DNA from: Puerhibacterium puerhi
GTDB taxonomy: Bacteria; Actinomycetota; Actinomycetes; Actinomycetales; Cellulomonadaceae
Direction of reading: 5' to 3'
DNA: 64,000 nucleotides
Assembly (NCBI RefSeq): GCF_009846865.1
Contig: NZ_WUWN01000019.1
Coordinates: forward strand, 1 to 64,000
Shown: positions 1 to 64,000 of the stretch, piece by piece
Layout of the letters: each line of letters opens with the position of its first letter
How positions within the stretch are numbered: position 1 is the stretch's first letter
Position numbers and translations under genes: made by a program
Notes under the pieces: generated by a model
Seen by the model: only the letters and a program-made list of their open reading frames with translations
The model's database searches: none
What the model was told of the DNA's origin: nothing

Positions 1-284
1 GCAACGTGCGCCACGAGCACGAGTGGCGCGTGTGGGCCGAGCGCACCCTGCCCGAGGGCAAGGTCATCCTGCCCGGCGTGGTCTCCCACGCGACCAACGT
101 CGTGGAGCACCCCGAGCTGGTGGCCGACCGCATCGAGCGGTTCGCCCGCCTGGTCGGCCGCGAGAACGTCATCGCCTCCACCGACTGCGGCCTGGGCGGG
201 CGCGTCCACCCCCAGATCGCCTGGGCCAAGCTCGAGACCCTCGCCCGCGGCGCCCAGATCGCCTCGCGCCGCCTGTGGGGCTGA
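1..284 (+). CDS. MetE-like cobalamin-independent methionine synthase family, C-terminal end (partial)
   Basis: The gene enters from the left edge; the visible reading frame begins at base 3 and runs about 93 codons to a TGA. The end matches the C-terminal barrel of the MetE/UroD-like methyltransferase family. The stretch ASTDCGLGG carries the Cys that in MetE is a zinc ligand for homocysteine thiol activation, and the ending HPQIAWAKLETLARGA is typical of the short (about 370 aa) MetE-like paralogues. These are usually annotated as 5-methyltetrahydropteroyltriglutamate-homocysteine methyltransferases, but their true substrates are often unknown. It lies 48 bp upstream of an SsuD-like monooxygenase on the same strand, so a shared sulfur-related transcript is likely. 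The upstream part is not visible. Confidence 0.8.
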   Translation, partial: NVRHEHEWRVWAERTLPEGKVILPGVVSHATNVVEHPELVADRIERFARLVGRENVIASTDCGLGGRVHPQIAWAKLETLARGAQIASRRLWG

Positions 285-332
285 GCGCGCCACCGGCCCG
301 AACGGGCGGACGAGGCGCGAGGAGGCGGCCAC

Positions 333-1412
333 GTGACCGACATCCTGTGGTACATCCCCAACCAGGCCCGCCCGGGGCACCGCGGCGAGGACGTCGTCGA
401 GCACCACAACAGCCTCGACACCCTCACCGAGCACGCGCTCGAGCTCGAGCGCCTGGGGTGGGAGGGCGCGCTGCTGGGTACCGGGTGGGGGCGCCCGGAC
501 ACCCTGACCGTGGCGACCGCCCTCACCGCGCGCACGACGACGTTCCAGCCGCTGGTCGCGACCCGCCCGGGGTACTGGCACCCGGCGAACTTCGCCTCGG
601 CGGCCGCGACCCTCGACCGCCTCTCCGACGGCCGCGTCCGGGTGAACGTCGTCTCGGGCCAGGACGGCGGCGCGCAGTACGGGGACACCGCGACCGACCG
701 CGGTGCCCGCTACCGCCGCACCCGGGAGTTCCTGCACCTCGTCCGTCGCCTGTGGACCGAGGACGACGTGACCCACCACGGCGAGCACTACCACGTCACC
801 GGTGCCACGCTCCCCCTGCGCCCCGTGCCACGCGATGGCCGCCCCCACCCGACGCTCTACTTCGGGGGCGCCTCGCCCGAGGCCGAGGAGGTGGCGGCGG
901 CCGAGGCCGACGTGCAGCTCTTCTGGGGCGAGCCGCTGGACGACGTCGCCGAGCGCATCGACAGACTGACCGCGCTGAGCGAGAAGGTCGGCCGCGGGCA
1001 CCCACCGCTGCGGTTCGGGCTGCGGGTGACGACGTTCGTCCGCGCCACCACCGAGGAGGCATGGCGCGACGCCGAGGCCAAGGTCGCCCGGCTGGCTCGG
1101 ACCGCAGGGCGCGACGGCTGGTTTCGCGACGCCGACCCCCGCACGAGCGCCCATCCCGTCGCGGTCGGGCAGCAGCGGCTGCTCGACCTCGCCGAGCGCG
1201 GCGTCGTGCTCGACGAGAACCTGTACACCGCTCCGGTGCGCGTCGGGGGCGGGGGCGCGGGCAGCACCTGGCTCGTGGGGTCGCCCGAGGACGTCGCCGG
1301 GGCTCTGCGCCGCTACCGGGAGCTGGGGATCACCCACTTCGTGCTCTCGGACACCCCGTACCTGTCGGAGATCCGCCGTCAGGGCGAGCACCTTCTCCCG
1401 CTGCTGCGCTGA
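333..1412 (+). CDS. LLM-class flavin-dependent monooxygenase, SsuD-like (alkanesulfonate monooxygenase family)
   Basis: 359 aa, GTG start preceded by an AGGAGG-like site in GCGAGGAGGCGGCC. The protein is a luciferase-like (TIM-barrel) FMNH2-dependent monooxygenase. Segments such as DRLSDGRVRVNVVSGQDGG and the LYFGGAS block are characteristic of the SsuD subgroup, which cleaves alkanesulfonates to aldehyde and sulfite using reduced FMN from a partner reductase. No SsuE-like reductase is visible. It follows a MetE-like methyltransferase and faces the convergent minus-strand M20 gene. With the neighbouring riboswitch-controlled sulfur genes, a role in organosulfur use is likely. The exact substrate cannot be read from sequence. 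Confidence 0.88.
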   Translation: MTDILWYIPNQARPGHRGEDVVEHHNSLDTLTEHALELERLGWEGALLGTGWGRPDTLTVATALTARTTTFQPLVATRPGYWHPANFASAAATLDRLSDGRVRVNVVSGQDGGAQYGDTATDRGARYRRTREFLHLVRRLWTEDDVTHHGEHYHVTGATLPLRPVPRDGRPHPTLYFGGASPEAEEVAAAEADVQLFWGEPLDDVAERIDRLTALSEKVGRGHPPLRFGLRVTTFVRATTEEAWRDAEAKVARLARTAGRDGWFRDADPRTSAHPVAVGQQRLLDLAERGVVLDENLYTAPVRVGGGGAGSTWLVGSPEDVAGALRRYRELGITHFVLSDTPYLSEIRRQGEHLLPLLR

Positions 1413-1604
1413 TCACCCCTTCCGAACCGACCGCGCACCCCGCGGGCAGGCGCGTCGTCGGGGCCGCGGGCGGACTGCCGCCAGACGTTCTGGCTGCGCC
1501 GCGGCCTGTCGCCGGCCCGCAGGGACGGCCGGGCCGCCTCGTGGCCGACCACGTCGGCCGCCCGGTCGAGGCGGCGCCAATGCCCGCGCAGGTGCGCCGG
1601 CACC

Positions 1605-3001
1605 TCAGCCCAGGAACGTGGTGACCACGTCGTGCAGTGCGGCCGTGGTCAGCCCCAGGGATGCCACGTCCACGCGCTCGTCGTTGCCGTGGAACAGCCC
1701 ACGCCAGGTGCCCGGGTCCCAGCCCGAGGTCAGCAGCCCGAATCCGTAGGCGGGGATACCGCGGCGCCGGTAGAAGCGCCCGTCGGTGCCACCGGTGCCG
1801 AGCGTGGGCAGCAGCGGCGCCCCGCCGGCGTGCCGCGCGACCGCTTCCTCGATGACGCGGAACAGGTGGGTGTCGGTGGGCGACAGCGAGGGCTCGCCGA
1901 ACCGGTCCCCCACCACCTCGACGTCCTCGGCCAGATCGCCCAGCGCCTCGGCGAGCAACGCCTCGACGTCGGCGGGCCGGGTGCCGGGCAGCACGCGGAT
2001 GTCGAGCGTGACCTCGGCCAGGCCGGGGATGACGTTGGGCTTGGACCCGCCCGCGATGACGGTCGGCGCGAGCGTGGTGTGCGTGGTGGCGTGCGCGACC
2101 GCGCCCAGGGCGCCCAGCTGGGGCAGCGCGTCATCGAGGCGGTCCGGTCGAGCAGCGCCTCACGCAGCTCCGGGGCCGGGCCGAGCGCCTCGACGTAGCG
2201 CCGCCACAGGTCGCCGACGACGACGGGACCCCGCGCGGCGGCGATGCGCCGCACCGCCTCGGCGGCGATGACCACGGCGTTCTTCGCGCCCCACGGGCCG
2301 GACCCGTGGCCCGGCGTGCCGTGCACGCGCAGCAGCCTCCCGGCGCCGCCCTTCTCCCCGACCGCGAGGGTCCGGGCCCCGCGCGGGCCGATGGGCACCC
2401 CGCCGGACTCGGTCAGCACGTTATCGACGGCGACGAGGTCCCAGCGGTGGGTGGTCAGCCAGTCGACGCCCCACACCGAGCCGTGCTCCTCGTCCGCGAC
2501 CGCGGCGAGCAGCAGGTCGCCGCGCGGCGGGCGGCCCGACGTCGCCATGGCCCGGGTCACCACGGCGTACGCGGCGGTCAGGCCCAGCATGTCGATGGCG
2601 CCGCGCCCCCAGACCCAGCCGTCGACGAGCTCGCCGCCGAACGGGTCGCGGGACCAGCCGTCCGGCTCGACCGGCACGACATCGGTGTGCCCGACCAGGC
2701 CCAGGCTCGGGGCGGTGGGATCCGTGCCGCGGACGCGGGTGATCAGCGAGGTGCGGCCGGGGCGCGGCTCGACCTGCTCGAGCTCCAGGCCGGACCCGTC
2801 GAGGAAGTCCGCGATGGTCTGGGCGTTGCGGTGCTCGTGGCCCGAGCCCTCGGTGCCGTCGTTGACGCAGGCGTTGCGGATGAGCGCCTGCAGCAGCTCG
2901 ACGGTCTGCCCGGTCAGCTCCACCCGTGCGGCGTCGTCGAGGGCGAGGCCCGCGCGGGTGGCGGCCGACGTCGTCGCGCCGGCGGAAGTCGTGGCCGTCA
3001 T
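1605..3001 (-). pseudogene. M20-family metallopeptidase/deacylase (ArgE/DapE-like), interrupted by a frameshift
   Basis: The first frame runs from ATG 3001 (overlapping the ABC ATPase stop as ATGA) through the M20 hallmarks: LVGHTDVV (metal His and Asp), GRGAIDMLG (bridging Asp) and ADEEHGS (catalytic and metal Glu). Near 2143-2147 homology jumps to another frame, which continues with VTLDIRVLPGTRPADVEALL and ends GGTDGRFYRR...TTFLG at 1605. Adding one C in the minus-strand GACCGG run restores the uninterrupted frame, giving DPDRLDDAL. The enzyme would be about 465 aa, normal for the family. M20 enzymes hydrolyse N-acyl amino acids or dipeptides; as last gene of a SAM-riboswitch ABC operon it could deacetylate an imported or acetylated sulfur amino acid (inference). 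Either a true frameshift or a sequencing error. Confidence 0.8.
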
Positions 3002-4707
3002 GCCGTCTCCAGCTTCTCGAGGGCCCGGCGGCCGGGGATGGCCGCAACGAGCTCGCGCGTGTATGCCTCCTGCGGGTCGAGCAGGATGCACTCGGCGGGG
3101 CCGGACTCCACCAGCCGGCCGCGACTCATGACGCCGACCTGGTCGGCGACCTGTCGCACGACGGCCAGGTCGTGCGAGATGAACAGGTAGGTCAGGCCGT
3201 GCTCGGCCTGGAGGCGCACGAGCAGGTCGAGGATCTGCGCCTGTACGGACACGTCGAGGGCCGATACCGGCTCGTCGAGCACGACCAGGTCCGGGTTCAG
3301 GGCGAGCGCCCGGGCGATGGCCACCCGCTGGCGCTGGCCGCCGGACAGCTCGCGGGCGCCGCGGCGCAGCACGTCCCCCGGCAGCGCGACGTCCTCGACC
3401 AGGGCCCGGGCCCGGTCGGAACGCTCGGACGCCGAGCCGACGCCGAAGGCGCGCAAGGGCTCGGTGACGATGTCCTCGACCGTGAAGCGGGGGTCGAGCG
3501 ACGCGTACGGGCTCTGGTAGACGACCTGGAAGCCGCGGCGTAGCCGTCGTAGCTCGCCGCCGCGCGCGCCGGTGATGTCGGTCCCCTGGAACAGGACGCG
3601 GCCGGCCGTCGGCTTCTCCAGTCGCAGTGCGAGCCGCGCGGTCGTGCTCTTGCCCGATCCGGACTCGCCGACCAGCGCGTAGGTCTGCCCGCGCCCGACG
3701 GCGAGGCTGACGCCGTCGACGGCGACGAGCCGCCGGGCCCCCGCCCCGCGCGGGAGGGCGAACTCCTTGCGGACGTCGTCGAGCTCGAGGACGGGGACCG
3801 TCTCGCGAGCCGCCCGGGCCGGCGGTTCCGCACCGAGCCCGGTCGTCGACCCTTCGTCGCCGCTCGTCGCGCCGTCTGTCGCGGCGTGGTGGCTCACCGT
3901 CAGCCGTGAGCTCGCCAGGCTCGGCGCGGCGGCGATGAGCTTGCGGGTGTACGGGTGCTGCGGGTCGGTGAGGATCCGTGCGGCCGGCCCTTCCTCGACC
4001 ACGACGCCCTGCTCCAGCACGACGACGCGGTCGGCGCGGTCCGCGGCGACGCCCAGGTCGTGCGTGATGAGCAGGACCGCGGTGCCGGTCTCGCGCACGA
4101 GCGAGCCCAGGTGGTCGAGGATTCGCCGCTGCACGGTGACGTCCAGCGCGCTGGTGGGCTCGTCGGCCACGATCAAGCGGGGGCCGGCTGCGATCGCGAT
4201 CGCGATGAGGGCGCGCTGGCGCAGCCCGCCGGAGAGCTGGTGCGGGTACTGCCGGGCCCGCGCCTCGGGGTCGTCGATGCCGGCCTGGGCCAGCAGCTCG
4301 ACGGCGCGGCGGCGGGCTGCGGCTCGGCGCGCCAGGCCGTGGATGACGAGCACCTCGGCGACCTGGTCGCCCACGCGCACGACCGGGTTGAGTGAGACCG
4401 TCGGGTCCTGCGGAACGAGCCCGACGTGCCGGCCGCGCACGCCCTGCCAGTCCGAGCCGGTCAGCGCGGACAGGTCGCGCCCGTCCAGGCGCAGGGTGCC
4501 GGCGGTGACCCGGCCGCCGCGCGGCAGCAGGTGCAGCGCGGCGTGCGCCGTCGTGCTCTTGCCGGAGCCCGACTCTCCCACGAGGGCGACGACCTCCCCG
4601 GCCCGCACCTGCAGGTCGATGCCGCGCACGGCGCGGTACGTGCCACCGCCCGGTGTGCGGTAGCCGACCTCGAGGCCCTCGATCTCCAGCACGGGTGCTC
4701 CAGTCAC
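2998..4707 (-). CDS. Peptide/opine-type ABC transporter, fused double ATP-binding protein (DppD-DppF type)
   Basis: 569 aa from GTG 4707, which overlaps the permease stop (GTGA). Two complete ABC ATPase domains are fused. The first spans about residues 1-255, with Walker A GESGSGKST, signature LSGGLRQR and Walker B LIVADEPTSALD. The second spans about 300-560, with Walker A GESGSGKST, signature LSGGQRQR and Walker B LVVLDEPVSALD. Both carry the oligopeptide/nickel C-terminal extension (HPYTRKL and EAYTREL). It powers the two permeases encoded just upstream; the binding protein is of family 5. The region between the domains is a low-complexity Ala/Thr/Gly linker. The operon follows a SAM-IV riboswitch, pointing to import of a sulfur compound, but the ligand is not deducible. 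Confidence 0.93.
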   Translation of the reverse strand: MTGAPVLEIEGLEVGYRTPGGGTYRAVRGIDLQVRAGEVVALVGESGSGKSTTAHAALHLLPRGGRVTAGTLRLDGRDLSALTGSDWQGVRGRHVGLVPQDPTVSLNPVVRVGDQVAEVLVIHGLARRAAARRRAVELLAQAGIDDPEARARQYPHQLSGGLRQRALIAIAIAAGPRLIVADEPTSALDVTVQRRILDHLGSLVRETGTAVLLITHDLGVAADRADRVVVLEQGVVVEEGPAARILTDPQHPYTRKLIAAAPSLASSRLTVSHHAATDGATSGDEGSTTGLGAEPPARAARETVPVLELDDVRKEFALPRGAGARRLVAVDGVSLAVGRGQTYALVGESGSGKSTTARLALRLEKPTAGRVLFQGTDITGARGGELRRLRRGFQVVYQSPYASLDPRFTVEDIVTEPLRAFGVGSASERSDRARALVEDVALPGDVLRRGARELSGGQRQRVAIARALALNPDLVVLDEPVSALDVSVQAQILDLLVRLQAEHGLTYLFISHDLAVVRQVADQVGVMSRGRLVESGPAECILLDPQEAYTRELVAAIPGRRALEKLETA

Positions 4708-5666
4708 TGGTCCTCTCCCGTCTTCTCCAGCGCCCGCGAGAGCCGGTTGGCCGCGAGGACGACGGCCACGATGACGAGGCCGGGCAGGGTGGTCAGCCAC
4801 CAGGCGGTGGCGAGGTAGTCGCGTCCGCCGGAGACGAGCGCGCCCCACTCCGGGGCGGGCGGCGGGTTGCCGTAGCCGAGGAAGCTCAGCGCGGAGACCG
4901 CCAGGACGGCCGTGCCGAAGTCGAGCGCGACCAGGGCCAGCACGGGTCCGGAGGAGTTCGGCAGCACGTGCCGGGCCAGTACCGCGGGCCAGCGCAGGCC
5001 CGATGCGCGGGCCGCCTCGACGTACACCGACGTCGAGACGCGCAGCACCTCCGCGCGCATGACGCGCGCGAACGTGGCCACCGAGCCGACGCCGACGGCG
5101 ATCGCGACCTTGACCGGCCCGAAGCCGAGGGCGGTGATGATCGCGAGCGACAGCAGGATGCTCGGGATCGCGAGCAGCACGTCCACGACCCGGCCGACGA
5201 GGTCGTCGACCCAGCCGCGCAGGAAGCCCGCGAGCAGCCCGAGGAGCGACCCCACGACGACGCCGACGACGACGGCCAGCGCCGTGGTCCGCAGCGTCAG
5301 CGAGGCGCCGTGCACCGCGCGGGTCCAGACGTCGCGGCCCAGGTGGTCGGTGCCGAACCAGTGCGCGGCCGACGGCGGCTGCAGGCGGTCGGCGGGCACG
5401 CCGTTGAGCGGGTCCTGCGCCGTGAAGGCGTGCGGGGCCACCGCCCAGGCGGTGACGAGCAGGAGCACGAGCCCGGCCAGCACGAGCCCGGGGCGGCGGG
5501 ACAGGTGGCCCGCCGCCCGCCGGGCGCGGCCGGCGGCGCGGTCCTTGTCGCGCGGCACCCGCGTGAGGCCGTGGCGCTGCAGGAGGCGGGCGTCCTCGCG
5601 GTCGGTGACCCCGGACGCACCGCTCGCGTGCTCGGTCGTCGCCCGGGCGTCCGTCGTCGCGCTCAT
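4704..5666 (-). CDS. ABC transporter permease, DppC/OppC type
   Basis: 320 aa from ATG 5666, overlapping the preceding permease stop (ATGA); its own stop overlaps the ATPase start. The protein has an N-terminal cytoplasmic arm of about 65 residues, a first transmembrane segment (LVLAGLVLLLVTAWAV), the OppC-type HWFGTDHLGRDVWTR motif and a BPD_transp_1 domain with about five further helices. The EAA-like loop is EAARASGLRWPAVLARHVLPN, the ATPase contact site. It forms the inner-membrane channel with the DppB-like partner. Tight overlaps with both neighbours indicate translational coupling and equal stoichiometry. Confidence 0.92.
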   Translation of the reverse strand: MSATTDARATTEHASGASGVTDREDARLLQRHGLTRVPRDKDRAAGRARRAAGHLSRRPGLVLAGLVLLLVTAWAVAPHAFTAQDPLNGVPADRLQPPSAAHWFGTDHLGRDVWTRAVHGASLTLRTTALAVVVGVVVGSLLGLLAGFLRGWVDDLVGRVVDVLLAIPSILLSLAIITALGFGPVKVAIAVGVGSVATFARVMRAEVLRVSTSVYVEAARASGLRWPAVLARHVLPNSSGPVLALVALDFGTAVLAVSALSFLGYGNPPPAPEWGALVSGGRDYLATAWWLTTLPGLVIVAVVLAANRLSRALEKTGEDQ

Positions 5667-6640
5667 GCCGCCACCGCCGTCGATCGTCGGGACTCGGTGA
5701 TGCCGCTGGACTCGATCCGGGGGTCGAGCAGCGGGTAGACCAGGTCGACCACGAGGGTGACCACCACGAAGACGAGCGCCGAGAACACGACGATCGCAAG
5801 GACCACGGGCACGTCCTGCTGGTTCACCGACTGCACCGTGAGGCGCCCGAGGCCGACGCGGGAGAACACGGTCTCGGTCACGACCGCGCCGCCCAGCAGG
5901 CCGCCGACCATGATGCCCAGCACCGTGAAGGCGGGGATCGCGGCGTTGCGCAGGGCGTGTGCGAGGAACACGCGCCCGCGCCCGGCCCCCTTGGCCCACG
6001 CTGTCTCGACGTAGGGCTCGCCGAGCGTCCCGCGCAGGGAGCGGGACAGCACCTGGGCGAGCTGGGCGCCGGCGGGCACGGCGAGGGTGACCGCCGGCAG
6101 CACGAGGCTGATCGCGCCCTCGTTGCCGATGGCCGGGAAGACCGGGACGCGGAACGACAGCCACTGCAGGAGCAGCAGGCCGACGAAGAACGTCGGCAAC
6201 GCCACCCCCAGCGGCGGCAGCGCCGAGAGCGCCTGGCGCAGGGCCCGGGCGCGCGGGAAGACGCTCGCGACGGCGAGCAGCGCGCCGCCTGCCACGGCGA
6301 GCGCCAGGGCGACCCCGGTGAGCTTGAGGGTCTCGGGCAGGGCCTGTGCGACGAGGGAGGTGGCCGGGGCCCCGCTGAGGTAGGAGGCGCCGAAGTCGCC
6401 CCGCACGGCCTGCCACAGGGCGTCGCCGTACTGCACGATCACGGGCCGGTCGAGGCCGTGCTGCGCGCGCAGCTCCTCGAGCAGCGCCGGGTCGATCTGG
6501 TCGACCTCGCCGCCGCCGCCGGCCGCGATCAGCGCCGCCGGGTCGCTGGGCAGCAGGTAGAGCACGAAGAACGCGATGGTGAACGTGGCCCACAGGACGA
6601 AGACGCCCTGTCCCACGCGTCGCAGGATGTACCGCGCCAC
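5663..6640 (-). CDS. ABC transporter permease, DppB/OppB type
   Basis: 325 aa. I chose GTG 6640 (protein VARYILRRVGQG) because it has a strong GGGAGG site seven bases upstream; the longer frame to 6679 lacks one. Features: first helix GVFVLWATFTIAFFVLYLLP followed by the periplasmic loop typical of DppB, then the BPD_transp_1 domain with EAA-like loop ETAWAKGAGRGRVFLAHALRN and the GGAVVTETVFSRVGLGRL block. It pairs with the DppC-type permease. The gene is separated from the binding-protein gene by 65 bp that contain a strong hairpin. Confidence 0.92.
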   Translation of the reverse strand: MARYILRRVGQGVFVLWATFTIAFFVLYLLPSDPAALIAAGGGGEVDQIDPALLEELRAQHGLDRPVIVQYGDALWQAVRGDFGASYLSGAPATSLVAQALPETLKLTGVALALAVAGGALLAVASVFPRARALRQALSALPPLGVALPTFFVGLLLLQWLSFRVPVFPAIGNEGAISLVLPAVTLAVPAGAQLAQVLSRSLRGTLGEPYVETAWAKGAGRGRVFLAHALRNAAIPAFTVLGIMVGGLLGGAVVTETVFSRVGLGRLTVQSVNQQDVPVVLAIVVFSALVFVVVTLVVDLVYPLLDPRIESSGITESRRSTAVAA

Positions 6641-6664
6641 GGCGGTCCTCCCTTCCGTCGGGGT

Positions 6665-6690
6665 CCGGCGCCCGGTCACCCGGGTGCCGG
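6665..6690 (-). terminator. Intercistronic hairpin between binding-protein and permease genes
   Basis: An 11-bp stem (CCGGC-G-CCCGG against CCGGG-T-GCCGG, with one G-U pair) and a four-base loop lie in the 65-bp gap. No U tract follows. Such hairpins commonly stabilise or attenuate transcripts so that the soluble binding protein is made in excess over the membrane subunits; that reading is inference. Confidence 0.5.
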
Positions 6691-6705
6691 ACCGTGCGGG
6701 CGTCG

Positions 6706-8343
6706 TCAGGCCGCGTCGACCCAGGCGTCGTAGAAGTCGAGGCGCGAGGAGGCCTCGAACTTCAGGTCGTGGACCTTTTCGGAGGCGGCGATCGTGGTCG
6801 ACAGCTCGTAGACCGGGATCGCGTGCGCCTTCTCCACGAGCAGCTGCGAGGCCTGCGTCACGAGCTCCTGGCGCTCGGCCTGGTCGGTGGTGGCGGCGGA
6901 CCGGTCGAGCAGGTCGTCGACCTCCTCGGCGTCGCGCTGGTTGATGTTGCGGGCGTTCGCCGAGAAGATCGTGCGCAGCACGTCGGGGTCCGACCGCGTG
7001 AGGTTGTAGTAGTCGAAGTCGAAGTCACCCGACTCCTTGGCGGCCTGCGACTCGGCGACCGTGACGAAGTTGAGCTGCAGGTCGAACCCGATCTGGCGCA
7101 GCTGCTGCTGCACGAGCTCCAGCGCGTCCGGCGTCTGCCAGAAGGTGACGGTCGTCGTGAGCTTCTTGCCGTCCTTCTCGCGGATGCCGTCGGCGCCCTC
7201 GACCCAGCCGGCATCCTCCAGCAGCTTCTTCGCGCCCTCGGGGTCGTAGGCGAGCGCGTCGCCGAGCGACTCGTACAGGGGCGTCGAGTGCGACAGCACG
7301 GCCGTCGCCGGTGCGTCCTGCGCCGACAGGACGGTGTCGACGATCTGCTGTCGGTCGATCCCCTTGAGGATCGCCCTGCGCACGGCCTCGTCGGCGGCGA
7401 GCTCGCTCGACTCGTTGGGGAACAGGTTGTACACGACGCCGGGGTTGGCGCGCTGGTTCAGCGAGAAGCCGTTGCCGTCGAACTGCGGCAGGTCGACCGT
7501 GCTGATCGCCGCGGTCGCGTCGATCTGCCCGGACTGCAGCGCGCCGGTGCGCACGCTGGCCTCGGGGATGACCTTGAACGTCACCGTGTCGAGGTAGGCC
7601 TCGCCGGTGTGGCTGTTGGCCTGCGAGCCCCAGGCGTACCCGGCGACCTTCTCCAGGACGACCTCCTGGTCCTGGGTGTAGGACTGCACGGCGAACGGCC
7701 CGGAGCCGACGAACTTGCCGGCGCAGCGCTCCTCGGCGCTGAGGCTCGCGGACTCCGGCGCAAGCAGGCCGAGGGAGAACGTCGACGTGGCCTGGAGGAA
7801 CTGGGCGCTCGGGGCGGAGAAGTCGACTCGCACGGTGCGGTCGTCGACGACGGTGGTGCCCTCATAGCCCACGAGGTACTGCGAGCCGAGGGACGCGGTG
7901 GCGCCGAGCGCGACGATCGCGTCGAAGTTGGTCTTGACCGACTCCGCGTCGATGGGTGTGCCGTCCGCGAAGGTGGCGTCCTCGCGCAGGTGGAAGGTGT
8001 AGCTGGACGCGTCGTCGTTGACCTCCCAGGACTCGGCGAGCCACGGGACGATCTCGGCCGTCTCGGGGTCCTGGGCGGTCAGGGAGGCGACGGTCTGGCG
8101 GGCGACGGCGATGGCGTCGTTGTTGCCGACCTGCTGCGGGTCGATGCAGTGCGAGTCGACGGTGATCGCGAAGGTGAGGTTGCCCCCAGCAACGGGCTCG
8201 CCGGCGGCTCCGCCTGCTCCGGCGGCGGAGCCGCCGGCGGCTCCGCCGCCGGAGCAGGCGGACAGCAGCAGCGCGGCGGTGGCGGCGAGGGCACCGCCGG
8301 CGGCGGTGTGACGGCGGCGATGGGAGTGTGATGTCGTGGTCAT
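6706..8343 (-). CDS. ABC transporter substrate-binding lipoprotein, family 5 (SBP_bac_5)
   Basis: 545 aa from ATG 8343. The N-terminus has a positively charged stretch (SHRRRH), a hydrophobic core and the lipobox LLSAC, so it is a lipoprotein anchored at the Cys. A Gly/Ala-rich linker follows, then a family 5 extracellular domain of dipeptide/oligopeptide/opine type (QVGNNDAIAVARQTV near the start, SYTFHLREDATFADGTPI, VRRAILKGIDRQQIV, GAKKLLEDAGW). It delivers substrate to the two permeases encoded downstream. A SAM-IV riboswitch lies about 120 bp upstream of the start, so expression should fall when S-adenosylmethionine is plentiful. This suggests a sulfur-containing ligand, for example a modified cysteine or methionine (inference). 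Confidence 0.93.
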   Translation of the reverse strand: MTTTSHSHRRRHTAAGGALAATAALLLSACSGGGAAGGSAAGAGGAAGEPVAGGNLTFAITVDSHCIDPQQVGNNDAIAVARQTVASLTAQDPETAEIVPWLAESWEVNDDASSYTFHLREDATFADGTPIDAESVKTNFDAIVALGATASLGSQYLVGYEGTTVVDDRTVRVDFSAPSAQFLQATSTFSLGLLAPESASLSAEERCAGKFVGSGPFAVQSYTQDQEVVLEKVAGYAWGSQANSHTGEAYLDTVTFKVIPEASVRTGALQSGQIDATAAISTVDLPQFDGNGFSLNQRANPGVVYNLFPNESSELAADEAVRRAILKGIDRQQIVDTVLSAQDAPATAVLSHSTPLYESLGDALAYDPEGAKKLLEDAGWVEGADGIREKDGKKLTTTVTFWQTPDALELVQQQLRQIGFDLQLNFVTVAESQAAKESGDFDFDYYNLTRSDPDVLRTIFSANARNINQRDAEEVDDLLDRSAATTDQAERQELVTQASQLLVEKAHAIPVYELSTTIAASEKVHDLKFEASSRLDFYDAWVDAA

Positions 8344-8438
8344 GCGGGATGGGTCCTCATGGCTCGCGGCGTGCCGGGCGTGGGCCGCGCCACCGGGCGC
8401 ACCGGTGGCACGGGCACGCGCGACCGGTGCCGTGCTTA

Positions 8439-8542
8439 CCCCGCCGCGGTCGCGGCGGGGTCAGGTCGATCCCGGAGCACCCCGTCACGTCGAAGGGTTG
8501 CTGGCCAGCGAGCCGGGCCTTGGCGCTGGCACTCGTCACCTG
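8439..8542 (-). promoter_or_regulatory. SAM-IV riboswitch in the leader of the ABC transporter operon
   Basis: Read on the minus strand, the aptamer (8542 down to 8462) opens CAGGTGACGAGTGCCAGCG, has the CCCGGCTCGCTGGCCAGCAACCC element and the GGGGTGCTCCGGG element, and closes with GACCTG; CAGGT/ACCTG form P1. This is the SAM-IV consensus known from actinomycetes. A very stable hairpin (CCCCGCCGCG against GCGGCGGGG, 8439-8460) follows at once, then GTAAGCACGG, an element also seen after P1 in the other two aptamers of this window. It sits between the LLM gene stop (8624) and the binding-protein start (8343), so it controls the transporter operon. Confidence 0.85.
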
Positions 8543-8544
8543 GG

Positions 8545-8577
8545 CGGCAGGGAAGCCTGCCGTGACGGCCCCGTCAA
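8545..8577 (-). promoter_or_regulatory. Possible promoter and palindrome upstream of the ABC-operon riboswitch
   Basis: On the minus strand TTGACG (8572-8577) lies 17 bp before a weak -10-like TTCCCT (8549-8554). The -10 is inside a perfect 7-bp palindrome CGGCAGG-cttc-CCTGCCG (8545-8562), which could be an operator or a terminator of the upstream LLM transcript. The other two SAM-IV leaders here also have TTGACG -35 boxes. Confidence 0.4.
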
Positions 8578-8623
8578 GGAAAGAGACGGGGGTCTTGCAT
8601 CCTGGACACCGCTGTCTCCGGCG

Positions 8624-9763
8624 TCACGCCGGCGCGGCGACGACGGCGTCCGTCCGCTGCGTGGCAGAGGCCGTGAAGCCCTTCGCCCGCCGCTCGTCCG
8701 CCTCGGACCACAGGTCGGTGGTCACCTCCTGCTTCACGAGCGGGATCACCTCCGCGGCGAAGCGGCGCACCACGTCCTCCTGCTGCGCGGGCGGCAGCAG
8801 GTGGTTGACGGACACCGACTGCAGCACGTGGCCGAAGTCCCGGTGGTAGTCGAGGATCTTCGCCGCGACCCGCTCCGGGGACCCCACGAGCGCCGGCCCG
8901 CGCTCCACCGCCTCCTCGATCGTCTCGAAGGCGAGCGCCTTGCCGACGTGCGTCGCCGGGTCGTACCCCCGCCGGCGCATCGCGGCGACCTGCCCCTCGT
9001 ACAGAGGCCGGTACTCCTCGATCGCGGCCTCGGTGGTGTCCGCGAGGAACAGCCCGCCCGACCCCGAGCCCACGAACCCGTACCGGGGATCGTGCCCGTG
9101 CGCCGCGTACAGCGCCCGGTAGCGGTCGATGAGGACCTGGTAGTTCTCCCGCGGCTGCAGCGCGTTCGCGCTGACGATCGGGTCCCCGTACCGGGCGGCC
9201 AGTTCGACGGCGAACTGCGAGGTCGCCGACCCGTGCCAGACGCGGAACGGTCCGGCGTAGGGCCGCGGCAGCGTGGTGGCGTGCTCGAGGCGGTGGCGGT
9301 GCCGTCCCTCCCAGGTCACCTCCTCCTCGCTGAGCAGGAGCCGCAGCAGCGCGTAGTTCTCCTCGAGGTACTCGTACTGCTTGGTGATGTCGAGGCCCAT
9401 CAGCGGGTACTGCAGCTCCTCGTTGCCCTTGCCGATGGTGATCTCGAGCCGGCCGCGGGAGAGCTGGTCCACCGTGGCGAGGTCCTCCGCGACCCGGACC
9501 GGGTCGAGCAGCGAGAGCACCGTGACGCCGGTGCCGAGCAGGATGCGCTCGGTGGCCTGCGCGCCCGCGCCGAGGATCACGGTGGGCGCCGACGACAGCA
9601 CGTCACCGGCATGCCGCTCCCCCACCGCGAACGAGTCGAAGCCGAGCTCCTCCGCCAGCACGGCGTGCTCCACCACGCGCGCGAGGCGGTCCGCCGGGGG
9701 GACGGCCTCGCCCGTGACCGGGTGCGGCGGGTTGAAGACGATGTCGAGCAGCTGGAAGCGCAC
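8624..9763 (-). CDS. LLM-class flavin-dependent oxidoreductase
   Basis: 379 aa from GTG 9763, three bases after the stop of the preceding LLM gene. It is a luciferase-like TIM-barrel monooxygenase: N-terminal sheet MRFQLLDIVFNPPHP, the EELGFDSFAVGERHAG segment, VDQLSRGRLEITIGKGNEE, and the C-terminal VGSPERVAAKILDYHRDFGH block. The family uses reduced FMN and oxygen to oxidise small organic substrates. It is the last gene of the run of LLM, GNAT and rhodanese genes that starts at 15.5 kb. Its substrate is not evident; the neighbourhood suggests a thioether or sulfonate intermediate. Confidence 0.88.
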   Translation of the reverse strand: MRFQLLDIVFNPPHPVTGEAVPPADRLARVVEHAVLAEELGFDSFAVGERHAGDVLSSAPTVILGAGAQATERILLGTGVTVLSLLDPVRVAEDLATVDQLSRGRLEITIGKGNEELQYPLMGLDITKQYEYLEENYALLRLLLSEEEVTWEGRHRHRLEHATTLPRPYAGPFRVWHGSATSQFAVELAARYGDPIVSANALQPRENYQVLIDRYRALYAAHGHDPRYGFVGSGSGGLFLADTTEAAIEEYRPLYEGQVAAMRRRGYDPATHVGKALAFETIEEAVERGPALVGSPERVAAKILDYHRDFGHVLQSVSVNHLLPPAQQEDVVRRFAAEVIPLVKQEVTTDLWSEADERRAKGFTASATQRTDAVVAAPA

Positions 9764-9766
9764 GGC

Positions 9767-10903
9767 TCAGGCCGCCTGCTCGCCCGCGCCGGCCGCGCCG
9801 GCCGTCGTCGCGGCCGCGTCCCGCTTGGCGACCTCCTCGCGCACGATCGGGATGACGTAGCGGCCGAAGTCGATCGCATCGTCGAGCAGGTCGTAGCCGC
9901 GGGCCGAGATCACGCGCACGCCGAGGTCGTAGTACCGCAGCAGCGCCTCGGCGATCTGCTCGGGGGTCCCCACCAGGGCGTTGGAGTTGCCCGCACCGCC
10001 GGTGGCCTTCGCCGTGGCCGTCCAGAGCACCTCGTCGAACCGCTCGCCCTGGGCAGCGATCTCCAGCAGCCGCTGGGAGCCGGCGTTCTCGGGGTTGGTG
10101 ATCGGGTGCCGCCTGGAGAGCTGGCCGCCCGACGCGGCTTTGCGTGCCTCGATCCGTTCGAGGACCCGGTGGGCCTTCTCCCAGGCCAGCTCCTCTGTCG
10201 GGGCGACGATCGGGCGGAACGCCGCGTGGATGCGCGGCGGCGTCGCGCGCCCGGCGGCGGCGGCCTCGGCGTGTACGCGCGCGATCTGCTCGGCGGTCCG
10301 GTCGCGCGGCTCGCCCCACACGGCGTAGATGTCCGCCTCGGCGGCCCCGACCCGGAAGGCGGCGTCGGACGACCCGCCGAAGGAGATCGTGGGCACGTGC
10401 CCCTCGACCGGCTTGGTGTCGAGCACGAAGTCCTCGAAGTCGTAGAACTGACCGTGGTGGTCGAACGCGTCGGGGCTGGTCCAGGCCTTCTTGACGATCC
10501 GGATGTACTCGTGGGTGCGGGCGTACCGCTCGTCCTTGGTGAGGCGGTCGCCCTCGCGGCCCTGCTCGTGGTCGTTGCCGCCGGTGATGAAGTGGACGCT
10601 CAGCCGGCCGCCGGAGAGCTGGTCGAGCGTGGCGAAGGTCTTGGCCGCGTACGTGGGGTAGCTGACGTTGGGGCGGTGCGCCAGCAGCAGCTCGATGCTC
10701 TGCAGGCGGGCGGCGGTGTACGCCGCGAGCGCCGCCGGCTCGGGGCCGGAGGACCCGTAGGCGAAGAGCACACGGGTCCAGCCGTTGTCCTCGTGGGCGC
10801 GGACGATCCGCTCGAGGTAGGCGGGGTCGAAGGCGGCGGTGGTGCGGGCCGACGCCTCCGAGGCGTCGTTGGTGGTGGCGATGCCGAGGAACTCGACGGG
10901 CAT
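9767..10903 (-). CDS. LLM-class flavin-dependent oxidoreductase, SsuD/alkanesulfonate-monooxygenase-like
   Basis: 378 aa from ATG 10903, preceded by AAGGAG at a good distance. Conserved features: VEFLGIATTNDASE at the N-terminus, FATLDQLSGGRLSVHFITGG (flavin-binding region of the SsuD-like subgroup), HHGQFYDFEDF, TISFGGSSDAAF and the C-terminal ALVGTPEQIAEALLRYYDLG. The enzyme should oxidatively cleave a C-S bond in a sulfonate or thioether using FMNH2 supplied by a separate reductase. It is the second of four LLM genes in this minus-strand operon, which makes a stepwise organosulfur pathway or a broad substrate range likely. Confidence 0.88.
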   Translation of the reverse strand: MPVEFLGIATTNDASEASARTTAAFDPAYLERIVRAHEDNGWTRVLFAYGSSGPEPAALAAYTAARLQSIELLLAHRPNVSYPTYAAKTFATLDQLSGGRLSVHFITGGNDHEQGREGDRLTKDERYARTHEYIRIVKKAWTSPDAFDHHGQFYDFEDFVLDTKPVEGHVPTISFGGSSDAAFRVGAAEADIYAVWGEPRDRTAEQIARVHAEAAAAGRATPPRIHAAFRPIVAPTEELAWEKAHRVLERIEARKAASGGQLSRRHPITNPENAGSQRLLEIAAQGERFDEVLWTATAKATGGAGNSNALVGTPEQIAEALLRYYDLGVRVISARGYDLLDDAIDFGRYVIPIVREEVAKRDAAATTAGAAGAGEQAA

Positions 10904-10945
10904 GGGACTCTCCTTGGGGGTGGTGAAGGGGCGAGGTGCTGTGGT

Positions 10946-12616
10946 TCACGCCGGCGACCGGGGCGACTGCTCCGGCCCGGTCGCCGGCAGGCCCGCGGCC
11001 TTCCACGCCGGGAAGCCGCCGTCGACGTGCGAGACGTTCGTGTAGCCGCGGGCCGCGAGCGCCTCGGCCACGGGGCCCGAGCCGTCGACGGACCCGCACA
11101 CGACCACGACCGGTGTGTCGAGGGCCACCGCGGGGTGGTCGGCGGGGCCGAACAGCGCGTCGAGGTCGCCGCGGTCGGCGTGGGTCGCGCCGGGGATCTC
11201 ACCGGCGGACGCCCGGCCCCCGGCCGAGCGGACGTCGATCAGCAGCGCACCGTCGGCCACCTTGTCGGCTGCGGCCTGGGGCGTCTGGAGCTCGGGGGTC
11301 TGCGAGGTGGCGGTCATGGTGGATGCCCTTCGGGTTGTCGTTGCCGGGTGAAGTTCGGGATGGGGTCGGGTCCTGCCGGCCTCGGTAAGGTCGAGACCGT
11401 GCGGGCGCCGTCTGGCGAGGGCCGGGGTCGCCCGGACGGACGAGGTGGGCGACGGCACGCCCGTCCATGCCTCGGCGAGGAGGGCGAACGAGCGGCGGAC
11501 GTCGGCTGGGTCGTGGGCGGCGGTCGTGACGAGCAGCTCGTCGGCTCCGGTGGCCCGCTGCAGCGTCTCGAGCCGCTCGACGACGGTGGCGGGGTCTCCG
11601 ACGATCCGGGTGTCGACGCGGTCGGCCACCACGGCGCGCTCGTCCTCCGGGCGCCGGGCCCACGGCGTCGCGTCCTGCGGGCGCGGGTAGGCGATCGCCC
11701 CGTCGGCCCCGCGCCGGATGGACAGCACCCAGTCGGCGAACGGCGTCGCCAGCTCGCGCGCGCGGTCCAGGGTGTCGGCCACGAGCACGTCGGCGGAGAC
11801 GACGACGTACGGCTCGGCCAGCACGCCCGGGCGGAACGCGTCGCGGTAGGCCGCGACGGTGTCGAGCGTGGTGTGCGGGCTGACGTGGAAGTTCGCGGCG
11901 ATCGGCAGGCCGAGCTCGCCGGCCACGCGCGCCGACTCTCCGCCGGAGGAGGCGAGCACGAACAGGTCGAACGCGGCGTCCTGCACGGGTGGGGACACAT
12001 AGCGGGTGCCGGCGGCATCGGCGTACGTCCCGGCACGCAGCCCGAGCACCAGCTCGAGCTCCTCGCGGAAGCTCGACGGCGTGCGCGCCGCCCCGACGAC
12101 CCGCTTCTGCGCCAGGATCCGCTCGCGCAGCGCGGAGTCGGTCAGGTCGACCGGCGGGGCGGGCGGCACGAGGAGGCCGTCGACGACGCGGGCGCTCGCC
12201 GCTGCAGGCCTCGGCCGCGGGTCACCGAGGAGCCCCGGCTCCTCGCCCGGTTTGCTCGGCGTCGTGAACGCCCGGCCCAGGCCCAGGTCGACGCGGCCGG
12301 GGTGCAGCGCGGCGATCGTGCCGAACTGCTCGGCGGCGATCAACGGGCTGGTGGTGCTCAGCAGCACGGCCCCCGACCCGACGCGGATCTGCGTCGTGCG
12401 CGCCGCCACCGCCGCGGCCAGCACGGCCGGCGATGCCGAGGCCACGCCCGGCGACAGGTGGTGCTCGGCGTACCAGATGCGCCGGTAGCCGAGCCGGTCG
12501 AGCTCCACGGCGAGCCCGACGGCGTCGCGGATCGCCTGCGCGCCGGTGCCGCCGTCGGGCACCAGGGCGAGGTCCAGCACGGACAGGGGTGCGCGGGCTG
12601 CGGTGGGGTGCGTCAT
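10946..12616 (-). CDS. LLM flavin oxidoreductase (MsnO8-type) in frame with a C-terminal rhodanese domain
   Basis: 556 aa from ATG 12616, which overlaps the upstream stop (ATGA). Residues 1-about 395 form a MsnO8-type luciferase-like oxidoreductase (VLDLALVPDG, YAEHHLSPGVASASP, GSGAVLLSTTSPLIAAEQFGT, LGLGRAF). After LAEAW comes a 40-residue Pro/Arg/Thr-rich stretch, then without any stop a complete single-domain rhodanese (ALLIDVRSAGG, VVVVCGSVDGSG with the persulfide Cys, HVDGGFPAWKAAGLP). An ATG at 11317 could start the rhodanese separately, but its ribosome site is poor. So either a real fusion channelling sulfane sulfur, or two genes whose separating stop has been lost. Confidence 0.85.
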   Translation of the reverse strand: MTHPTAARAPLSVLDLALVPDGGTGAQAIRDAVGLAVELDRLGYRRIWYAEHHLSPGVASASPAVLAAAVAARTTQIRVGSGAVLLSTTSPLIAAEQFGTIAALHPGRVDLGLGRAFTTPSKPGEEPGLLGDPRPRPAAASARVVDGLLVPPAPPVDLTDSALRERILAQKRVVGAARTPSSFREELELVLGLRAGTYADAAGTRYVSPPVQDAAFDLFVLASSGGESARVAGELGLPIAANFHVSPHTTLDTVAAYRDAFRPGVLAEPYVVVSADVLVADTLDRARELATPFADWVLSIRRGADGAIAYPRPQDATPWARRPEDERAVVADRVDTRIVGDPATVVERLETLQRATGADELLVTTAAHDPADVRRSFALLAEAWTGVPSPTSSVRATPALARRRPHGLDLTEAGRTRPHPELHPATTTRRASTMTATSQTPELQTPQAAADKVADGALLIDVRSAGGRASAGEIPGATHADRGDLDALFGPADHPAVALDTPVVVVCGSVDGSGPVAEALAARGYTNVSHVDGGFPAWKAAGLPATGPEQSPRSPA

Positions 12617-12789
12617 CGTGCGTCTCTCCAGTCGTGCGGACGGTGTTGGGTGCCCTCGGCCTCCACGACCCAGCGTTGGAGCACCTCGCGGTACGCCCGG
12701 TCGGCGGATGCGTGCTCGACGACGTCCGGCCGGGCCGGCGGAGGCTGCAGCAGGAGGGACTCGTCCTGGTGCGGGACCCACGGGGTCAT
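12613..12789 (-). CDS. 58-aa uncharacterised protein, translationally coupled on both sides
   Basis: ATG 12789 overlaps the GNAT stop (ATGA) and its TGA overlaps the LLM-rhodanese start (ATGA), so it is almost certainly translated. The protein begins MTPWVPHQDESLLLQPPPAR and ends QHRPHDWRDAR. It has a Pro-rich N-terminus and an acidic/basic helical middle (VVEHASADRAYREVLQRWVVEAEG). There is no signal peptide, no membrane segment and no Cys. I do not recognise a family. Its position between an acetyltransferase and a monooxygenase suggests an accessory or carrier/adaptor role in the same pathway. Confidence 0.75.
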   Translation of the reverse strand: MTPWVPHQDESLLLQPPPARPDVVEHASADRAYREVLQRWVVEAEGTQHRPHDWRDAR

Positions 12790-13436
12790 GGCGTCACCAA
12801 CCACTTCTCGAAGGCGTGCGGACCGATCGACCCGGGATCCGCGGAGGGGTTGAACAAGGGCGTGTAACCGGTCGCCAGGTACAGGCGGACCGCCTCCGGC
12901 TGCCGAGGACCCGTGGTCAGGTACACCCGGCGATAGCCGCGCTCGCGGGCGCGCTGCTCGAGCTCGGTCAGCACGATCCGGGCGAGACCGCGGCGGCGGT
13001 GCGCCGAGTGCGTCCAGATCCGCTTCAGCTCGGCCGTCGGCACGGCGGGCGCACCGTCGTCGCGGCGGGTGCCGGGACGGGACAGGCGCGCGGGGTCGCC
13101 GAGCTCGGCCTCGGTCCGGTGGCGGAACGCGCCGCCCGCGACGGGGTGGCCTGCGTCCGCGCCGTCCTCGCCCGCGCCCTCGAGCAGCAGGAGCAGCTCG
13201 CCGTGCGGCGGGGAGAACTCCCGCTCGCCGTAGTGGTCCATCTCGTGGCGCAGCTCCTCCTCGGACAGCACCTTCCGGTAGCGCGTCCAGTACTCGTGGG
13301 CGAGCTCGTCGAGCAGGGGGCGGACCAGAGGATCGCGCAGGTGGACCGACCGGATCTGCAGCGGCCACGTCGTCGCGCCGGCGGAGGCGCCGGCGGGCTG
13401 GTCGTGCGTCGTCGTGGTGGCGGGCGAGGACGTCAT
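12786..13436 (-). CDS. GNAT-family N-acetyltransferase
   Basis: 216 aa from ATG 13436, overlapping the DUF1684 gene stop (ATGA). The GNAT fold is clear: the acetyl-CoA loop is IWTHSAHRRRGLARIVLTELE (R/Q-x-x-G-x-A type), followed by YRRVYLTTGPRQPEAVRLYLATGY, the usual motif B. The N-terminus holds a disordered Thr/Ala-rich stretch. The reaction is acetyl transfer from acetyl-CoA to an amine. In Bacillus, S-substituted cysteines are N-acetylated by GNAT enzymes before flavin monooxygenase cleavage and M20 deacetylation. The same enzyme types co-occur here, so a similar role is a reasonable inference. Confidence 0.88.
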   Translation of the reverse strand: MTSSPATTTTHDQPAGASAGATTWPLQIRSVHLRDPLVRPLLDELAHEYWTRYRKVLSEEELRHEMDHYGEREFSPPHGELLLLLEGAGEDGADAGHPVAGGAFRHRTEAELGDPARLSRPGTRRDDGAPAVPTAELKRIWTHSAHRRRGLARIVLTELEQRARERGYRRVYLTTGPRQPEAVRLYLATGYTPLFNPSADPGSIGPHAFEKWLVTP

Positions 13437-14341
13437 CGTGGCGCCTTCTCCCCCGCCGCGACCGCGAACGGGACGTGGTTGCCGGGCGCCGGCGCCGGGC
13501 ACGTGCCGTGGTCGCTGAAGGCGTAGGGCAGGTTGAGCACCCGGTTGAGGTCGAGGCGGAGCGTGCCGGAGGCGCCGGGCGGCACGTCGTCGGGCAGGTC
13601 GACCCACAGTGCTCGCCACGGCGCGACGCCGTCGGCCTCGTCGCTGAAGAGCAGTGTCGCGGCGCCGCCCTTGCCGGTCAGCGTCAAGGTGGCGGTGCGC
13701 CGCCCGTCGGCGTCGGCGAGGTCGATCTCGCCGATCGCCTGCACGCGGTGGACGAGGCCCGCACGAGCGGCGCCGACGACGAGGTCGCTCGGCTCGGCGT
13801 GACGGCGCAGCGGCACGTCGCGCACCCAGGCCTCGTCGTACCCGAAGGTCGGCACACCGGTGAAGCCCAGGCGTGCGGGGGCGAGCGGGTCGCGCAGCCG
13901 GATCGCGTAGCGGCCGGTGCGCCGGACCAGCTCGACGGCGACGGCGGCCGTCTCGCCGCCTGCCTCGCCGTCGACAGCGCCGCCCTCCGGCGCCCGTCCG
14001 AGCGGCAGGTACGTGCCGACGACGCTGCTTCGCCCCTCCTCGAGCAGGGTGTCCGTCGCACCGTGCCGCAGCGCCTCGCCGACCAGGGTCGGCGCGCCGT
14101 GCCTGCCCGGGTCACCGCCTCGCACGTGCGCCCCCTCGGTGTCCGCCCACCACACGCCGGGCACGCCGGGCAATGTGCCCGGCTCGGCGGGCAACCAGTG
14201 ATAGCCGACGAGGGTGAGCCAGCCGTGCGGGGCGGCCAGGTCGCGCTCGCGACCGGCGCGCCAGGCGGACCACGCTTCCGCAGCGTGGCCGCCCGCCGCG
14301 GCCGGGAGCGACGTCGCATGGGTAGGGGTGTCGGTGGTCAT
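13433..14341 (-). CDS. DUF1684 family protein
   Basis: 302 aa from ATG 14341, with GAGGTG just upstream. The order of motifs matches DUF1684: N-terminal WSAWRAGRERDLAAPHGWLTLVGYHWL, central FGYDEAWVRDVPL, and C-terminal LRLDLNRVLNLPYAFSDHGTCPAPAPGNHVP with the conserved DLNR and CPAP elements. The biochemical function of this family is not established. It is cytoplasmic, with no signal or membrane segments. It is coupled to the GNAT gene and follows an LLM gene by 34 bp, so it belongs to the sulfur operon. Low-complexity Glu/Gly/Ala insertions are present around residues 120-135. Confidence 0.85.
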   Translation of the reverse strand: MTTDTPTHATSLPAAAGGHAAEAWSAWRAGRERDLAAPHGWLTLVGYHWLPAEPGTLPGVPGVWWADTEGAHVRGGDPGRHGAPTLVGEALRHGATDTLLEEGRSSVVGTYLPLGRAPEGGAVDGEAGGETAAVAVELVRRTGRYAIRLRDPLAPARLGFTGVPTFGYDEAWVRDVPLRRHAEPSDLVVGAARAGLVHRVQAIGEIDLADADGRRTATLTLTGKGGAATLLFSDEADGVAPWRALWVDLPDDVPPGASGTLRLDLNRVLNLPYAFSDHGTCPAPAPGNHVPFAVAAGEKAPR

Positions 14342-14375
14342 GGTCACCTCGGATCTCGTGGGGAGGGCGGTCGGG

Positions 14376-15521
14376 TCAGGCGTCGACGAGCTGGTCCGGG
14401 GCGCGCCGCTCGAGCGGCGGCCGCGGGATCGTCGTGGCACGCCGCGGCCGCCCTTCACCGTCGGCGCCCGCACGGGCACGCGGTGCGCCGCGCAGGCCGA
14501 GGCTCTCGCGCAGGGTGCCGGCGCTGCGTCCCGTCCGGAACAGTCCGGCACGCTGCAGCTCCGGCACCAGGTGGTGAGCGATCGCGTCGAGGTCCGGGCC
14601 CAGTGCCGACGGCCGCAGCACGAACCCGTCGGCGGCGCCCGCCGCGTGCCAGTCGGCGATCACCGTGGCCAGCCGCCCGGGGGTGCCGGCGACCATGAGC
14701 GCGCCGGTGGCGCCGGAGCCCTCGGCCTCGACCAGCTCGAGCCGCGCCTGCGCGCTCTCGCGGTCGGACGACAGCACCACGACGGCGTCCACGACCACGC
14801 GCACGGCGTCCGGGGCACGAGCCGCCGCGACGGCGGCCGCGCGCACCGCCGTGCGCAGCTGCGCGGCCTGCGCGGCGTCAGCCGCCGCGACGCGCGCGAC
14901 GTCGGCGACGCGACCGGCGAGCACGGTGCAGGCCTCGGAGCGGACGCGCACGACCACGGGCGGGCGGCACTGCGGCGGCACCCCGCCACCTCCCGCGGCG
15001 GCGTCGCCGGCCGCCACGCTCTCGCCGCCCCAGGCCCGGGCCACGGCCACGACCGCCGGCTCGGCTCGCGCCGCCCAGGCCTCGTCGGGCTCGGCCGTCG
15101 CTGAAGGCGCCGCGACCTGCCAGCCGGCCCGGCCGGCGCTGGCGCGGTCGATCCTGGCCACTGCCGCGGCCACGTGCGCCGCATCGAGTGCGAACGGGTC
15201 CACGGCGGCGACCAGACCGATGCTCCGGGTGTGCGGCACCGCCCGAGCGGCGGCGACGGCGGCGTCGAGCCGCCCGGCTGCCCGGGGGCGACCGGGATGC
15301 AGCACGAAGCCCTCGTCGAGGGCGACGAGGTCGAGGAGGGCCCGGTCGGCGGTGCGCACGAGACCGACGAAGCGCTGGCCGTCGAAGGGACGGGGGCCGA
15401 CGGCGCCGCGGGCGCGGTGGCCGGCCGAGCCGGCGCCGGCAGCGGTGAGGTCGACACCGAGGATGACGCGGCGGGTGGCCCCGAGGGACGTCCGGTGCGG
15501 CGTCGAGGCGGGCAGAGGCAT
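14376..15521 (-). CDS. LLM-class flavin-dependent oxidoreductase, divergent (NtaA/SnaA-like)
   Basis: 381 aa from ATG 15521; a longer frame reaches 15596 but lacks the family signature. The core is luciferase-like: GVDLTAAGAGS, FVGLVRTADRALLDLVALDEGF, AAAVARIDRASAGRAGWQV, and the C-terminal TPGRLATVIADWHAAGAADGFVLRPSAL block shared by NtaA/SnaA/DszA-type monooxygenases. The middle is shorter and more Ala-rich than usual. It is the first long gene behind a SAM-IV riboswitch and a Cys-ending short ORF. A strong hairpin sits about 17 bp before the start. It leads the operon of LLM, DUF1684, GNAT and rhodanese genes. Confidence 0.83.
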   Translation of the reverse strand: MPLPASTPHRTSLGATRRVILGVDLTAAGAGSAGHRARGAVGPRPFDGQRFVGLVRTADRALLDLVALDEGFVLHPGRPRAAGRLDAAVAAARAVPHTRSIGLVAAVDPFALDAAHVAAAVARIDRASAGRAGWQVAAPSATAEPDEAWAARAEPAVVAVARAWGGESVAAGDAAAGGGGVPPQCRPPVVVRVRSEACTVLAGRVADVARVAAADAAQAAQLRTAVRAAAVAAARAPDAVRVVVDAVVVLSSDRESAQARLELVEAEGSGATGALMVAGTPGRLATVIADWHAAGAADGFVLRPSALGPDLDAIAHHLVPELQRAGLFRTGRSAGTLRESLGLRGAPRARAGADGEGRPRRATTIPRPPLERRAPDQLVDA

Positions 15522-15537
15522 GGAAGGGGCTCCGTTC

Positions 15538-15558
15538 GGGGCGGCCGACGGCCGCCCC
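15538..15558 (-). terminator. GC hairpin just before the LLM start codon
   Basis: A perfect 9-bp stem GGGGCGGCC-gtc-GGCCGCCCC ends 17 bp before the LLM ATG and lies after the Cys-ending short ORF. It could act as an attenuator or hide the ribosome-binding region; which of the two is not shown by sequence alone. Confidence 0.5.
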
Positions 15559-15664
15559 CGCGCGTCGAGGCGGCGGGAGCGGTCAGACGGCCGCAAGGCT
15601 GAGCGGGTCGAGAAGGGCCCAGGGCGGGCTAGCGGTCACCGGGCCAGGTCGGGTCGGGTCGCGG

Positions 15665-15778
15665 TCAGCGACAACACTCGAGCGGGCGCGCGACGTCGCG
15701 CGGCGTCCGCGTCGTGGCCGTCCCCGCACCCTGGGAGGACTCGGCCGCAAGGCCGTCGAGCGTCTCGCTCGGGCTCAT
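15665..15778 (-). CDS. Candidate leader peptide, 37 aa, ending in tandem cysteines
   Basis: ATG 15778 has GGAG six bases upstream (CCAGGAGACGACG). The peptide starts MSPSETLDGLAAESSQG and ends ARPLECCR before TGA. The last codons are CTC GAG TGT TGT CGC: two adjacent Cys codons, both TGT, which is rare in a genome this GC-rich. The ORF lies between a SAM-IV aptamer and a stable hairpin preceding the LLM start. This is the layout expected of a translational attenuator sensing Cys-tRNA. Cys-containing leader peptides before sulfur operons are known in actinobacteria; that this is one is inference. Confidence 0.55.
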   Translation of the reverse strand: MSPSETLDGLAAESSQGAGTATTRTPRDVARPLECCR

Positions 15779-15845
15779 CGTCGTCTCCTGGTGTGCCCGC
15801 TCGGCGGGCGTCGCGTCTTGCCCGGCGCCGGACGGCGACGAGCCT

Positions 15846-15921
15846 GGTCCTCACCCGGGGCACCCGCCCACGCGGGGGTTGCCGTCCGACCAGCCGGGGC
15901 TTCGCGTCGGAGCTCATGACC
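15846..15921 (-). promoter_or_regulatory. SAM-IV riboswitch upstream of the LLM/GNAT operon
   Basis: On the minus strand the aptamer reads GGTCATGAGCTCCGACGCG, CCCCGGCTGGTCGGACGGCAACCC, then GGGTGCCCCGGGTGAGGACC. GGTC/GACC close P1. This fits the SAM-IV consensus closely. It is followed by GTCCGGCGCCGGGCAAGACGCG, including the GCAAG element seen after the other aptamers. Downstream come the Cys-ending short ORF and the LLM gene, so SAM repression is expected for the whole operon. Confidence 0.88.
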
Positions 15922-15979
15922 TACCGAGGCGGCGGGCGCGCCGATGTGAAGGACCGCTCACCGCGCCTCGGTGCGGTGG

Positions 15980-16008
15980 AAGGTACGAAGCGAGCGTGCC
16001 GGCGTCAA
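15980..16008 (-). promoter_or_regulatory. Sigma-70-type promoter for the SAM-IV/LLM transcript
   Basis: Minus strand TTGACG (16003-16008), 17-bp spacer, TACCTT (15980-15985). The transcript would begin about 50 bp before the aptamer. Confidence 0.55.
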
Positions 16009-16074
16009 CGGATCGCAGCTGCGTCTCACACTGCGAGAACCGCTTCTCGACGCGGAGCCGCCGACGCTTCGCGG

Positions 16075-17553
16075 TCAGGCGTCCGGCGCGCAGCCGAACG
16101 TCTCGTCGCTCGCCGCGGCTGTCGCGAGCAGGCCGGTCAGGCCCACGCCCTCGGGCACCGGCCGCGGGTCGTCGGTGACCACCCACAGGCCGTCGACCAC
16201 GTCGTACCCCGCCCGGGGTCCGTCCGTCACGAGGGCGCGGACGGCGTCGAGCAGCCGCTCGACGTCGGACCCGGGCGTGCTCAGGCCCACGGAGACGCGC
16301 ACGGCGCCGGCGTCGAACCCGAGCCGGCCGAGCAGCGGGTGGGCGCAGAACCGCCCGTCGCGCACGCCGATGCCGTGCTCGGCCGAGAGGTAGGCGGCCA
16401 CCAGGCCGGGGTCGTAGCCGGCGACGGTGAACGTCACGACGCCGATCGGGTCGGCGGCGTCGTCCCAGATCCGCAGCACCCGGACGCGGTCGACCTCCTC
16501 GAGCCCGGTCACGAGCCGGCGGCGCAGCGTCCCCTCGTGGGCGCGCACGAGGGCCGGGTCCAGGGCGGCGAGCGCCTCGCACGCCGCGGCGAGCGCCGCC
16601 GCGCCGAGCACGTTGGGCGACCCGCCCTCGTGGCGCGCCGGACCGTCGAGCCACTGGGTGCCCGAGGTGCGTACCCGACGCACCGCCCCGCCGCCGGCCA
16701 GGTAGGGCGTGCCGGCGTCGAGCCAGTCGCGACGGCCGACCAGGGCGCCGGCTCCGAAAGGCGCGTACACCTTGTGGCCGGAGAACGCGACGTAGTCCAC
16801 GCCGGTCCGCTCGAGCGAGAAGCGCCGGTGGGCCACGAGCTGGGCGCCGTCGAGCGCCACCCGTGCCCCGGCCGCGTGGGCCGCCGCGACGACCTGCTCC
16901 ACCGGGAGGGACTCCCCCGTGACGTTCGAGGCGCCGGTGAGCGCGACGAGCGCGTAGGGCACGCCGGCCGCGGCGGCGTCGGCGAGCTCGGCACGCAGCT
17001 GGGCCAGCGTCCCGGCGACGGTGCGCGCCCCGGTGAGCGCTGTGACGTCGGTGCCGCGCTGCCAGGGCAGCAGGTTCGCGTGGTGCTCGACGTCGAGCAC
17101 CAGCACGCGCCCCGGCGCGCCGGTGGCCGGGTCGGCGGGGACGCACCCGGCCAGGAGGTTGAGCGCGTCCGTCGTGTTGCGCACCACGACGGTGAGGTCG
17201 TCGGCGCGGGCGCCGACGAAGTCGCCGATCGTGCGGCGGGAGTCCTCGTACAGGGCGGTGGAGACCTGCGAGAGGTAGCCCGCGCCCCGGTGGACGCTGG
17301 CGTACAGGGGCAGCAGCCGCCCCACCCGCTCGGCGACCACCGCGAGCGCCGGGGCCGAGGCCGCCAGATCGAGGTTGGCGTACGGGACGCGGCGCCCGTC
17401 GACCAGCGGCACGTGCGTGTCGGCCCCGACGACCGGCAGCAGCGGGTCCAGGTCCGCCACCCGGGCGACGGCGTCGGCCGGGCCGGCCTCGCCGCGGTCG
17501 TCAGCCGGGGCCGACGGCCGCGCGTCGGAGCGGGGGTCTGTCAGCGTCGTCAT
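16075..17553 (-). CDS. Class V aminotransferase, SufS/cysteine-desulfurase-like
   Basis: 492 aa from ATG 17553 with a strong AGGAGG site. It is a fold-type I PLP enzyme: NLDLAASAPAL, VRNTTDALNLLA, DVEHHANLLPW, VALTGASNVTGE, the PLP lysine motif FSGHKVYAPFGAGALVG, and FCAHPLL near the C-terminus, where group II desulfurases have their active-site Cys. A Cys-dependent C-S lyase or desulfurase acting on a cysteine derivative is likely. About 80 residues of extra, partly disordered sequence at the two ends distinguish it from SufS of the Suf operon, and no suf genes are nearby. A SAM-IV riboswitch lies directly upstream, so it belongs to the sulfur regulon. Confidence 0.87.
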   Translation of the reverse strand: MTTLTDPRSDARPSAPADDRGEAGPADAVARVADLDPLLPVVGADTHVPLVDGRRVPYANLDLAASAPALAVVAERVGRLLPLYASVHRGAGYLSQVSTALYEDSRRTIGDFVGARADDLTVVVRNTTDALNLLAGCVPADPATGAPGRVLVLDVEHHANLLPWQRGTDVTALTGARTVAGTLAQLRAELADAAAAGVPYALVALTGASNVTGESLPVEQVVAAAHAAGARVALDGAQLVAHRRFSLERTGVDYVAFSGHKVYAPFGAGALVGRRDWLDAGTPYLAGGGAVRRVRTSGTQWLDGPARHEGGSPNVLGAAALAAACEALAALDPALVRAHEGTLRRRLVTGLEEVDRVRVLRIWDDAADPIGVVTFTVAGYDPGLVAAYLSAEHGIGVRDGRFCAHPLLGRLGFDAGAVRVSVGLSTPGSDVERLLDAVRALVTDGPRAGYDVVDGLWVVTDDPRPVPEGVGLTGLLATAAASDETFGCAPDA

Positions 17554-17586
17554 GCGTGTCCTCCTCGGTCACCGGGGAGGCCGGAC

Positions 17587-17711
17587 GCCGTCCCCGCGCT
17601 TGCCGCGCGCGGACGGCCCGGGCGCGGCCAGGTCGTCACCCGGGGCACCCCGCCGCGAGGGGAGGGTTGCCGTCCAGCCAGCCGGGGCTTCGCGCTGGAG
17701 CTCATGACCTG
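17587..17711 (-). promoter_or_regulatory. SAM-IV riboswitch upstream of the SufS-like gene
   Basis: Aptamer on the minus strand from 17711 to 17629: CAGGTCATGAGCTCCAGCG, CCCCGGCTGGCTGGACGGCAACCC, GGGGTGCCCCGGGTGACGACCTG. CAGGTC/GACCTG make a 6-bp P1. A downstream hairpin (GCGCGG-ACGGC paired with GCCGT-CCGCGC, 17587-17617) contains GGCAAG in its loop region. The SufS-like gene starts 34 bp beyond the hairpin. This is the clearest of the three copies. Confidence 0.9.
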
Positions 17712-17716
17712 CGCAC

Positions 17717-17745
17717 ACCGTGCGACGGTCGGTCACGACCGTCAA
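17717..17745 (-). promoter_or_regulatory. Sigma-70-type promoter for the SufS-like gene
   Basis: Minus strand TTGACG (17740-17745), 17-bp spacer, CACGGT (17717-17722), immediately upstream of the SAM-IV aptamer. Confidence 0.5.
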
Positions 17746-17852
17746 CCGCCCGCTCGAGGCGTCTCGGCATGCAAGACGCGCTCCTGGCACGCGGTGAGCG
17801 GCCGGCCCGCCGTGCCTACGATCACGCCGACCCATCCCGAGCGGCCGAGTGA

Positions 17853-17932
17853 CGTGGCACGACGACGCCGCAGCAACCCGCCGAGCGCCACCCCCGCACC
17901 AGGAGCGGCGCCGGCAGGGTGCTCCCGCCACG
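17853..17932 (+). promoter_or_regulatory. Candidate SAM-responsive (S-box-like) leader of the rhodanese-metZ operon
   Basis: The 80 bases before the rhodanese RBS open CGTGGCACGACGACGCCGC, then AGCAACCC, and close AGGGTGCTCCCGCCACG. CGTGGC pairs with GCCACG (P1), and the AGCAACC ... GGGTGCTCC pair resembles the GGCAACC ... GGTGCTAA core of SAM-I-family aptamers. The P2 arm would be very short. A possible -10 TACGAT lies at 17817-17822. It is not a SAM-IV aptamer. The downstream genes make homocysteine, which fits SAM control, but identity is only suggested. Confidence 0.45.
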
Positions 17933-17947
17933 ACCGATGGAGGAACG

Positions 17948-18433
17948 ATGAGCACCGAGTCCAGGGCCGCCGACGGCTACACCGGCGACATCACGCCCGA
18001 GCAGGCGTGGCAGCTGCTCGCCGACGACCCGGGCGCCGTCCTCGTGGACGTGCGCACCGAGGACGAGTGGCGGCGCGTCGGCGTGCCCGACGTCGCCGCG
18101 ACCGGCCGCCCCGCCGTCTTCGCGCAGTGGGTGCTGGCCGACGGCACACCCAACCCCACCTTCCTCGCCGACCTGCGCGCCGCGCTCGCGCGGGTCGGCG
18201 CCGACCGGCCGTCCGCGCTCGTGCTCCTGTGCCGCTCGGGCCAGCGGTCCGTCGCCGCCGCCCGCCTCGCGTCCGCCGCCGGCCTCGGGCCCGCCTACAA
18301 CGTGCTCACGGGCTTCGAGGGTGCGCCCGGGCCGGACGGCGTCCGCGACCGCGAGGGCTGGAAGGTCGCCGGCCTGCCGTGGCGGGCCACGTGGGACGGG
18401 CGCGCCGTCGTCGTCCCGGAGCCGGCCGCGTGA
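17948..18433 (+). CDS. Rhodanese-like sulfurtransferase
   Basis: 161 aa from ATG 17948 with GGAGGAACG directly upstream. One rhodanese domain: ITPEQAWQLLADDPGAVLVDVRTEDEWRRVG at the start, and the active loop VLLCRSGQRSVAAARLA with the persulfide Cys, then YNVLTGFEGAPGPDGVRDREGWKVAGLPW. The insertion between strand and loop (TGRPAVFAQWVLADGTPN) is typical of the rhodanese subgroup that accompanies sulfhydrylases. Its stop overlaps the metZ start (GTGA), so it is probably coupled to MetZ and may deliver sulfane sulfur or handle thiosulfate; the actual donor is unknown. Confidence 0.92.
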   Translation: MSTESRAADGYTGDITPEQAWQLLADDPGAVLVDVRTEDEWRRVGVPDVAATGRPAVFAQWVLADGTPNPTFLADLRAALARVGADRPSALVLLCRSGQRSVAAARLASAAGLGPAYNVLTGFEGAPGPDGVRDREGWKVAGLPWRATWDGRAVVVPEPAA

Positions 18434-19707
18434 CCGACATCCCCATCCCCACCGGCCCCGCCGGCACCGACTCGCCCTACGGCGGCGCGGGCCGCCGGCC
18501 CCTGCCGCAGGGCGTCCGGCCGCGCACCCTCGCGGTGCGCGGGGGCCACCGGCGCTCCGACCACCTGGAGACCGCCGAGCCCGTCTACCTCACCCAGGGG
18601 TACGTCTACGAGTCGGCAGCCGAGGCGGAGGCCGCGTTCGCCGGCGAGCGCTCGCGGTTCGTCTACTCCCGGTACGGCAACCCGACGGTGCGGACCTTTG
18701 AGGAGCGGCTGCGGCTGATCGAGGGGCCCGAGGCCGAGGCGTGCTTCGCGACCGCCACCGGCATGAGCGCCGTCTTCACCGCGCTGGCCGCGCTGGTCCG
18801 CTCCGGCTCGCGGATCGTCTCGGCGCGCGCGCTGTTCGGGTCCACCACCGTGATCTACGAGGAGATCCTCGCCAAGTGGGGCGTGACCGTCGACTACGTC
18901 GACGGCCACGTCGTCGAGCAGTGGGAGGCGGCCCTCGCCCGGCCGGCGGACGTCGTCTTCTTCGAGACGCCGTCGAACCCCATGCAGGACCTCGTCGACG
19001 TCCGCCGGGTGGCGCAGCTCGCGCACGCCGCCGGCGCGGTGGTGGTCGTGGACAACGTGTTCGCCACGCCCGTGCTGCAGAGGCCGCTGCAGCTGGGCGC
19101 CGACGTCGTCGTGTACTCCGCGACGAAGCACATCGACGGCCAGGGGCGCGTGCTGGGCGGGGCGATCCTCGGCCCGCGCGACTTCCTCGAGGGCCCCGTG
19201 CAGACGTTCGTGCGCAACACCGGGCCGTCGCTCAGCCCCTTCAACGCCTGGGTGCTGCTCAAGGGGCTCGAGACGCTCGATCTGCGGGTGCGGGCCCAGG
19301 CCGCCGCCGCGCTGGAAGTGGCGACGGCCCTGGAGCACATGCCCGGCATCGCCGCGGTGCGCTACCCGTTCCTGGCCAGCCACCCGCAGCACGCGTTGGC
19401 CCGAGCCCAGCAGGAGGGGGGCGGCACCGTGGTGACCTTCGAGCTCGCCGTCCCCCCGGGCACCGACCCCGACACCGCGAAGAAGCGAGCATTCGCGTTC
19501 CTCGACGCGCTCCGCCTCATCGACATCTCCAACAACCTGGGCGACGCCAAGTCGCTCGTCACCCACCCGGCGACGACGACGCACCGCAAGCTCGGCCCGC
19601 AGGGCCGAGCCGCAGTCGGCATCGCCGAGACCACCGTGCGCCTGAGCGTCGGGCTCGAGGACCCGCAGGACCTGATCGACGACGTCGAGCAAGCGCTCAC
19701 CCGATGA
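18430..19707 (+). CDS. metZ: O-succinylhomoserine sulfhydrylase (Cys/Met metabolism PLP enzyme)
   Basis: 425 aa from GTG 18430. Fold-type I gamma-family PLP enzyme: VRGGHRRSDHLETAEPVYLTQGY, FVYSRYGNPTVRTFEERL, ATATGMSAVF, ARALFGSTT, FFETPSNPMQDLVDV, VVVDNVFATPVLQ, the PLP lysine SATKHIDGQGRVLGG, and the C-terminal NLGDAKSLVTHPATTTH with RLSVGLEDPQDLIDDV. MetZ converts O-succinyl- (or O-acetyl-) homoserine and sulfide into homocysteine, bypassing cystathionine. It is coupled to the rhodanese by overlap, giving a two-gene operon behind a possible SAM-sensing leader. Acyl-group preference cannot be fixed from sequence. Confidence 0.92.
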   Translation: MTDIPIPTGPAGTDSPYGGAGRRPLPQGVRPRTLAVRGGHRRSDHLETAEPVYLTQGYVYESAAEAEAAFAGERSRFVYSRYGNPTVRTFEERLRLIEGPEAEACFATATGMSAVFTALAALVRSGSRIVSARALFGSTTVIYEEILAKWGVTVDYVDGHVVEQWEAALARPADVVFFETPSNPMQDLVDVRRVAQLAHAAGAVVVVDNVFATPVLQRPLQLGADVVVYSATKHIDGQGRVLGGAILGPRDFLEGPVQTFVRNTGPSLSPFNAWVLLKGLETLDLRVRAQAAAALEVATALEHMPGIAAVRYPFLASHPQHALARAQQEGGGTVVTFELAVPPGTDPDTAKKRAFAFLDALRLIDISNNLGDAKSLVTHPATTTHRKLGPQGRAAVGIAETTVRLSVGLEDPQDLIDDVEQALTR

Positions 19708-20117
19708 CCAGACGCGTGCGGTGATCACCCGGCCTCGTCGGGACTCGCGAGCGAGTCGGCGGCGGACGCCTCCGGGGAGGCCGCGCCGGCGCGTCGCGAG
19801 GACGGTCAGCGCGGCGACGACGACCACGCCGACCGCGCCGAGGACCTCGCCGGCACTGGTCGTCACCCCGCGCGCGCTGCCCGCCGAGGACGCGGGCATC
19901 GCCGCCGGGGACCGGACGTGGACGACAGCACCGAGGCAGGGGAGCCCCAGAGCAGGTCGGCGGTGATCGACCTCGCCTGGCGCTCGCCCAGCCCAGCGCC
20001 GCCCCCGCCCCGACGACGAGTCCGCAGGCCACGGTGAGGACGAGCGCGGCGAGCCCGCCGCGCACGGCTGCCCTCCGACGCAGGCGGCGCAGGCGGCGCT
20101 CCGGCCCGACGGACAGC
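19708..20117. other. No supportable gene; possibly degenerate coding DNA
   Basis: No intact frame has a recognisable product. On the minus strand, hydrophobic segments of the kind seen in small membrane proteins (GLAALVLTVACGLVVGAG near 20040 and VLGAVGVVVVAALTVLA near 19820) occur in different frames. The stretch may be a decayed two-helix membrane protein, but that is weak. Confidence 0.35.
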
Positions 20118-20327
20118 ATGAACATCTGGGTGCCCCTCCCTACCGACGCCGAACCAGTGGTGGCCTCCATGCAGGCCAAGGGCTGGATCGTGCGCCTCGG
20201 CAGCGTCTTCAGCTCCAGCGGGGGCACGCCGGCCGCGATTCGTGTCACCGTGGCGGCGTTCGACGACGAACGATCGGCGACGTTCGCCAAGGACCTCGTC
20301 GACACGCTGGCATCGCTCGAGGCCTGA
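20118..20327 (+). pseudogene. C-terminal remnant of a MocR/GntR-type PLP-dependent aminotransferase-like regulator
   Basis: The 69 residues MNIWVPLPTDAEPVVASMQ ... AAIRVTVAAFDDERSATFA resemble only the last subdomain of class I aminotransferase-fold proteins, as found at the end of MocR regulators. The N-terminal DNA-binding part and the PLP lysine region are absent; upstream DNA reads as Arg-rich shadow sequence. It is probably a fragment left after deletion and is unlikely to be functional. Confidence 0.5.
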
Positions 20328-20364
20328 CCTGTCGGTCGACGCGCCAGCCCGCCCGGCCGCCGTG

Positions 20365-21798
20365 CTACCGCAACCCGGCGAACGACCGCCGGCGCACCTT
20401 TCCCGCGTCATCGCGCACCGGCTCGCGTACTACCCGTACGCGAGCCGGACGTCTCGGCCGGTCGAGCAGGGCCGAGGCAAAGGCGCGCAGCGTCTCCGCG
20501 TCCACGTCAGCGTCCCCGATGTCGACCACGGCCTCGATGCGTTGGCCGTGCACCTCGTCCGGGACGCCGAAGGCCACCGCCGACCGCACGGACGGGTGCT
20601 CCTCGAGCACCCGCTCGACCTCGACGGGGTAGACCTTCTCCCCGCCTCGGACAATGACGTCGTCGTCGCGGTCGGTGATCCAGAGGTAGCCGTCGGCGTC
20701 GAGGTGTCCGACGTCGCCGAGCGTGTCCCACCCGTCGTGGGTGCGTCGGGTCGGCGCCCCGAGGTACCGGTAGGTCGAGGAGTCGCCGCGTCGCATCCAG
20801 ACGAGCCCTGGCTCGCCCGGCTCGGCCTCGGTGCCGTCGGGACGCCGTACGCGGATCTGGGTGCCGCCGATGGGCCGCCCGACGCTGCCGGGCTTGCGCA
20901 GCCACTCGTCGCCGCGGATCATCGTCAGCCCGTTGGACTCTGACCCGGCGTACACCTCGACCACACGCTCGGCGCCGACCCACGCGAGGAAGCGCCTCTT
21001 CAGCCCCGGCGGGCACGGGGCACCGAGGTGCAGCAGCGTCTCGAGCGACTCGAGGCGGTCGGCGCCGCGCTCGGTCTCTGGGAGGCGCAGGAGCCGGTGC
21101 ATCATCGTGGGCACGACCAGGCTCCACGTGACCCGGTGCTGCTCGACCGCGTCGAGCCAGGCGTGCTCGCCGAACCGCGGAAGCAGCACGAGCCGGTGCC
21201 CGGTGAGCAGTCCGCGGAAGGCGTAGGTGAAGGGGGCCGAGTGGGTCAGCGGCCCGCTGACGAGCTGCGTGGCCCGCGGAGGCAGGAACGCGGCGACGGG
21301 GGCGTCCGGGTCGAGCAGTGCCGGCGCGGTGGCGACCACGACCTTCGGGCGGCCGGTGCTGCCGGAGGACGTGGGCGCCTTCCACGAGCGCGCCCAGGCA
21401 TCGGGCAAGGTGCTGTCGTCGAGATCCGCGCCGGGTTCGTGGCCTTCGAGCAGCGCGGGCACGCCGTCGACGGCCAGGCCGATGGTGAGCGCGGGGCGCG
21501 CGGTCGCCACGACGGCTCGTTGCTCGTCGGGCGTCAGCCCCCGCGACACAGGTTGCGGCGTCGCGCCGGCCTTCCAGATGGCGACGCAGACGATCAGCAT
21601 CTCGAAGCCGTTGGGCAGCGACACCGTGACGAGGTCGTGCCGGTGCACGCCGCGGGCCAGCAGCTCGCGCGCGTAGCGGTTGCTGGCCCGGTCGAGCGCG
21701 CCGGCGGTCAGGGTGTGCGGTCCCATGACGGCGACGACGCGGTCCGGGTCAGCGTGCGCCGACCGGGTGACGATCCGTGAGATCGACTGCCGCGCCAC
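20365..21798 (-). CDS. AMP-dependent acyl-CoA synthetase/ligase (ANL superfamily)
   Basis: 477 aa. I chose GTG 21798 (protein VARQSISRIVTR), which has GGGAGG nearby; this start overlaps the glycosyltransferase gene end by 50 bp. ANL features: A3 P-loop TSSGSTGRPKVV, EVYAGSESNG (A5), TLGDVGHLDADGYLWITDRDDD (A7-A8 with hinge), GEKVYPVEVE, and the catalytic Lys region DDAGKVRRRSF at the C-terminus. It adenylates a carboxylate and normally transfers it to CoA. It is the last gene of the nitrilase cluster, so the acid may derive from the nitrile or amide processed there (inference). Confidence 0.88.
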   Translation of the reverse strand: MARQSISRIVTRSAHADPDRVVAVMGPHTLTAGALDRASNRYARELLARGVHRHDLVTVSLPNGFEMLIVCVAIWKAGATPQPVSRGLTPDEQRAVVATARPALTIGLAVDGVPALLEGHEPGADLDDSTLPDAWARSWKAPTSSGSTGRPKVVVATAPALLDPDAPVAAFLPPRATQLVSGPLTHSAPFTYAFRGLLTGHRLVLLPRFGEHAWLDAVEQHRVTWSLVVPTMMHRLLRLPETERGADRLESLETLLHLGAPCPPGLKRRFLAWVGAERVVEVYAGSESNGLTMIRGDEWLRKPGSVGRPIGGTQIRVRRPDGTEAEPGEPGLVWMRRGDSSTYRYLGAPTRRTHDGWDTLGDVGHLDADGYLWITDRDDDVIVRGGEKVYPVEVERVLEEHPSVRSAVAFGVPDEVHGQRIEAVVDIGDADVDAETLRAFASALLDRPRRPARVRVVREPVRDDAGKVRRRSFAGLR

Positions 21799-22930
21799 CG
21801 TCGCCTCCCTCCCGCACGACGTGCTCGTAGAACCGCTCGTGCGCTGCGGCGGCACCGTCCCAGGAGTGGCGCGCGGCTAGCGCCCGTCCTGCGGCGGCGT
21901 CGGCACCCGACCCGCCGTCGACGGCCGAGGCGAGGGCCGCCGCGATCGAGGGGACGTCGTGTGCGTACCGCACGCAGTCGCCGAAGACCTCCCGGGTGAC
22001 GGGAAGATCGCGGGCCACCACGGGCACCCCGGCGGCCAAGGCTTCCATCGCCGCCAGCCCGAAGCCCTCCTTCGTGGACACCATGCCCAGCACCGATGCC
22101 GCGGCGACCAGCGGCGGGACGTCGTCGTCGTCGAGAGTACCGAGGATGACCGGCTGGATGCCGAGCTCGGCGGCGCGCTCCTCGAACCGGGCGCGGTAGG
22201 GGCGGTAGTCGAAGAGGGTCTCGCCGCCGCCGAACACGAGCGACAGCCCCGGGTGGTCGCGGCGCAGCCGCGCGAAGGCCTCGAGCAGATCGATGGACCC
22301 CTTGCGCGGTTCGATGCCGCCGAGCGCGAGCACGTAGGAGCCGAGCCGGTCCCGCCAGGCGGTTCGGGCGGCCGCACCGGCGGGCGAGGCGGCGCGGACG
22401 AACCGCGCGGCGTCGACCCCGTTCGGGATGACCGTGGGCTCGAGCCGGTAGGCCGCGCTCACTTCGTGGGCGACCGCCTGGGAGACGCACAGCCGGGCGA
22501 CGGGCTCGGTGATCGCCAGGCGGTGGCACTCCACCAGGCGTGGGGTGGTGAACTCGTCGAGGTGGTGGATCGTGCGCACGCACCGGGCGCCGGCGGCCAC
22601 GACTGCGTTGGCGGAGATGCAGTCCTGGGCGTGGACGACGTCGAACGCGGGTCCGCGCTCCGGTCGGAAGGCCTCCTGGAAGGCGGCGGTCATGGTTCGG
22701 ATGGAGCGTTCGATCCGCTGGCCTACCGTCTCGTCGTCGCGCGCCTCGAACGGCACCACCCGCACCTCGACGGCGGGGTCGACGGGGCGGAAGAATGCCT
22801 GGTCCCCGCCGCGCCCGAGCGTCCAGACGGTCACCTCGTGGCCGCGTCGCGCCAGGGCCTCCGCCAGGGCGAGGGTGTGCACCACTCCCCCGCGCGGTTT
22901 GGTCGAGTAGGTGATCTGGGCGATGTGCAC
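21749..22930 (-). CDS. Glycosyltransferase family 4, MSMEG_0565 type
   Basis: 393 aa from ATG 22930. GT-B fold with N-terminal MHIAQITYSTKPRGGVVHTLALAEALARRGHEVTVWTLG, the inter-domain VIPNGVD motif, and the C-terminal donor-binding EGFGLAAMEALAAGVPVVARD element. The family is found almost only in the Nit1C-type cluster with the nitrilase, radical SAM and flavoprotein genes seen here. The sugar donor and acceptor are unknown. The C-terminal 50 bp overlap the ANL ligase start, and the N-terminus lies 17 bp after the nitrilase-like gene. Confidence 0.9.
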   Translation of the reverse strand: MHIAQITYSTKPRGGVVHTLALAEALARRGHEVTVWTLGRGGDQAFFRPVDPAVEVRVVPFEARDDETVGQRIERSIRTMTAAFQEAFRPERGPAFDVVHAQDCISANAVVAAGARCVRTIHHLDEFTTPRLVECHRLAITEPVARLCVSQAVAHEVSAAYRLEPTVIPNGVDAARFVRAASPAGAAARTAWRDRLGSYVLALGGIEPRKGSIDLLEAFARLRRDHPGLSLVFGGGETLFDYRPYRARFEERAAELGIQPVILGTLDDDDVPPLVAAASVLGMVSTKEGFGLAAMEALAAGVPVVARDLPVTREVFGDCVRYAHDVPSIAAALASAVDGGSGADAAAGRALAARHSWDGAAAAHERFYEHVVREGGDGGAAVDLTDRHPVGAR

Positions 22931-22947
22931 GCTCGGCCTCCACAGTG

Positions 22948-23817
22948 TCAGGCGTCGGCGAGCGCGCCGAGGGCGTAGGAGCCGACGACGCGGTCTCGCA
23001 GGTGGTTCATGGTGCGACGGGCCCGGGCGACGTCCGACTCGACGTCGGCGGTGGCGACAGCGAGCCCACCCTTGGCCCAGGTCTTGGCCAGGATCTCGCC
23101 GGCGGGGTCGACGACCTTCGCCTGCCCGAGGAACCGCAGGTCTCCCAGCACGCCGGTCTGGTTGGACGAGACCAGGTACAGCTGGTTCTCCGCGGCTCGC
23201 GCGCAGTCGTACAGGTCGAACAGGTGGGCCTGCCGGTCGTTGCGGATGCGGTCGGAACGGTCGGTCACGCTGGCCGGCCAGGCGCTCAGGCAGGCGAGCA
23301 CCACGGCGCCGTCGAGCGCGAGCGTCCGCGCCGCCTCCGGGAACGTCTTGTCGAAGTCGATGAGCATGCCCAGCCGTCCCAGCGGGGTGTCGAAGGCGGC
23401 GAACGAGCCTCCCGCGCGGTAGGCCTCGTTCTCCGCCAGCGGCAGGTGCACCTTGCGGTGCACCCCGAGCACGCCGTCACCATGCACGGCGACCGCCGTG
23501 TTGTACCGGACCTCGTGCCCCTCCTCGACGGCCCGCTCGGCGATGCCGAAGCAGACCACCATGTCGCCGGCCATGCGGGCGATGGCTGCCACCTCGGGCC
23601 CGTCGAGGTCGACGACGGGCGGCAGCGCCTCCGCGCCCGGTCCGTCGGTCGGGTGGTACAGGTCGTGCAGATACCCCCCGATGGTGGCATCGGGCAGCAC
23701 CAGGAGGTCGACGCCGCGTCCGCGGGCCTGCTCGACGATGCCGGGCAGCTTGGCGAGGGTGCGGTCGATATCACGCCCGAAGTGAGCGGCGACCGCACCC
23801 ATCGTCATCGTGGACAT
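22948..23817 (-). CDS. Carbon-nitrogen hydrolase superfamily homologue with altered catalytic triad
   Basis: 289 aa from ATG 23817 (in-frame ATGs 9 and 15 bases later are alternatives). It aligns along its full length with the nitrilase encoded at 25481-26383: GGYL, RYN, RKVH, DTPLG, FPEAARTLALDGA and SAWPA are shared. However, catalytic Glu42 of the nitrilase is Asp43 here (LPDATIGG), the Lys is kept (Lys122, HRKVHLP), and the nucleophilic Cys153 is Asp154 (MLIDFDKTFPE). Without the Cys, covalent nitrilase/amidase chemistry is not expected. It may be a regulatory or structural partner of the active nitrilase. The gene is intact and in the operon, so selection for another role is likely. Confidence 0.88.
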   Translation of the reverse strand: MSTMTMGAVAAHFGRDIDRTLAKLPGIVEQARGRGVDLLVLPDATIGGYLHDLYHPTDGPGAEALPPVVDLDGPEVAAIARMAGDMVVCFGIAERAVEEGHEVRYNTAVAVHGDGVLGVHRKVHLPLAENEAYRAGGSFAAFDTPLGRLGMLIDFDKTFPEAARTLALDGAVVLACLSAWPASVTDRSDRIRNDRQAHLFDLYDCARAAENQLYLVSSNQTGVLGDLRFLGQAKVVDPAGEILAKTWAKGGLAVATADVESDVARARRTMNHLRDRVVGSYALGALADA

Positions 23818-23842
23818 GGCGCCCAGGGTATGCGCGATGCCC

Positions 23843-25162
23843 TCACGCGCCCCCCGCCACGGCGGTCGCGAGCGCGACGCCCGGGCCCTCCCACGCGCCG
23901 GCCAGGCGATGGGCGGCCAGGGCTCCCGCCAGGTGCGCGGCATCGTCCGCCACCCCGAGGAAGCGGCCCGAGCCCCACGTGTGCAGCCAGGGCAGCCCGA
24001 GAAACGCCAGCCCCGGGACCGGGCTGAGCCCGCGCACGTGGCGCGGGTGGCCCTCCCCGTCCAGGACGTCCGGCGCGTGCGGGCCGAGCCACGACCAGTC
24101 GGCCCGGAAGCCCACGGACCACACGACGGCGCCGATCTCGTCGAACGACAGTCGTTCCGGCTGGACCTGCGGCCGCCACACCGGGACGTACCGTTCCTCG
24201 GGCGGCGCGTCGATGCCGTGCGCGTCGATGTAGCGGTCGATGTCGTTCTTGATCGACTCGGCCACCGAGTCGGCATGATCCAGGTCCGCCTCGAGCGTCG
24301 GCGCGAACGTGATCGCGCCCCCGCCCGCCCCACCGACCTCGACACCCGTGGCACGCCCGTACAGGTGCATGCCCCGGCGGGCGAAGTCGCGCAGGTCGAT
24401 GTCCCGCCCGCCGTCGCGCCCGGTCACGTAGTGGTTGGTCGACTCGCGCTTGGCCAGCCCGCGGGCCGCCACGGGGATGTCGTACACGCCCATCTCCGCC
24501 AGCCAGGTCATGCAGTCCTTGCCGCGGTAGCGGCGTGCCACGCGCGGCGCGCGGCCGGCGGCGAGGTGGACCTCACGGCCGGCGAGGAACAGGTCCTCGG
24601 CGATCTGCGTGCCGGACTGTCCGGTGCCGACCACGAGGACCGGCCCGTCCGGCAGCTGGTTGGCGTTGCGGTAGGTGTGGGAGTGGATCTGCGCGACGTG
24701 GTCGGGCAGGCCGGACGCCCACGCCGGCACCACCGGTCGGTGGTACCCCCCGACCGCGGCGACCACCGCGTCCGCCGAGATCGTCCCCGCCGTGGTCGTC
24801 ACGTCGAAACCACCGCCCTCGCGCGGAGCGAGGTGGGTGACCGCCACGCCTTCGGCGACCGGGGCGTCGAACGAGTCGGCGTAGCGGCGCACCCACGCAT
24901 AGACCTCGTCGCGCTTCATGAAGCCGTCGGGGTCGGGTCCGTCGTACGGGTAGCCCGGCAGACGGCAGTGCCAGTTCGGGGTGACCAGGGTGAACGCGTC
25001 CCAGCGCCCGTCGCGCCACTCGTGGGCGACGGTGTCTCGTTCCAGCACGAGGTGGTCCACGCCGGCGGCCACCAGGTGGTGGGACAGCGACAGGCCGGCC
25101 TGCCCGCCGCCCACGACGACGACCTCGTGGTGGGCCCCGTCCACGACACCGGCGCGGATCAT
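23843..25162 (-). CDS. Flavin-dependent oxidoreductase, MSMEG_0569 family
   Basis: 439 aa from ATG 25162, overlapping the upstream stop (ATGA). FAD-binding GGGQAGLSLSHHLVAAGVDHLVLERD at residues about 16-42, the flavoprotein-monooxygenase-like YHRPVVPAW block, a second dinucleotide motif GTGQSGTQIAEDLFLAG (NADPH side), and a C-terminal LGLPWLHTWGSGRFLG. It resembles the group of NAD(P)H flavoprotein monooxygenases that includes MSMEG_0569 and Sll0785-like proteins of nitrogen-starvation clusters. Its reaction is not established. It is translationally coupled to the MSMEG_0570-like gene. Confidence 0.9.
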   Translation of the reverse strand: MIRAGVVDGAHHEVVVVGGGQAGLSLSHHLVAAGVDHLVLERDTVAHEWRDGRWDAFTLVTPNWHCRLPGYPYDGPDPDGFMKRDEVYAWVRRYADSFDAPVAEGVAVTHLAPREGGGFDVTTTAGTISADAVVAAVGGYHRPVVPAWASGLPDHVAQIHSHTYRNANQLPDGPVLVVGTGQSGTQIAEDLFLAGREVHLAAGRAPRVARRYRGKDCMTWLAEMGVYDIPVAARGLAKRESTNHYVTGRDGGRDIDLRDFARRGMHLYGRATGVEVGGAGGGAITFAPTLEADLDHADSVAESIKNDIDRYIDAHGIDAPPEERYVPVWRPQVQPERLSFDEIGAVVWSVGFRADWSWLGPHAPDVLDGEGHPRHVRGLSPVPGLAFLGLPWLHTWGSGRFLGVADDAAHLAGALAAHRLAGAWEGPGVALATAVAGGA

Positions 25163-25488
25163 GCGGCACCCCCCGTTGCGGCCGTGGCGGCCTGCGCCGC
25201 GGGCAGCGGCGGGGCCATCCGCAGCACCTGCACCTCGCCGTCGTCGGCGTACCGGGCGGCGACCTCGCGGATCTCGGCCTCCTGCGCCATGGCGGAGGTG
25301 CAGGCCACGCCGTACCGGGCACGCACCCGCTCGCTCGCCTGGCCGAGCGCGCGGGCGGACCGCTCGACGAAGTCGCTCACGGGGTAGCGCGCGCCGACCT
25401 CCAGGTGGTCCCACATGACCAGGCTGGGTGAGTAGCAGACGGTGTCGGTGCCGTCGGGCCAGCGCACCTCGAACGTCATCTCAGGCAT
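25159..25488 (-). CDS. MSMEG_0570 family nitrogen-starvation-associated protein
   Basis: 109 aa from ATG 25488, overlapping the nitrilase 3' end by 8 bp. It starts MPEMTFEVRWPDGTDTVCYSP and contains WDHLEVGARYPVSDFVERS and CTSAMAQEAEI, as in the short MSMEG_0570/Sll0785-neighbour family. It has no signal or membrane segment and an Ala-rich C-terminal tail. The function is unknown; co-occurrence with the nitrilase and flavoprotein is the main evidence for a role in the same pathway. Confidence 0.88.
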   Translation of the reverse strand: MPEMTFEVRWPDGTDTVCYSPSLVMWDHLEVGARYPVSDFVERSARALGQASERVRARYGVACTSAMAQEAEIREVAARYADDGEVQVLRMAPPLPAAQAATAATGGAA

Positions 25489-26383
25489 GGGCCAGCTCCC
25501 GCCACCCCTGGGCCTGCGGGGAGTCGGCCTCGGTCACCGGGCCGTAGGCGTCCGGCCGGCGGTCGCGCAGGTGGAACATGCCGCCCCGCATGGTGCGGAA
25601 GGTGCCCTCGACGTCGATCTCGGCCACGGCCAGCCCGGCGCCCAGAAGGGTGGTGGCCAGCACGTTGCCGCCCGGGTCCACGACCTTCGCGTTGCCGACG
25701 TACCGCAGCGACCCGAAGGTGCCCGACTGGTTCGAGGCGATCCAGAAGACCTGGTTGTCGAGTGCCCGGGCGGTGTCGAACAAGTTGAACCGGTAGGTCC
25801 ATCGGTCGTCCTGGAGGTTCTCCGCGGTCGCGGTGCGCGCGGCCGGCCACGCCGACAGCGACACCACGATCTCCGCCCCGTCGAGCGCCAGCACCCGAGC
25901 CGCCTCCGGGAACGCCTTGTCGTAGCAGATCTGCAGGCCGATCCGGCCCAGCGGGGTGTCGAACGCGTGGTAGCCCGGTCCGGCCGCGTAGGACATGGCC
26001 TCCCCCAGCGGCTGGTGCACCTTGCGGTAGGAGCCGTAGATCCGTTGCCCGTCGAGGCAGACGGCGGCGTTGTAGCGGGTCTCGCCATCATCGTCGAGCT
26101 CGCAGAACCCGATGACGACGACGGTCTCGCCCGCCAGCTCCTGGACGCGGCGGATCTCGGGGCCGTCCAGGCGGATCGCCGGCGGCAGGGAGCGGGTGGT
26201 GGTGCGCACGGTGTCCCCGTGGTTGCCGAGCGACGAGAGGTACCCGCCGATCGACGCCTCGGGGAAGGCGACCAGCTGGGCGCCCTGGGCCCGCGCGTCC
26301 TCGAGCAGCTGCTCGATCAGCGCGTAGTTCTGCTCCAGGTCGCGCGTGAAGTTCGCCGATACGGCGGCAACGGTGATGCTCAC
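25481..26383 (-). CDS. Nitrilase (Nit6803/Nit1 type)
   Basis: 300 aa from ATG 26383. The complete Glu-Lys-Cys triad is visible: Glu42 in AFPEASIGGYL, Lys121 in YRKVHQP, Cys153 in LQICYDKAFPE. Length and motifs match the cyanobacterial Nit6803 (Sll0784) family, which hydrolyses nitriles to acids and ammonia. In other bacteria this cluster (Nit1C) has been linked to nitrogen starvation and to growth on cyanide. It is the enzymatic centre of this cluster, lying between the Sll0783-like and MSMEG_0570-like genes. Confidence 0.93.
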   Translation of the reverse strand: MSITVAAVSANFTRDLEQNYALIEQLLEDARAQGAQLVAFPEASIGGYLSSLGNHGDTVRTTTRSLPPAIRLDGPEIRRVQELAGETVVVIGFCELDDDGETRYNAAVCLDGQRIYGSYRKVHQPLGEAMSYAAGPGYHAFDTPLGRIGLQICYDKAFPEAARVLALDGAEIVVSLSAWPAARTATAENLQDDRWTYRFNLFDTARALDNQVFWIASNQSGTFGSLRYVGNAKVVDPGGNVLATTLLGAGLAVAEIDVEGTFRTMRGGMFHLRDRRPDAYGPVTEADSPQAQGWRELAHA

Positions 26384-26393
26384 GACGGCGCTC

Positions 26394-26915
26394 CTACAGG
26401 TTGTAGGTGGAGTTGATGATGGCGCCCTTGCGGGCGTAGTGGATCAGGGCGTCCTGGACGTCCAGCGGGTGGGCGGGGATCACCCCGGCGATGAGGTCCT
26501 CCTCGCGCATGCCGTGCAGCGCCATGCCGAACCGGCAGCAGAAGACGGTGCCGCCCTCGGCGATGAACGTCTCCAGCGAGCCGTTCATGTTGAGCTCGCC
26601 CGGGAAGCCGGAGTCGCCCGTGGTGGGGAAGCCGCGGTTGGCCGCGCAGGCGAGCGCGCCAGGGCCGTAGAAGTAGATGGCCGACTCGAAGCCCTTCCGC
26701 AGGGCGCGCGTGGCCTGCAGGATCGCCACGAAGCTCACCGACGACTCGTGCGGGATGCCGTGGACCAGCGTGAAGTATGACTCGCCGTTCTCGGCCTTGT
26801 AGTCCGGGAAGATCTTGGTGGAGCCGTACAGGTTCGTGCCCTTGGGCAGCGAGGGGTGCGGGATCTCCGCGAGGGACGCCTCGATGTTGGCCTGGATCTG
26901 CTCGTCGAACGGCAT
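26394..26915 (-). CDS. MSMEG_0572/Sll0783 family nitrogen-starvation response protein
   Basis: 173 aa from ATG 26915 with GAAGGAGCACG upstream. It is a DsrE/DsrF-like-fold small protein: SYFTLVHGIPHESSVSFVAILQATRALRKG, AIYFYGPGALACAANRGFP, GGTVFCCRFGMALHGMREEDLI and a C-terminal INSTYNL. The paired Cys in VFCCRFG is conserved in the family. Sll0783 is induced by nitrogen limitation in Synechocystis. The gene is 10 bp from the nitrilase, so the two are probably co-translated. Confidence 0.92.
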   Translation of the reverse strand: MPFDEQIQANIEASLAEIPHPSLPKGTNLYGSTKIFPDYKAENGESYFTLVHGIPHESSVSFVAILQATRALRKGFESAIYFYGPGALACAANRGFPTTGDSGFPGELNMNGSLETFIAEGGTVFCCRFGMALHGMREEDLIAGVIPAHPLDVQDALIHYARKGAIINSTYNL

Positions 26916-26994
26916 TCTTCGTGCTCCTTCTCGTTGGGGTCGTGCGGGTCGTGGGGCGCCGGTCGCTCCGGCGGGTCTTGGGGCGCGGGGGCGG

Positions 26995-28455
26995 TCAGCC
27001 GGCGGAGGGGCCGGCGGCGCCGAGGCCGGTAGCAGGATCGACGACGGCGTTGGTGGTGACGCCGTCGGGCCAGCGCAGGCGCACCCCGGGCTCTGCGGTC
27101 AGCCGGCCGCACTCGGCCGATGTCGCCAAGGGGCCGACGGCGGCAGGCAGGCGTGACCGCCCGGGGGCGTCCGCGGTGAGCATCGCGTAGCCGGGGAAGC
27201 AGGTCAGCCAGTCGCCTGTCGCGGCGGTCGACGGGGTCGGCACGTGCGCCACGTCGATGACGGCCCCAGTTCCCGATGCCTCGGCGAGCATCGCGGTCGT
27301 CCCGACGACGCCGGCCATGGACACGTCCTTGGCCGCGCGGGGGGCCGCGGTCGCGACGGCGCCGGCCAGGTGGCGCAGCTCGGCCGACGTGCGGGCGGAC
27401 GTCGAGTCCCACTGGCGGCCTTGGAACCCGCGCCGCCAGCGCCCGGAGAGATCTGCCGTCAGGGACAGCGCGTCACCCGGCCGCCCTCCGCCGCCCGGGA
27501 CGGGGCGATGGGTGCGGCCGAGGGCCGTGACGGACAACGCGGCCGGTACTCCGAGCTGTGTGTGGCCGCCCAGCACCGGCAGGCCCCAAGCCTGGGCCGC
27601 GCTGTGCAGACCGTTCATCATCCGGCGGGCGAACGACAGGGTCGGCGCGCCGAGGGCGTCCAGGAGCCCGACCGGCCGGGCCCCCATCGCGGTGAGGTCG
27701 TTGACGTTGACCAGCACGGCGCACCAGCCGGCCCACTCGGGGTCCCGGTCGAGCAGGGCCGGCAGGATCGCGTCGCACGCGGCGACCATGTCGGTGCCGG
27801 GTACGGGTGCGCCGTCGTCGCCGACAAACCCGGCGCCACCGAGCGTCCCGCCGGGCACCAGGGTGCCGGCGTCCTCGAGCAGCGGCCCGACCAGCGCGGC
27901 CAGCGCCGTCTTGGTCGAGGTCACCAGGTCGGCGATCCGCGTGACAGGCCAGCGCATGCGCACGTGCGGAGTCCCCTGCACGTCGCACGAGTCCCACGCC
28001 TGCCAGCCGAGCCGCTCGAACAGGATGCGGTTGCGGGCCTGGACCGTCGCTTCGAACCGCAGGACGCCGAGCTCGGCGGCCCGGGCGCACGCCGCGCGGA
28101 CCAACGCCGCGCCGATCCCCCCGGCATGCCGCGCCGAGCGCGCGACGACGAGACGGCTTCCAGTCCACCAACCGATGTCGCGGCCTGCGGCGTCCAGGGC
28201 CTCGGGTGCCGGGGCGAGGCGCACGCCGCCCAGCACCCGGTCCTCGCCGTCCACCGCGACCAGCACCTCGGTGCGCGGGTCGTCGTCGACGCGGTCGTGG
28301 TCGTCACCGGCGAACAGGCCCTGCTCCCCGACGAACACGTCGCGTCGCAGCGCCCGGTAGTCGGCCACGTGCCGAGGGCCGGCCGGGCGGACGGTCCACG
28401 GTCGGGGCGCGCCCGGCACGGCCACCGTCCCGGTGAGGGCGGGGACGTCGAGCAT
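26995..28455 (-). CDS. Fusion of MSMEG_0567/Sll0786-type GNAT acetyltransferase and Sll0787-type AIR-synthase-like protein
   Basis: 486 aa from ATG 28455, one base after the radical SAM stop (TGACATG). Residues about 15-165 are a GNAT domain (YRALRRDVFVGEQGLF, HAGGIGAALVRAACARAAELGV, LFERLGWQAW). Residues about 170-480 are PurM/AIR-synthase-like (VLVNVNDLTAMGARPVGLLDALG, GLPVLGGHTQLGVPAALSV, AKDVSMAGVVGTTAMLAEASG). In cyanobacteria these are separate genes (sll0786, sll0787); fusion supports a shared reaction. The PurM-like half probably binds ATP and activates a substrate for acylation (inference). Confidence 0.9.
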   Translation of the reverse strand: MLDVPALTGTVAVPGAPRPWTVRPAGPRHVADYRALRRDVFVGEQGLFAGDDHDRVDDDPRTEVLVAVDGEDRVLGGVRLAPAPEALDAAGRDIGWWTGSRLVVARSARHAGGIGAALVRAACARAAELGVLRFEATVQARNRILFERLGWQAWDSCDVQGTPHVRMRWPVTRIADLVTSTKTALAALVGPLLEDAGTLVPGGTLGGAGFVGDDGAPVPGTDMVAACDAILPALLDRDPEWAGWCAVLVNVNDLTAMGARPVGLLDALGAPTLSFARRMMNGLHSAAQAWGLPVLGGHTQLGVPAALSVTALGRTHRPVPGGGGRPGDALSLTADLSGRWRRGFQGRQWDSTSARTSAELRHLAGAVATAAPRAAKDVSMAGVVGTTAMLAEASGTGAVIDVAHVPTPSTAATGDWLTCFPGYAMLTADAPGRSRLPAAVGPLATSAECGRLTAEPGVRLRWPDGVTTNAVVDPATGLGAAGPSAG

Positions 28456-28456
28456 G

Positions 28457-29524
28457 TCAGCCCCCGACCGCGGCCAACGCGCTGCACGCCCCGCAGGCGG
28501 CGCAGCCAGCGGCCTGGTCGGCGCCCCGCATCCCGGCGTTCCGCAACAGCACCCCCACCCGGCGGGTGATGTCCGCAACGGTGCCACGGTGCGGCGCCGG
28601 CACGTGGTCGACGTCGGTGGCGAGCGTGCCGGCCAGAGGCCGGAACGGGACCACGAACGGGTACACGCCCATCTCGATGAGCTCACCAGCCGCCGCGACG
28701 AGCTCGTCGGGGTGCTCGCCGAGGCCGACCAGCAGGTAGGTGGAGACCTGGTTGCGGCCGAAGACGCGCACCGCCTCGCGCCACGCCGCCCGGTACTCGT
28801 CGAGCGAGACGGTCGACTTGCCCGGCATCCACCGGCGTCGCACCTCGTCGTCCATGGACTCGACGTGGATGCCGATGGACCGGGCGCCGGCCTCGTACAG
28901 GTCGGTGATCGCCTGCAGGTCAGCCGGTGGCTCGCACTGCACCTGGATCTGCAGCTCGGGCACCGCCTTCTTCACGGCGCGGACGCAGCGGGCCAGGTGC
29001 TTGGCCCCGCGGTCCCAGCCGTTGGAGGTGCCGGTGGTCATGACCATCTGCGAGACGCCGTCGAGGTCGCGCGCAGCCCGCGCCACCTCGGCGAGCATCG
29101 CCGGCGTCTTGACCGCGATGGTGGTGCCGGACCGCAGCGAGGACTCGATCGCACAGAACCGGCAGCGCTCGCTCTCGTCGTAGCGCACGCAGGTCTGCAC
29201 CACGGTGGTCGCGAGAACGTCACGGCCGTGCAGCTTGGCGATCTTGTCGTACGGGGTCCCGTCCGCGGTGGTCAGGTCGTAGAATCGCGGGCGGGTGACC
29301 GGCTGCACGTCCATCCCGAGGTCCGCACCGTCGAGCGTCAGGCGACCCTGGCGCACGAGGTAAGGACTGTCGGGGTTGAGCGGGATGGCGGCACCCGTAC
29401 CGCCGATGACGAAGTGTCCGTCGTCGCTCGGCCCCGCGCCGCCGTTGCGGCGGACCGGAGCGTCGCTGCGCACGCCGAGGAGGGCAAGGCTCACTCGGGT
29501 CGAGAGCTGGTCGGTGGGCGACAT
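28457..29524 (-). CDS. Radical SAM protein, MSMEG_0568 family
   Basis: 355 aa from ATG 29524; a -10-like TTAACT six bases before the ATG suggests a leaderless start. The [4Fe-4S]-binding cysteines are in TCVRYDESERCRFCAIE: here the first and second Cys are separated by eight residues rather than three, a spacing seen in this family. A SAM-binding TTGTSNGWDRG and a barrel follow; a C-terminal CAACGAC may bind a second cluster. It is the first gene of the nitrilase cluster and presumably makes or modifies the pathway substrate. The reaction is unknown. Confidence 0.9.
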   Translation of the reverse strand: MSPTDQLSTRVSLALLGVRSDAPVRRNGGAGPSDDGHFVIGGTGAAIPLNPDSPYLVRQGRLTLDGADLGMDVQPVTRPRFYDLTTADGTPYDKIAKLHGRDVLATTVVQTCVRYDESERCRFCAIESSLRSGTTIAVKTPAMLAEVARAARDLDGVSQMVMTTGTSNGWDRGAKHLARCVRAVKKAVPELQIQVQCEPPADLQAITDLYEAGARSIGIHVESMDDEVRRRWMPGKSTVSLDEYRAAWREAVRVFGRNQVSTYLLVGLGEHPDELVAAAGELIEMGVYPFVVPFRPLAGTLATDVDHVPAPHRGTVADITRRVGVLLRNAGMRGADQAAGCAACGACSALAAVGG

Positions 29525-29871
29525 GGCTCAAGTTAAGGCGCCCGTTCTTTCCGAGTGGTTTCTGGCGGAATAAGAACGTGTGACAGCACTCACGACTTTC
29601 TACGACGATCTGGCCACACCATATGGGCTGGGTCTCGCTGTCACGGAAGTGGTCGGTGGGCTGGGAATACGCCTCTACCTCCGTGATCCCGGACGCTTCC
29701 GGTGACCGGTCGGTTCCGCGTGGCTCCATCTAGTTCGTGACAGGAACGTGCGATCGCGGGCCATTCAACGCAACGGATTCGCCCGTCAGGCATCAATGAC
29801 CACGGGTCTTTGGTCGGAGGAGGGCCAACTCCGGCCACCTCGCGGGACCGCTGACAGGGGCACGCCGACCT
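29525..29871. other. Upstream region of the nitrilase cluster; no gene seen
   Basis: About 350 bp with lower GC than its surroundings and no recognisable frame. It must carry the nitrilase-cluster promoter: minus-strand TTAACT at 29531-29536 is followed by six bases and the radical SAM ATG. I looked for paired GTNAC/GAAAC-like GlnR half-sites and found none that are convincing. Confidence 0.45.
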
Positions 29872-30518
29872 GGCCAGGACTGGCCCAGCTGCCCTCGCGG
29901 ACCTGCATGGGCTTGGCGATGGTCGTGGCGCCGTTCGTCACCATCGCCTTCGGCCCGCTCGAAGGCGTGGTGCTCGCGAACGTCTGGAGCGAAGTGGCAG
30001 CTGCCCTCACGTGGTGGCAAGTGCGCCAGCACGTCGACTGGAGAGCGTTCGCGGTGCTCACCGGAACAAGCCTGGTCGGGGTCGGCCTCGGGACCGTCGT
30101 GGCCCGTTCCGGGCCGGAGGCGCCGTTGCAGGTCGTGCTTGGCGTCGTGCTTGGCGTCGCGCTTGCCGCTGCGGTGCCGGCTTCGATCGCCGTCGCGCGT
30201 ACCGAGATCCACGGGGCGGGCAGAGGTTGGCAGGCCGTCACGGGTGCCGCGACGGGGACCCTCGTAGCTTCGGCTGGCATCGGCGGCCGCAGTGCTTTCC
30301 CGCTGGGATCGCCGTCGCAACCGCCGTCGGGATCTCCCCTGACAGCTGGCCTCAGATCGACGCGGTCGCATGGGGGCGCTCACCGGTGCTTTCGCTCTCG
30401 GACTCGTCGCCGGAGCACTCCTTGCTCGCCGAGTCCCGCCGGCGGACGATTCACCGTGATCGCCCTGGCGCTTATCGGGTCGGCACTGAGCGTCGCCCAC
30501 GGGCTCTTGCACTGGTGA
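29872..30518 (+). pseudogene. Sulfite exporter TauE/SafE family permease, decayed
   Basis: Pieces of a TauE/SafE permease appear in order but in shifting frames. The first is GLAMVVAPFVTIAFGPLEGV and HVDWRAFAVLTGTSLVGVGL through ATGTLVASAGIGG. In a second frame come AGIAVATAVGISPDSWPQI, in a third MGALTGAFALGLVAGALLA, and again in the first frame FTVIALALIGSALSVAHGL. At least three frameshifts and a missing N-terminal part mean it cannot be made intact. Functional homologues export sulfite or organosulfonates, which would fit the sulfur genes at 1-20 kb, though it lies beyond the nitrilase cluster. Confidence 0.6.
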
Positions 30519-30786
30519 CGTGCGGTCGAAACCTCTCGCCGCGACGCCGATCGGGCGCGCCCCTGCGTCAACGCTGTCGGACAAGGCGGCGAAGCCCTGA
30601 ACGTTTACCAGCGTCCTGAGTGACCCCGCACCTCGGTGCGCGCAAAGGTGGTCGGCCACCATGCCTGCCCGCGCCCGCGGCCGCGACGTCATGTGGCGTT
30701 GGCGCGGGTGACCCTTTCGTCGGAGGCCGCGCGGGTCGATGATGGTGTAGCAGTTGGTTCGGCAGCGCGGCCGGAAGGGCGGAACG

Positions 30787-31809
30787 ATGCGCGTCGAGTC
30801 AAGGGTGATGTCGCTGTCGTGGATCCCGTCGGAGTCGTTGAGCGGGTATCTGCGACTGGGATTCGAGATCGGCCTGGGCAGGTACGACGACCCACCACCA
30901 GAGACGGCGCCAGGCCACGAGCACATCGATCGAATGTGTCGCGAGAGCCGCTTCCGCTTCGCCAACGTCCTGCATGGTTGGGCCGACTTCGAAGATGGCG
31001 GACGGCCCGTCGCATGGGGCTTCGGCGACGAGTCGTTGGGATACGTGAGTTCGAGCACTGTGCACATCTCCGTGGCGCGCGCGAGGGTCACGTTCGACGG
31101 GTTCGCCCTACCGACTTTGCGCCCCGACCCGGAAGTAAGCGCCGACGGCGTGCGCTTCACTCAGACGGTGGGAGGCCGTACCGGCTCGCCTCTACCTCGT
31201 CCCGTGCCACACCCTCCGTTCGTCCGCTGGCACGCGCCCATCGTCTGGACGACGCTGGCGCTCACGCTCCGCCCCGACGGGAGCACCATCGTCGAGCTGC
31301 CCGGCGCCAGCGCGTTCCCTCGCCACTGGGTGTACGGAAGCGACGGGCAACTTCTCCTTAAGAGCGGCGTGACCGACTTGGAGGCCTGGCAGTCGCACTC
31401 CTTCGGCTCCAACACTCCCTGGGGCGCCCACGATTCACCGACCTTGGTTAGCGGGTTTGAGAGTGCTTTGGAGCGACGGTTGTCCACCCGGGTGATGCGC
31501 GGCGAGCGCGTCCCCGAGTACCGGCGCCTTTCCCCGGGGACCACGGTCACGCGCCAAGGAGACCGGGCCGCGGAGCTGTACTTGGTCTTGGACGGAATAC
31601 TGCGCGTTGACGTCGATGATGTTCCCGTGGCAGAGCTTGGCCCCGGAGCCGTGCTGGGCGAGCGCGCCATCCTGGAAGGCGGCGAGCGCACCGCAACCGT
31701 CGAGTGCCTCACTCCGACGCGCATCGCGGTCGTGCCCGTCGATGCGATCGACATCGAAGCACTGCGGGCTTTGTCACAGCTGCACCAGCGCGAACACTCC
31801 ACCGGGTGA
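30787..31809 (+). CDS. Protein with C-terminal cyclic-nucleotide-binding domain
   Basis: 340 aa from ATG 30787. Residues 1-about 230 (MRVESRVMSLSWIPSESLSG ... WVYGSDGQLLLKSGVTDLEAW) are not familiar beyond a repeated occurrence of such domains before CNB modules in actinobacteria. Residues about 245-330 form a CNB fold: YRRLSPGTTVTRQGDRAAEL, and the phosphate-binding cassette LGPGAVLGERAILEGG with ERTATV, which keeps the Glu and Arg needed for cAMP. It ends 24 bp before an alpha/beta-hydrolase/adenylate cyclase gene, so the pair looks like a cAMP producer and sensor. There is no membrane segment or DNA-binding domain. Confidence 0.8.
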   Translation: MRVESRVMSLSWIPSESLSGYLRLGFEIGLGRYDDPPPETAPGHEHIDRMCRESRFRFANVLHGWADFEDGGRPVAWGFGDESLGYVSSSTVHISVARARVTFDGFALPTLRPDPEVSADGVRFTQTVGGRTGSPLPRPVPHPPFVRWHAPIVWTTLALTLRPDGSTIVELPGASAFPRHWVYGSDGQLLLKSGVTDLEAWQSHSFGSNTPWGAHDSPTLVSGFESALERRLSTRVMRGERVPEYRRLSPGTTVTRQGDRAAELYLVLDGILRVDVDDVPVAELGPGAVLGERAILEGGERTATVECLTPTRIAVVPVDAIDIEALRALSQLHQREHSTG

Positions 31810-31833
31810 CAGCCACGCGGCGAGGAGCCAACC

Positions 31834-33156
31834 GTGCCGCCACGGACCTACTACGCGCGTAACGACGGCCTGTACATCGCGTACCAGGTGGTCGGCTCCG
31901 GGGACGCGTGCATCGTGCAGTCCTTCGCCGGCCCCACTCATCTGGAGGCGCTGTGGGACCTACCCGAGCTTGCCGGCGGCGTGGAGCAGCTGGCCCGCGT
32001 CGCCCGGGTGATCATCTACGACAAGCGGGGGGCCGGGCTCTCCGACCATCAAGGATCACCCGTCACGCTCGAAGAACGTGCCGCTGACCTTCTCGCGGTG
32101 ATGGACGCTGCTGACGCTCCACGCGCGATGCTGACCGGGGCAGCAGACGGCGCGGCCGCCTCGCTCGTAGCCGCGGCGCTGGCGCCGGACCGGGTCACAG
32201 GCATGGTCGTCACGGAGATCATGGCGACCTTGACGGCTCGTCCTGGCCACCCGTGGGGGCTCACCGAGGCGGCGAGCAGGATGCTGACGCAGTCGCGATG
32301 GGGCGAGGCGGATGTCCTCTCCTACCTTGGTCTCGCTGCCGACCCGCGCCTAAGTGAGCTCTGAAGCCGTTGGGAACGCATGGCCGGCACACCCACGATG
32401 GCGATGCAGTCCTTGCGTTCCATGCTCCAGATGGACCTGCGCCCGTACCTGTCCGGAGTCTCGGCGCCCGTAATCGTCGTGCGCCCGAAAGACGGCAGCC
32501 TGGTGCCCCTAGAGGGCGTCCGGTGGCTCGTCGACCACCTGCCCGACGCGCGGCTCATCGAGGTCGACGGCAGCCTCGCTGACGCCGCCCTACCAGGGGG
32601 CCCGGTGCTGGCAGAGCTCGAAGAGCTCGTCGCCGGCACCCGCACCGCCACACCGGCGCGACGCGAGCTGCGGGCCATCCTAGTCACCGACCTCGTCGGG
32701 TCAACAGCACTGCTCAGACAGCTTGGTGACGAGGGATGGCGCCGCCTCCTGGCCAGTCATCGCGCCGTGGTCCGAACCGCGCTCGCCCGATATCAGGGAA
32801 CTGAGATCGACACTGCCGGTGACGAGTTCCTGGCGACGTTCACGCTCCCTAGCAACGCGCTGCGGTGTGCGATGGAGATCCGCGACGTCTCGCGAACACA
32901 GGGCGTTGCCGTGCGGCAGGGTCTTCACGCGGGCGAGGTCTCCGTCCTGTCCGACGGCATCGCGGGAGGCACGGTTCACGCCGCAGCCCGCGTATCGGCC
33001 CTCGCGGGAGCCGGAGAAATACTGCTGACCGAGACCATCCTGCAGATGTTCGCCGGTGATACCCCATCGTGCGAGCCGGCCGGGAGCAGGGTCCTGCGCG
33101 GCCTGCCTGGGCGCTGGCGACTGCACCGAGTTGCGGACGCTTCACACACCAACTGA
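31834..33156 (+). pseudogene. Alpha/beta-hydrolase fused to class III adenylate cyclase, split by an in-frame TGA
   Basis: GTG 31834 has GAGGAG eight bases upstream. The frame encodes an alpha/beta-hydrolase-like N-terminal half (YIAYQVVGSGDACIVQSF, YDKRGAGLSD; the nucleophile position reads TGAADGAAAS, so Ser is replaced) up to LSEL, then TGA at 32362-32364. It continues in the same frame: SRWERMAGTPT, RPYLSGVSAPVIVV, and a class III cyclase (LVTDLVGSTALLRQLGD, IDTAGDEFLATF, GLHAGEVS, VHAAARVSALAG). Changing TGA to TGG would restore one protein of 440 residues, like the Rv1900c-type cyclases. The cyclase half alone (from ATG 32380) might still be made. The usual transition-state Asn is His here. 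Confidence 0.7.
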
Positions 33157-33840
33157 CGTTTTCGCCGTGGGCTCGGGATGGCACGGCCGCAGGCGACTGC
33201 CCACTTGACCGCGGTCGGGATGGCCGCCCCGCAGTCGCTCACCGATGGCAGCGGGGCACCAGGGACCACGGAACGCTCCTACCGCTGCCATCGACCTGTG
33301 GGGACCCAGAGCGCGGGTTCCTTCGGCATCGGGCACGGGCTTGCAACTAGCAGCCGCAGACCACGGACGTGTGCGGACGCCGGCTTCATCAACGCTTTGG
33401 GACCGTGGTGGGTCACGACGCTCGAACGAGCCGCGCGACCGATCGCCGCGATCGTTCTCGCACCGCGTGCAGATCCGCGGCCGATACGCCCAGTGCCCTT
33501 CCCTCGACCGCTCCAGCGCCTGGCCGTACCGCGCTTGGCACACTATTGCTTGGACCGCGTCGCCGGTTATGAACCAGCAACGCCGAACTCCGTGCGCCGC
33601 GCCGACGCCCTCGATTTCAAGCCATGGGCCTGAGGTGGCGCTAAGAGCCCAAGGGACGGCGAAGTCGTTCGGTGACCCCCGCTGAGCGCGCACCTCGCAA
33701 CCGGCGCTCAGCAGGGACTGTCATGGCAGGCTGCATCCCACTGGGGACCGACGTTGAGGCACATCGCGTACGTCGAACCGACCCGCCCCCCTTACGGTGA
33801 GGGGAAAGCCAGGAGCCACACCGATCAGAGAGGCCGCCCG
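33157..33840. other. Gene-poor stretch of about 680 bp
   Basis: Several open frames exist on both strands but none shows a recognisable domain, start context or the codon bias of the flanking genes. It contains one copy (33530-33547) of an 18-base sequence repeated exactly at 43869-43886. I see no RNA gene or mobile-element end here. Confidence 0.4.
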
Positions 33841-34224
33841 ATGGCACGAAGCTCGCGGACTGTCGACGCCTACATGTCTCAGTTGCGGCACCCGCTCAAG
33901 GCGGGGATCGAGCAGCTGCGTTCCGCGATCCTGGCGTCCAACGACCAGATCACCGAGCAGGTGAAGTGGAATGCCCCGAGCTTCTGCTACGGCGGCGTCG
34001 ACCGCGCCACATTCCGGCTACAGCCAGGCGATCGGTTCCAACTGATCCTGCACCGCGGCGCCAAGCCACGGGACGACAGCGCGGAGTTCCAGTTCGAGGA
34101 CACCACGGGCCTGCTGGATTGGCGCGGCCCCGATCGTGCGGTCGTCACCTTCCGTGACGTCGCCGACGTCGAGGCACGCCAGACCGCGGTCGTGCGCCTC
34201 GTCAATCGCTGGATGAGCACGTGA
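33841..34224 (+). CDS. DUF1801 (YdhG-like) domain protein
   Basis: 127 aa from ATG 33841 with GAGAGG nine bases upstream. It opens MARSSRTVDAYMSQLRHPLKAGIEQLRSAIL and holds ITEQVKWNAPSFCYGG, the VKWxxPSF-type motif of the DUF1801 family, then FQLILHRGAK and a C-terminal VVRLVNRWM. Family members are small cytoplasmic proteins of unclear function, some resembling iron-sulfur frataxin-like folds. It appears monocistronic within the accessory stretch. Confidence 0.85.
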   Translation: MARSSRTVDAYMSQLRHPLKAGIEQLRSAILASNDQITEQVKWNAPSFCYGGVDRATFRLQPGDRFQLILHRGAKPRDDSAEFQFEDTTGLLDWRGPDRAVVTFRDVADVEARQTAVVRLVNRWMST

Positions 34225-34435
34225 ATCGTCCGGTCTCGGGGCCGGCTGAGGGCACACCGGCCGCGTGCTGATGCCGTTCGTGATTGCACCAAGATGACGA
34301 TGCGGGGCGACTCCTCAGGCCTCAACGGAGCTTAGTAGGAGCGCGCCGCCGTCCCACCGGATCAGCGCATCTGTCCGGTCACCGGCTTGCACCCAGTCCC
34401 GCCCATGATGCTGCGGTGCAGCGATGCCGGGTCCC

Positions 34436-35323
34436 TCAGCGTCGTGGGACTGCGGTGGGCCCTGCCCCGCTCGCCTGCTGGGCGGAAGTGCTGGGCAGGT
34501 GAAGGCCTCGGGCCCAGATGTTGTCCAGTCGCCTAGCGGGCAACAGGGTTTTCATGCCGAGGATGATTCGGGCGTCGCGCCCCACCATCGCGCGCGGGCG
34601 CGGCCGACGGCGACCGAGCGCCCGCTCGACCGCTTGCGCCGCCCGGTCTGCCGGCAACGCGCCCTTGCGGATCTTTGCGACCAAGAGCCGCTCGCCGGTG
34701 AAGTGGTTGGTGTAGAGCGCACGCATCTCAGGGGCGAGCGCGGCCTCGAGGTGGTCGATCAGCGCGTCCATCCGGTGCCATGGCTCGGTGTCGATGACGC
34801 CGGGCTCGACGAGCGCGACCGATACGCCGAAGGGCCGCAGCTCCACCCGCAGGCAGTCGGCGATTGCCTCGACGGCGTACTTGGACGCGTTGTACATCCC
34901 AGTGAATGGGAAGGACACACGCCCGTTGATCGAGGAGATGAACACGATCCGGCCGTGAGCCCGGCGCAACCGCGGCAGCACCGCGCGGGTAACCTCGAGG
35001 GGACCGGCGAGGTTGACGTCGAACTGGTGGTGCACCTCCGCCCGGGACAGCGTCTCGACGGGGCCTGCCACCGCGATCCCGGTGTTGTTGACGAGGCCGT
35101 CGAGGTGGTCGGGCAGGACGTCGTCGAGTGCGGCCACGTGCTCGGGGACGGTGACGTCGAGCTCCACGGGCACGATCTGGTCGGACTCCGTCGTGAGCTC
35201 CTTGGCGGCGACGTCGGAGCGGACGCCGCCGTAGACGGTCCAGCCCGAGCGGGCCAGGCGCATTGCGGTGGCGCGGCCGATACCGCGGCTGGCGCCGGTG
35301 ATGAGGACTGATCGAGTAGTCAT
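34436..35323 (-). CDS. Short-chain dehydrogenase/reductase (SDR)
   Basis: 295 aa from ATG 35323. Classical SDR: cofactor motif TGASRGIG at residues 9-16, NNTG (usually NNAG) in LVNNTGIAVAG, catalytic Ser in FISSINGR, Tyr and Lys in YNASKYAVEA, and EPGVIDTE after the active site. The C-terminal 60 residues are Arg/Pro-rich. NAD(P)-dependent oxidation or reduction of an unknown alcohol or ketone is expected. It is divergent from the LuxR-type regulator gene, separated by 84 bp, so that regulator is a good candidate to control it. Confidence 0.9.
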   Translation of the reverse strand: MTTRSVLITGASRGIGRATAMRLARSGWTVYGGVRSDVAAKELTTESDQIVPVELDVTVPEHVAALDDVLPDHLDGLVNNTGIAVAGPVETLSRAEVHHQFDVNLAGPLEVTRAVLPRLRRAHGRIVFISSINGRVSFPFTGMYNASKYAVEAIADCLRVELRPFGVSVALVEPGVIDTEPWHRMDALIDHLEAALAPEMRALYTNHFTGERLLVAKIRKGALPADRAAQAVERALGRRRPRPRAMVGRDARIILGMKTLLPARRLDNIWARGLHLPSTSAQQASGAGPTAVPRR

Positions 35324-35395
35324 GGGCCCACGCTCGCCTGCTTGTGCCGCACGGTTGCAAGTAGCGCACTACTCGTCTCCTGGCGCCGGCCTACC

Positions 35396-35401
35396 TAGGC
35401 T
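35396..35401 (+). promoter_or_regulatory. -10 box for leaderless transcription of the LuxR-type gene
   Basis: TAGGCT, six bases, then ATG 35408. No ribosome-binding site is present before the ATG. The pattern matches other leaderless starts in this window. Confidence 0.65.
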
Positions 35402-35407
35402 GCTGTC

Positions 35408-38020
35408 ATGGAGCGGCCGTGGTCGCTCACCGGGCGCGACGAGGAGCTGCGGGCGATCGCGGCGGCCCTCCGGCCCGGTGCGGCAGGAGTGCACGTGGCG
35501 GGCCCGCCCGGGGTGGGCAAGACCCGCCTGGTCCGTGAGGCCCTCACGCGCGGCCCCGCCCGGCAAAGGCGGGTGGTCTGGGCGCACGGAAGCACGGCGG
35601 CTCGTCAATACCCGCTTGGGGCCTTCGCCGGGGTCGTGGCCGAGCGCGTCTCCGTCGAGCCTCAGGGACCGGCGCACGCCGTGGCCGACACGATCCAACG
35701 TCTCGTCGAGCCGGGGCCGGTTGTGCTCGTCGTCGACGACGCGCATCTTCTCGACGAGCTCTCCGCCATCGTCGTCCACCGCGTCGTCGTCCAGCGGCTC
35801 GCCCCCGTGATCGCCACCGTCCGCACCGGCGAACCGGCGCCCGACCCCGTGACGGCGCTGTGGAAGGACGACCACTTGCCCCGGATGGACCTCGGGCCGC
35901 TCGACCTGGGCGCCACCGCGACGCTGCTCGCGCGCGTCCTCGGTGGGCCCGTGGAATCTGTGTCCGCGCGCCGGCTGTGGGCGCTGACCGAGGGCAGTCC
36001 CCTGTACCTGCGCCACCTCGTCGCCGGCGAGCTCGACGCGGGCCGGCTCGCCCCCTCCGCGGGGATCTGGCGCTGGACCGACCAACCGACGATCTCTGCT
36101 GGCCTCGCCGCGCTCCTCCAGCACCAGATCGGAGCACTACCGCCCGCCGTACGCGACGTCGTTGACATCCTCGCCCTCGCCGAGCCCGTCGCGGCGCCCG
36201 CGCTCACCCGCCTAACGGCCGCGAATGCGGTGGAGGGCGCCGAGTCGCGCGGCCTGGTCCGTGCCGATGCGGTGCGCGGAACGCTCGTCCTGCGCCTGGC
36301 GCATCCCCTGTACGGGGAGGTCCGCCGAGCCGTCATGGGCAGGCTGCGGGCGCGGCGTCTCCGCGGCCTGGTCGCCGTAACACTCGTCGAGCCCGCCGAC
36401 CTGATCCCCCGAGCGGTGCTCGTGCTCGATTCGGACCTCGACCCTGACCCACCGCTCTTCCTCCGTGCCGCCGAGGCCGCGCTCCGGCTCCACGACCTGC
36501 CCCTCGCTGAGCGGCTGGCGCGAGCCGCCGCCACGACCGGCGACCGGGCGGCGCTGCTCCTCCATGCCTCAGCGCTGTCATGGCTCAGCAGGGGCGAGGA
36601 GGCAGAGGCGATCCTCCGTGTGCTCGCCGACGGCGCGCTCGATCCCGCGACCCGGTCGATGGCGCACCTCTATCGCGCCGGCAACCTTTTCTTCACGCTG
36701 GCCCGGCCGGGCGACGCGCGCGCGGCGCTTGCCGCGGCACACCATGCTGGCGGTGCGCCGGTCCACACCGCGGCCATGTCCGCCGCGTTGTCCGTCGGGC
36801 TGGACGACATCCGCGAAGTGCTGGATCACGCCTCGACGCTGCTCGACGCGGACCATCCCGACGAGCTGTCACGGCTGCTCGCCGCCTCGGCCGTCTCGGG
36901 GGCGGCCGCCGTCACGGGCTGCGCCGACCTGCTCGCAGGTGCGGCGGCGCTCGGCGGGCTCACCTCCGACCACGTACCGACCGCCATCCCCGGCTTCGGG
37001 TTGGCGGACTTCCAGATCCTCGGTCACCGCCTGGCCGGAGACTTAGGCGCCGCCGACGAGGTCGCCCGGCACATGCAGGTCGCCTCGGCCGACCTACCGG
37101 GCCCCGCGCGCCTGATGGGACAGGTCCTCGCCGGGCACGCCGCGCTCGCCCGTGGTCTCGTCCGGGAGGCGCTCGAGCAGCTGCGCGAGGCCTGGGCAGG
37201 CCTGGCGCCTACCGGCCACGAGTTCCGCTACCGCGCCCGGACACTGCTGGCCGCGGCCCTGTCGCTCTCGGGTCGCGCGCAGGAGGCCGGTCTCCTGCTC
37301 GACGGCGTCACCACGGACCAGCATCCGGCCTACCGGCTCTACGCCCCCGACGACCTGCTCGCCCGCGCCTGGGGCGCCGCCGCGGACGGTGCCCCCACCG
37401 AGGGCGCGCGGCTCGCAGCTGCCGCCGCGCACCTGGCTCGCCGGCAGCAGTCGCCGGCCTACGAGGTGCTCGCATGGCAGACCTGGGTCCAGCTCGCCCC
37501 CGCGCCGCAGACGCCGGCACGGCTCGCGGAGCTCGCAGCCTCCAGCCACCGAGCCGAGTGCGCGCTCACCCACGCCCTCGCGCTCGCGGAACGTGACGCC
37601 GACGGACTCCTCGCAGCAAGCGGCGCATGGGCGCGCCTCGGCGACCTCATTGCCGCCGGGGATGCCGCCGCCCAGGCCGCTACCATGCACCGCAGGGCCG
37701 GACGCCCAGGAGCCGCCCTGACCGCCGCCGCCGAGGCCGGGCGGCTGGCGCAGCGTTCCGGTGCACACACCCCCGCCCTCGCCGCCGCGACACGGCCGCT
37801 CCCCCTCACCGCCCGGGAACGGGAGATCGCCACCCTCGCCGCGCACGGACTCTCCAACCGCGCCATCGCGACCCGCCTGACGGTGTCCGTGCGGACGGTC
37901 GAGGGCCACCTCTACCGCGCCAGCCACAAGCTCGGCGTGTCCGACCGCAGCGAGCTCGGAACAATCCTGGCGTCTGGCGCACCCGGTCTTGAAGTGCCAG
38001 CGAGACACAGTCCGATCTGA
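35408..38020 (+). CDS. Large ATP-binding LuxR-family regulator (LAL type)
   Basis: 870 aa from ATG 35408. An N-terminal AAA-like ATPase has Walker A AGPPGVGKTRL (about residue 31) and Walker B VLVVDDAHLLDE (about 110). A long Ala/Leu-rich helical middle of TPR type (about 300-790) follows, and a C-terminal LuxR HTH spans about 800-865 (PLTAREREIATLAAHGLSNRAIATRL, VSVRTVEGHLYRASHKLGV). LAL regulators couple ATP and ligand binding to promoter activation of catabolic or antibiotic genes. It is divergent from the SDR gene. Codon use is as GC-biased as in core genes. Confidence 0.92.
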   Translation: MERPWSLTGRDEELRAIAAALRPGAAGVHVAGPPGVGKTRLVREALTRGPARQRRVVWAHGSTAARQYPLGAFAGVVAERVSVEPQGPAHAVADTIQRLVEPGPVVLVVDDAHLLDELSAIVVHRVVVQRLAPVIATVRTGEPAPDPVTALWKDDHLPRMDLGPLDLGATATLLARVLGGPVESVSARRLWALTEGSPLYLRHLVAGELDAGRLAPSAGIWRWTDQPTISAGLAALLQHQIGALPPAVRDVVDILALAEPVAAPALTRLTAANAVEGAESRGLVRADAVRGTLVLRLAHPLYGEVRRAVMGRLRARRLRGLVAVTLVEPADLIPRAVLVLDSDLDPDPPLFLRAAEAALRLHDLPLAERLARAAATTGDRAALLLHASALSWLSRGEEAEAILRVLADGALDPATRSMAHLYRAGNLFFTLARPGDARAALAAAHHAGGAPVHTAAMSAALSVGLDDIREVLDHASTLLDADHPDELSRLLAASAVSGAAAVTGCADLLAGAAALGGLTSDHVPTAIPGFGLADFQILGHRLAGDLGAADEVARHMQVASADLPGPARLMGQVLAGHAALARGLVREALEQLREAWAGLAPTGHEFRYRARTLLAAALSLSGRAQEAGLLLDGVTTDQHPAYRLYAPDDLLARAWGAAADGAPTEGARLAAAAAHLARRQQSPAYEVLAWQTWVQLAPAPQTPARLAELAASSHRAECALTHALALAERDADGLLAASGAWARLGDLIAAGDAAAQAATMHRRAGRPGAALTAAAEAGRLAQRSGAHTPALAAATRPLPLTAREREIATLAAHGLSNRAIATRLTVSVRTVEGHLYRASHKLGVSDRSELGTILASGAPGLEVPARHSPI

Positions 38021-38088
38021 GGAAGTCCCCGGCCGTCGGAGCAGTTGCGCGCATCGCTCACCGACGGACACGGCGGTCAGGCGCGCCT

Positions 38089-38286
38089 TCACGGCACCCG
38101 GGCGCCTCGCGCGATCAAGGCCTCCTCGCCGCGCAGGAATGCCTCGGCGTCCGCCTTCGTGGTGAAGGTGAAGGAGTATCGGAACCCGTCGGGCCCCTCG
38201 TACCGGGCTCGCCAGCCCGCGGTCCTGCCAGACCTGCCGTTCTTGCGGCGTTCGGTCTGGCCGAATCCGCGCCTCGTTCCAGCCAT
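38089..38286 (-). pseudogene. N-terminal fragment of a phage-type tyrosine integrase
   Basis: ATG 38286 follows GGGGAGGTACC. The 65 residues MAGTRRGFGQTERRKNGRSG ... GWRARYEGPDGFRYSFTFT, TKADAEAFLRGEEALIARG match only the arm-binding N-terminal domain of actinobacterial integrases. The SAM-like and catalytic R-H-R-Y domains (normally 300 more residues) are missing; a stop follows at once and the LuxR gene ends 68 bp away. It lies about 170 bp from tRNA-Val(CAC), facing away from it, as in integrated elements that use a tRNA 3' end. It is probably a scar of a lost or rearranged element. Confidence 0.7.
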
Positions 38287-38330
38287 CGTGCTGGTACCTC
38301 CCCGGTGGTCAGGTGTTCGTCTGGCACCGA

Positions 38331-38385
38331 CCTGTGGGTCTCTGGTGGGTCTTAGGAAGACCCACAGGGGCCATATCTGGCCCCT
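38331..38385. repeat. Nested and alternative inverted repeats between integrase fragment and tRNA-Val
   Basis: Arms CCTGTGGGTCT (38331-38341) and AGACCCACAGG (38358-38368) can pair over 11 bp. Alternatively GTGGGTCTT (38345-38353) pairs with AAGACCCAC (38357-38365), so the two hairpins exclude each other. A third palindrome, AGGGGCCA-tatc-TGGCCCCT (38366-38385), abuts them. They lie in the leader of the integrase fragment, where regulators or recombinase arm sites would be expected. Confidence 0.6.
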
Positions 38386-38411
38386 TCCGTCCATCTGCAT
38401 GGACAAACAGA

Positions 38412-38449
38412 AAGGCCCCTGACCTGCGTAAACGCTGGTCAGGGGCCTT
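38412..38449 (-). terminator. Rho-independent terminator of tRNA-Val(CAC)
   Basis: AAGGCCCCTGACC pairs with GGTCAGGGGCCTT across an 11-base loop, followed on the minus strand by TCTGTTTGT. It lies 10 bp past the tRNA 3' end. Confidence 0.85.
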
Positions 38450-38459
38450 CTCGGGAAGG

Positions 38460-38531
38460 TGGGCGATACTGGGTTCGAACCAGTGACCTCTTCGGTGTGA
38501 ACGAAGCGCGCTACCACTGCGCCAATCGCCC
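38460..38531 (-). tRNA. tRNA-Val (anticodon CAC)
   Basis: A 72-nt cloverleaf on the minus strand: GGGCGAT acceptor arm pairs with ATCGCCC, the anticodon stem CTTCG/CGAAG encloses TTCACAC, and the T arm has GGTTCGAACCC. The discriminator base is A; CCA is not fully encoded. It reads GTG codons. The nearby integrase fragment suggests its 3' end once served as an attachment site. Confidence 0.95.
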
Positions 38532-38544
38532 GAGTGCGTGGACG

Positions 38545-38574
38545 ATATTAGCCACAGATCGGACGCGAACTCAA
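38545..38574 (-). promoter_or_regulatory. Promoter of tRNA-Val(CAC)
   Basis: Minus strand TTGAGT (38569-38574), 18-bp spacer, TAATAT (38545-38550), ending 13 bp before the tRNA 5' end. Confidence 0.6.
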
Positions 38575-38665
38575 ACCGGCTCTCGACGCACCACCCGAAC
38601 CATCCCGATCACCGCCGTCGGCGGAGCCGCAGGTCAGCCCTCCGCACCGCGACAGCGCGGGAGGT

Positions 38666-39523
38666 TCAGGGATCCACGCGCTCCCGGTGCAGCCTGTCGA
38701 ACAGCTCCCGCGCGGCGCGCGAGACCTCTCCGACCGCCACGTCCACACCGTCGAGCCACGTCACCGGCTGCACGTTGCGGCCCGAGCTGGTCAGCACCAG
38801 CTGCGCGTCGCCGCGCGTCACCTCGTCGAGCACCGTGAACGGCAGCTCGCCCTCCTTGGCCTCGCGCACCGGCAGGCCGGCCTCGGCCCCCCACTCGAGC
38901 ACCAGGGCGCGCGTGATGCCGGCGAGGCAGCCCGACGCGAGCGTCGGCGTCACCAGCTCGCCGCCGCGCTCGACGAAGACGTTGGTGCCGGTGCCCTCGC
39001 ACAGGTCCCCGAGCGTGTTGGCGAACAGCGCCTCGTCGCCGCCCTTGGCCACCGCGTCCGCGAGCGCCACCACGTTCTCCGCGTACGACGTCGTCTTGAG
39101 CCCGGCGATCGCGGAGCGCTCGTTGCGTGTCCACGGCGAGCGCACCGCGCGCCCCTCGGGCGCCATGGCGCCCGCCGCCGCGGCGACGACGACGGTCTGC
39201 GCGGCCGGCGCGCGGTTCGAGCCCAGCGGCCCGGGCCCGGCCGTCACGGTGATGCGCAGGCGCCCGTCGACCCGGCCGAGGCGGCCCAGCACGGCGGACA
39301 CCCCGTCGCGCACCTGCTGCTCGTCGGGCAGGTCCAGGCCCAGCCCGGTCACGGACCGCTCGAGCCGGCGCAGGTGGCGGGTCAGCGCGAACGCCTGCCC
39401 GTCGACCACCGTGCACGTCTCGAACGCGCCGTCGCCCACGGTGATGCCGTGGTCCACCGCGCTCAGCGCCCGCTCGTCCTCGCCGACGAACGCGCCGGCC
39501 ACCCAGATCACCGTCCCGGTCAT
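38666..39523 (-). CDS. pabC: Aminodeoxychorismate lyase (class IV PLP aminotransferase family)
   Basis: 285 aa from ATG 39523. Class IV fold: SAVDHGITVGDGAFETCTVVDG near the N-terminus, the PLP Lys in AGLKTTSYAENVVAL, EGTGTNVFVERGGELVTPTLASGCLAGITR, and a C-terminal LTSSGRNVQPVTWLDG. PabC converts 4-amino-4-deoxychorismate to 4-aminobenzoate and pyruvate for folate. The pabB gene upstream in the same run supports this over a branched-chain or D-amino-acid transaminase, which share the fold. A CACACT box seven bases before the ATG suggests a (near-)leaderless start. Confidence 0.83.
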   Translation of the reverse strand: MTGTVIWVAGAFVGEDERALSAVDHGITVGDGAFETCTVVDGQAFALTRHLRRLERSVTGLGLDLPDEQQVRDGVSAVLGRLGRVDGRLRITVTAGPGPLGSNRAPAAQTVVVAAAAGAMAPEGRAVRSPWTRNERSAIAGLKTTSYAENVVALADAVAKGGDEALFANTLGDLCEGTGTNVFVERGGELVTPTLASGCLAGITRALVLEWGAEAGLPVREAKEGELPFTVLDEVTRGDAQLVLTSSGRNVQPVTWLDGVDVAVGEVSRAARELFDRLHRERVDP

Positions 39524-39545
39524 GAGGGCCAGTGTGCCGGAGGTC

Positions 39546-40139
39546 TCACCTGCGGTACACCAGGTGCGTGACCTCGGGGGTCCACCGCCCCGAGACCGCC
39601 GTCCAGCCGACGGGTCCGACGCCGTCGAACAGCCGCACGCCGGGCACGCCGGCGACGTGCGGCACCACGTGCAGCCGCAGCTCGTCGATCTGCCCGGCCG
39701 CCAGGTACTCGTTGACAGTGGTTGCGCCGCCGGCGACGGCGACGTCCCGCTCCCCCGCCGCCTCGCGGGCGCGGGCCAGCGCCGCCTCCGGCCCGTCGGT
39801 GACGAAGTGGAAGGTGGTGCCGCCGGCCATCTCGAGCGGCTCCCGCTCGTGGTGGGTGAGCACGAAGACCGGCGCGCGGTACGGCGGCTCCGGGCCCCAC
39901 CAGCCCTTCCACGACAGGTCGAAGGGTCCGCGGCCGGGGTCGAACATGTTGCGCCCCATCACGAACGCCCCGGCGGCGGTGATGGCGTCGGACTCGGCGC
40001 GGTGCTCGGCGGCGTGCTCGAGGTGCCAGCCGTGCAGCGTCTCGGCGTCGAGCGCCCCGAACGGCCGCTCGAGCGACTGGTCGGCCGTGGCGGAGAGGCC
40101 GTCGAGGGTGACGGCGAGGTCGCAGGTGACGATGCCCAT
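39546..40139 (-). CDS. Dihydrofolate-reductase-like (RibD C-terminal domain) protein
   Basis: 197 aa from ATG 40139 (a longer frame to 40172 only adds Arg codons). It has the DHFR/RibD-C fold: CDLAVTLDGLSA, AFVMGRNMFDPGRGPF, PVFVLTHHEREP, FHFVTDGPEAALARAREAAGERDVAVAGGATTVNEYLAAGQIDELRLHVVP. This family of small reductases is common in actinobacteria and is not the essential FolA; substrates are mostly unknown. It sits between pabB and pabC with short gaps, so a link to pterin or folate chemistry is possible but unproven. Confidence 0.87.
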   Translation of the reverse strand: MGIVTCDLAVTLDGLSATADQSLERPFGALDAETLHGWHLEHAAEHRAESDAITAAGAFVMGRNMFDPGRGPFDLSWKGWWGPEPPYRAPVFVLTHHEREPLEMAGGTTFHFVTDGPEAALARAREAAGERDVAVAGGATTVNEYLAAGQIDELRLHVVPHVAGVPGVRLFDGVGPVGWTAVSGRWTPEVTHLVYRR

Positions 40140-40187
40140 GCCCCTGCGACGACGCCGGCGCCACGTTCTCATCGGCGCCCGTGCCGG

Positions 40188-41297
40188 TCAGCCGCTCGCC
40201 AGGGCGACCAGCCGCTCGGCCTTGAGCTCGGTCTCCCGCCACTCCGCCGCAGGGTCCGAGCCCCAGGTGATGCCCGCGCCGGTGCCGAACCGCAGCACGC
40301 CGTCGGCCCACCAGAACGTGCGGATCCCCACGGCCAGCTCGGCCCGCCCCGCGTCGCCGTCGACCCAGCCGACCGCGCCGCAGTACGGCCCGCGCGGGAC
40401 CGGCTCGAGCTCGGCGACGACCCGCAGCGCCGACGACTTCGGCGCCCCGGACACCGACCCGGGCGGGAACGTGCCCGCCAGGAGCCGCGCCCACAGGTCG
40501 GGCGCGGCGGCGACGTCGTCGGCGAGCACGCCGCGCACGCGGGAGACCAGGTGCACCAGGCCGGGGTGCTGCTCGACGGCGAGCAGGTCCGTGACCGCCA
40601 CCGTCCCCGGCCGGCACACCCGTTGCAGGTCGTTGCGGACCAGGTCGGTGATCATCACGTTCTCGGCGCGGTCCTTGGCGCCCAGGCCGGCGGCCGTGCG
40701 GGCCGTGCCCTTGATCGGGCCCGAGCGCACCACCGTGCCCCCGGGCCCGGGCCCGAGCGCGAGGTAGAGCTCGGGCGAGGCGCTCACCACCCACACCGGG
40801 GCGACGCCCGGCAGGCCGGCCGACACGTGCACCGCGGCGGCGTGCGGCGCGGGGTTGCCGGCCGCCAGGCGCGCGGCCAGCGCGTCGGCCGCCGGCTCCG
40901 CCCCGTCGCCGGCCACGGCCAGCGGCGCCGCCAGCACCCGGCACACGTTCACCTGGTAGACGTCGCCCTCGCGCACGTGGGCCCGCACGCGCTCGACGGC
41001 GGCGAGGTACGCGTCCCGGTCCATCGAGCTGCGCCAGGCCGACGGCGCGGGGCCGCGCCACGGCCCGCCCGGGGCGCCGCCCCGCGCGCCGCCGTCGTCG
41101 GGCCGCACGTCCGCGAACCGCCACGCGTGCGCCCGGCCGCCCGCCCCGGCCTCGAAGTCGGCGACCACGAACCAGAGGCCGGCGCGCAGCCGCTCGGGCT
41201 CGCGCAGCACGTCGACGCTCTCGACGACGCCGGTGGCGAGGCGGCCGGCGAACCGGGCCCACGCCGAGGCCGCCACGGGACGGTGTCGTTGGCGCAC
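40188..41297 (-). CDS. pabB: Aminodeoxychorismate synthase component I (chorismate-binding enzyme)
   Basis: 369 aa from GTG 41297, preceded by a TAGCGT box six bases upstream and no RBS, so probably leaderless. The chorismate-binding domain is complete: REGDVYQVNVCRVL, VVSASPELYLAL, RSGPIKGTARTAAG (the PIKGT Lys typical of aminodeoxychorismate rather than anthranilate synthase), ITDLVRNDLQRVC, and GTFPPGSVSGAPKSSAL. It lacks much of the N-terminal domain of E. coli PabB, as many actinobacterial forms do. It makes aminodeoxychorismate with a glutamine amidotransferase encoded elsewhere. Confidence 0.87.
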   Translation of the reverse strand: MRQRHRPVAASAWARFAGRLATGVVESVDVLREPERLRAGLWFVVADFEAGAGGRAHAWRFADVRPDDGGARGGAPGGPWRGPAPSAWRSSMDRDAYLAAVERVRAHVREGDVYQVNVCRVLAAPLAVAGDGAEPAADALAARLAAGNPAPHAAAVHVSAGLPGVAPVWVVSASPELYLALGPGPGGTVVRSGPIKGTARTAAGLGAKDRAENVMITDLVRNDLQRVCRPGTVAVTDLLAVEQHPGLVHLVSRVRGVLADDVAAAPDLWARLLAGTFPPGSVSGAPKSSALRVVAELEPVPRGPYCGAVGWVDGDAGRAELAVGIRTFWWADGVLRFGTGAGITWGSDPAAEWRETELKAERLVALASG

Positions 41298-41303
41298 GGC
41301 GGC

Positions 41304-41309
41304 ACGCTA
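41304..41309 (-). promoter_or_regulatory. -10 box for leaderless pabB
   Basis: Minus strand TAGCGT, then six bases to the GTG start. Confidence 0.6.
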
Positions 41310-41373
41310 TCGGTCCGGCCCCGCCGCCCGGGGGCGCACCCTCGCGGCGGATCGCCGCCGCGAGCAGGGGCGA

Positions 41374-41404
41374 TTGGACGCCGCGGCCCCGGGACGGCTA
41401 ATGT
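41374..41404 (+). promoter_or_regulatory. Promoter of the first tRNA-Gly/Cys/Val operon
   Basis: TTGGAC (41374-41379), 19-bp spacer, TAATGT (41399-41404). The same two hexamers with the same 19-bp spacing precede the second tRNA-Gly copy. Confidence 0.65.
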
Positions 41405-41451
41405 TTGGGACGCGCCGGAGCGCGGGGCCACCGCCCCGAGTCACCGGCCGC

Positions 41452-41524
41452 GCGGATGTGGCTCAGTTGGTAGAGCATCACCTTGCCAAGGTGAGGGTCG
41501 CGGGTTCGAGTCCCGTCATCCGCT
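41452..41524 (+). tRNA. tRNA-Gly (anticodon GCC), copy 1
   Basis: 73-nt cloverleaf: GCGGATG/CATCCGC acceptor stem, anticodon stem TCACC/GGTGA with loop TTGCCAA, T arm GGGTTCGAGTCCC, discriminator T. Identical to the copy at 42567-42639. Confidence 0.96.
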
Positions 41525-41596
41525 CGGAGGCCCACTCTCTGATCGTCTCCCTCGGTGCAGCACCGCACGCGGAGCGGAGGGAGAGAACGTCTCGCT

Positions 41597-41667
41597 GGTG
41601 GGTTGGCCGAGAGGCGAGGCAGCGGCCTGCAAAGCCGTATACACGGGTTCGAATCCCGTACCCACCT
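41597..41667 (+). tRNA. tRNA-Cys (anticodon GCA)
   Basis: 71-nt cloverleaf: GGTGGGT/ACCCACC acceptor stem, anticodon stem GCGGC/GCCGT with loop CTGCAAA, T arm GGGTTCGAATCCC, discriminator T. It lies between tRNA-Gly and tRNA-Val and has no second copy in the downstream block. Confidence 0.95.
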
Positions 41668-41691
41668 CTCAGCCTGGCTCTGCTCAGGCAC

Positions 41692-41763
41692 GGGCGATTG
41701 GCGCAGCGGTAGCGCGCTTCCCTGACACGGAAGAGGTCACTGGTTCGATCCCAGTATCGCCCA
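41692..41763 (+). tRNA. tRNA-Val (anticodon GAC), copy 1
   Basis: 72-nt cloverleaf: GGGCGAT/ATCGCCC acceptor stem, anticodon stem CTTCC/GGAAG with loop CTGACAC, T arm GGTTCGATCCC, discriminator A. Identical to the copy at 42680-42751 and closely related to tRNA-Val(CAC) at 38460. Confidence 0.96.
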
Positions 41764-41775
41764 CGCGGACGCACG

Positions 41776-41805
41776 AAGGCCCCGGACCACGCGGTCCGGG
41801 GCCTT
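41776..41805 (+). terminator. Terminator of tRNA operon 1
   Basis: AAGGCCCCGGACC pairs with GGTCCGGGGCCTT over 13 bp with a short loop, followed by TTCG. Nearly the same hairpin ends the second tRNA block. Confidence 0.8.
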
Positions 41806-41881
41806 TCGCGCACCACCGAGGGGCGACCGCGAAGGCGGACCGCACGCCCGCCTCCGTCGTCGACGGACGCAGGATGCTGCC

Positions 41882-42352
41882 CTACGGGGCTCCCTGCTGA
41901 CCCACCCCCAGCTGCGCCATCATGCTCATCACGTCGTAGTAGCGCCGCTCCTCGGCGATGAGCCCCCGATCGTCGAGCGTGTCGAAGACCGCGAAGGCGA
42001 ACCGGACGCTCCGGCCCGTCGGCGGGATCTCGCCGGCGGGCAGCACCAGCGCCCCGGTGTGCGTGCCGGTGCCCACCGCCTCCACGGCGACCTCCGCGCC
42101 GCCGACGACGGTGCGCGTGACCTCCATCCGCAGGTCAGGGAACGCCCCGAGGAAGCTCGTCATGTCCTCCTCGATCGCGGCGCGGCCGCGCAGCGGCTCG
42201 GGGTACGACGGGTCGACGAGGACCGTGTCCTCGCTGAAGAAGGCGGCGAAGCGTGGCGCGTCGTGCGCGTTGAGGGCGGCGATCTGGTCCGCCACGGACC
42301 GGAGGGTGGTCTCTCGGGGGACGGCGTCTCCCCCGCTCGTCTGCGTCGACAT
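41882..42352 (-). CDS. SnoaL/NTF2-like protein
   Basis: 156 aa from ATG 42352 with AAGGAG nine bases upstream. The NTF2-like cone fold is suggested by SVADQIAALNAHDAPRFAAFFSEDTVLVDPSYPEPLRGRAAIEEDM, FLGAFPDLRMEVTRTVVGG and VEAVGTGTHTG, then IPPTGRSVRFAFAVFDTLDD and a final RYYDVMSMMAQLG. The arrangement matches SnoaL-like polyketide-cyclase/ester-cyclase proteins, which are often predicted only. It lies between the duplicated tRNA blocks on the opposite strand and appears monocistronic. Confidence 0.85.
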   Translation of the reverse strand: MSTQTSGGDAVPRETTLRSVADQIAALNAHDAPRFAAFFSEDTVLVDPSYPEPLRGRAAIEEDMTSFLGAFPDLRMEVTRTVVGGAEVAVEAVGTGTHTGALVLPAGEIPPTGRSVRFAFAVFDTLDDRGLIAEERRYYDVMSMMAQLGVGQQGAP

Positions 42353-42488
42353 GAGCGACTCCTTCCTCGTCGGACGAAGACGTCCGTCCAGTGTCCGCCG
42401 CCGGCGCGGCCGCCGGACAGGGGCCTTGGTCCTGGTCACGACGGTCAGGTCACGACGGTCACGGCGGCGCAGGTCACAGCCCTCCGGA

Positions 42489-42519
42489 TTGGACCTCCGG
42501 GCCGCGGGTCCAGTAATGT
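42489..42519 (+). promoter_or_regulatory. Promoter of the second tRNA-Gly/Val operon
   Basis: TTGGAC (42489-42494), 19-bp spacer, TAATGT (42514-42519), the same boxes and spacing as upstream of copy 1. Confidence 0.65.
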
Positions 42520-42566
42520 TCCTCAGGCGCCGGGAGCGCGGGAGAGATCCCGAAGAACCCGGTCGC

Positions 42567-42639
42567 GCGGATGTGGCTCAGTTGGTAGAGCATCACCTTG
42601 CCAAGGTGAGGGTCGCGGGTTCGAGTCCCGTCATCCGCT
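42567..42639 (+). tRNA. tRNA-Gly (anticodon GCC), copy 2
   Basis: Identical in all 73 bases to the copy at 41452-41524. Confidence 0.96.
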
Positions 42640-42679
42640 CCGGAACCGCCCGGGGGCTGTCCCCGCAGGGCAGTGCCTC

Positions 42680-42751
42680 GGGCGATTGGCGCAGCGGTAG
42701 CGCGCTTCCCTGACACGGAAGAGGTCACTGGTTCGATCCCAGTATCGCCCA
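42680..42751 (+). tRNA. tRNA-Val (anticodon GAC), copy 2
   Basis: Identical in all 72 bases to the copy at 41692-41763. It follows tRNA-Gly copy 2 by 40 bp; the tRNA-Cys present between them in block 1 is missing. Confidence 0.96.
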
Positions 42752-42764
42752 CCAGCATCACCGC

Positions 42765-42794
42765 AAGGCCCCGGACCACCCGGTCCGGGGCCTT
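42765..42794 (+). terminator. Terminator of tRNA operon 2
   Basis: AAGGCCCCGGACC pairs with GGTCCGGGGCCTT; same arms as the terminator of block 1. Confidence 0.8.
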
Positions 42795-42815
42795 CCGCGT
42801 GCCCGGGCCGGCACG

Positions 42816-42821
42816 TAGCGT
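42816..42821 (+). promoter_or_regulatory. -10 box for leaderless DUF2277 gene
   Basis: TAGCGT, six bases, then ATG 42828. Confidence 0.6.
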
Positions 42822-42827
42822 CGAGGC

Positions 42828-43154
42828 ATGTGCCGGAACATCACCACCCTGCGGGGGCTCGAGCCGCCCGCGACCGACGAGGAGATCCGCGCCGCGGCGG
42901 AGCAGTTCGTCCGCAAGGTGACGGGGGTGCAGCGCTCGGCGTCCGAGGCCGTCCGCGAGCCGTGCGACGAGGCGACGGAGCAGGTCGCGGCGATCGTGAC
43001 GCGGCTGCTGGCCGAGCTGCCGGCCCGCCGACGGCCGCCCCAGACGGTGCCCCCGCTGCGCCGCGCCGAGGTCCAGGAGCGCATCGCCGCGCGCATGGCG
43101 GCGCGCGAGGAGCACGAGCGGCTGCACGAGCTCGGCATCGCCCACACGCACTGA
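42828..43154 (+). CDS. DUF2277 family protein
   Basis: 108 aa from ATG 42828, leaderless. It begins MCRNITTLRGLEPPATDEEI, the invariant CRNI(K/T)xLxxxEPPAT start of DUF2277, followed by AAEQFVRKVTGVQRSASEAV and a Pro/Arg-rich then Glu/Arg-rich helical tail ending LGIAHTH. Members are small cytoplasmic proteins of unknown function. Monocistronic, between the tRNA terminator and another leaderless gene. Confidence 0.9.
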   Translation: MCRNITTLRGLEPPATDEEIRAAAEQFVRKVTGVQRSASEAVREPCDEATEQVAAIVTRLLAELPARRRPPQTVPPLRRAEVQERIAARMAAREEHERLHELGIAHTH

Positions 43155-43209
43155 GGTCCGCCGCAGCGCGGGGCCGACGGCCGCGGCGCCCGCGGCGCCC
43201 CGCGACCGC

Positions 43210-43215
43210 TAGGCT
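43210..43215 (+). promoter_or_regulatory. -10 box for leaderless gene at 43222
   Basis: TAGGCT, six bases, then GTG 43222. Confidence 0.6.
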
Positions 43216-43221
43216 CGCGGC

Positions 43222-43500
43222 GTGGATCTCGCAGAAACCGCCGTCAGCGCGAGCATGCACCGGGCGAAGGCCAGCGCTCGCGCCTCCCACGTCACGGTCG
43301 GCCAGGTCCGGCGCGCGGCGGGCGGCGTCGTCGAGATCGACTGCTCGTGCGGCATGGTGCTGACCAACGGGCCCGACTGGTCGCTCGACGAGCACATCCG
43401 CCTGCACCGCGCCGAGGCGCGCTACCTGGCCCTCAGCGAGGTCGCCCCCGCGGGCATGCCCCGCCTCATCCCCGTCGGGCTCGACCGGCGCCCGCGCTGA
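43222..43500 (+). CDS. 92-aa uncharacterised protein with a Cys-x-Cys motif
   Basis: GTG 43222 follows a leaderless-type -10. The protein starts MDLAETAVSASMHRAKASAR and has VVEIDCSCGMVLTNGPDWSLDEHIRLHRAEARYLAL. The DCSCG plus the later DEHIRLH residues could form a small zinc site (two Cys, two His), like half of a zinc ribbon or C2H2-type knuckle (inference). There is no signal or membrane segment. I do not recognise a named family. Confidence 0.75.
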   Translation: MDLAETAVSASMHRAKASARASHVTVGQVRRAAGGVVEIDCSCGMVLTNGPDWSLDEHIRLHRAEARYLALSEVAPAGMPRLIPVGLDRRPR

Positions 43501-43521
43501 CCGGGAGACCCGGCCTGGGCG

Positions 43522-43830
43522 TCACAGCTCCTCGGGGTCGTCCCAGGCCACGCCGCTCGAGTCGAGGTCGGTCCAGTCGCGCTCGGCGTCGGTGAGCGAC
43601 CGGGGCGCCCGCGTCGCGTCACCCCCGGACCGGGGGTCGGCGTCGGGCGACGGCCGGTACTGCGGCGGCGCCACCCGAGCGCTCGACGCCATCGACTCGT
43701 CCAGCAGGTGCCGCGCGCGGTACCGCCGCTCGCCGGTGCCCGTGGTGTCCGTGCCCGCGGTGTCCGCGCCGGTGCCGTCGGTGCCACCGGCAGGGGGCTC
43801 GACCTGGGTGGTGGTGCTGTCCTCGCTCAT
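43522..43830 (-). CDS. 102-aa uncharacterised acidic protein
   Basis: ATG 43830. The protein has a disordered Thr/Gly-rich N-terminus, then ERRYRARHLLDESMASSARV, a Pro/Ser/Asp linker and a conserved-looking acidic tail (SLTDAERDWTDLDSSGVAWDDPEEL). It is convergent with the preceding gene. Its start region is divergent from glgX, 137 bp away. No family recognised; probably a small soluble, partly unstructured protein. Confidence 0.6.
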   Translation of the reverse strand: MSEDSTTTQVEPPAGGTDGTGADTAGTDTTGTGERRYRARHLLDESMASSARVAPPQYRPSPDADPRSGGDATRAPRSLTDAERDWTDLDSSGVAWDDPEEL

Positions 43831-43967
43831 GCGGCCATTGTCCGCCGGACCCGCCTCGTTCGCCCGGGCGCGCTTGGCACACTATTCCCTGCCGAGGTGG
43901 TCGGGGCGCCGGCGGCCGCCGGACCCACCGCGCGCCTGCAGCGCCCGTCGGTGTGATGATTCGGCGC

Positions 43968-46145
43968 ATGCAGACCTGGCCCGGCCGCGCCTATCCCCTG
44001 GGCGCCACCTTCGACGGCACCGGCACGAACTTCGCGATCTACTCCTCCGCGGCCGAGCGGGTGGAGCTGTGCATCCTCGACGACGACGGCGGTGAGCAGC
44101 GCTACGAGGTGCGCGAGGTCGACGCCTTCGTGTGGCACGTCTACCTGCCGGGCGTCGTGCCCGGCACCCGGTACGGCTACCGGGTGCACGGCCCGTACGA
44201 CCCGGCGTCCGGCCACCGCTGCGACCCCTCGAAGCTGCTGCTGGACCCGTACGCCAAGGCGATCGACGGGCAGGTCGACGGCGACCAGGCGCTGTTCTCC
44301 TACCCGTTCGACGACCCGGACGCCTCCGTGACGGGCACCGAGCCGCACGCCGAGGACTCCGCCGGGCACACGATGACCTCCGTGGTCGTCAACCCGTTCT
44401 TCGACTGGGGTCACGACCGCCCGCCGCAGATCGACTACCACGACACGGTGCTGTACGAGGCGCACGTCAAGGGCATGACGATGCTGCACCCGGACATCCC
44501 CGAGGAGCAGCGCGGCACGTACGCGGGCATGGGCCACCCGGCGATGGTGGAGCACCTCGTGCAGCTCGGCGTCACCGCCGTCGAGCTGATGCCCGTGCAC
44601 CAGTTCGTCCAGGACCCCGTGCTGCAGGACCGCGGGCTGGCGAACTACTGGGGCTACAACACCATCGGCTTCTTCGCCCCGCACAACGCCTACGCGAGCA
44701 CCGGCACGCGCGGCGAGCAGGTGCTGGAGTTCAAGGCGATGGTCAAGGCGCTGCACGAGGCGGGCATCGAGGTCATCCTCGACGTCGTCTACAACCACAC
44801 CGCCGAGGGCAACCACCTGGGCCCCACGCTGTCGTTCCGGGGCATCGACAACGCCGCGTACTACCGGCTGGTCGACGGCGACGAGGCGCACTACTTCGAC
44901 ACCACGGGCACGGGCAACTCGCTGCTCATGCGCTCCCCCGCCGTGCTGCAGCTGATCATGGACTCGCTGCGGTACTGGGTCGAGGAGATGCACGTCGACG
45001 GGTTCCGCTTCGACCTCGCCGCGACTCTGGCCCGGCAGTTCCACGAGGTCGACCGGCTGAGCGCGTTCTTCGACATCGTCCACCAGGACCCGGTGATCTC
45101 CCAGGTCAAGCTCATCGCCGAGCCGTGGGACGTGGGCGACGGCGGCTACCAGGTGGGCGGCTTCCCCCCGCTGTGGACCGAGTGGAACGGCCGCTACCGC
45201 GACACCGTGCGCGACTTCTGGCGCGGCGAGCCGGCCACGCTGCCCGAGCTCGCCTCGCGCCTGACCGGGTCCAGCGACCTGTACGAGCACTCCGGCCGCA
45301 AGCCCATCGCGTCGATCAACTTCGTCACCGCCCACGACGGCTTCACGCTGCACGACCTCGTGTCGTACAACGAGAAGCACAACGAGGCCAACGGCGAGGA
45401 CAACAACGACGGCGAGAGCTTCAACCGCTCCTGGAACTGCGGCGCCGAGGGCCCCACCGACGACCCGGAGGTCCTGGAGCTGCGCCGGCGCCAGCGCCGC
45501 AACTTCCTGACCACGCTGCTGCTGAGCCAGGGCGTGCCGATGATCGCCCACGGCGACGAGCTCGGCCGCACGCAGGGCGGCAACAACAACGGCTACTGCC
45601 AGGACAACGAGACCACCTGGGTGGACTGGGACCTGCAGCCCGACGAGACGGAGCTGCTCGAGTTCACCCGCCGGCTCGTGCGCCTGCGCCTGGAGCACCC
45701 GGTGCTGCACCGGCGCGGGTTCGTCGGCGGGCACACCTCCCCCGCGGCCGACGGCGACGGCGAGCTGCCGGAGATCGGCTGGTTCGACCTCACCGGCGCC
45801 ACCATGGACGGCCAGGACTGGGAGAACACCTACGCCCGCTCGCTGATGGTCTTCCTCAACGGTGACGCGATCTCCGAGGAGGACCGGCGCGGCGAGCCCA
45901 TCGTCGACGACTCGTTCCTGCTGCTGTTCAACGCCCACTACGAGAAGCTCGACTTCACCCTGCCGGCCGCCCGGTACGGCGCCGCCTGGACGACGGTGCT
46001 CGACACGGACGGCTCGAGCGAGCCCGGCACCGAGCACGCCGCCGGGACCACGCTCACGGTGATGTCGCGGTCCGTCGTCGTGCTGACGCGGCCTCCGCTG
46101 CGGGACGGCGCCTCCGACGCCGGCTCCGCGGCGCAGGCGCCGTGA
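43968..46145 (+). CDS. glgX: Glycogen debranching enzyme GlgX (isoamylase type, GH13)
   Basis: 725 aa from ATG 43968, which matches the usual MQ-W-PG-AYPLGA start; GTG 43953 and ATG 43956 are alternatives. A CBM48-like N-terminal domain (TFDGTGTNFAIYSSAAERVELC) is followed by the GH13 barrel: DVVYNHTAEG, nucleophile Asp in VDGFRFDLAATL, acid/base Glu in KLIAEPWDVGDGGYQVG, and Asp in VTAHDGFTLHDLVSYNEKHN. It hydrolyses alpha-1,6 branch linkages of limit dextrin from glycogen. It overlaps the next gene (GTGA), a TreZ-like protein, which suggests a glycogen-to-trehalose (TreX-TreZ) type operon. Confidence 0.95.
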   Translation: MQTWPGRAYPLGATFDGTGTNFAIYSSAAERVELCILDDDGGEQRYEVREVDAFVWHVYLPGVVPGTRYGYRVHGPYDPASGHRCDPSKLLLDPYAKAIDGQVDGDQALFSYPFDDPDASVTGTEPHAEDSAGHTMTSVVVNPFFDWGHDRPPQIDYHDTVLYEAHVKGMTMLHPDIPEEQRGTYAGMGHPAMVEHLVQLGVTAVELMPVHQFVQDPVLQDRGLANYWGYNTIGFFAPHNAYASTGTRGEQVLEFKAMVKALHEAGIEVILDVVYNHTAEGNHLGPTLSFRGIDNAAYYRLVDGDEAHYFDTTGTGNSLLMRSPAVLQLIMDSLRYWVEEMHVDGFRFDLAATLARQFHEVDRLSAFFDIVHQDPVISQVKLIAEPWDVGDGGYQVGGFPPLWTEWNGRYRDTVRDFWRGEPATLPELASRLTGSSDLYEHSGRKPIASINFVTAHDGFTLHDLVSYNEKHNEANGEDNNDGESFNRSWNCGAEGPTDDPEVLELRRRQRRNFLTTLLLSQGVPMIAHGDELGRTQGGNNNGYCQDNETTWVDWDLQPDETELLEFTRRLVRLRLEHPVLHRRGFVGGHTSPAADGDGELPEIGWFDLTGATMDGQDWENTYARSLMVFLNGDAISEEDRRGEPIVDDSFLLLFNAHYEKLDFTLPAARYGAAWTTVLDTDGSSEPGTEHAAGTTLTVMSRSVVVLTRPPLRDGASDAGSAAQAP

Positions 46146-47710
46146 CGGCCGGCGCTCCCGCCCTGCGCCCCGGCCCCGCGACGCCGTGGCCGGACCTCCG
46201 GCCCCGCGTCTGGGCGCCGCGCGCCGCCACGGTCGACGTCGTCGTCCTCGGCCCCGGCGGCGCGGCCGAGCGCCGCCCGCTGCGGCTGCTCGGCGCGGAC
46301 CGCCCCGGCTGGTGGAGCGCCGACCACGAGCTGGCGCCCGGCACCGACTACGGCTTCTCGGTCGACGGCGGGCCCGTGGTGCCCGACCCGGCCGCCGCGT
46401 GGCTGCCGCGCGGCGTCCACGGACCGTCGCGCGTGCTCGACCCCCGGTTCGCCTGGAGCGACGCGGCCTGGGAGCCGCCCGCGCTCGAGACGGGCGTGCT
46501 GCTGCACGTGGACGTGGCGACGTTCACCCCCGCCGGGACGCTCGACGCCGCCGCGGCGCACCTGCCGGCGATCGCCGCCACCGGCGTCCAGGGCGTCGAG
46601 CTGGCGCCGCTGGCCGCGCACGACCCGGACACCGGGCCGGCGGCCGGGGTCCGGCTGTTCGCCGTGCACGAGCCGTACGGCGGCCCCGACGCGCTGCGCC
46701 GCTTCGTCGACGCCGCCCACGGCGTGGGCCTGGCCGTCGTCCTCGGGCTGCCGCACCGGTGGGCGGTGGAGCCCGCGCTGGGCCTCGAGGCGTTCGGGCC
46801 GTACGCGGGTCCGGGCGGGCCGCCGGCCCGGATCAACCTGTCCGGGACCGGCAGCCGGGGCCCGCGCGACGTCCTGCTCGCCGACGCGGCGCGGTGGTTC
46901 GTCCAGTTCCACGTCGACGGCCTCATGCTCGACGTCGAGGCGCTCAGCGACGGCGCCGGGCCGCCGCTGCTGTCGGAGCTCGCCGAGCAGGCTGCGGCCG
47001 CCTCCGCGGAGCTGGGCCGCCGGCTCGCGCTGCTGGTCGACGGGCCCGGCCGCAGCGACCGGCTGACCACGGCGGTCGCCGCGGCCCTGGCCGCCGGCCG
47101 CGCGGGCGCGCCCGTCGACGTCGGCGGGCTGCGCGTGCTCGCCCGCACGGTGACTCCGCTGACCCGGCTGCCGCTGGTCGGCGACCGCACCGCGCGCCGC
47201 GCCTACCCGGCCACGCCCCGGGCCGCGTCCCTGGTCGTCGGCGACCTCACCCGCCTCCCCGGCGCGACGCGGTCCGTGCCGTGGCCGGCCACCGCGCCGC
47301 TCGCGCACGACGAGGACGAGCGCGCGAGCCTGCTGGCGTTCGCCGTCCTCGCCGGGACCCCGCTGGTCCTCGACGACGACCACCTGCCGGTCGGCGGCGC
47401 CGGCACGCCCGGCGGGCGGCTCGTCGCCTGGTGCACCAGGCTGCTGGCCCTGCGCCGCGCCGTCACCGCCCAGATGGGCTCGCCCGTCGACGTGCAGGTG
47501 CACGGCACGGCGCTCGTCGTCCGCCGCGGCGACGCCGCCCTCGTCCTCGCCACCCGCGCGGCGCCCGCCGCCGTGTCCCTGGGCGACGCGCTGCCCGGCG
47601 GGGCGGGCGCCTGGGAGCTCGTGGCGGCCTGGTCGCCCGCGACGCGGCGCGACGACGACGTCGTGACCGTGCCCGGCCGCTGCACAGCGGTGCTGCGCGC
47701 CGCGGGCTGA
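46142..47710 (+). CDS. TreZ-like GH13-family protein lacking recognisable catalytic motifs
   Basis: 522 aa from GTG 46142. The order of domains matches malto-oligosyltrehalose trehalohydrolase: an N-terminal CBM48-like domain (LRPRVWAPRAATVDVVVLG, PGTDYGFSVDGGPVVPDPAAAWLPRGVHGPSRV), LETGVLLHVDVATFTPAGTLDAAAAHL, YGGPDALRRFVDAAHGVGLAVVLGL, and FHVDGLMLDVEALSD. But the GH13 signatures have decayed. D-x-x-x-NH is GLPHRW; the Arg before the nucleophile is Met (GLMLDV); the acid/base region reads LLVDGPGRSD; and the NHD motif is absent (LPLVGDRT). Length is about 60 below TreZ. It is probably not a normal hydrolase; a binding or regulatory role, or degeneration in place, are alternatives. Confidence 0.8.
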   Translation: MTAGAPALRPGPATPWPDLRPRVWAPRAATVDVVVLGPGGAAERRPLRLLGADRPGWWSADHELAPGTDYGFSVDGGPVVPDPAAAWLPRGVHGPSRVLDPRFAWSDAAWEPPALETGVLLHVDVATFTPAGTLDAAAAHLPAIAATGVQGVELAPLAAHDPDTGPAAGVRLFAVHEPYGGPDALRRFVDAAHGVGLAVVLGLPHRWAVEPALGLEAFGPYAGPGGPPARINLSGTGSRGPRDVLLADAARWFVQFHVDGLMLDVEALSDGAGPPLLSELAEQAAAASAELGRRLALLVDGPGRSDRLTTAVAAALAAGRAGAPVDVGGLRVLARTVTPLTRLPLVGDRTARRAYPATPRAASLVVGDLTRLPGATRSVPWPATAPLAHDEDERASLLAFAVLAGTPLVLDDDHLPVGGAGTPGGRLVAWCTRLLALRRAVTAQMGSPVDVQVHGTALVVRRGDAALVLATRAAPAAVSLGDALPGGAGAWELVAAWSPATRRDDDVVTVPGRCTAVLRAAG

Positions 47711-47753
47711 GGCGCCGGCCGCGGCTGGCCGCGCGCACGCGGCGGGGCCTGGC

Positions 47754-47759
47754 TAGTCT
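47754..47759 (+). promoter_or_regulatory. -10 box for leaderless ppk2
   Basis: TAGTCT, six bases, then ATG 47766. Confidence 0.65.
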
Positions 47760-47765
47760 CCGGCC

Positions 47766-48674
47766 ATGAGCGGCAAGCACACCCGGCGCGGCGACGAGGC
47801 CGACGCCCAGGACCGGCTCGGGCGGCTCGTCCGGCGCTGGCAGGTCCCGGCCACCGAGGCGCTGCGCTGGCGCCCGGGCACCGACGTGCGCTCGCTGGAC
47901 TGCTCCGCCACCCCCGGCTGGGACGGCGGCCGCGACGCGGGCGAGGAGCTGTTCGAGGGCCAGGCCGTCGAGCTCGCCGACCTGCAGGAGCGGCTCTTCG
48001 CCGACGGGCGCACGGGCGGGACCCGCAGCGTGCTGCTCGTCCTCCAGGGCCTCGACACGGCGGGCAAGGGCGGCGTGGTGCGGCACGTCGTGGGGCTCGT
48101 GGACCCGCAGGGCGTCATGCACCGGTCCTTCGGTCCGCCGACCGCCGAGGAGGCGGCGCACGGATACCTGTGGCGCGTGCGGAACGCCCTGCCGCGCCCC
48201 GGCTACATCGGGGTGTTCGACCGGTCGCACCACGAGCAGGTGCTCGTCGTGCGCGTGGCCGGGCTCGAGCCCGAGCCCACCTGGCGGGCGCACTACGACG
48301 AGATCAACGAGTTCGAGGCCGAGGTGGCCGCGGCCGGCACGACGATCGTCAAGTGCGCCCTCTTCGTGTCCGCCGACGAGCAGCGCTCCCGCCTCGCGCA
48401 GCGGCTGGAGCGCCCCGACAAGTACTGGAAGTACGACCCGGGCGACGTCGACACCCGCAAGCGGCTGCCGGAGTACCTCGACGCCTACCAGGAGATGCTC
48501 GAGCGCACCTCGACCGACGTGGCCCCGTGGTACGTCGTCCCCGCGGACCGGAAGTGGTTCACGCGCCTGGCCGTGGGCGAGCTGCTGCTCGACGCGCTGC
48601 GCTCCCTCGACCTCGGCTGGCCGGAGCCGGCGTTCGACGTCGAGGAGGAGCGGCGCCGGCTCGCGGCGACCTGA
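47766..48674 (+). CDS. ppk2: Polyphosphate kinase 2 family (polyphosphate:nucleotide phosphotransferase)
   Basis: 302 aa from ATG 47766, leaderless. PPK2 core: Walker A LVLQGLDTAGKGGVVRHV, MHRSFGPPTAEEAAHGYLWRV, Walker B FDRSHHEQVLVVRV, lid-region Arg in RSRLAQRLERPDKYWKYDPGD, and YQEMLERTSTDVAPWYVVPADRKWFTR. It transfers phosphate between polyphosphate and AMP or nucleoside diphosphates; the subclass is not decided here. The N-terminal 60 residues are an Arg-rich extension. Confidence 0.93.
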   Translation: MSGKHTRRGDEADAQDRLGRLVRRWQVPATEALRWRPGTDVRSLDCSATPGWDGGRDAGEELFEGQAVELADLQERLFADGRTGGTRSVLLVLQGLDTAGKGGVVRHVVGLVDPQGVMHRSFGPPTAEEAAHGYLWRVRNALPRPGYIGVFDRSHHEQVLVVRVAGLEPEPTWRAHYDEINEFEAEVAAAGTTIVKCALFVSADEQRSRLAQRLERPDKYWKYDPGDVDTRKRLPEYLDAYQEMLERTSTDVAPWYVVPADRKWFTRLAVGELLLDALRSLDLGWPEPAFDVEEERRRLAAT

Positions 48675-48720
48675 CGCCCCGGGCGCCCCGGGCGACCCGG
48701 CGCTCCGGGCGCCCCGGCGC

Positions 48721-49785
48721 TCAGCCGGCCGGGGTCCCGGCCGCCAGCGTGCGGCCCTCCTCCGCGAGGGCGCCCAGCCGGGACAGGGCACGGAAGTACT
48801 TCTTGCGGTAGCCGCCGCGCAGCATCTCCTCCGAGAACAGCCCCGCCTCGCCGGCGCCCGCCAGCAGCACGGGCACGTCCCGGTCGTAGAGGCGGTCGAC
48901 GAGCACCACCAGCCGCAGCGCGACCTCCTGGCGCGTCACCGGGTGCACGTTCGTGAGCCCCACCATGCCGACGCCGTCGAGCAGCGCGCCGTAGCGGCTC
49001 GGGTGCACGGTGGCGAGGTGGTCGAGCAGCGCGTCGAAGTCGTCCAGCGTCGCGTCCGCCCGGGCGGTCGCGACGCGCTCGACGGTCGCGGCAGGCAGCG
49101 GCTCGGACGCGGTGACGACGGCGCGGTGCCGGTAGTCCTCGCCGTCGACGCGCAGCACCTCGAACCGCTCGGCGAGCGCCTGGATCTCGCGCAGGAAGTC
49201 CTCCGCGGCGAACCGGCCCTCGCCGAGGGCCTCGGGCAGCGTGTTCGACGTGGCCGCGAGCGCCACGCCCCGGTCGGTCAGCTCGCGCAGCAGCCGGGAC
49301 ATCAGGGTGGTGTCACCGGCGTCGTCGAGCTCGAACTCGTCGATGCACACCAGCTTCCTGGTGGCGAGCGCGTCGACCGTGGGCAGGAAGCCGAGCGCGC
49401 CGACCAGGTTGGTGTACTCCACGAAGGTGCCGTACGCGGCGACGTCGGTGCCCACGGCGTGCACCAGCGACGTCAGCAGGTGCGTCTTGCCGACGCCGAA
49501 GCCGCCGTCCATGTACACGGCGGGCGGCGCGGCCCGCCGGCGCGCGAACAGCCCCTTGAGCCCCGACGGCGCGGGCGCGGCGATCTCCCGGGCCACCTCC
49601 TCCAGGCGCGCGAGCGTCGCGGCCTGGCTCGGGTAGGCGGGGTTGGCGCGGTAGGTCGCGAAGCGGGCCTGCGCGAAGTGCCGCGGCGGCACGAGGTCGT
49701 CCAGCAGGCGCTGCGGCGAGACGGCGGGGCGCACCGACGTCAGGGACGTCGGGGCGGTGGTGCTGCGGGTGGGCGCGCTCGTCAC
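48721..49785 (-). CDS. zapE: Cell division protein ZapE (AFG1-type ATPase)
   Basis: 354 aa from GTG 49785; a TAGGGT box eight bases upstream hints at a nearly leaderless start. ZapE/AFG1 features: FATYRANPAYPSQAATLARLE, GLKGLFARR, Walker A MDGGFGVGKTHLL, YVEYTNLVGALGFLP-type segment, Walker B LVCIDEFELDDAGDTTLMSRLL, sensor ATSNTLPEALGEGRF, and the C-terminal RLYDRDVPVLLAG and FSEEMLRGGYRKKYFRALSRL. It is an AAA+-like P-loop ATPase associated with the Z ring or, in other lineages, protein quality control. Convergent with ppk2. Confidence 0.92.
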   Translation of the reverse strand: MTSAPTRSTTAPTSLTSVRPAVSPQRLLDDLVPPRHFAQARFATYRANPAYPSQAATLARLEEVAREIAAPAPSGLKGLFARRRAAPPAVYMDGGFGVGKTHLLTSLVHAVGTDVAAYGTFVEYTNLVGALGFLPTVDALATRKLVCIDEFELDDAGDTTLMSRLLRELTDRGVALAATSNTLPEALGEGRFAAEDFLREIQALAERFEVLRVDGEDYRHRAVVTASEPLPAATVERVATARADATLDDFDALLDHLATVHPSRYGALLDGVGMVGLTNVHPVTRQEVALRLVVLVDRLYDRDVPVLLAGAGEAGLFSEEMLRGGYRKKYFRALSRLGALAEEGRTLAAGTPAG

Positions 49786-49874
49786 GGGGCACCACCCTAC
49801 GCTCGCGGCCGCCGCCCCACCGCCCGCGCGGGGGCGGCGGGGCACGCCCGCCGGCGGCGTGCGAGGGTGACGCC

Positions 49875-50783
49875 ATGACCGCTCCCGCCCCGCCGCCCGG
49901 CCCCGCGACGCACCCGGAACCGCAGCCCGAGCCCCGCCCGGCGGCCCTGCCCGACCTCGACCTGCTCCTGCCCGCGGCGCGCCCGGTGCCGCTCGCCGAG
50001 CGCGAGGTGGACCTCGCCGCGCTGTACGCGCACCCGGCCGGCCTGGTGCGCGCCAACATGGTCGCCTCGGTCGACGGCGCGGCGTGGGGTGCCGACCACC
50101 GCTCCGGCACCATCAACGACGCGGCGGACTTCCGGGTCTTCCGCGTGCTGCGGGCGCTCGCCGACGTCGTGGTGGTCGGCGCGGGCACCGCGCGGGCGGA
50201 GGGGTACACGCCGCTGGAGCGGCCCGCGGGGCTCGCGCACCTCGCGCCGCGCACGGCCGACGGCTCCCCCGCCCCGCTCGAGCTGGCCCTCGTCTCGCGC
50301 ACCGGCGCCGTGCCGCCCGCCCTCGCCGACGCCGACCGCCCGCCGCTGGTCGTCACCGGGGACGCCGGCGCCGCCGCCGCGCGCGCCGCGCTGCCCGCCG
50401 ACCGGGTGGTCGTCGCGCCGAGCCTCGAGGCGGGCGAGGTCGACCTGGGGGCAGCCCTCGCCGCCCTGGCCGAGCGGGGGCTGGCGCGGGTCCTCACCGA
50501 GGGCGGGCCGCGGCTGCTCGCCTCGCTGCTCGCCGCGGGCCTCGTGGACGAGGTCTGCCTGACCACCACCGCCCGGCTGGAGGGGCCGGGGGCCGGCCGG
50601 ATCGTCGCCGGCGCCGCCGGGGGCCCGGCCGGGCGCACGCGGCTCGGGCACCTGCTCGCCGACCGGGCGACGGGGACGCTGCTGGCCCGCTGGGTCGTGG
50701 ACCGGGGACCGGACCCGGGACCGGACCAGGGACCGGACCCGGCGCCGGAGCCTCGGACGGCGGCGGGCGGGCAGGCTGGCTAG
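49875..50783 (+). CDS. Pyrimidine reductase family protein (RibD C-terminal domain)
   Basis: 302 aa from ATG 49875 with GAGGGTGACGCC before it. RibD-C fold: VRANMVASVDGAAWGADHRSGTINDAADFRVFRVLRALADVVVVGAGTARAEGY, then VVAPS, LARVLTEGGPRLLASLLAAGLVDEVCLTTT and GAGRIV. These proteins resemble the NADPH-dependent pyrimidine reductase of riboflavin synthesis, but the deaminase half is absent and no rib genes are near. Both ends are low complexity: a Pro/Glu N-terminus and a C-terminal tail encoded by a short tandem repeat. Confidence 0.85.
   Translation: MTAPAPPPGPATHPEPQPEPRPAALPDLDLLLPAARPVPLAEREVDLAALYAHPAGLVRANMVASVDGAAWGADHRSGTINDAADFRVFRVLRALADVVVVGAGTARAEGYTPLERPAGLAHLAPRTADGSPAPLELALVSRTGAVPPALADADRPPLVVTGDAGAAAARAALPADRVVVAPSLEAGEVDLGAALAALAERGLARVLTEGGPRLLASLLAAGLVDEVCLTTTARLEGPGAGRIVAGAAGGPAGRTRLGHLLADRATGTLLARWVVDRGPDPGPDQGPDPAPEPRTAAGGQAG
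50697..50749 (+). repeat. Tandem repeat encoding a Gly/Pro/Asp tail
   Basis: Four imperfect copies of a 12-base unit (GGACCGGACCCG-like) at the 3' end of the RibD-like gene encode repeated GPDPGPDQ-like residues. A likely slippage site; probably little structural effect. Confidence 0.7.
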
Positions 50784-50786
50784 GTT
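50781..50786 (+). promoter_or_regulatory. -10 box for leaderless gene at 50793
   Basis: TAGGTT, six bases, then ATG 50793. It lies at the very end of the preceding gene. Confidence 0.6.
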
Positions 50787-50792
50787 GGTCGC

Positions 50793-51344
50793 ATGCCGAA
50801 CCTGCCAGTGGTCCTCGTGCTGACCGAGGACACCCTGACCTCCGCCGACGTCGACCACATCACGCGGCTGCACGCCGAGGACCCGGTCGCCTACCGGGTG
50901 CTCGTTCCGGCCGACACCGAGCGCAACGTCGTCACGTCGATCATCGACCACCTGGGCATGGGCGAGCTGCGCCGGGCGTGGGACGACCTGCTCGGCAGGG
51001 AGCCCGACGCGCGGCAGGCCACGGCCACCGCCGCCGAGCAGCTCGAGGGGTCGGTCAAGGCGCTGCGCGCGACCGGCGCCGAGGCGGACGGGTTCGTCAC
51101 CGCCGACGACCCGCTGCCCGCGCTGCGCGCGGAGGTGGAGCGGCTGGGCGGCGAGGCCGCCGCACCGGGCGCGGCGGCCGGGCCGGCGGCGGGCGACGCG
51201 CCGGCCGGCGTGCGGGAGGCGGTCGTGGTCACCTACCCGCACGCGGTGGAGGACACGTTCCACTCCGACTGGGCGTCGCGGGCGCGCGACGAGCTGCACG
51301 TGCCGGTGCTGCACCTCTACCTGGGCACGAGCGAGCTGGGCTGA
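50793..51344 (+). CDS. 183-aa uncharacterised protein, possibly UspA-like fold
   Basis: ATG 50793, leaderless. It begins MPNLPVVLVLTEDTLTSADV, continues HLHAEDP-type text (HITRLHAEDPVAYRVLVPADTERNV), has a central Ala/Gly-rich loop around residues 125-145, and ends VTYPHAVEDTFHSDWASRARDELHVPVLHLYLGTSELG. Alternating hydrophobic strands and helices resemble small nucleotide-binding (UspA-like) proteins, but no ATP motif is clear. Conserved actinobacterial protein of unknown function, convergent with the racemase gene (3 bp apart). Confidence 0.7.
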   Translation: MPNLPVVLVLTEDTLTSADVDHITRLHAEDPVAYRVLVPADTERNVVTSIIDHLGMGELRRAWDDLLGREPDARQATATAAEQLEGSVKALRATGAEADGFVTADDPLPALRAEVERLGGEAAAPGAAAGPAAGDAPAGVREAVVVTYPHAVEDTFHSDWASRARDELHVPVLHLYLGTSELG

Positions 51345-51347
51345 GGC

Positions 51348-52091
51348 TCAGCGCACCTCGTGGCCGGCGGTGACGATCGTCGCCTTGACCAGCTCGTCCA
51401 TGGAGTCCAGGAAGGGCGGCTCGTCGAGCAGGCCGTGGTCCACGGCCGCCACCGACAGCTCGGTGCAGCCGAGGACCACCACCGACGCCCCGCGCTCCAC
51501 GAGCCGCGCCGCCACGGCGCGCAGGGCGTCCACGTCGGCCGGGCGCCCGGCCTTGACCTGGTCGTAGATGACGGCGTTGACGACGTCCTGGTCCTGCGGC
51601 GTCGGGGTGAGCACCTCCACGCCGTGCGCCGCGAACGCGTCGTCGTAGACCCGGGAGGCGACGGTGCCGGCCGTGGCCAGCAGGCCGACGCGTTCCAGGC
51701 CGGGCACGCGCTCGCGCGCCGCGGCGACCGTCACGTCGATGATCGACAGGAACGGCGTGCTGACCGCGTCCAGCACCTGCTGGGTGAAGTAGTGGGCGGT
51801 GTTGCACGGCATGACCAGGAAGCTCACGCCGAACGCCTCGAGCCGCCGGGCGTCGCGCGCCAGCACGGGGCCCGGGTCCTCGTCGGAGCGGTCGAGCACG
51901 AAGGCCGTGCGGTCTGGGATCGTCGCGTGGTTGAGCACCACCATGTCGACGTGGTCCTGGTCCCGCTCCGCCCGCGTGCGCTGCACCACCCGCTGCAGGA
52001 AGTACGCGGTGGCCAGCGGGCCGACGCCGCCGATGACGCCGACCGGCGGCCGCTCGGCGCCCTCGGTGCCCCTCGCCTCCGGCGCCGTCAT
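51348..52091 (-). CDS. Aspartate/glutamate racemase family protein
   Basis: 247 aa from ATG 52091, sharing one base with the preceding stop (TGATG). Racemase hallmarks: GVIGGVGPLATAYFLQRVV, first catalytic Cys in FLVMPCNTAHYF, LSIIDVTVAAARE, and second Cys in VVVLGCTELSVAAVDH. The two Cys act as acid/base pair in PLP-independent racemisation. It ends the gnd-ligase-ligase operon. In Enterococcus faecium an aspartate racemase and an ATP-grasp D-aspartate ligase form an operon that adds D-Asp to peptidoglycan, so D-Asp supply is a good hypothesis; Glu racemisation is possible. Confidence 0.9.
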   Translation of the reverse strand: MTAPEARGTEGAERPPVGVIGGVGPLATAYFLQRVVQRTRAERDQDHVDMVVLNHATIPDRTAFVLDRSDEDPGPVLARDARRLEAFGVSFLVMPCNTAHYFTQQVLDAVSTPFLSIIDVTVAAARERVPGLERVGLLATAGTVASRVYDDAFAAHGVEVLTPTPQDQDVVNAVIYDQVKAGRPADVDALRAVAARLVERGASVVVLGCTELSVAAVDHGLLDEPPFLDSMDELVKATIVTAGHEVR

Positions 52092-53392
52092 CAGCGGCCC
52101 GTCCAGGCCAGGGCTCGCGCCGCGGACACCGGGTAGAACCGGGCGTACTTGCGGTAGTGGTTGAGCTGTGCCACCACCAGGTACGCCACGCGTCGCGGGT
52201 CCCACTCGTGGCGGTACCACAGCGGGTTCGTGGCCCGGCGGCGCAGCAGCAGCCCGCGGGTGCGGGCGCGCAGACCGGGGTCGAGCACGTAGCGCAGCAG
52301 CAGCGGCCCCGGCAGCACGGTGTACAGGTGCTCCGCGGCGAGCTCGCCGTCGGCGGTCAGCGGCACGTCGGCGCCGAGCACGGCGCGCGGCTCCGGGTCG
52401 AGGCCGCGCAGGTGCTCGTGCACGTAGAACCGCACGGCGTTCGCCCCGGCGCCGGTGATGTAGAAGTTCGAGCGCCCCAGGCGCGGGTTGAGCTCGAAGA
52501 ACACGTACCGCCCGTCGCGCGGGTCGTACTTGAGGTCGAAGTTCGCGTACCCCGTCCAGCCGACGTGCTCCAGCAGGCGGCGCGCCTGCTCGACGACCTC
52601 GTGCTGGACGCCGGTGATGATGCCGGCCGGGTTGCCGAGCGCGCCGGGCGCGTGCTCCTCGAGCAGCACGTGGCCGAACGAGGCGAACCGCACCTTGCCC
52701 TGGGCGTCGCTGTAGCAGGTCAGGATCCGCATGCCCGAGTCGTCGCCCGGGATGAAGTCCTGGATGACGAACGTCCCGGTGTAGCCGGCGTCGCGCACCC
52801 GCCCCAGCAGCTCCAGCAGCTCCGGGCGCGAGCCCACGGTGAAGACCTTCTTCTTCCCCGGGAACTCGACGTCGTGGTACGCGGCGGTGCTGGCCGCCTT
52901 GGCGATCACCGGGAAGGTCAGGCCGCTGGTGTCCGGCTCGCCGCCCGCGGCGACGTCGTGCACCACCGTGGTGGGGTGCGCGATGCCGAGCTCGGCGCAC
53001 AGCCGGCCGAACTCCTCCTTGTCCGTCAGGCGCACCAGCAGGTCCCGCGGCACGTACGGGATCGTGTACCGGTCCTCGAGGCGGTCGCGGTTCTCGACCA
53101 GGGCGCGCACGAGCCAGTCCGCCGAGCCGACGGCGATCAGGTCGGCGTCCGCGTGCCGGTCGGCGATCGCGCGCAGCCGCGCCACGAGCGCGTCGGCCTC
53201 GTCGATGCGCGGCTCGGCCACGTGCTCGAGGATGCGCGAGTGCCGCACCAGGCCCGTCGCCACGCTCGAGACGACGACCGGGCGCACGCCGTAGGCCTCG
53301 TGGAACGCGCGGGCGAGGCTGTAGGCGCCGATGTCGCCGCCCAGGACGACGGGCTGCAGGCGGCGGGCGGGGGCGCTGGCGGGCGCGCTCAC
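52091..53392 (-). CDS. ATP-grasp carboxylate-amine ligase, paralogue 2
   Basis: 433 aa from GTG 53392, overlapping the paralogue 1 stop (GTGA). ATP-grasp fold: VVLGGDIGAYSLARAFHEAYGVRPVVV, LTDKEEFGRLCAELGIAHP, FPVIAKAAST, FPGKKKVFTVGS, FVIQDFIPGDDSGMR, and the metal/ATP site in YVFFELNPRLGRSNFYITGAG. It shares motif order and about the same length with the adjacent paralogue 1. Such enzymes join an amino acid or acid to an amine through an acyl phosphate. Beside a racemase, D-aspartate ligation to the peptidoglycan stem Lys is a strong candidate role (inference). Confidence 0.88.
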   Translation of the reverse strand: MSAPASAPARRLQPVVLGGDIGAYSLARAFHEAYGVRPVVVSSVATGLVRHSRILEHVAEPRIDEADALVARLRAIADRHADADLIAVGSADWLVRALVENRDRLEDRYTIPYVPRDLLVRLTDKEEFGRLCAELGIAHPTTVVHDVAAGGEPDTSGLTFPVIAKAASTAAYHDVEFPGKKKVFTVGSRPELLELLGRVRDAGYTGTFVIQDFIPGDDSGMRILTCYSDAQGKVRFASFGHVLLEEHAPGALGNPAGIITGVQHEVVEQARRLLEHVGWTGYANFDLKYDPRDGRYVFFELNPRLGRSNFYITGAGANAVRFYVHEHLRGLDPEPRAVLGADVPLTADGELAAEHLYTVLPGPLLLRYVLDPGLRARTRGLLLRRRATNPLWYRHEWDPRRVAYLVVAQLNHYRKYARFYPVSAARALAWTGR

Positions 53393-54687
53393 AGGGCCTC
53401 CTTCACGGCCGCCGCGCGCGCCGCGTCGTGGTTGCGGCGCAGCTCGGCCGGCGGGTAGTAGGTGCGGTACTTGCGCCGGTGGTTGGTCAGCGCGGTGAGC
53501 ACGTACACGGCGCGCTTGAGCGTCCGGTCGGCCTTGTAGCGCAGGGGGTGCACCACCTTCCCGGCCCGCATCAGCCCGACGACGCGGGCCCGCAGCGCCG
53601 GGTCCAGCACGTAGCGGCGCAGCAGGCCGTGCGGCACCACGGCGTAGAGGACCTCGCGGTCGGCCACGGCCGGCTCGCGCCGCACGCCGCGCACGACGTC
53701 GTCCACCAGCACCTCGGCCACGTTCACGCCGCCGGCGGTCACGTAGTAGTTGTTGCGGCCGATGCGCGGGTTCTGCTCGAAGAACCGGTATACGCCGTCG
53801 CGCGGGTCGAGCTTGACGTCGAAGTTCGCGAAGCCGCGCCACCCGGTGTGCTCGTGCAGGCGGCGGGCCGCCTCGAGCAGCTCGGGCACCGGCTCGACGA
53901 TCATCGCCGAGGGGTTGCCGCGCGCCGCCGGCGTGCGCTCCTCGAGCAGCACCCGCGCCGAGGCCACGAGCGTGACGCGGCCCGAGGTGTCGGTGTACGT
54001 GGTGACCGAGCGCATCTGGGTGTCGTCGCCCGGCACCATGTCCTGCACCAGGAACCGCCCGCGGTAGCCGGCCTCGCGCAGGCTGGCGTACAGCCGGTCG
54101 AGCTCCGCCTGCGAGCCGATCTCGTAGATCTTCTTCTTCCCGGCGAACCGCACCGCGTGGTAGTCCGCGCTCGAGGCCGCCTTGGCGATCACCGGGAACG
54201 CGAACGGCACGGGCTCGGGCTGCCAGCCCGGCTCCTGGGCGCCGGCGAAGTCCTGGACCACCGTCGCCGGCACCGGCACGCCGATCTCCGTGCACGCCGC
54301 CAGGAACTCCGCCTTGTCGGAGATCCGGTCGATCAGCGCGGCGTCGGCGAACGGCACGACGTAGCCGGCGGCCTCCAGGACCTCGCGGTGGTGGACGAGG
54401 ATGCGCACCACCCAGTCCATGTTGGTCAGCAGCACGAGCGTCTCGGCGCCGGTGTGCTCGGCCGCCAGCTGCAGCAGCGCGGCGACGATCTCCTCGTCCG
54501 CCGAGCCGCACAGGCGCAGGTCGATGATCCGCGACCCCGCGATCGGGCCCGGCTCGGCGAACGCCACCACGGTGGTGCGCACGCCGTAGCGCTCGTGGAA
54601 CGCGCGGGCGAGGCCGTACACGCCGATGTCGGAGCCGACGATGACTGGCCGCACGGCGGCGTCGGTGGTGCTCACGGGGTGACTCAT
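53389..54687 (-). CDS. ATP-grasp carboxylate-amine ligase, paralogue 1
   Basis: 432 aa from ATG 54687, overlapping the gnd stop (ATGA). ATP-grasp motifs: VIVGSDIGVYGLARAFHERYGVRTTVV, DRISDKAEFLAACTEIGVPVP, FPVIAKAASSADYHAVRF, FAGKKKIYEIGS, FLVQDMVPGDDTQMR, and YRFFEQNPRIGRNNYYVTAGG carrying the Mg/ATP Glu-Asn pair. The C-terminal 80 residues are basic and Arg/Tyr-rich (HRRKYRTYYP), which may hold it near the membrane or cell-wall precursors. Two ligases in series could build a two-residue interpeptide bridge. Confidence 0.88.
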   Translation of the reverse strand: MSHPVSTTDAAVRPVIVGSDIGVYGLARAFHERYGVRTTVVAFAEPGPIAGSRIIDLRLCGSADEEIVAALLQLAAEHTGAETLVLLTNMDWVVRILVHHREVLEAAGYVVPFADAALIDRISDKAEFLAACTEIGVPVPATVVQDFAGAQEPGWQPEPVPFAFPVIAKAASSADYHAVRFAGKKKIYEIGSQAELDRLYASLREAGYRGRFLVQDMVPGDDTQMRSVTTYTDTSGRVTLVASARVLLEERTPAARGNPSAMIVEPVPELLEAARRLHEHTGWRGFANFDVKLDPRDGVYRFFEQNPRIGRNNYYVTAGGVNVAEVLVDDVVRGVRREPAVADREVLYAVVPHGLLRRYVLDPALRARVVGLMRAGKVVHPLRYKADRTLKRAVYVLTALTNHRRKYRTYYPPAELRRNHDAARAAAVKEAL

Positions 54688-56138
54688 GCCTCGCTCTCGG
54701 TGCGGTCGCCGGACCACTCGGTGTGGAAGGTGCCCTCGGCGTCGACGCGCTTGTAGGTGTGCGCGCCGAAGAAGTCGCGCTGGGCCTGCACGAGGGCGGC
54801 GGGCAGGCGCTCGGCGCGCACGCCGTCGTAGTAGGCCAGCGACGAGCTGAACGCCGGGGTGGGCACGCCGTGCAGCGCGGCCTGGGCCACGACGCGGCGC
54901 CAGGCGGCCACGCCCTCGCTCACCGCGGCGGTGAAGTACTCGTCGGCCAGCAGCAGCGGCAGGTTCGGGTCGCGCTCGTAGGCCTCGGTGATGCGGTCGA
55001 GGAACCGGGCGCGGATGATGCACCCGCCGCGCCAGATGCGGGCCATGGCGCCGCGGTCGATGTCCCAGCCGTTCTCGGCCGAGGCGGCAGCGATCTGGTC
55101 GAAGCCCTGGGAGTAGGCCACGACCTTCGAGGCGTAGAGCGCCTTGCGCACGTCCTCGACGAACGCGTCGCGGTCGGTGACGTCCCAGGGCTGGGCCTCG
55201 GCCGGCAGGGCGGCGCGGGCGGCCTCGCGCTGCGGCACCGAGCCGGACAGCGAGCGGGCGAACGTGGCCTCGGCGATCCCGGTGATCGGCACGCCGAGGT
55301 CCAGGCCGTTCTGCACCGTCCAGCGGCCGGTGCCCTTCTGCTCGGCCTGGTCGAGCACGACGTCGACGAACGCGGACCCCGTCCTGGCGTCCGTGTGGCC
55401 GAGCACCTCGGCGGTGATCTCGATGAGGAACGACTCCAGGTCGCCGGTGTTCCAGCGCGCGAAGATCTCGCCGATCTCCTTGGCCGAGGCGCCGAGCCCC
55501 TGGCGCAGCAGGTCGTACGCCTCGGCGATGAGCTGCATGTCGGCGTACTCGATGCCGTTGTGCACCATCTTGACGAAGTGGCCGGCACCGTCGGGGCCGA
55601 CGTAGGTGCAGCACGGGACGCCCCCGACCTTGGCCGAGATGTCCTCGAGGATCGGGCCGAGGGAGGCGTAGGCCTCGCGGGTGCCGCCGGGCATGATGGA
55701 CGGGCCGTTCAGCGCGCCCTCCTCGCCGCCGGACACGCCGGTGCCCACGAAGTGCAGCCCGCGCTCGCGCAGCGCCGCCTCGCGCCGGATCGTGTCGGGG
55801 AAGTGGGCGTTGCCGGCGTCGATGACGATGTCGCCCTCCTCCAGCAGCGGGACGAGCTCGTCGATCACGGCGTCGGTCGGGCCGCCGGCCTTGACCATCA
55901 CGATGACCTTGCGCGGCCGCTCCAGCGAGGCCACGAAGTCGGCCATCGACTCCGACGGCACGAACGTTCCCTCGTCGCCGTGCTCGGCCACCAGCGACTG
56001 CGTGCGGGAGTACGAGCGGTTGTGCAGCGCCACGGTGTACCCGTGGCGGGCGAGGTTGCGGGCCAGGTTGCGGCCCATGACCGCGAGCCCGGTGACGCCG
56101 ATCTGCGCCTGCGCGGCGCCGCTGGTCGTGTCGCTCAT
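54684..56138 (-). CDS. gnd: 6-phosphogluconate dehydrogenase, decarboxylating
   Basis: 484 aa from ATG 56138 with AAGGAG nine bases upstream. NADP-binding GVTGLAVMGRNLARNLARHGYTVALHNRS, VMVKAGGPTDAVIDEL, GTGVSGGEEGALNGPSIMPGG, and catalytic GHFVKMVHNGIEYADMQLIAEAYDLL, then the C-terminal helix bundle with WRGGCIIRARFLDRI and a final AHTYKR. The enzyme converts 6-phosphogluconate to ribulose-5-phosphate, CO2 and NADPH. It is the long form found in GndA-type bacteria. Unusually, it heads the ligase-ligase-racemase operon; NADPH or pentose supply has no obvious link to them. Confidence 0.95.
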   Translation of the reverse strand: MSDTTSGAAQAQIGVTGLAVMGRNLARNLARHGYTVALHNRSYSRTQSLVAEHGDEGTFVPSESMADFVASLERPRKVIVMVKAGGPTDAVIDELVPLLEEGDIVIDAGNAHFPDTIRREAALRERGLHFVGTGVSGGEEGALNGPSIMPGGTREAYASLGPILEDISAKVGGVPCCTYVGPDGAGHFVKMVHNGIEYADMQLIAEAYDLLRQGLGASAKEIGEIFARWNTGDLESFLIEITAEVLGHTDARTGSAFVDVVLDQAEQKGTGRWTVQNGLDLGVPITGIAEATFARSLSGSVPQREAARAALPAEAQPWDVTDRDAFVEDVRKALYASKVVAYSQGFDQIAAASAENGWDIDRGAMARIWRGGCIIRARFLDRITEAYERDPNLPLLLADEYFTAAVSEGVAAWRRVVAQAALHGVPTPAFSSSLAYYDGVRAERLPAALVQAQRDFFGAHTYKRVDAEGTFHTEWSGDRTESEA

Positions 56139-56351
56139 CGTGCCTGCTCCTTCGTTCGGTCTCGCGTCCGGTCTCGGGCGCGAGGCGATCGTCCCCCGTC
56201 CGCCGTCCGGCCGCACCAGCCGTCCGCGCACCGGTCGGGGCGCCCGCACCAGCCTAGGGGACGGCGCCGACCGACCCGGGCGAACCGGGACGATCCGGTC
56301 GCGCGCGACACCTGCCCGCCGCGCCTGCGCCGCGTGCGCGCGCGCAGGCCC

Positions 56352-56357
56352 TAGCGT
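56352..56357 (+). promoter_or_regulatory. -10 box for leaderless DUF3000 gene
   Basis: TAGCGT, six bases, then GTG 56364. Confidence 0.6.
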
Positions 56358-56363
56358 GGCACC

Positions 56364-56945
56364 GTGAGCTCCGCCCCGAGGGACGTCCCCTCCCGGTTCG
56401 CGGCCGCGCTGGCGTCGCTGCGCCACCCGCGGCTGCGCCCCGAGGTGCACCTGGTCGAGGTGCCCGGCCCCACCCGCGTGGCCCCCTGGACGGCCGCGCT
56501 CGAGGGCGAGGTCTTCGTCGGCGGCGACGAGGTCGCCACCGGCCGGTTCGTCGTCCTGCACGACCCCGCGGGGCAGGACACCTGGCAGGGTGACTTCCGC
56601 GTCGTGACGCTCGTGCGCGCCACCCTCGAGCCGGAGATGGCGGCGGACCCGATGCTCGCCGAGGTCGCCTGGACGTGGGTCACCGAGGCGCTCGGGTCCG
56701 CGGCGGTGGAGGTGCGGGCGGTGGGCGGCACGGTGACACGGGTGCTGTCGAGCAGCTTCGGCGCGCTGGCGGGCACCCCCGACGCGGTGGACCTCGAGAT
56801 CCGGGCGTCGTGGACACCGCTCGACACGGCCCTCGGCGAGCACCTCGCGCTGTGGGCCGACCTCATGACCACCGCGGGCGGGCTGCCCCCGCTGCCCGAG
56901 GGCGTCACGGCCCTGGCCTCGCGGCGGCATACCGTAGGACAGTGA
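56364..56945 (+). CDS. DUF3000 family protein
   Basis: 193 aa from GTG 56364, leaderless. It begins VSSAPRDVPSRFAAALASLRHPRLRPEVHLVEVPGP and contains ARFVVLHDPAGQDTWQGDFRVVTLVRA-type text, VAWTWVTEAL, and a C-terminal LALWADLMTTAGGLPPLPEGVTALASRR, all typical of DUF3000, a family restricted to actinobacteria. Function unknown. It is followed 46 bp on by ribonuclease D, an arrangement found widely in actinobacterial genomes, so the pair may work together in RNA processing. Confidence 0.9.
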   Translation: MSSAPRDVPSRFAAALASLRHPRLRPEVHLVEVPGPTRVAPWTAALEGEVFVGGDEVATGRFVVLHDPAGQDTWQGDFRVVTLVRATLEPEMAADPMLAEVAWTWVTEALGSAAVEVRAVGGTVTRVLSSSFGALAGTPDAVDLEIRASWTPLDTALGEHLALWADLMTTAGGLPPLPEGVTALASRRHTVGQ

Positions 56946-56991
56946 TCGCACCGCAGTCCCCCTCCGCGTGCCGGCCCGCGAGGGCCGCCGC

Positions 56992-58236
56992 ATGAGCGCA
57001 GCCCTTCCCCCGGAGACCGCCGCGGCCGTCGTGCCGCTGACCGAGCCCGCCGACGGCGTGGGCGAGGTCGTCGCCACCGAGCCGGGGCTGCGCCGCGTCG
57101 TCGAGGCGTTCGCCGCCGGCACCGGCCCCGTCGCCGCGGACGCCGAGCGCGCGTCGGGCTACCGGTACGGCCAGCGGACCTACCTCGTGCAGCTGCGCCG
57201 CGCCGGCGCCGGCACCGCGCTGATCGACCCGGTCGCGCTGCCCGACCTCTCGGCGCTCGGCGCGGCGGTCGGCGACGCCGAGTGGGTGCTGCACGCCGCC
57301 TCGCAGGACCTGCCGGGCCTGGCGGAGCACGGGCTGCACCCGGCGCGCGTGTTCGACACCGAGCTCGCCGCCCGCCTGCTGGGCATGGAGCGGGTCGGCC
57401 TGGCCGCGGTGGTCGCCGAGGTGCTCGGGCTGGGCCTGGCCAAGGAGCACTCGGCCGTGGACTGGTCGACCCGCCCGCTGCCGGTCGACTGGCTGCGCTA
57501 CGCCGCGCTCGACGTCGAGGTGCTGGTCGAGCTGCGCGAGCGGCTCGGGGAGCGGCTCGAGGAGGCCGGCAAGGCCGAGTGGGCCGCCCAGGAGTTCGAG
57601 GCGGTCCGCACCGCTCCCCCGCCGGCGCCCCGCCCCGAGCCGTGGCGCCGCACGTCCGGTACCCACGGGCTGCGCGACCGCCGCCAGCTCGCGATCGTCC
57701 GCGCGCTCTGGCACGCCCGGGACACCTCGGCGCGCGCCCGCGACATCGCCCCCGGCCGCGTCCTGCCCGACCGGGCGATCGTCGCCGCGGCCGCGGCGAC
57801 GCCCCGCACGGTGGGCCAGCTCGTGACGCTCCCGGAGTTCGCCGGCAAGGCGGCCCGGCGCCGCGCGGCGGTCTGGCAGCGCGCGATCGACGAGGCGATG
57901 GCCCTGCCCGCCGACCGCCTGCCGTCACTGCGCGGGCCGCGGACCGACGGCCCCCCGCCGCCGCGCGCCTGGGCCGACCGCGACCCGGTCGCAGCCCGCC
58001 GCCTGGCGGCGGCGCGCGAGATCGTCGCCGGGCTGTCCGAGCAGCTCGCCGTGCCGGTCGAGAACCTGCTGCAGCCGGACGCGCTGCGCCGGCTGTGCTG
58101 GACGCCGCCGGAGCCGGCGACGCCCGACGCGGTCGCCGAGTTCCTGCGCGGCCGGGGCGCCCGGCCCTGGCAGGTGGGGCTGCTCGCCGAGCGCCTCGCC
58201 GCGGCGTTCGCGGCGGTGCCGGGCGAGGCGGCGTAG
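56992..58236 (+). CDS. rnd: Ribonuclease D (HRDC domain)
   Basis: 414 aa from ATG 56992 with GAGGG eight bases upstream; an in-frame GTG at 56968 is an alternative. The DEDD exonuclease residues are visible: AADAERASGYRYGQ (Asp and Glu), LHAASQDLPGL (Asp), and LRYAALDVEVLVEL (Asp). HRDC-like helices follow (RRQLAIVRALWHARDTSARARDIAPGRVLPD, and a second at about 340-410). RNase D trims tRNA and other stable RNA 3' ends. It is longer than E. coli RNase D by an extended C-terminal part, as usual in actinobacteria. Confidence 0.92.
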   Translation: MSAALPPETAAAVVPLTEPADGVGEVVATEPGLRRVVEAFAAGTGPVAADAERASGYRYGQRTYLVQLRRAGAGTALIDPVALPDLSALGAAVGDAEWVLHAASQDLPGLAEHGLHPARVFDTELAARLLGMERVGLAAVVAEVLGLGLAKEHSAVDWSTRPLPVDWLRYAALDVEVLVELRERLGERLEEAGKAEWAAQEFEAVRTAPPPAPRPEPWRRTSGTHGLRDRRQLAIVRALWHARDTSARARDIAPGRVLPDRAIVAAAAATPRTVGQLVTLPEFAGKAARRRAAVWQRAIDEAMALPADRLPSLRGPRTDGPPPPRAWADRDPVAARRLAAAREIVAGLSEQLAVPVENLLQPDALRRLCWTPPEPATPDAVAEFLRGRGARPWQVGLLAERLAAAFAAVPGEAA

Positions 58237-58272
58237 GGCAGGCGTCGGGCCGGGCCGTCGGGGCGTCACGGC

Positions 58273-58287
58273 TGAGACGCCGTCTCA
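58273..58287 (+). promoter_or_regulatory. Palindromic operator upstream of the beta-oxidation operon
   Basis: Perfect inverted repeat TGAGACG-C-CGTCTCA, ending 31 bp before the -10 box. Its size and place, near the -35 region, fit a TetR-type dimer site such as those of fatty-acid degradation regulators. No regulator gene is present nearby. Confidence 0.55.
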
Positions 58288-58318
58288 CCCGGCGCTGGGC
58301 AATTCCCGGTACCCGGGG

Positions 58319-58324
58319 TAGCGT
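58319..58324 (+). promoter_or_regulatory. -10 box for the thiolase operon
   Basis: TAGCGT, giving a leader of roughly 90 bases before the ATG at 58424. Unlike most genes here, this mRNA is not leaderless. Confidence 0.55.
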
Positions 58325-58423
58325 GTACTGCTGTGGCCCGGCTCACGGCGCTCGTCGTGCGGGCCCGCCGAGCGGCGTCGCTCTGCCCGGACGCCGATGT
58401 CCCGACCCACGGATGGAGCTGCC

Positions 58424-59722
58424 ATGACCGCAGCCACACAGGCCCCGCGGACCGCGCGCCCCGGCACCCCGCGCCGCCCCCGCCTGCGCGACGTCGTCTT
58501 CGTCGAGGGCGTGCGCACCCCCTTCGGCAAGGCACGGCCCGACGGGCTGTACGCCGAGACCCGCGCCGACGACCTGATCGTCAAGGCGGTGCGCGAGCTG
58601 CTGCGCCGCCACCCCGAGCTGCCGCCCGAGCGCGTCGACGAGGTGGCGATCGCCGCCACGACCCAGCAGGGCGACCAGGGCCTGACGCTCGGCCGGACCG
58701 TGGCCGTGCTGGCAGGCCTGCCCCGCACCGTGCCGGGGTACGCGATCGACCGGATGTGCGCCGGCGCCATGACCGCGGTGACGACCACCGCCAACGGCAT
58801 CGCCGTCGGGGCGCAGGACGTGGTGATCGCCGGCGGCGTGGAGCACATGGGCCGCCACCCGATGGGCTTCGACGCCGACCCCAACCCGCGGTTCGTCGCC
58901 GAGCGCCTGGTCGACGCCGAGGCGCTGAACATGGGCGTGACCGCGGAGAACCTGCACGACCGGCTGCCGCACCTGACCAAGGAGCGCGCCGACGCCTACG
59001 CCGTGGCGAGCCAGGCGAAGTACGCCAAGGCCCTCGCCAACGGCGACGTCGGCCCGGAGCTGGTGCCGGTCGCCGTGCGCTCGGCCGAGCGCGGCTGGGG
59101 CCTGGCGACCGAGGACGAGCTGCCGCGCCCCGGCACCACGCTCGAGGCCGTCCGCGACCTCAAGACGCCGTTCCGGCCCGGCGGCCGGGTCACCGCCGCG
59201 ACCAGCTCGCCGCTGACCGACGGCGCGACCGCCGCGCTGCTCGCGGCCGGCGACGTCGCCGCCGAGCTCGGCCTGCCCGTCGGCATGCGCCTGGTCGCCT
59301 CGGCCTACGCCGGCGTCGACCCCGCCGTCATGGGCCTCGGCCCGGTGCCCGCCACCGAGAAGGCGCTCGCCCGGGCCGGCCTGACGATCGACGACATCGG
59401 CCTCATCGAGATCAACGAGGCCTTCGCCGTCCAGGTGCTGGCGTTTCTCGACCACTTCGGCATCGCCGACGACGACGAGCGGGTCAACCCCTACGGCGGG
59501 GCCATCGCGATGGGCCACCCGCTGGCCGGCTCGGGCGTGCGCCTCATGACGCAGCTGGCCCGGCAGTTCGCCCAGCACCCGGAGGTCCGCTACGGCCTGA
59601 CCACCCTGTGCGTGGGCCTGGGCCAGGGCGGCAGCGTGATCTGGGAGAACCCGCACCACCCCGACTACTCGGGCCACACGAGCGACGACCCGGCCGAGCA
59701 CACCGCCGAGCAGGAGGACTGA
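58424..59722 (+). CDS. fadA: Acetyl-CoA C-acyltransferase (thiolase), beta-oxidation type
   Basis: 432 aa from ATG 58424, with GGAG six bases before it; ATG 58397 is a weaker alternative. Thiolase features: [33 protein letters not shown], nucleophile Cys in [40 protein letters not shown] (His-Glu-Asn site), [17 protein letters not shown] (His), and LCVGLGQGG (second Cys). It cleaves 3-ketoacyl-CoA with CoA. It lies 6 bp before the multifunctional hydratase/dehydrogenase, together forming a FadAB-like module. Confidence 0.93.
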
Positions 59723-59728
59723 GACGCG

Positions 59729-61906
59729 ATGACCGACTCCCCCACGTCCACGACCGCCTCCCCCGACGGCTCGGCCGGCGAGGGCCCGCGCGTCCGCCCC
59801 GAGCGCGTCACCCACGCGCTGGTGCGGGACGTCCGGCTGCCCGGCGGCGCCGGCACGATGGCCCTGGTGACGCTCGACAACGGGCTCGACCACACCAAGC
59901 CGAGCACCCTCGGCCCGCAGGGCCTCGCCGAGCTCGCCGAGCGCCTGCGCGAGCAGCGGGCGCGCGCCGAGCGCGGCGAGATCGCCGCCATCGGCGTGAC
60001 CGGCAAGCCGTACGTCCTGGCCGCCGGCGCCGACCTGCTCGGCGTCGGAGCCGTGCGCACCCGCGAGGAGGCGCTCGAGCTGGGCCGCGCCGGCCACCGC
60101 GCCTACGAGCTGCTGCACGAGGCAGGAGTGCCGACGTTCGCCTTCGTCAACGGCGTCGCGCTCGGCGGCGGCCTGGAGGTCGCGCTGAACTGCGACTACC
60201 GCACGGTCGCCGCCGACGCCGGGGGGCTCGGCCTGCCGGAGACCGGCCTCGGCCTGGTGCCCGGCTGGGGCGGGGCGTACCTCGTGCCGCGCCTGGTCGG
60301 CATCGAGAAGGCCGTCGACGTCGTGCTGCGCCGCCCGGCCGCCAACAAGCCGTTCACGCCCGCCGAGGCGCTCGAGCTCGGCCTGGTCGACGCGCTGTTC
60401 GACGCCGCCGACTTCCTCGAGCAGTCGATCGCCTGGGCCGCCCGGGTGGTGCGCGGCGAGGTCACCGTGGCCCGGCGGGAGCCCGACCCGGCCCCGGTGG
60501 TCGAGGCCGTCGTGGCCGGCACCCGCCGCTACCTCGACGCCGTCGTCGCCGGCTCGCGCCCCGCGCCGTACCGCGCGCTGGACCTCATGGCGGCCGCCGC
60601 CGCGCCGGCGCCCGGCTACGACCGCGCCGCGGCCTTCGCCGCCGAGGACGAGGCGCTGGCCGACCTGCTGATGACCGACGAGATGCGCGCCGGCGTCTAC
60701 GCCTTCCAGCTCGTCTCCGGCGGCAAGAAGCCGCAGGGTGCCCCGGACCCGGCCCTCGCCCGGCCCGTGACGCGCGTCGGCATCGTCGGCGCGGGGCTCA
60801 TGGCCGCGCAGATCGCCCTGCTGGTCGCCCAGCGCCTCCAGGTGCCCGTCGTCATGCGCGACCTCGACACCGAGCGCGTCGACAAGGGCCTGGGCTACGT
60901 GCGCGCCACCGTCGACAAGCTGGTCGCCCGCGGCCGCATGTCGCCCGACGCCGCGGCCCGCATCACCGCGTCCGTGCACGGCACCACCGACCTGCACGAC
61001 CTCGCCGGCTGCGACGTCGTGGTCGAGGCGGTCACCGAGATCCTCTCGCTCAAGCAGAAGGTGTTCGCCGAGCTCGAGCAGGTCGTGCGCCCCGACGCGG
61101 TGCTCGCGACCAACACCTCGGCGCTGTCGGTCACGCAGATGGCCGCGGACCTGCAGCACCCCGAGCGCGTGGTGGGCATCCACTTCTTCAACCCCGTGGC
61201 GCAGATGCCGCTGGTCGAGGTGGTGCGCGCCGAGCGCACCGGCGACGAGGCGCTGGCCACCGCGTTCGCGGTGACGAAGAAGCTGCGCAAGACGGCGGTG
61301 CTGGTCGCCGACCGGCCCGGGTTCGTGGTCAACCGCCTGCTGCTGCTGGTCATGGGCCAGGTCCTCGGCGCGATCGAGGACGGCACGCCGGTCGAGGTCG
61401 CCGACGCCGCGCTGGCCCCGCTCGGCTTCCCGATGCCCACGTTCGAGCTGCTCGACCTCGTGGGCCCGGCCGTCGGCCTGCACGTGCTCACCTCGCTGCG
61501 CGAGGACCTCGGCCCCGACCGGTTCCCGGCCTCGCCGGGTTTGGAGAAGATCGTCGCCGACGGCGTGCGCGTGGTGCTCGACCCGCCGGCGCCGGGGCTG
61601 CCCAAGCCGGTCGACCCGGCCGTGCAGGAGGTGTTCGGGCCCGCCCGCCCGGGCGAGCCGGACGTGCTGGACGGGCCGGGCGTGCTCGACGCGGTGCTCA
61701 CCGGTCTCGCGGCCGAGGTCGGCCGGATGCTCGACGAGGGCGTCGTGGCCACGCCGCAGCAGATCGACCTGTGCATGATCCTCGGCGCCGGGTGGGGCTT
61801 CCACACCGGCGGGATCACGCCGTACCTCGACCGCACCGGCTACAGCGAGCGGGTGCTCGGGCGGCGGCTGCTGCCCGACGGCGTCGCGAACGTGCCGCGC
61901 GGCTGA
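59729..61906 (+). CDS. Multifunctional enoyl-CoA hydratase/3-hydroxyacyl-CoA dehydrogenase (FadB/FadJ type)
   Basis: 725 aa from ATG 59729. N-terminal crotonase domain (about 25-310): AAGADLLGVGAV, FVNGVALGGGLEVALNCDY with the oxyanion Gly, and PETGLGLVPGWGGAYL with the catalytic Glu. The dehydrogenase NAD domain begins RVGIVGAGLMAAQIALL (about 345), with ATNTSALSVTQMA and GIHFFNPVAQMPLVEVV (catalytic His). C-terminal domains start RPGFVVNRLLLLVMG and repeat near GWGFHTGGITPYLDRTG. It carries out two consecutive steps of beta-oxidation on trans-enoyl-CoA. The gene follows the thiolase closely and ends before a strong hairpin. Confidence 0.94.
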   Translation: MTDSPTSTTASPDGSAGEGPRVRPERVTHALVRDVRLPGGAGTMALVTLDNGLDHTKPSTLGPQGLAELAERLREQRARAERGEIAAIGVTGKPYVLAAGADLLGVGAVRTREEALELGRAGHRAYELLHEAGVPTFAFVNGVALGGGLEVALNCDYRTVAADAGGLGLPETGLGLVPGWGGAYLVPRLVGIEKAVDVVLRRPAANKPFTPAEALELGLVDALFDAADFLEQSIAWAARVVRGEVTVARREPDPAPVVEAVVAGTRRYLDAVVAGSRPAPYRALDLMAAAAAPAPGYDRAAAFAAEDEALADLLMTDEMRAGVYAFQLVSGGKKPQGAPDPALARPVTRVGIVGAGLMAAQIALLVAQRLQVPVVMRDLDTERVDKGLGYVRATVDKLVARGRMSPDAAARITASVHGTTDLHDLAGCDVVVEAVTEILSLKQKVFAELEQVVRPDAVLATNTSALSVTQMAADLQHPERVVGIHFFNPVAQMPLVEVVRAERTGDEALATAFAVTKKLRKTAVLVADRPGFVVNRLLLLVMGQVLGAIEDGTPVEVADAALAPLGFPMPTFELLDLVGPAVGLHVLTSLREDLGPDRFPASPGLEKIVADGVRVVLDPPAPGLPKPVDPAVQEVFGPARPGEPDVLDGPGVLDAVLTGLAAEVGRMLDEGVVATPQQIDLCMILGAGWGFHTGGITPYLDRTGYSERVLGRRLLPDGVANVPRG

Positions 61907-61961
61907 GCCGCCCCTGCTGCTGAGCTCACCCTGCTGCTGAGCCGCCTGCGGCGAGCCGACG

Positions 61962-61996
61962 ACGACGGCGGCCGGTCCCGGACCGGCCGCCGTCGT
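61962..61996 (+). terminator. Terminator-like hairpin after the beta-oxidation operon
   Basis: A perfect 16-bp stem (ACGACGGCGGCCGGTC with its complement) and a three-base loop lie 55 bp past the FadB-like stop. No U run follows, as is common in high-GC actinobacteria. Confidence 0.75.
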
Positions 61997-62061
61997 GCTG
62001 CCCGGGGGAACCTCACCCGCGGGCGGGCCGGGACCTGCTGGTGCCGCGCTGCCGGCCGAGG

Positions 62062-62067
62062 CACACT
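62062..62067 (+). promoter_or_regulatory. -10 box for leaderless 66-aa gene
   Basis: CACACT, six bases, then ATG 62074; weaker than the TAGNNT boxes. Confidence 0.4.
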
Positions 62068-62073
62068 CGTCGC

Positions 62074-62274
62074 ATGACGGCGAGGCTGCCCTGGCTGGCG
62101 CACCTGTCGCGCGCGGAGCTGGAGCTGCTGGCGACGGAGCTGGCGGCCGGGCTCGCCGCGCGCCCGGCGTCGCCGGACCGCGACCGCGCGGAGGCGGACC
62201 TCGGGTGCTGGGAGGCGATCGCCGAGGCCTACGGCGGCGTCGCCGACGACCCGGAGGCGCCCCCGGCGGTGTGA
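62074..62274 (+). CDS. 66-aa uncharacterised protein
   Basis: ATG 62074. It reads MTARLPWLAHLSRAELELLA, then TELAAGLAARPASPDRDRAEADLGCWEAIAEAYGGV and a short acidic tail. It is mostly helical with one Cys and no signal or membrane segment. The next gene follows 50 bp on, on the same strand. The short length, plausible start and typical codon use support a gene, but I know no family for it. Confidence 0.55.
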   Translation: MTARLPWLAHLSRAELELLATELAAGLAARPASPDRDRAEADLGCWEAIAEAYGGVADDPEAPPAV

Positions 62275-62325
62275 CGTCGGTCGTCGGCCGCGCGGTGCCC
62301 GGCCGCCTCTGCCATGCTTCCGGTC

Positions 62326-63411
62326 GTGACATCGCTGCGCTCGTTCGGGGTCGAGGAAGAGCTGCTCCTGGTGGCGGAGGACGGCTCGCCGTTCGCCCGC
62401 GCCCAGGCCGTGCTGGACAACGCCGAGGAGGCCGACGGCCCCCTCGAGAACGAGTTCATGGAGGAACAGCTCGAGACGGCCACGCCGCCCACGCACTCCC
62501 TCACCGAGCTCGCCGACGCGCTGCGGGCCGGCCGCCGCGGCGCCCAGGACGCCGCCGAGCGGCAGGGTGCACGGGTCGCCGCCCTGGCGACGTCGCCCGT
62601 CGAGTTCACCGGCACCACCGTGGGCAAGCTGCGCTACCTGCGCGCCCGCGAGCAGTTCGGCCTCACGGCGCGCGAGCAGCTGACCAGCGGCTGCCACGTG
62701 CACGTGTCGGTGTCCGACGACGCCGAGGGCGTGGAGATCATCGACCGCATCGGCCCCTGGCTGGCGCCCCTGCTGGCGATCAGCGTCAACTCGCCGTTCT
62801 GGCAGGGGCAGGACACCGGGTACCACAGCTTCCGCTCGCAGGTGTGGGCCCGCTGGCCCACCGCCGGCCCCACCCGGGCCTTCCGCACCCCGGAGGCCTA
62901 CCACGACGCCGTCAAGGCGCTCGTGGCCACGGGCACGATCCTCGACGAGAACATGGTCTACTTCGACGCCCGGCTCTCGGCGCGGTACCCCACCGTCGAG
63001 ATCCGCGTCGCGGACGTGTGCCTCGACTCCTCGACCGCCGCGCTGCTGGCGGCGCTCGCCCGCGGGCTGGTGGAGACCGTCGCGCGCGAGGCGGCCCAGG
63101 GCGCGCCGCTGCCGGAGGTCCCGCCGGAGATCCTGCGCACCGCGCACTGGCGCGCGGGTCGCTCCGGGCTCGACGGCGACCTGCTCGACCCGCGCACGGG
63201 GCGCCCGGCCGGGGCGCACGACGTCGTCGGCGCGCTGGTGGCCTACGTGCGCGAGGCGCTCGTCGACGCGGGCGACCTCGACGCGGTCACCGAGCTGCTC
63301 GGGCGGCTGTGGTCCGCGGGCTCCGGCGCGGCGCGCCAGCGGGCCTGGGCGGCCGACTCCGGCGACCTCGGCGCCGTGGCGCTGCGCGCGGCCGACGCGT
63401 TCCTCTCCTGA
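62326..63411 (+). CDS. YbdK-type carboxylate-amine ligase (glutamate-cysteine ligase 2 family)
   Basis: 361 aa if started at GTG 62326, where a CATGCT box lies seven bases upstream; ATG 62314 would add four residues. GCS2 motifs: RSFGVEEELLLVAEDG near the N-terminus, NEFMEEQLETATPPTHSLTELADALRAGRRGAQDAA, LTSGCHVHVSV, YPTVEIRVADVCLD and ARGLVETVAREAA. The first block binds ATP/Mg. Members ligate glutamate to cysteine weakly or act on other amines; an ergothioneine or glutathione-like role cannot be claimed from this alone. It is convergent with dxs. Confidence 0.9.
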   Translation: MTSLRSFGVEEELLLVAEDGSPFARAQAVLDNAEEADGPLENEFMEEQLETATPPTHSLTELADALRAGRRGAQDAAERQGARVAALATSPVEFTGTTVGKLRYLRAREQFGLTAREQLTSGCHVHVSVSDDAEGVEIIDRIGPWLAPLLAISVNSPFWQGQDTGYHSFRSQVWARWPTAGPTRAFRTPEAYHDAVKALVATGTILDENMVYFDARLSARYPTVEIRVADVCLDSSTAALLAALARGLVETVAREAAQGAPLPEVPPEILRTAHWRAGRSGLDGDLLDPRTGRPAGAHDVVGALVAYVREALVDAGDLDAVTELLGRLWSAGSGAARQRAWAADSGDLGAVALRAADAFLS

Positions 63412-63416
63412 CCGCG

Positions 63417-63450
63417 CCCGTCGCCGGCCCGGCGCCAGGGCCGGGACGGG
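63417..63450. terminator. Bidirectional terminator hairpin between the YbdK-type ligase gene and dxs
   Basis: CCCGTC-g-CCGGCCC pairs with GGGCCGG-GACGGG: 13 bp with one bulge and a seven-base loop, placed 6 bp after one stop and 28 bp from the other. It would serve both convergent transcripts. Confidence 0.6.
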
Positions 63451-63477
63451 GCGGGCCTGGCCGGGACGGCGCGGGGT

Positions 63478-64000
63478 TCAGAGCAGCGCGAGCGCCGTCA
63501 GCGCGTCCCGGGTCGCGTCCGCGGCGGTCATCCGCTGCGCGGCCAGCACCTGGTCGCGGCTGGCGTGGTCGAGGAAGCCGACCGGCAGGCCCACGTGCAC
63601 GTGCGGGGTGACGATGCCCTGCTCCCCCGCCCGCTGCGCGAGCATCGCGCCCACGCCGCCGTCGACCACGCCGTCCTCGAGCGTGACCACCAGGTCGTGC
63701 TCGCCGGAGAGCTTCACCAGCGCCTCCGGCACGGGCAGCACCCACGTGGGAGCGGCCACCGTCACCTCGAGCCCGTGGGCCGCGAGCGCCTCGCCCGTGG
63801 CGAGCGCCGTGCCGGCCAGCGAGCCGACCCCGACGACGAGCACGCGGCGCCCCGCGCCCGCGGCCACGTCCCCCGTGGCGGCGTGCCTTGCGACGACGTC
63901 CACGCCGTCCAGCTCCTCGACCGCCGGGACGGGGTCGACCAGCGCGCCCTTGGGGTAGCGCACCACGGTCGGGGCGTCGTCGACGTCGACGGCCTGGCGC
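63478..64000 (-). CDS. dxs: 1-deoxy-D-xylulose-5-phosphate synthase, C-terminal part (partial)
   Basis: About 174 codons are visible; the gene continues past the right edge. The end of the transketolase pyrimidine domain is recognised by DDAPTVVRYPKGALVDPVPAVEELDGVDV. The C-terminal transketolase domain follows: RVLVVGVGSLAGTALATGEALAAHGLEVTVAAPTWVLPVPEALVKLSGEHDLVVTLEDGVVDGGVGAMLA, then HVGLPVGFLDHASRDQVLAAQRMTAADATRDAL. This matches Dxs, which makes DXP from pyruvate and glyceraldehyde-3-phosphate for isoprenoids, thiamine and pyridoxal. The ThDP-binding N-terminal domain is outside the window. Confidence 0.93.
   Translation of the reverse strand, partial: RQAVDVDDAPTVVRYPKGALVDPVPAVEELDGVDVVARHAATGDVAAGAGRRVLVVGVGSLAGTALATGEALAAHGLEVTVAAPTWVLPVPEALVKLSGEHDLVVTLEDGVVDGGVGAMLAQRAGEQGIVTPHVHVGLPVGFLDHASRDQVLAAQRMTAADATRDALTALALL

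Follow-up and report, generated by a model that had tools for sequence, protein, structure and literature searches.

SAM-IV riboswitches followed by cysteine-ending leader ORFs in front of actinobacterial sulfur-acquisition genes suggest an mRNA that reads two signals

Introduction

SAM-IV riboswitches are usually regarded as stand-alone sensors of SAM. The window analyzed here, a stretch of 64,000 nucleotides from Puerhibacterium puerhi, contains three such elements in front of sulfur-related genes, and a first-pass annotation had described the whole block as a SAM-repressed system. The question raised by this locus is whether SAM is the only signal read by its leaders. For the luciferase-like monooxygenase (LLM) operon the label "SAM-repressed" turned out to be incomplete, as it names one input although an ORF with cysteine codons lies between the riboswitch and the first gene.

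Results and Discussion

SAM-IV aptamers of the window and their target genes

A covariance search of the whole window on both strands (cmscan, Rfam 15, gathering cut-offs) returned three matches to SAM-IV (RF00634), all on the minus strand, spanning the full model (1–116) and exceeding the gathering cut-off of 38 bits (Table 1); the remaining six Rfam matches are tRNAs. The three SAM-IV elements claimed by the first-pass annotation are thus confirmed, and the P1 stems it named are present in the sequence. The hairpin and (G)CAAG element that it described behind each core do exist, but already belong to the SAM-IV model, of which they form the 3' portion.

SAM-IV RNAs contain a pseudoknot between the P3 loop and the 3' tail. 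This pairing is possible in each window aptamer, with different base pairs per copy: CTCGCG:CGCGGG in front of the SufS-like gene, CGTG:CACG in front of the ABC transporter and CGCGT:ACGCG in front of the LLM operon. Over 189 of 193 SAM-IV loci (see below), the loop:tail helix had a mean length of 5.20 bp with matched tails versus 4.76 bp with swapped tails, the maximum among 50 swaps being 4.84 bp.

Table 1. Features of the window discussed in the text.
Feature	Position	Strand	Basis or remark
SAM-IV aptamer, 5' of SufS-like gene	17591..17709	-	94.3 bits, E 7.5e-16
Candidate anti-SD CCUCCCC, linker of SufS-like aptamer	17574..17580	-	sequence
SufS-like class-V aminotransferase/cysteine desulfurase family, 492 aa	16075..17553	-	PF00266, E 3.2e-74
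SAM-IV aptamer, 5' of leader ORF and LLM operon	15809..15921	-	81.2 bits, E 6.9e-13
Shine-Dalgarno (SD) AGGAG of leader ORF	15785..15789	-	sequence
Leader ORF, 37 aa, MSPSETLDGLAAESSQGAGTATTRTPRDVARPLECCR	15665..15778	-	sequence; 30 nt past aptamer end
Cys-Cys codons (UGU UGU), codons 2 and 3 before leader stop	15671..15676	-	sequence
Strong hairpin GGGGGCGGCC-GTC-GGCCGCCCC	15538..15559	-	directly 5' of LLM_A SD
LLM_A, luciferase-like flavin monooxygenase, first gene of operon	14376..15521	-	PF00296, E 6.2e-14
DUF1684 protein	13433..14341	-	PF07920, E 6e-26
GNAT acetyltransferase	12786..13436	-	Pfam
58-aa ORF without known family	12613..12789	-	Pfam, NCBIfam
MsnO8-type LLM	11329..12616	-	TIGR03558, above its cut-off
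Rhodanese domain	10946..11317	-	family search
LLM, alkanesulfonate monooxygenase-like	9767..10903	-	under NCBIfam cut-off
LLM, CE1758-like	8624..9763	-	under NCBIfam cut-off
SAM-IV aptamer, 5' of ABC transporter	8427..8540	-	87.3 bits, E 2.9e-14
Peptide/nickel-type substrate-binding protein (SBP), first gene of ABC operon	6706..8343	-	PF00496
ABC operon remainder	3001..6679	-	permease 4707-5666 and ATPase 3001-4710 by Pfam
Putative permease of ABC operon	5663-6679	-	named from position only

As the first-pass annotation had stated, each aptamer precedes a separate gene set. The SufS-like protein scores 261.3 bits against TIGR01979, under the cut-off of 475.1, and LLM_A reaches no NCBIfam cut-off, its top model being TIGR03860 with 98.7 bits. 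In the same operon, the frame of the MsnO8-type LLM runs open into the rhodanese domain; the ATPase of the ABC operon contains two ABC domains. For LLM_A, DUF1684 and the 58-aa protein the Pfam and NCBIfam libraries gave no specific function.

The genome contains six SAM-IV sites in 3.907 Mb, three of which fall inside 9282 bp, a degree of clustering reached in 60 of 200,000 random placements. Looser clusters, with three sites per ~42–54 kb, are present in four relatives. The three sites outside the window precede an LLM_A paralogue, a flavin reductase and LLM pair, and a 145-aa protein without a Pfam family. Judged from these protein families, the SAM-IV regulon of this genome looks like one for organosulfur scavenging, which supports the sulfur theme proposed earlier for the block. 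The assignment of individual proteins to sulfur metabolism fared less uniformly. DUF1684 relatives recur in four and GNAT relatives in eight other SAM-IV loci, in keeping with a role in sulfur metabolism, but DUF1684 also stands beside LLM homologues in four loci in which no SAM-IV was found (by Rfam at three of them, by motif only at L201). The assignment of the 58-aa protein is not supported: it has neither a Pfam or NCBIfam family nor a relative among the fetched loci at E 1e-3, so that operon position is its basis.

A cysteine-ending ORF between riboswitch and LLM operon

The short ORF that separates the middle aptamer from the LLM operon ends in ...LECCR and has no match in NCBIfam. Its layout is that expected of the leader ORF in a Cys leader-peptide attenuator: an SD-led short ORF with consecutive Cys codons near the stop and a matching operon 3' of it. 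The hairpin preceding the LLM_A SD (GGAG, 15533–15530, minus strand) forms when the window leader is folded without constraints. This ORF is absent from the first-pass annotation. A Cys leader was also looked for in the window's SufS-like unit and in its ABC unit, and none was found; an in-frame ORF that starts with GTG and overlaps the start of SBP (8343) was dropped because it is not Cys-rich and because eight relatives have an SD in front of the SBP start.

The linkers behind the aptamers are of two kinds. In the SufS-like unit the candidate anti-SD lies 5' of the SD (GAGGAGG, 17566–17560, minus strand), and SufS-type linkers carried an anti-SD tetramer in 58 of 80 cases versus 35.5 after shuffling. 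Anti-SD tetramers were not enriched in leader-type linkers (8/53 versus 12.8 shuffled). By eye, no U-run terminator follows the leader ORF. Nine relatives have a hairpin after the leader ORF with one double change, and the operon SD is unpaired in their consensus fold.

Recurrence of the layout in relatives

In relatives the layout recurs as a SAM-IV aptamer, 10–60 nt, an SD and a short ORF with Cys, often also Met, codons. It was counted by a strict rule, written after the window ORF had been seen, that demands an SD and an ORF of 4–60 aa starting 5–60 nt 3' of the aptamer with at least two Cys in the last 12 residues. Such ORFs follow 44 of 144 SAM-IV loci, a count that includes three places twice, versus 59 of 21,772 random 56-nt zones (0.27%). 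By set, the hits are 2/6 for the genome's own sites, 0/30 for the family tops, 21/59 for lower-ranked family loci, 16/18 for LLM_A and 5/30 for the class tops. Among short ORFs, 65.7% of the 67 at the post-aptamer place are of the Cys type versus 4.4% of 1216 elsewhere.

The dependence on the target gene is best seen in 193 loci picked by SAM-IV rather than by gene. This sample is not random: it comprises the six own sites, the 30 best family loci, 59 further family loci (hand-chosen to reach other targets, for the most part hits ranking second or lower in their genome), the 30 best class-level loci and 68 loci of a second family (the 28 top-ranked new ones and another 40), and aptamer ends in the class and second-family loci were set from the core motif, not from the covariance model. 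A Cys ORF is present in 43 of the 193, at 17 of 20 LLM_A genes, 20 of 45 MetY genes (plus nine one-Cys mini-ORFs) and both MetN genes, and at none of 86 SufS-like genes. The minor targets gave 1/11 for SBP5, 1/4 for permease-first units, 1/4 plus one mini-ORF for LLM_DszA, 0/2 for ssuD and 1/19 for others. At 3/20 LLM_A and 16/45 MetY genes no such ORF was found by the strict rule. Fisher's P is 6e-17 for LLM_A versus SufS and 2e-11 for MetY versus SufS, both values being inflated because many loci are related. In this sample, SD-led Cys ORFs thus go with acquisition and assimilation genes (LLM_A, MetY, MetN) and with none of the SufS-like genes.

In a sample drawn by LLM_A, 18 of 20 loci have a SAM-IV, and a Cys ORF follows it in 17 by a loose and in 16 by the strict rule; in the eighteenth (L115, genome G283) a Cys ORF was seen when it was read as L229. 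Named genomes were searched with Rfam at 20 of 63 loci and by motif at all 63: SAM-IV is present at 19 of the 20 tested LLM_A loci and a Cys ORF at all 19 (the SD was not required in reading five of these), while the motif scan found core and Cys ORF in two more (L174, L183); L234 has a SAM-IV by Rfam. Three LLM_A relatives (L098, L106, L171) have neither a SAM-IV by Rfam nor a Cys ORF in the searched stretch, the latter negative being weak at L106 because the gene start lies further upstream, and seven more distant LLM homologues have no SAM-IV by Rfam. A mini-ORF, MSKRMR, that follows SAM-IV at five class-level loci of one family contains no Cys and was left uncounted.

Codon usage and alternative readings

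In 50 hand-picked leaders, where any Cys enrichment would be circular, 97 ATG codons lie in the reading frame, against 0 and 2 in the other frames. This bias, the recurrence of Cys ORFs at one place in a manner that tracks gene type and their rarity in random zones all speak against a plain SAM-IV regulon with an incidental short ORF, as implied by the first-pass annotation; the three good SAM-IV matches and the window's SufS-like and SBP5 units without a Cys ORF would fit it, and we consider it distinctly unlikely. In many lineages Met codons in this frame border the Cys codons, and the leader may sense methionine besides, or instead of, cysteine. The frame bias and endings such as MCMCMSTCADRCCQR, MCMCLC and CACMCMR point this way, but the window leader (ECCR) and several others (QCRCCCR, CRRSCR) lack Met close to the stop, and the mini-leaders MCCCRR and MCSCHE carry only Cys after the start, so that we hold methionine sensing to be doubtful. 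C exceeds G across the 100 nt 3' of the leader ORF in 50/50 leaders; the 30-nt SufS linkers are C-rich as well (C 0.413 versus G 0.324), and C-richness is therefore no special mark of leader loci.

The product of the ORF might itself be functional, as a SAM-controlled, Cys-rich microprotein that binds metals or thiols and senses nothing. Its composition agrees with this, Cys-selected ORFs having 6.1% Met versus 1.1% in other short ORFs and 13.1% Cys versus 2.7%, a Cys difference that is in part circular, as the ORFs had been selected by Cys. Yet the length ranges from 5 to 43 codons (from MCRDC, MRCCCQ and MCCCRR up to the ORF of L061), the body is poorly conserved and changes in non-Cys codons are mostly nonsynonymous, so that we regard a microprotein as very improbable. 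In the codon-change test, made on 35 hand-picked leaders in which Cys enrichment would again be circular, the Occultella/Ruania-type group has 43 synonymous and 26 nonsynonymous changes in Cys codons versus 73 and 350 in other codons, which favors a leader that reads Cys; against this, in the Georgenia and g6 groups the Cys positions drift, with 2 synonymous versus 60 nonsynonymous and 0 versus 16 changes in Cys columns, respectively. A further alternative is a positive effect of SAM on the leader ORF: its binding would free the SD, the ORF would be translated, attenuation would follow if Cys is plentiful, and the ORF would be silent without SAM. Single-sequence thermodynamic folding of the window leader, a method unreliable for such GC-rich RNA, gave no consistent switch. 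In the short construct the leader SD pairs with an aptamer CUCC when the aptamer is unformed and opens when it is enforced, as this alternative would have it, but in the long construct enforcing the aptamer closes the SD, and the CUCC lies outside the SAM-IV consensus; positive action thus appears unlikely. The SDs of the window's SufS-like and SBP genes are mostly paired with and without the aptamer enforced.

A proposed leader with two sensors

The reading that we prefer, and consider probable, places the LLM operon under a two-part leader consisting of a SAM-IV riboswitch and a short, Cys-ending leader ORF. This two-part architecture is well supported by sequence; its switching logic we infer. 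Since the pairing recurs before actinobacterial sulfur-acquisition genes, it suggests that one mRNA responds to SAM as well as to the supply of cysteine. The aptamer would bind SAM, the leader ORF would be translated, and ribosome progress over its Cys (and Met) codons would govern downstream output, either through passage of RNA polymerase along the C-rich stretch past the ORF in a Rho-type attenuation or, alternatively or additionally, through freeing of the operon SD in a translation attenuation. Full expression of the operon would then require that SAM and cysteine are both scarce. Against this reading speak the LLM_A and MetY loci without such an ORF, the lack of anti-SD enrichment in leader-type linkers, the absence of a U-run by eye, the unpaired operon SD in the nine relatives, the C-richness of SufS linkers and the inconsistent folds of the window leaders. 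SufS-like genes appear to employ SAM-IV alone and to have a simpler readout; an anti-SD is frequent in their linkers, and SAM binding could thus directly close the start site.

Beyond this locus, we lean slightly toward an old actinobacterial two-signal leader in which SAM-IV gates a Cys/Met-reading peptide, such that genes for scavenging and O-acetylhomoserine sulfhydrylation are on only when the end product SAM and its precursors Cys and Met are all short, whereas the riboswitch of SufS-like targets would act directly on translation. If the two parts do act in series, many actinobacterial sulfur genes, metY-type genes included, would be under two RNA sensors per transcript, and SAM-IV plus Cys leader would form a natural logic gate. 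This would account for the two kinds of linker within one riboswitch class, and the presence or absence of a Cys ORF would provide a simple rule for sorting SAM-IV targets.

Comparison with known systems

SAM-IV and Cys leader ORFs are each already known as components; our literature search found no paper that reports their combination. SAM-IV elements have been described in front of the cysteine desulfurase gene SLIV_26975 of S. lividans (PMC8079986) and the O-acetylhomoserine sulfhydrylase gene MAV_4315 of M. avium (PMC3774663), and C. glutamicum cg1478 is another case (PMC3890552). Aptamer, tail pseudoknot and target positions are shared with the loci analyzed here. In the available portions of these accounts a Cys/Met leader ORF is not mentioned, whereas here such an ORF follows the aptamer in one target class.

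Actinobacterial Cys-run leader ORFs resemble the window leader in being short, with a Cys run near the stop, and in preceding sulfur operons. For these, one study could not find a conserved terminator and proposed Rho (Seliverstov 2005, PMC1262725), and a case in M. smegmatis is termed translation attenuation (PMC13236596). Mycobacterial polycysteine ORFs are leaderless according to the title of Canestrari 2020, whereas the ORFs described here are SD-led, follow a SAM riboswitch and often have Met mixed in; the SD and the position of the counted ORFs 5–60 nt after the aptamer would argue against a leaderless start. A leader ORF with tandem Cys codons is also part of the uORFC-8-2 motif before cysS of Rhodobacterales, for which ribosome-mediated attenuation was proposed (PMC8632094); as far as described there, this motif differs in its intrinsic terminator, the lack of a riboswitch and its occurrence in alphaproteobacteria.

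Riboswitches with uORFs are known from M. tuberculosis, namely B12/ppe2 and metE (PMC11260477) and Mbox/pe20, the latter named in a title as a translational platform with Rho-dependent termination (PMC12810186). Like the leader proposed here, these systems join a riboswitch to a short translated ORF that influences the gene behind it; their ligands are B12 and Mg2+, and the accessible parts of the reports do not present the uORFs as sensors of amino acids. The mgtA leader of Salmonella couples Mg2+ sensing to the proline codons of MgtL. Ligand, codons and bacteria differ from those of the present case, but there, too, one leader joins the sensing of an ion with codon-dependent ribosome stalling.

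SAM-IV Aptamers and Their Target Genes

The first-pass annotation's claim of three SAM-IV riboswitches within about 9.3 kb was borne out by an Rfam covariance search of the window, in which all three aptamers exceeded the cut-off of 38 bits (Table). The six remaining above-cut-off matches are tRNAs; two tRNA-Gly(gcc) and two tRNA-Val(gac) lie within 1.3 kb (41452–42754, plus strand), with one tRNA-Cys(gca) at 41597. Half of the genome's six SAM-IV elements are thus found within 9.3 kb, and random placement of six sites brought three equally close in 60 of 200,000 trials. In each window aptamer the P3 loop has a complementary stretch in the tail 3′ of "CAAG", the pairs not being the same among the copies; therefore, the "hairpin and CAAG" described behind each aptamer belongs to the aptamer model.

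The 17.7-kb aptamer precedes a SufS-like class-V aminotransferase, the 8.5-kb aptamer a peptide-type ABC transporter, and the 15.9-kb aptamer an operon encoding LLM_A (the first of its luciferase-like flavin monooxygenases, LLMs), DUF1684, GNAT, a 58-aa ORF, an MsnO8-type LLM, a rhodanese and two further LLMs. Outside the window, SAM-IV is located upstream of an LLM_A paralogue (55% identity), of a flavin reductase plus LLM pair, and of a 145-aa protein without Pfam family. By protein family, these targets look like organosulfur scavenging. The proposed sulfur regulon is partly supported: its targets share a sulfur theme, but control by SAM only leaves out the Cys/Met leader ORF treated below.

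A rhodanese-domain protein (17948–18433, plus strand) is encoded divergently from the SufS-like gene, the two having a common upstream region. The MsnO8-type LLM, starting at 12616, shares one frame with the rhodanese, starting at 11317, without an intervening stop (10946–12781, minus strand), whereas in three relatives (L041, L042, L053) the rhodanese and LLM matches lie in distinct ORFs; either a fusion or a lost stop would account for this.

Table. Features of the three SAM-IV loci
Feature	Position	Strand	Basis or remark
SAM-IV aptamer before SufS-like gene	17709-17591	-	Rfam covariance model, 94.3 bits, full-length
Candidate anti-SD CCUCCCC in SufS linker	17580-17574	-	between aptamer tail GCGGGGA and SD GAGGAGG
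SAM-IV aptamer before LLM operon	15921-15809	-	Rfam covariance model, 81.2 bits, full-length
SD AGGAG of 37-aa leader ORF	15789-15785	-	sequence
Leader ORF, 37 aa, ending RPLECCR	15778-15665	-	start 30 nt past 15.9-kb aptamer
Strong hairpin directly before LLM_A SD	15559-15538	-	sequence
SAM-IV aptamer before peptide-type ABC transporter	8540-8427	-	Rfam covariance model, 87.3 bits, full-length

A Leader ORF with Cys Codons Behind the Aptamer

Between the 15.9-kb aptamer and LLM_A lies a short, SD-led ORF with Cys codons near its stop, which is 143 nt from the LLM_A start. The LLM_A paralogue has the same order, SAM-IV being followed by an ORF ending in RRRMCCRPC. A strict rule (SD, ORF of 4–60 aa, start 5–60 nt past the aptamer, at least two Cys in the final twelve residues) was satisfied in 44 of 144 fetched SAM-IV loci, a set in which three places duplicate others: 2/6 in the source genome, 0/30 of the best and 21/59 of the lower-ranked family loci, 16/18 LLM_A loci, 5/30 of the best class-level loci and not in one duplicate. 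Random zones of the same DNA satisfied it in 59 of 21,772 cases, and 65.7% of 67 post-aptamer sORFs passed the Cys rule vs. 4.4% of 1216 elsewhere. Leaders in relatives include MYRSQCRCCCR, VRMCCCRH and ORFs ending in RMCMCMSTCADRCCQR, AMCCCSMSVQA and TGTCCMCMCLCTMA. In three loci an SD right at the aptamer end is followed by a GTG-start ORF of 8–11 codons (VRMCCCRH type), the genes behind being MetN-like (L086, L089) and a DszA-like LLM (L063). Five class-level loci of one family (L138, L142, L145, L146, L151) carry a mini-ORF, MSKRMR, without Cys after SAM-IV.

At LLM_A, Rfam detected SAM-IV in 18 of the first 20 homologue loci of the order beyond the window gene (L098–L117), with a Cys ORF by a loose rule in 17 of these 18; the remaining genome shows one in a separately retrieved stretch (L229). 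Both elements are also present at L118, and SAM-IV was absent by Rfam at seven more distant homologues. Among named genomes (Occultella, Ruania, Pseudactinotalea, Actinotalea, Georgenia, Oceanitalea, Flavimobilis, Sanguibacter hominis, Serinibacter), SAM-IV precedes LLM_A in 19/20 tested loci and a Cys ORF follows in 19/19, five identified without the SD rule; Sanguibacter gelidistatuariae (L171) has neither SAM-IV (Rfam) nor Cys ORF at LLM_A. In genome family f13, 23/24 genomes possess LLM_A, and a loose scan (at least two Cys, SD not required) found an ORF in 23/24 loci, where that of L230 sat behind a wrong motif, its true leader being identified separately, and the leader of L234 was left out.

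The first gene was classified in 193 loci chosen by SAM-IV rather than by target: 95 loci of the window's own family, the 30 best class-level loci and 68 loci of a second family, f22. Strict leaders precede LLM_A in 17/20, MetY in 20/45 and MetN in 2/2 loci, SufS-like genes in 0/86, SBP5 (peptide/nickel-type substrate-binding protein) in 1/11, permease-first operons in 1/4, DszA-like LLMs in 1/4, SsuD-like LLMs in 0/2 and others in 1/19. A Cys-bearing mini-ORF of up to 10 residues, below the strict rule, occurs in ten more loci, nine of them MetY and one DszA-like; f22 MetY leaders often comprise just five or six codons (MCCCRR, MCSCHE, MCRCC). Since leader frequency differs by target, we distinguish two layouts of one riboswitch class, split by target.

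Possible Routes of Regulation

A tetramer complementary to the SD occurs in 58/80 SufS-type linkers vs. 35.5 expected from shuffling, but in 8/53 leader-type linkers vs. 12.8 expected. The window's SufS linker, with its candidate anti-SD, would fit a direct translational OFF switch; in predicted folds its SD stays paired both with and without the aptamer. The leader type must act by another route.

For leader-type loci, Rho-dependent and translational attenuation are both possible. Rho loading sites are C-rich and G-poor, like the post-leader stretches: the 100 nt past the leader stop contain 0.464 C and 0.297 G, with C exceeding G in 50/50, vs. 0.374 and 0.361 in the loci overall. The 30-nt SufS linkers are likewise C-rich (C 0.413, G 0.324). 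Visual inspection of post-ORF stretches revealed no U-run terminator. The consensus fold of nine relatives places a hairpin 3′ of the leader stop with the operon SD unpaired; double changes affect 6/28 consensus pairs, one of them within this hairpin. For the window's leader SD, the folds predicted from a short and a long construct contradict each other.

In 50 hand-picked leaders, ATG occurs 97 times in frame vs. 0 and 2 times out of frame, and TGY 173 times vs. 123 and 24, the 123 probably reflecting largely ATG overlapping with a T or C behind it. Cys codons of the Occultella/Ruania-type group underwent 43 synonymous and 26 nonsynonymous changes, other codons 73 and 350; Cys positions drift in the Georgenia and g6 leader groups (synonymous/nonsynonymous 2/60 and 0/16). 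Such codon usage is what would be expected of, rather than proof for, a leader peptide with a free body and important regulatory codons.

Comparison with Known Systems

We regard the SAM-IV plus leader ORF architecture as very probably real and, with considerably more reserve, favor a two-signal mechanism for the tandem. Both components are of known kinds. A 2005 study predicted Cys-run leader ORFs in front of cys operons in actinobacteria (PMC1262725), mycobacterial polycysteine sORFs were reported to be cysteine-responsive (Canestrari 2020, cited in PMC13236596), and the M. smegmatis case was termed translation attenuation (PMC13236596). Short upstream ORFs (uORFs) linked to a riboswitch have been described for B12 and Mbox (PMC11260477, PMC12810186), and SAM-IV has been published upstream of a cysteine desulfurase gene and of an O-acetylhomoserine sulfhydrylase gene (PMC8079986, PMC3774663). 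The new element is the tandem of SAM-IV and Cys/Met leader ORF, a combination for which the literature matches listed, in their available parts, contain no report; the original SAM-IV description may mention short ORFs. The S. lividans metL leader preceding metNIQ, MSTTSDRTPATEATTTPGARCMCRRMCAF, was published as a "methionine" leader (PMC8079986). Three of its last nine residues are Cys, which resembles the leaders described here, and it may sense Cys too.
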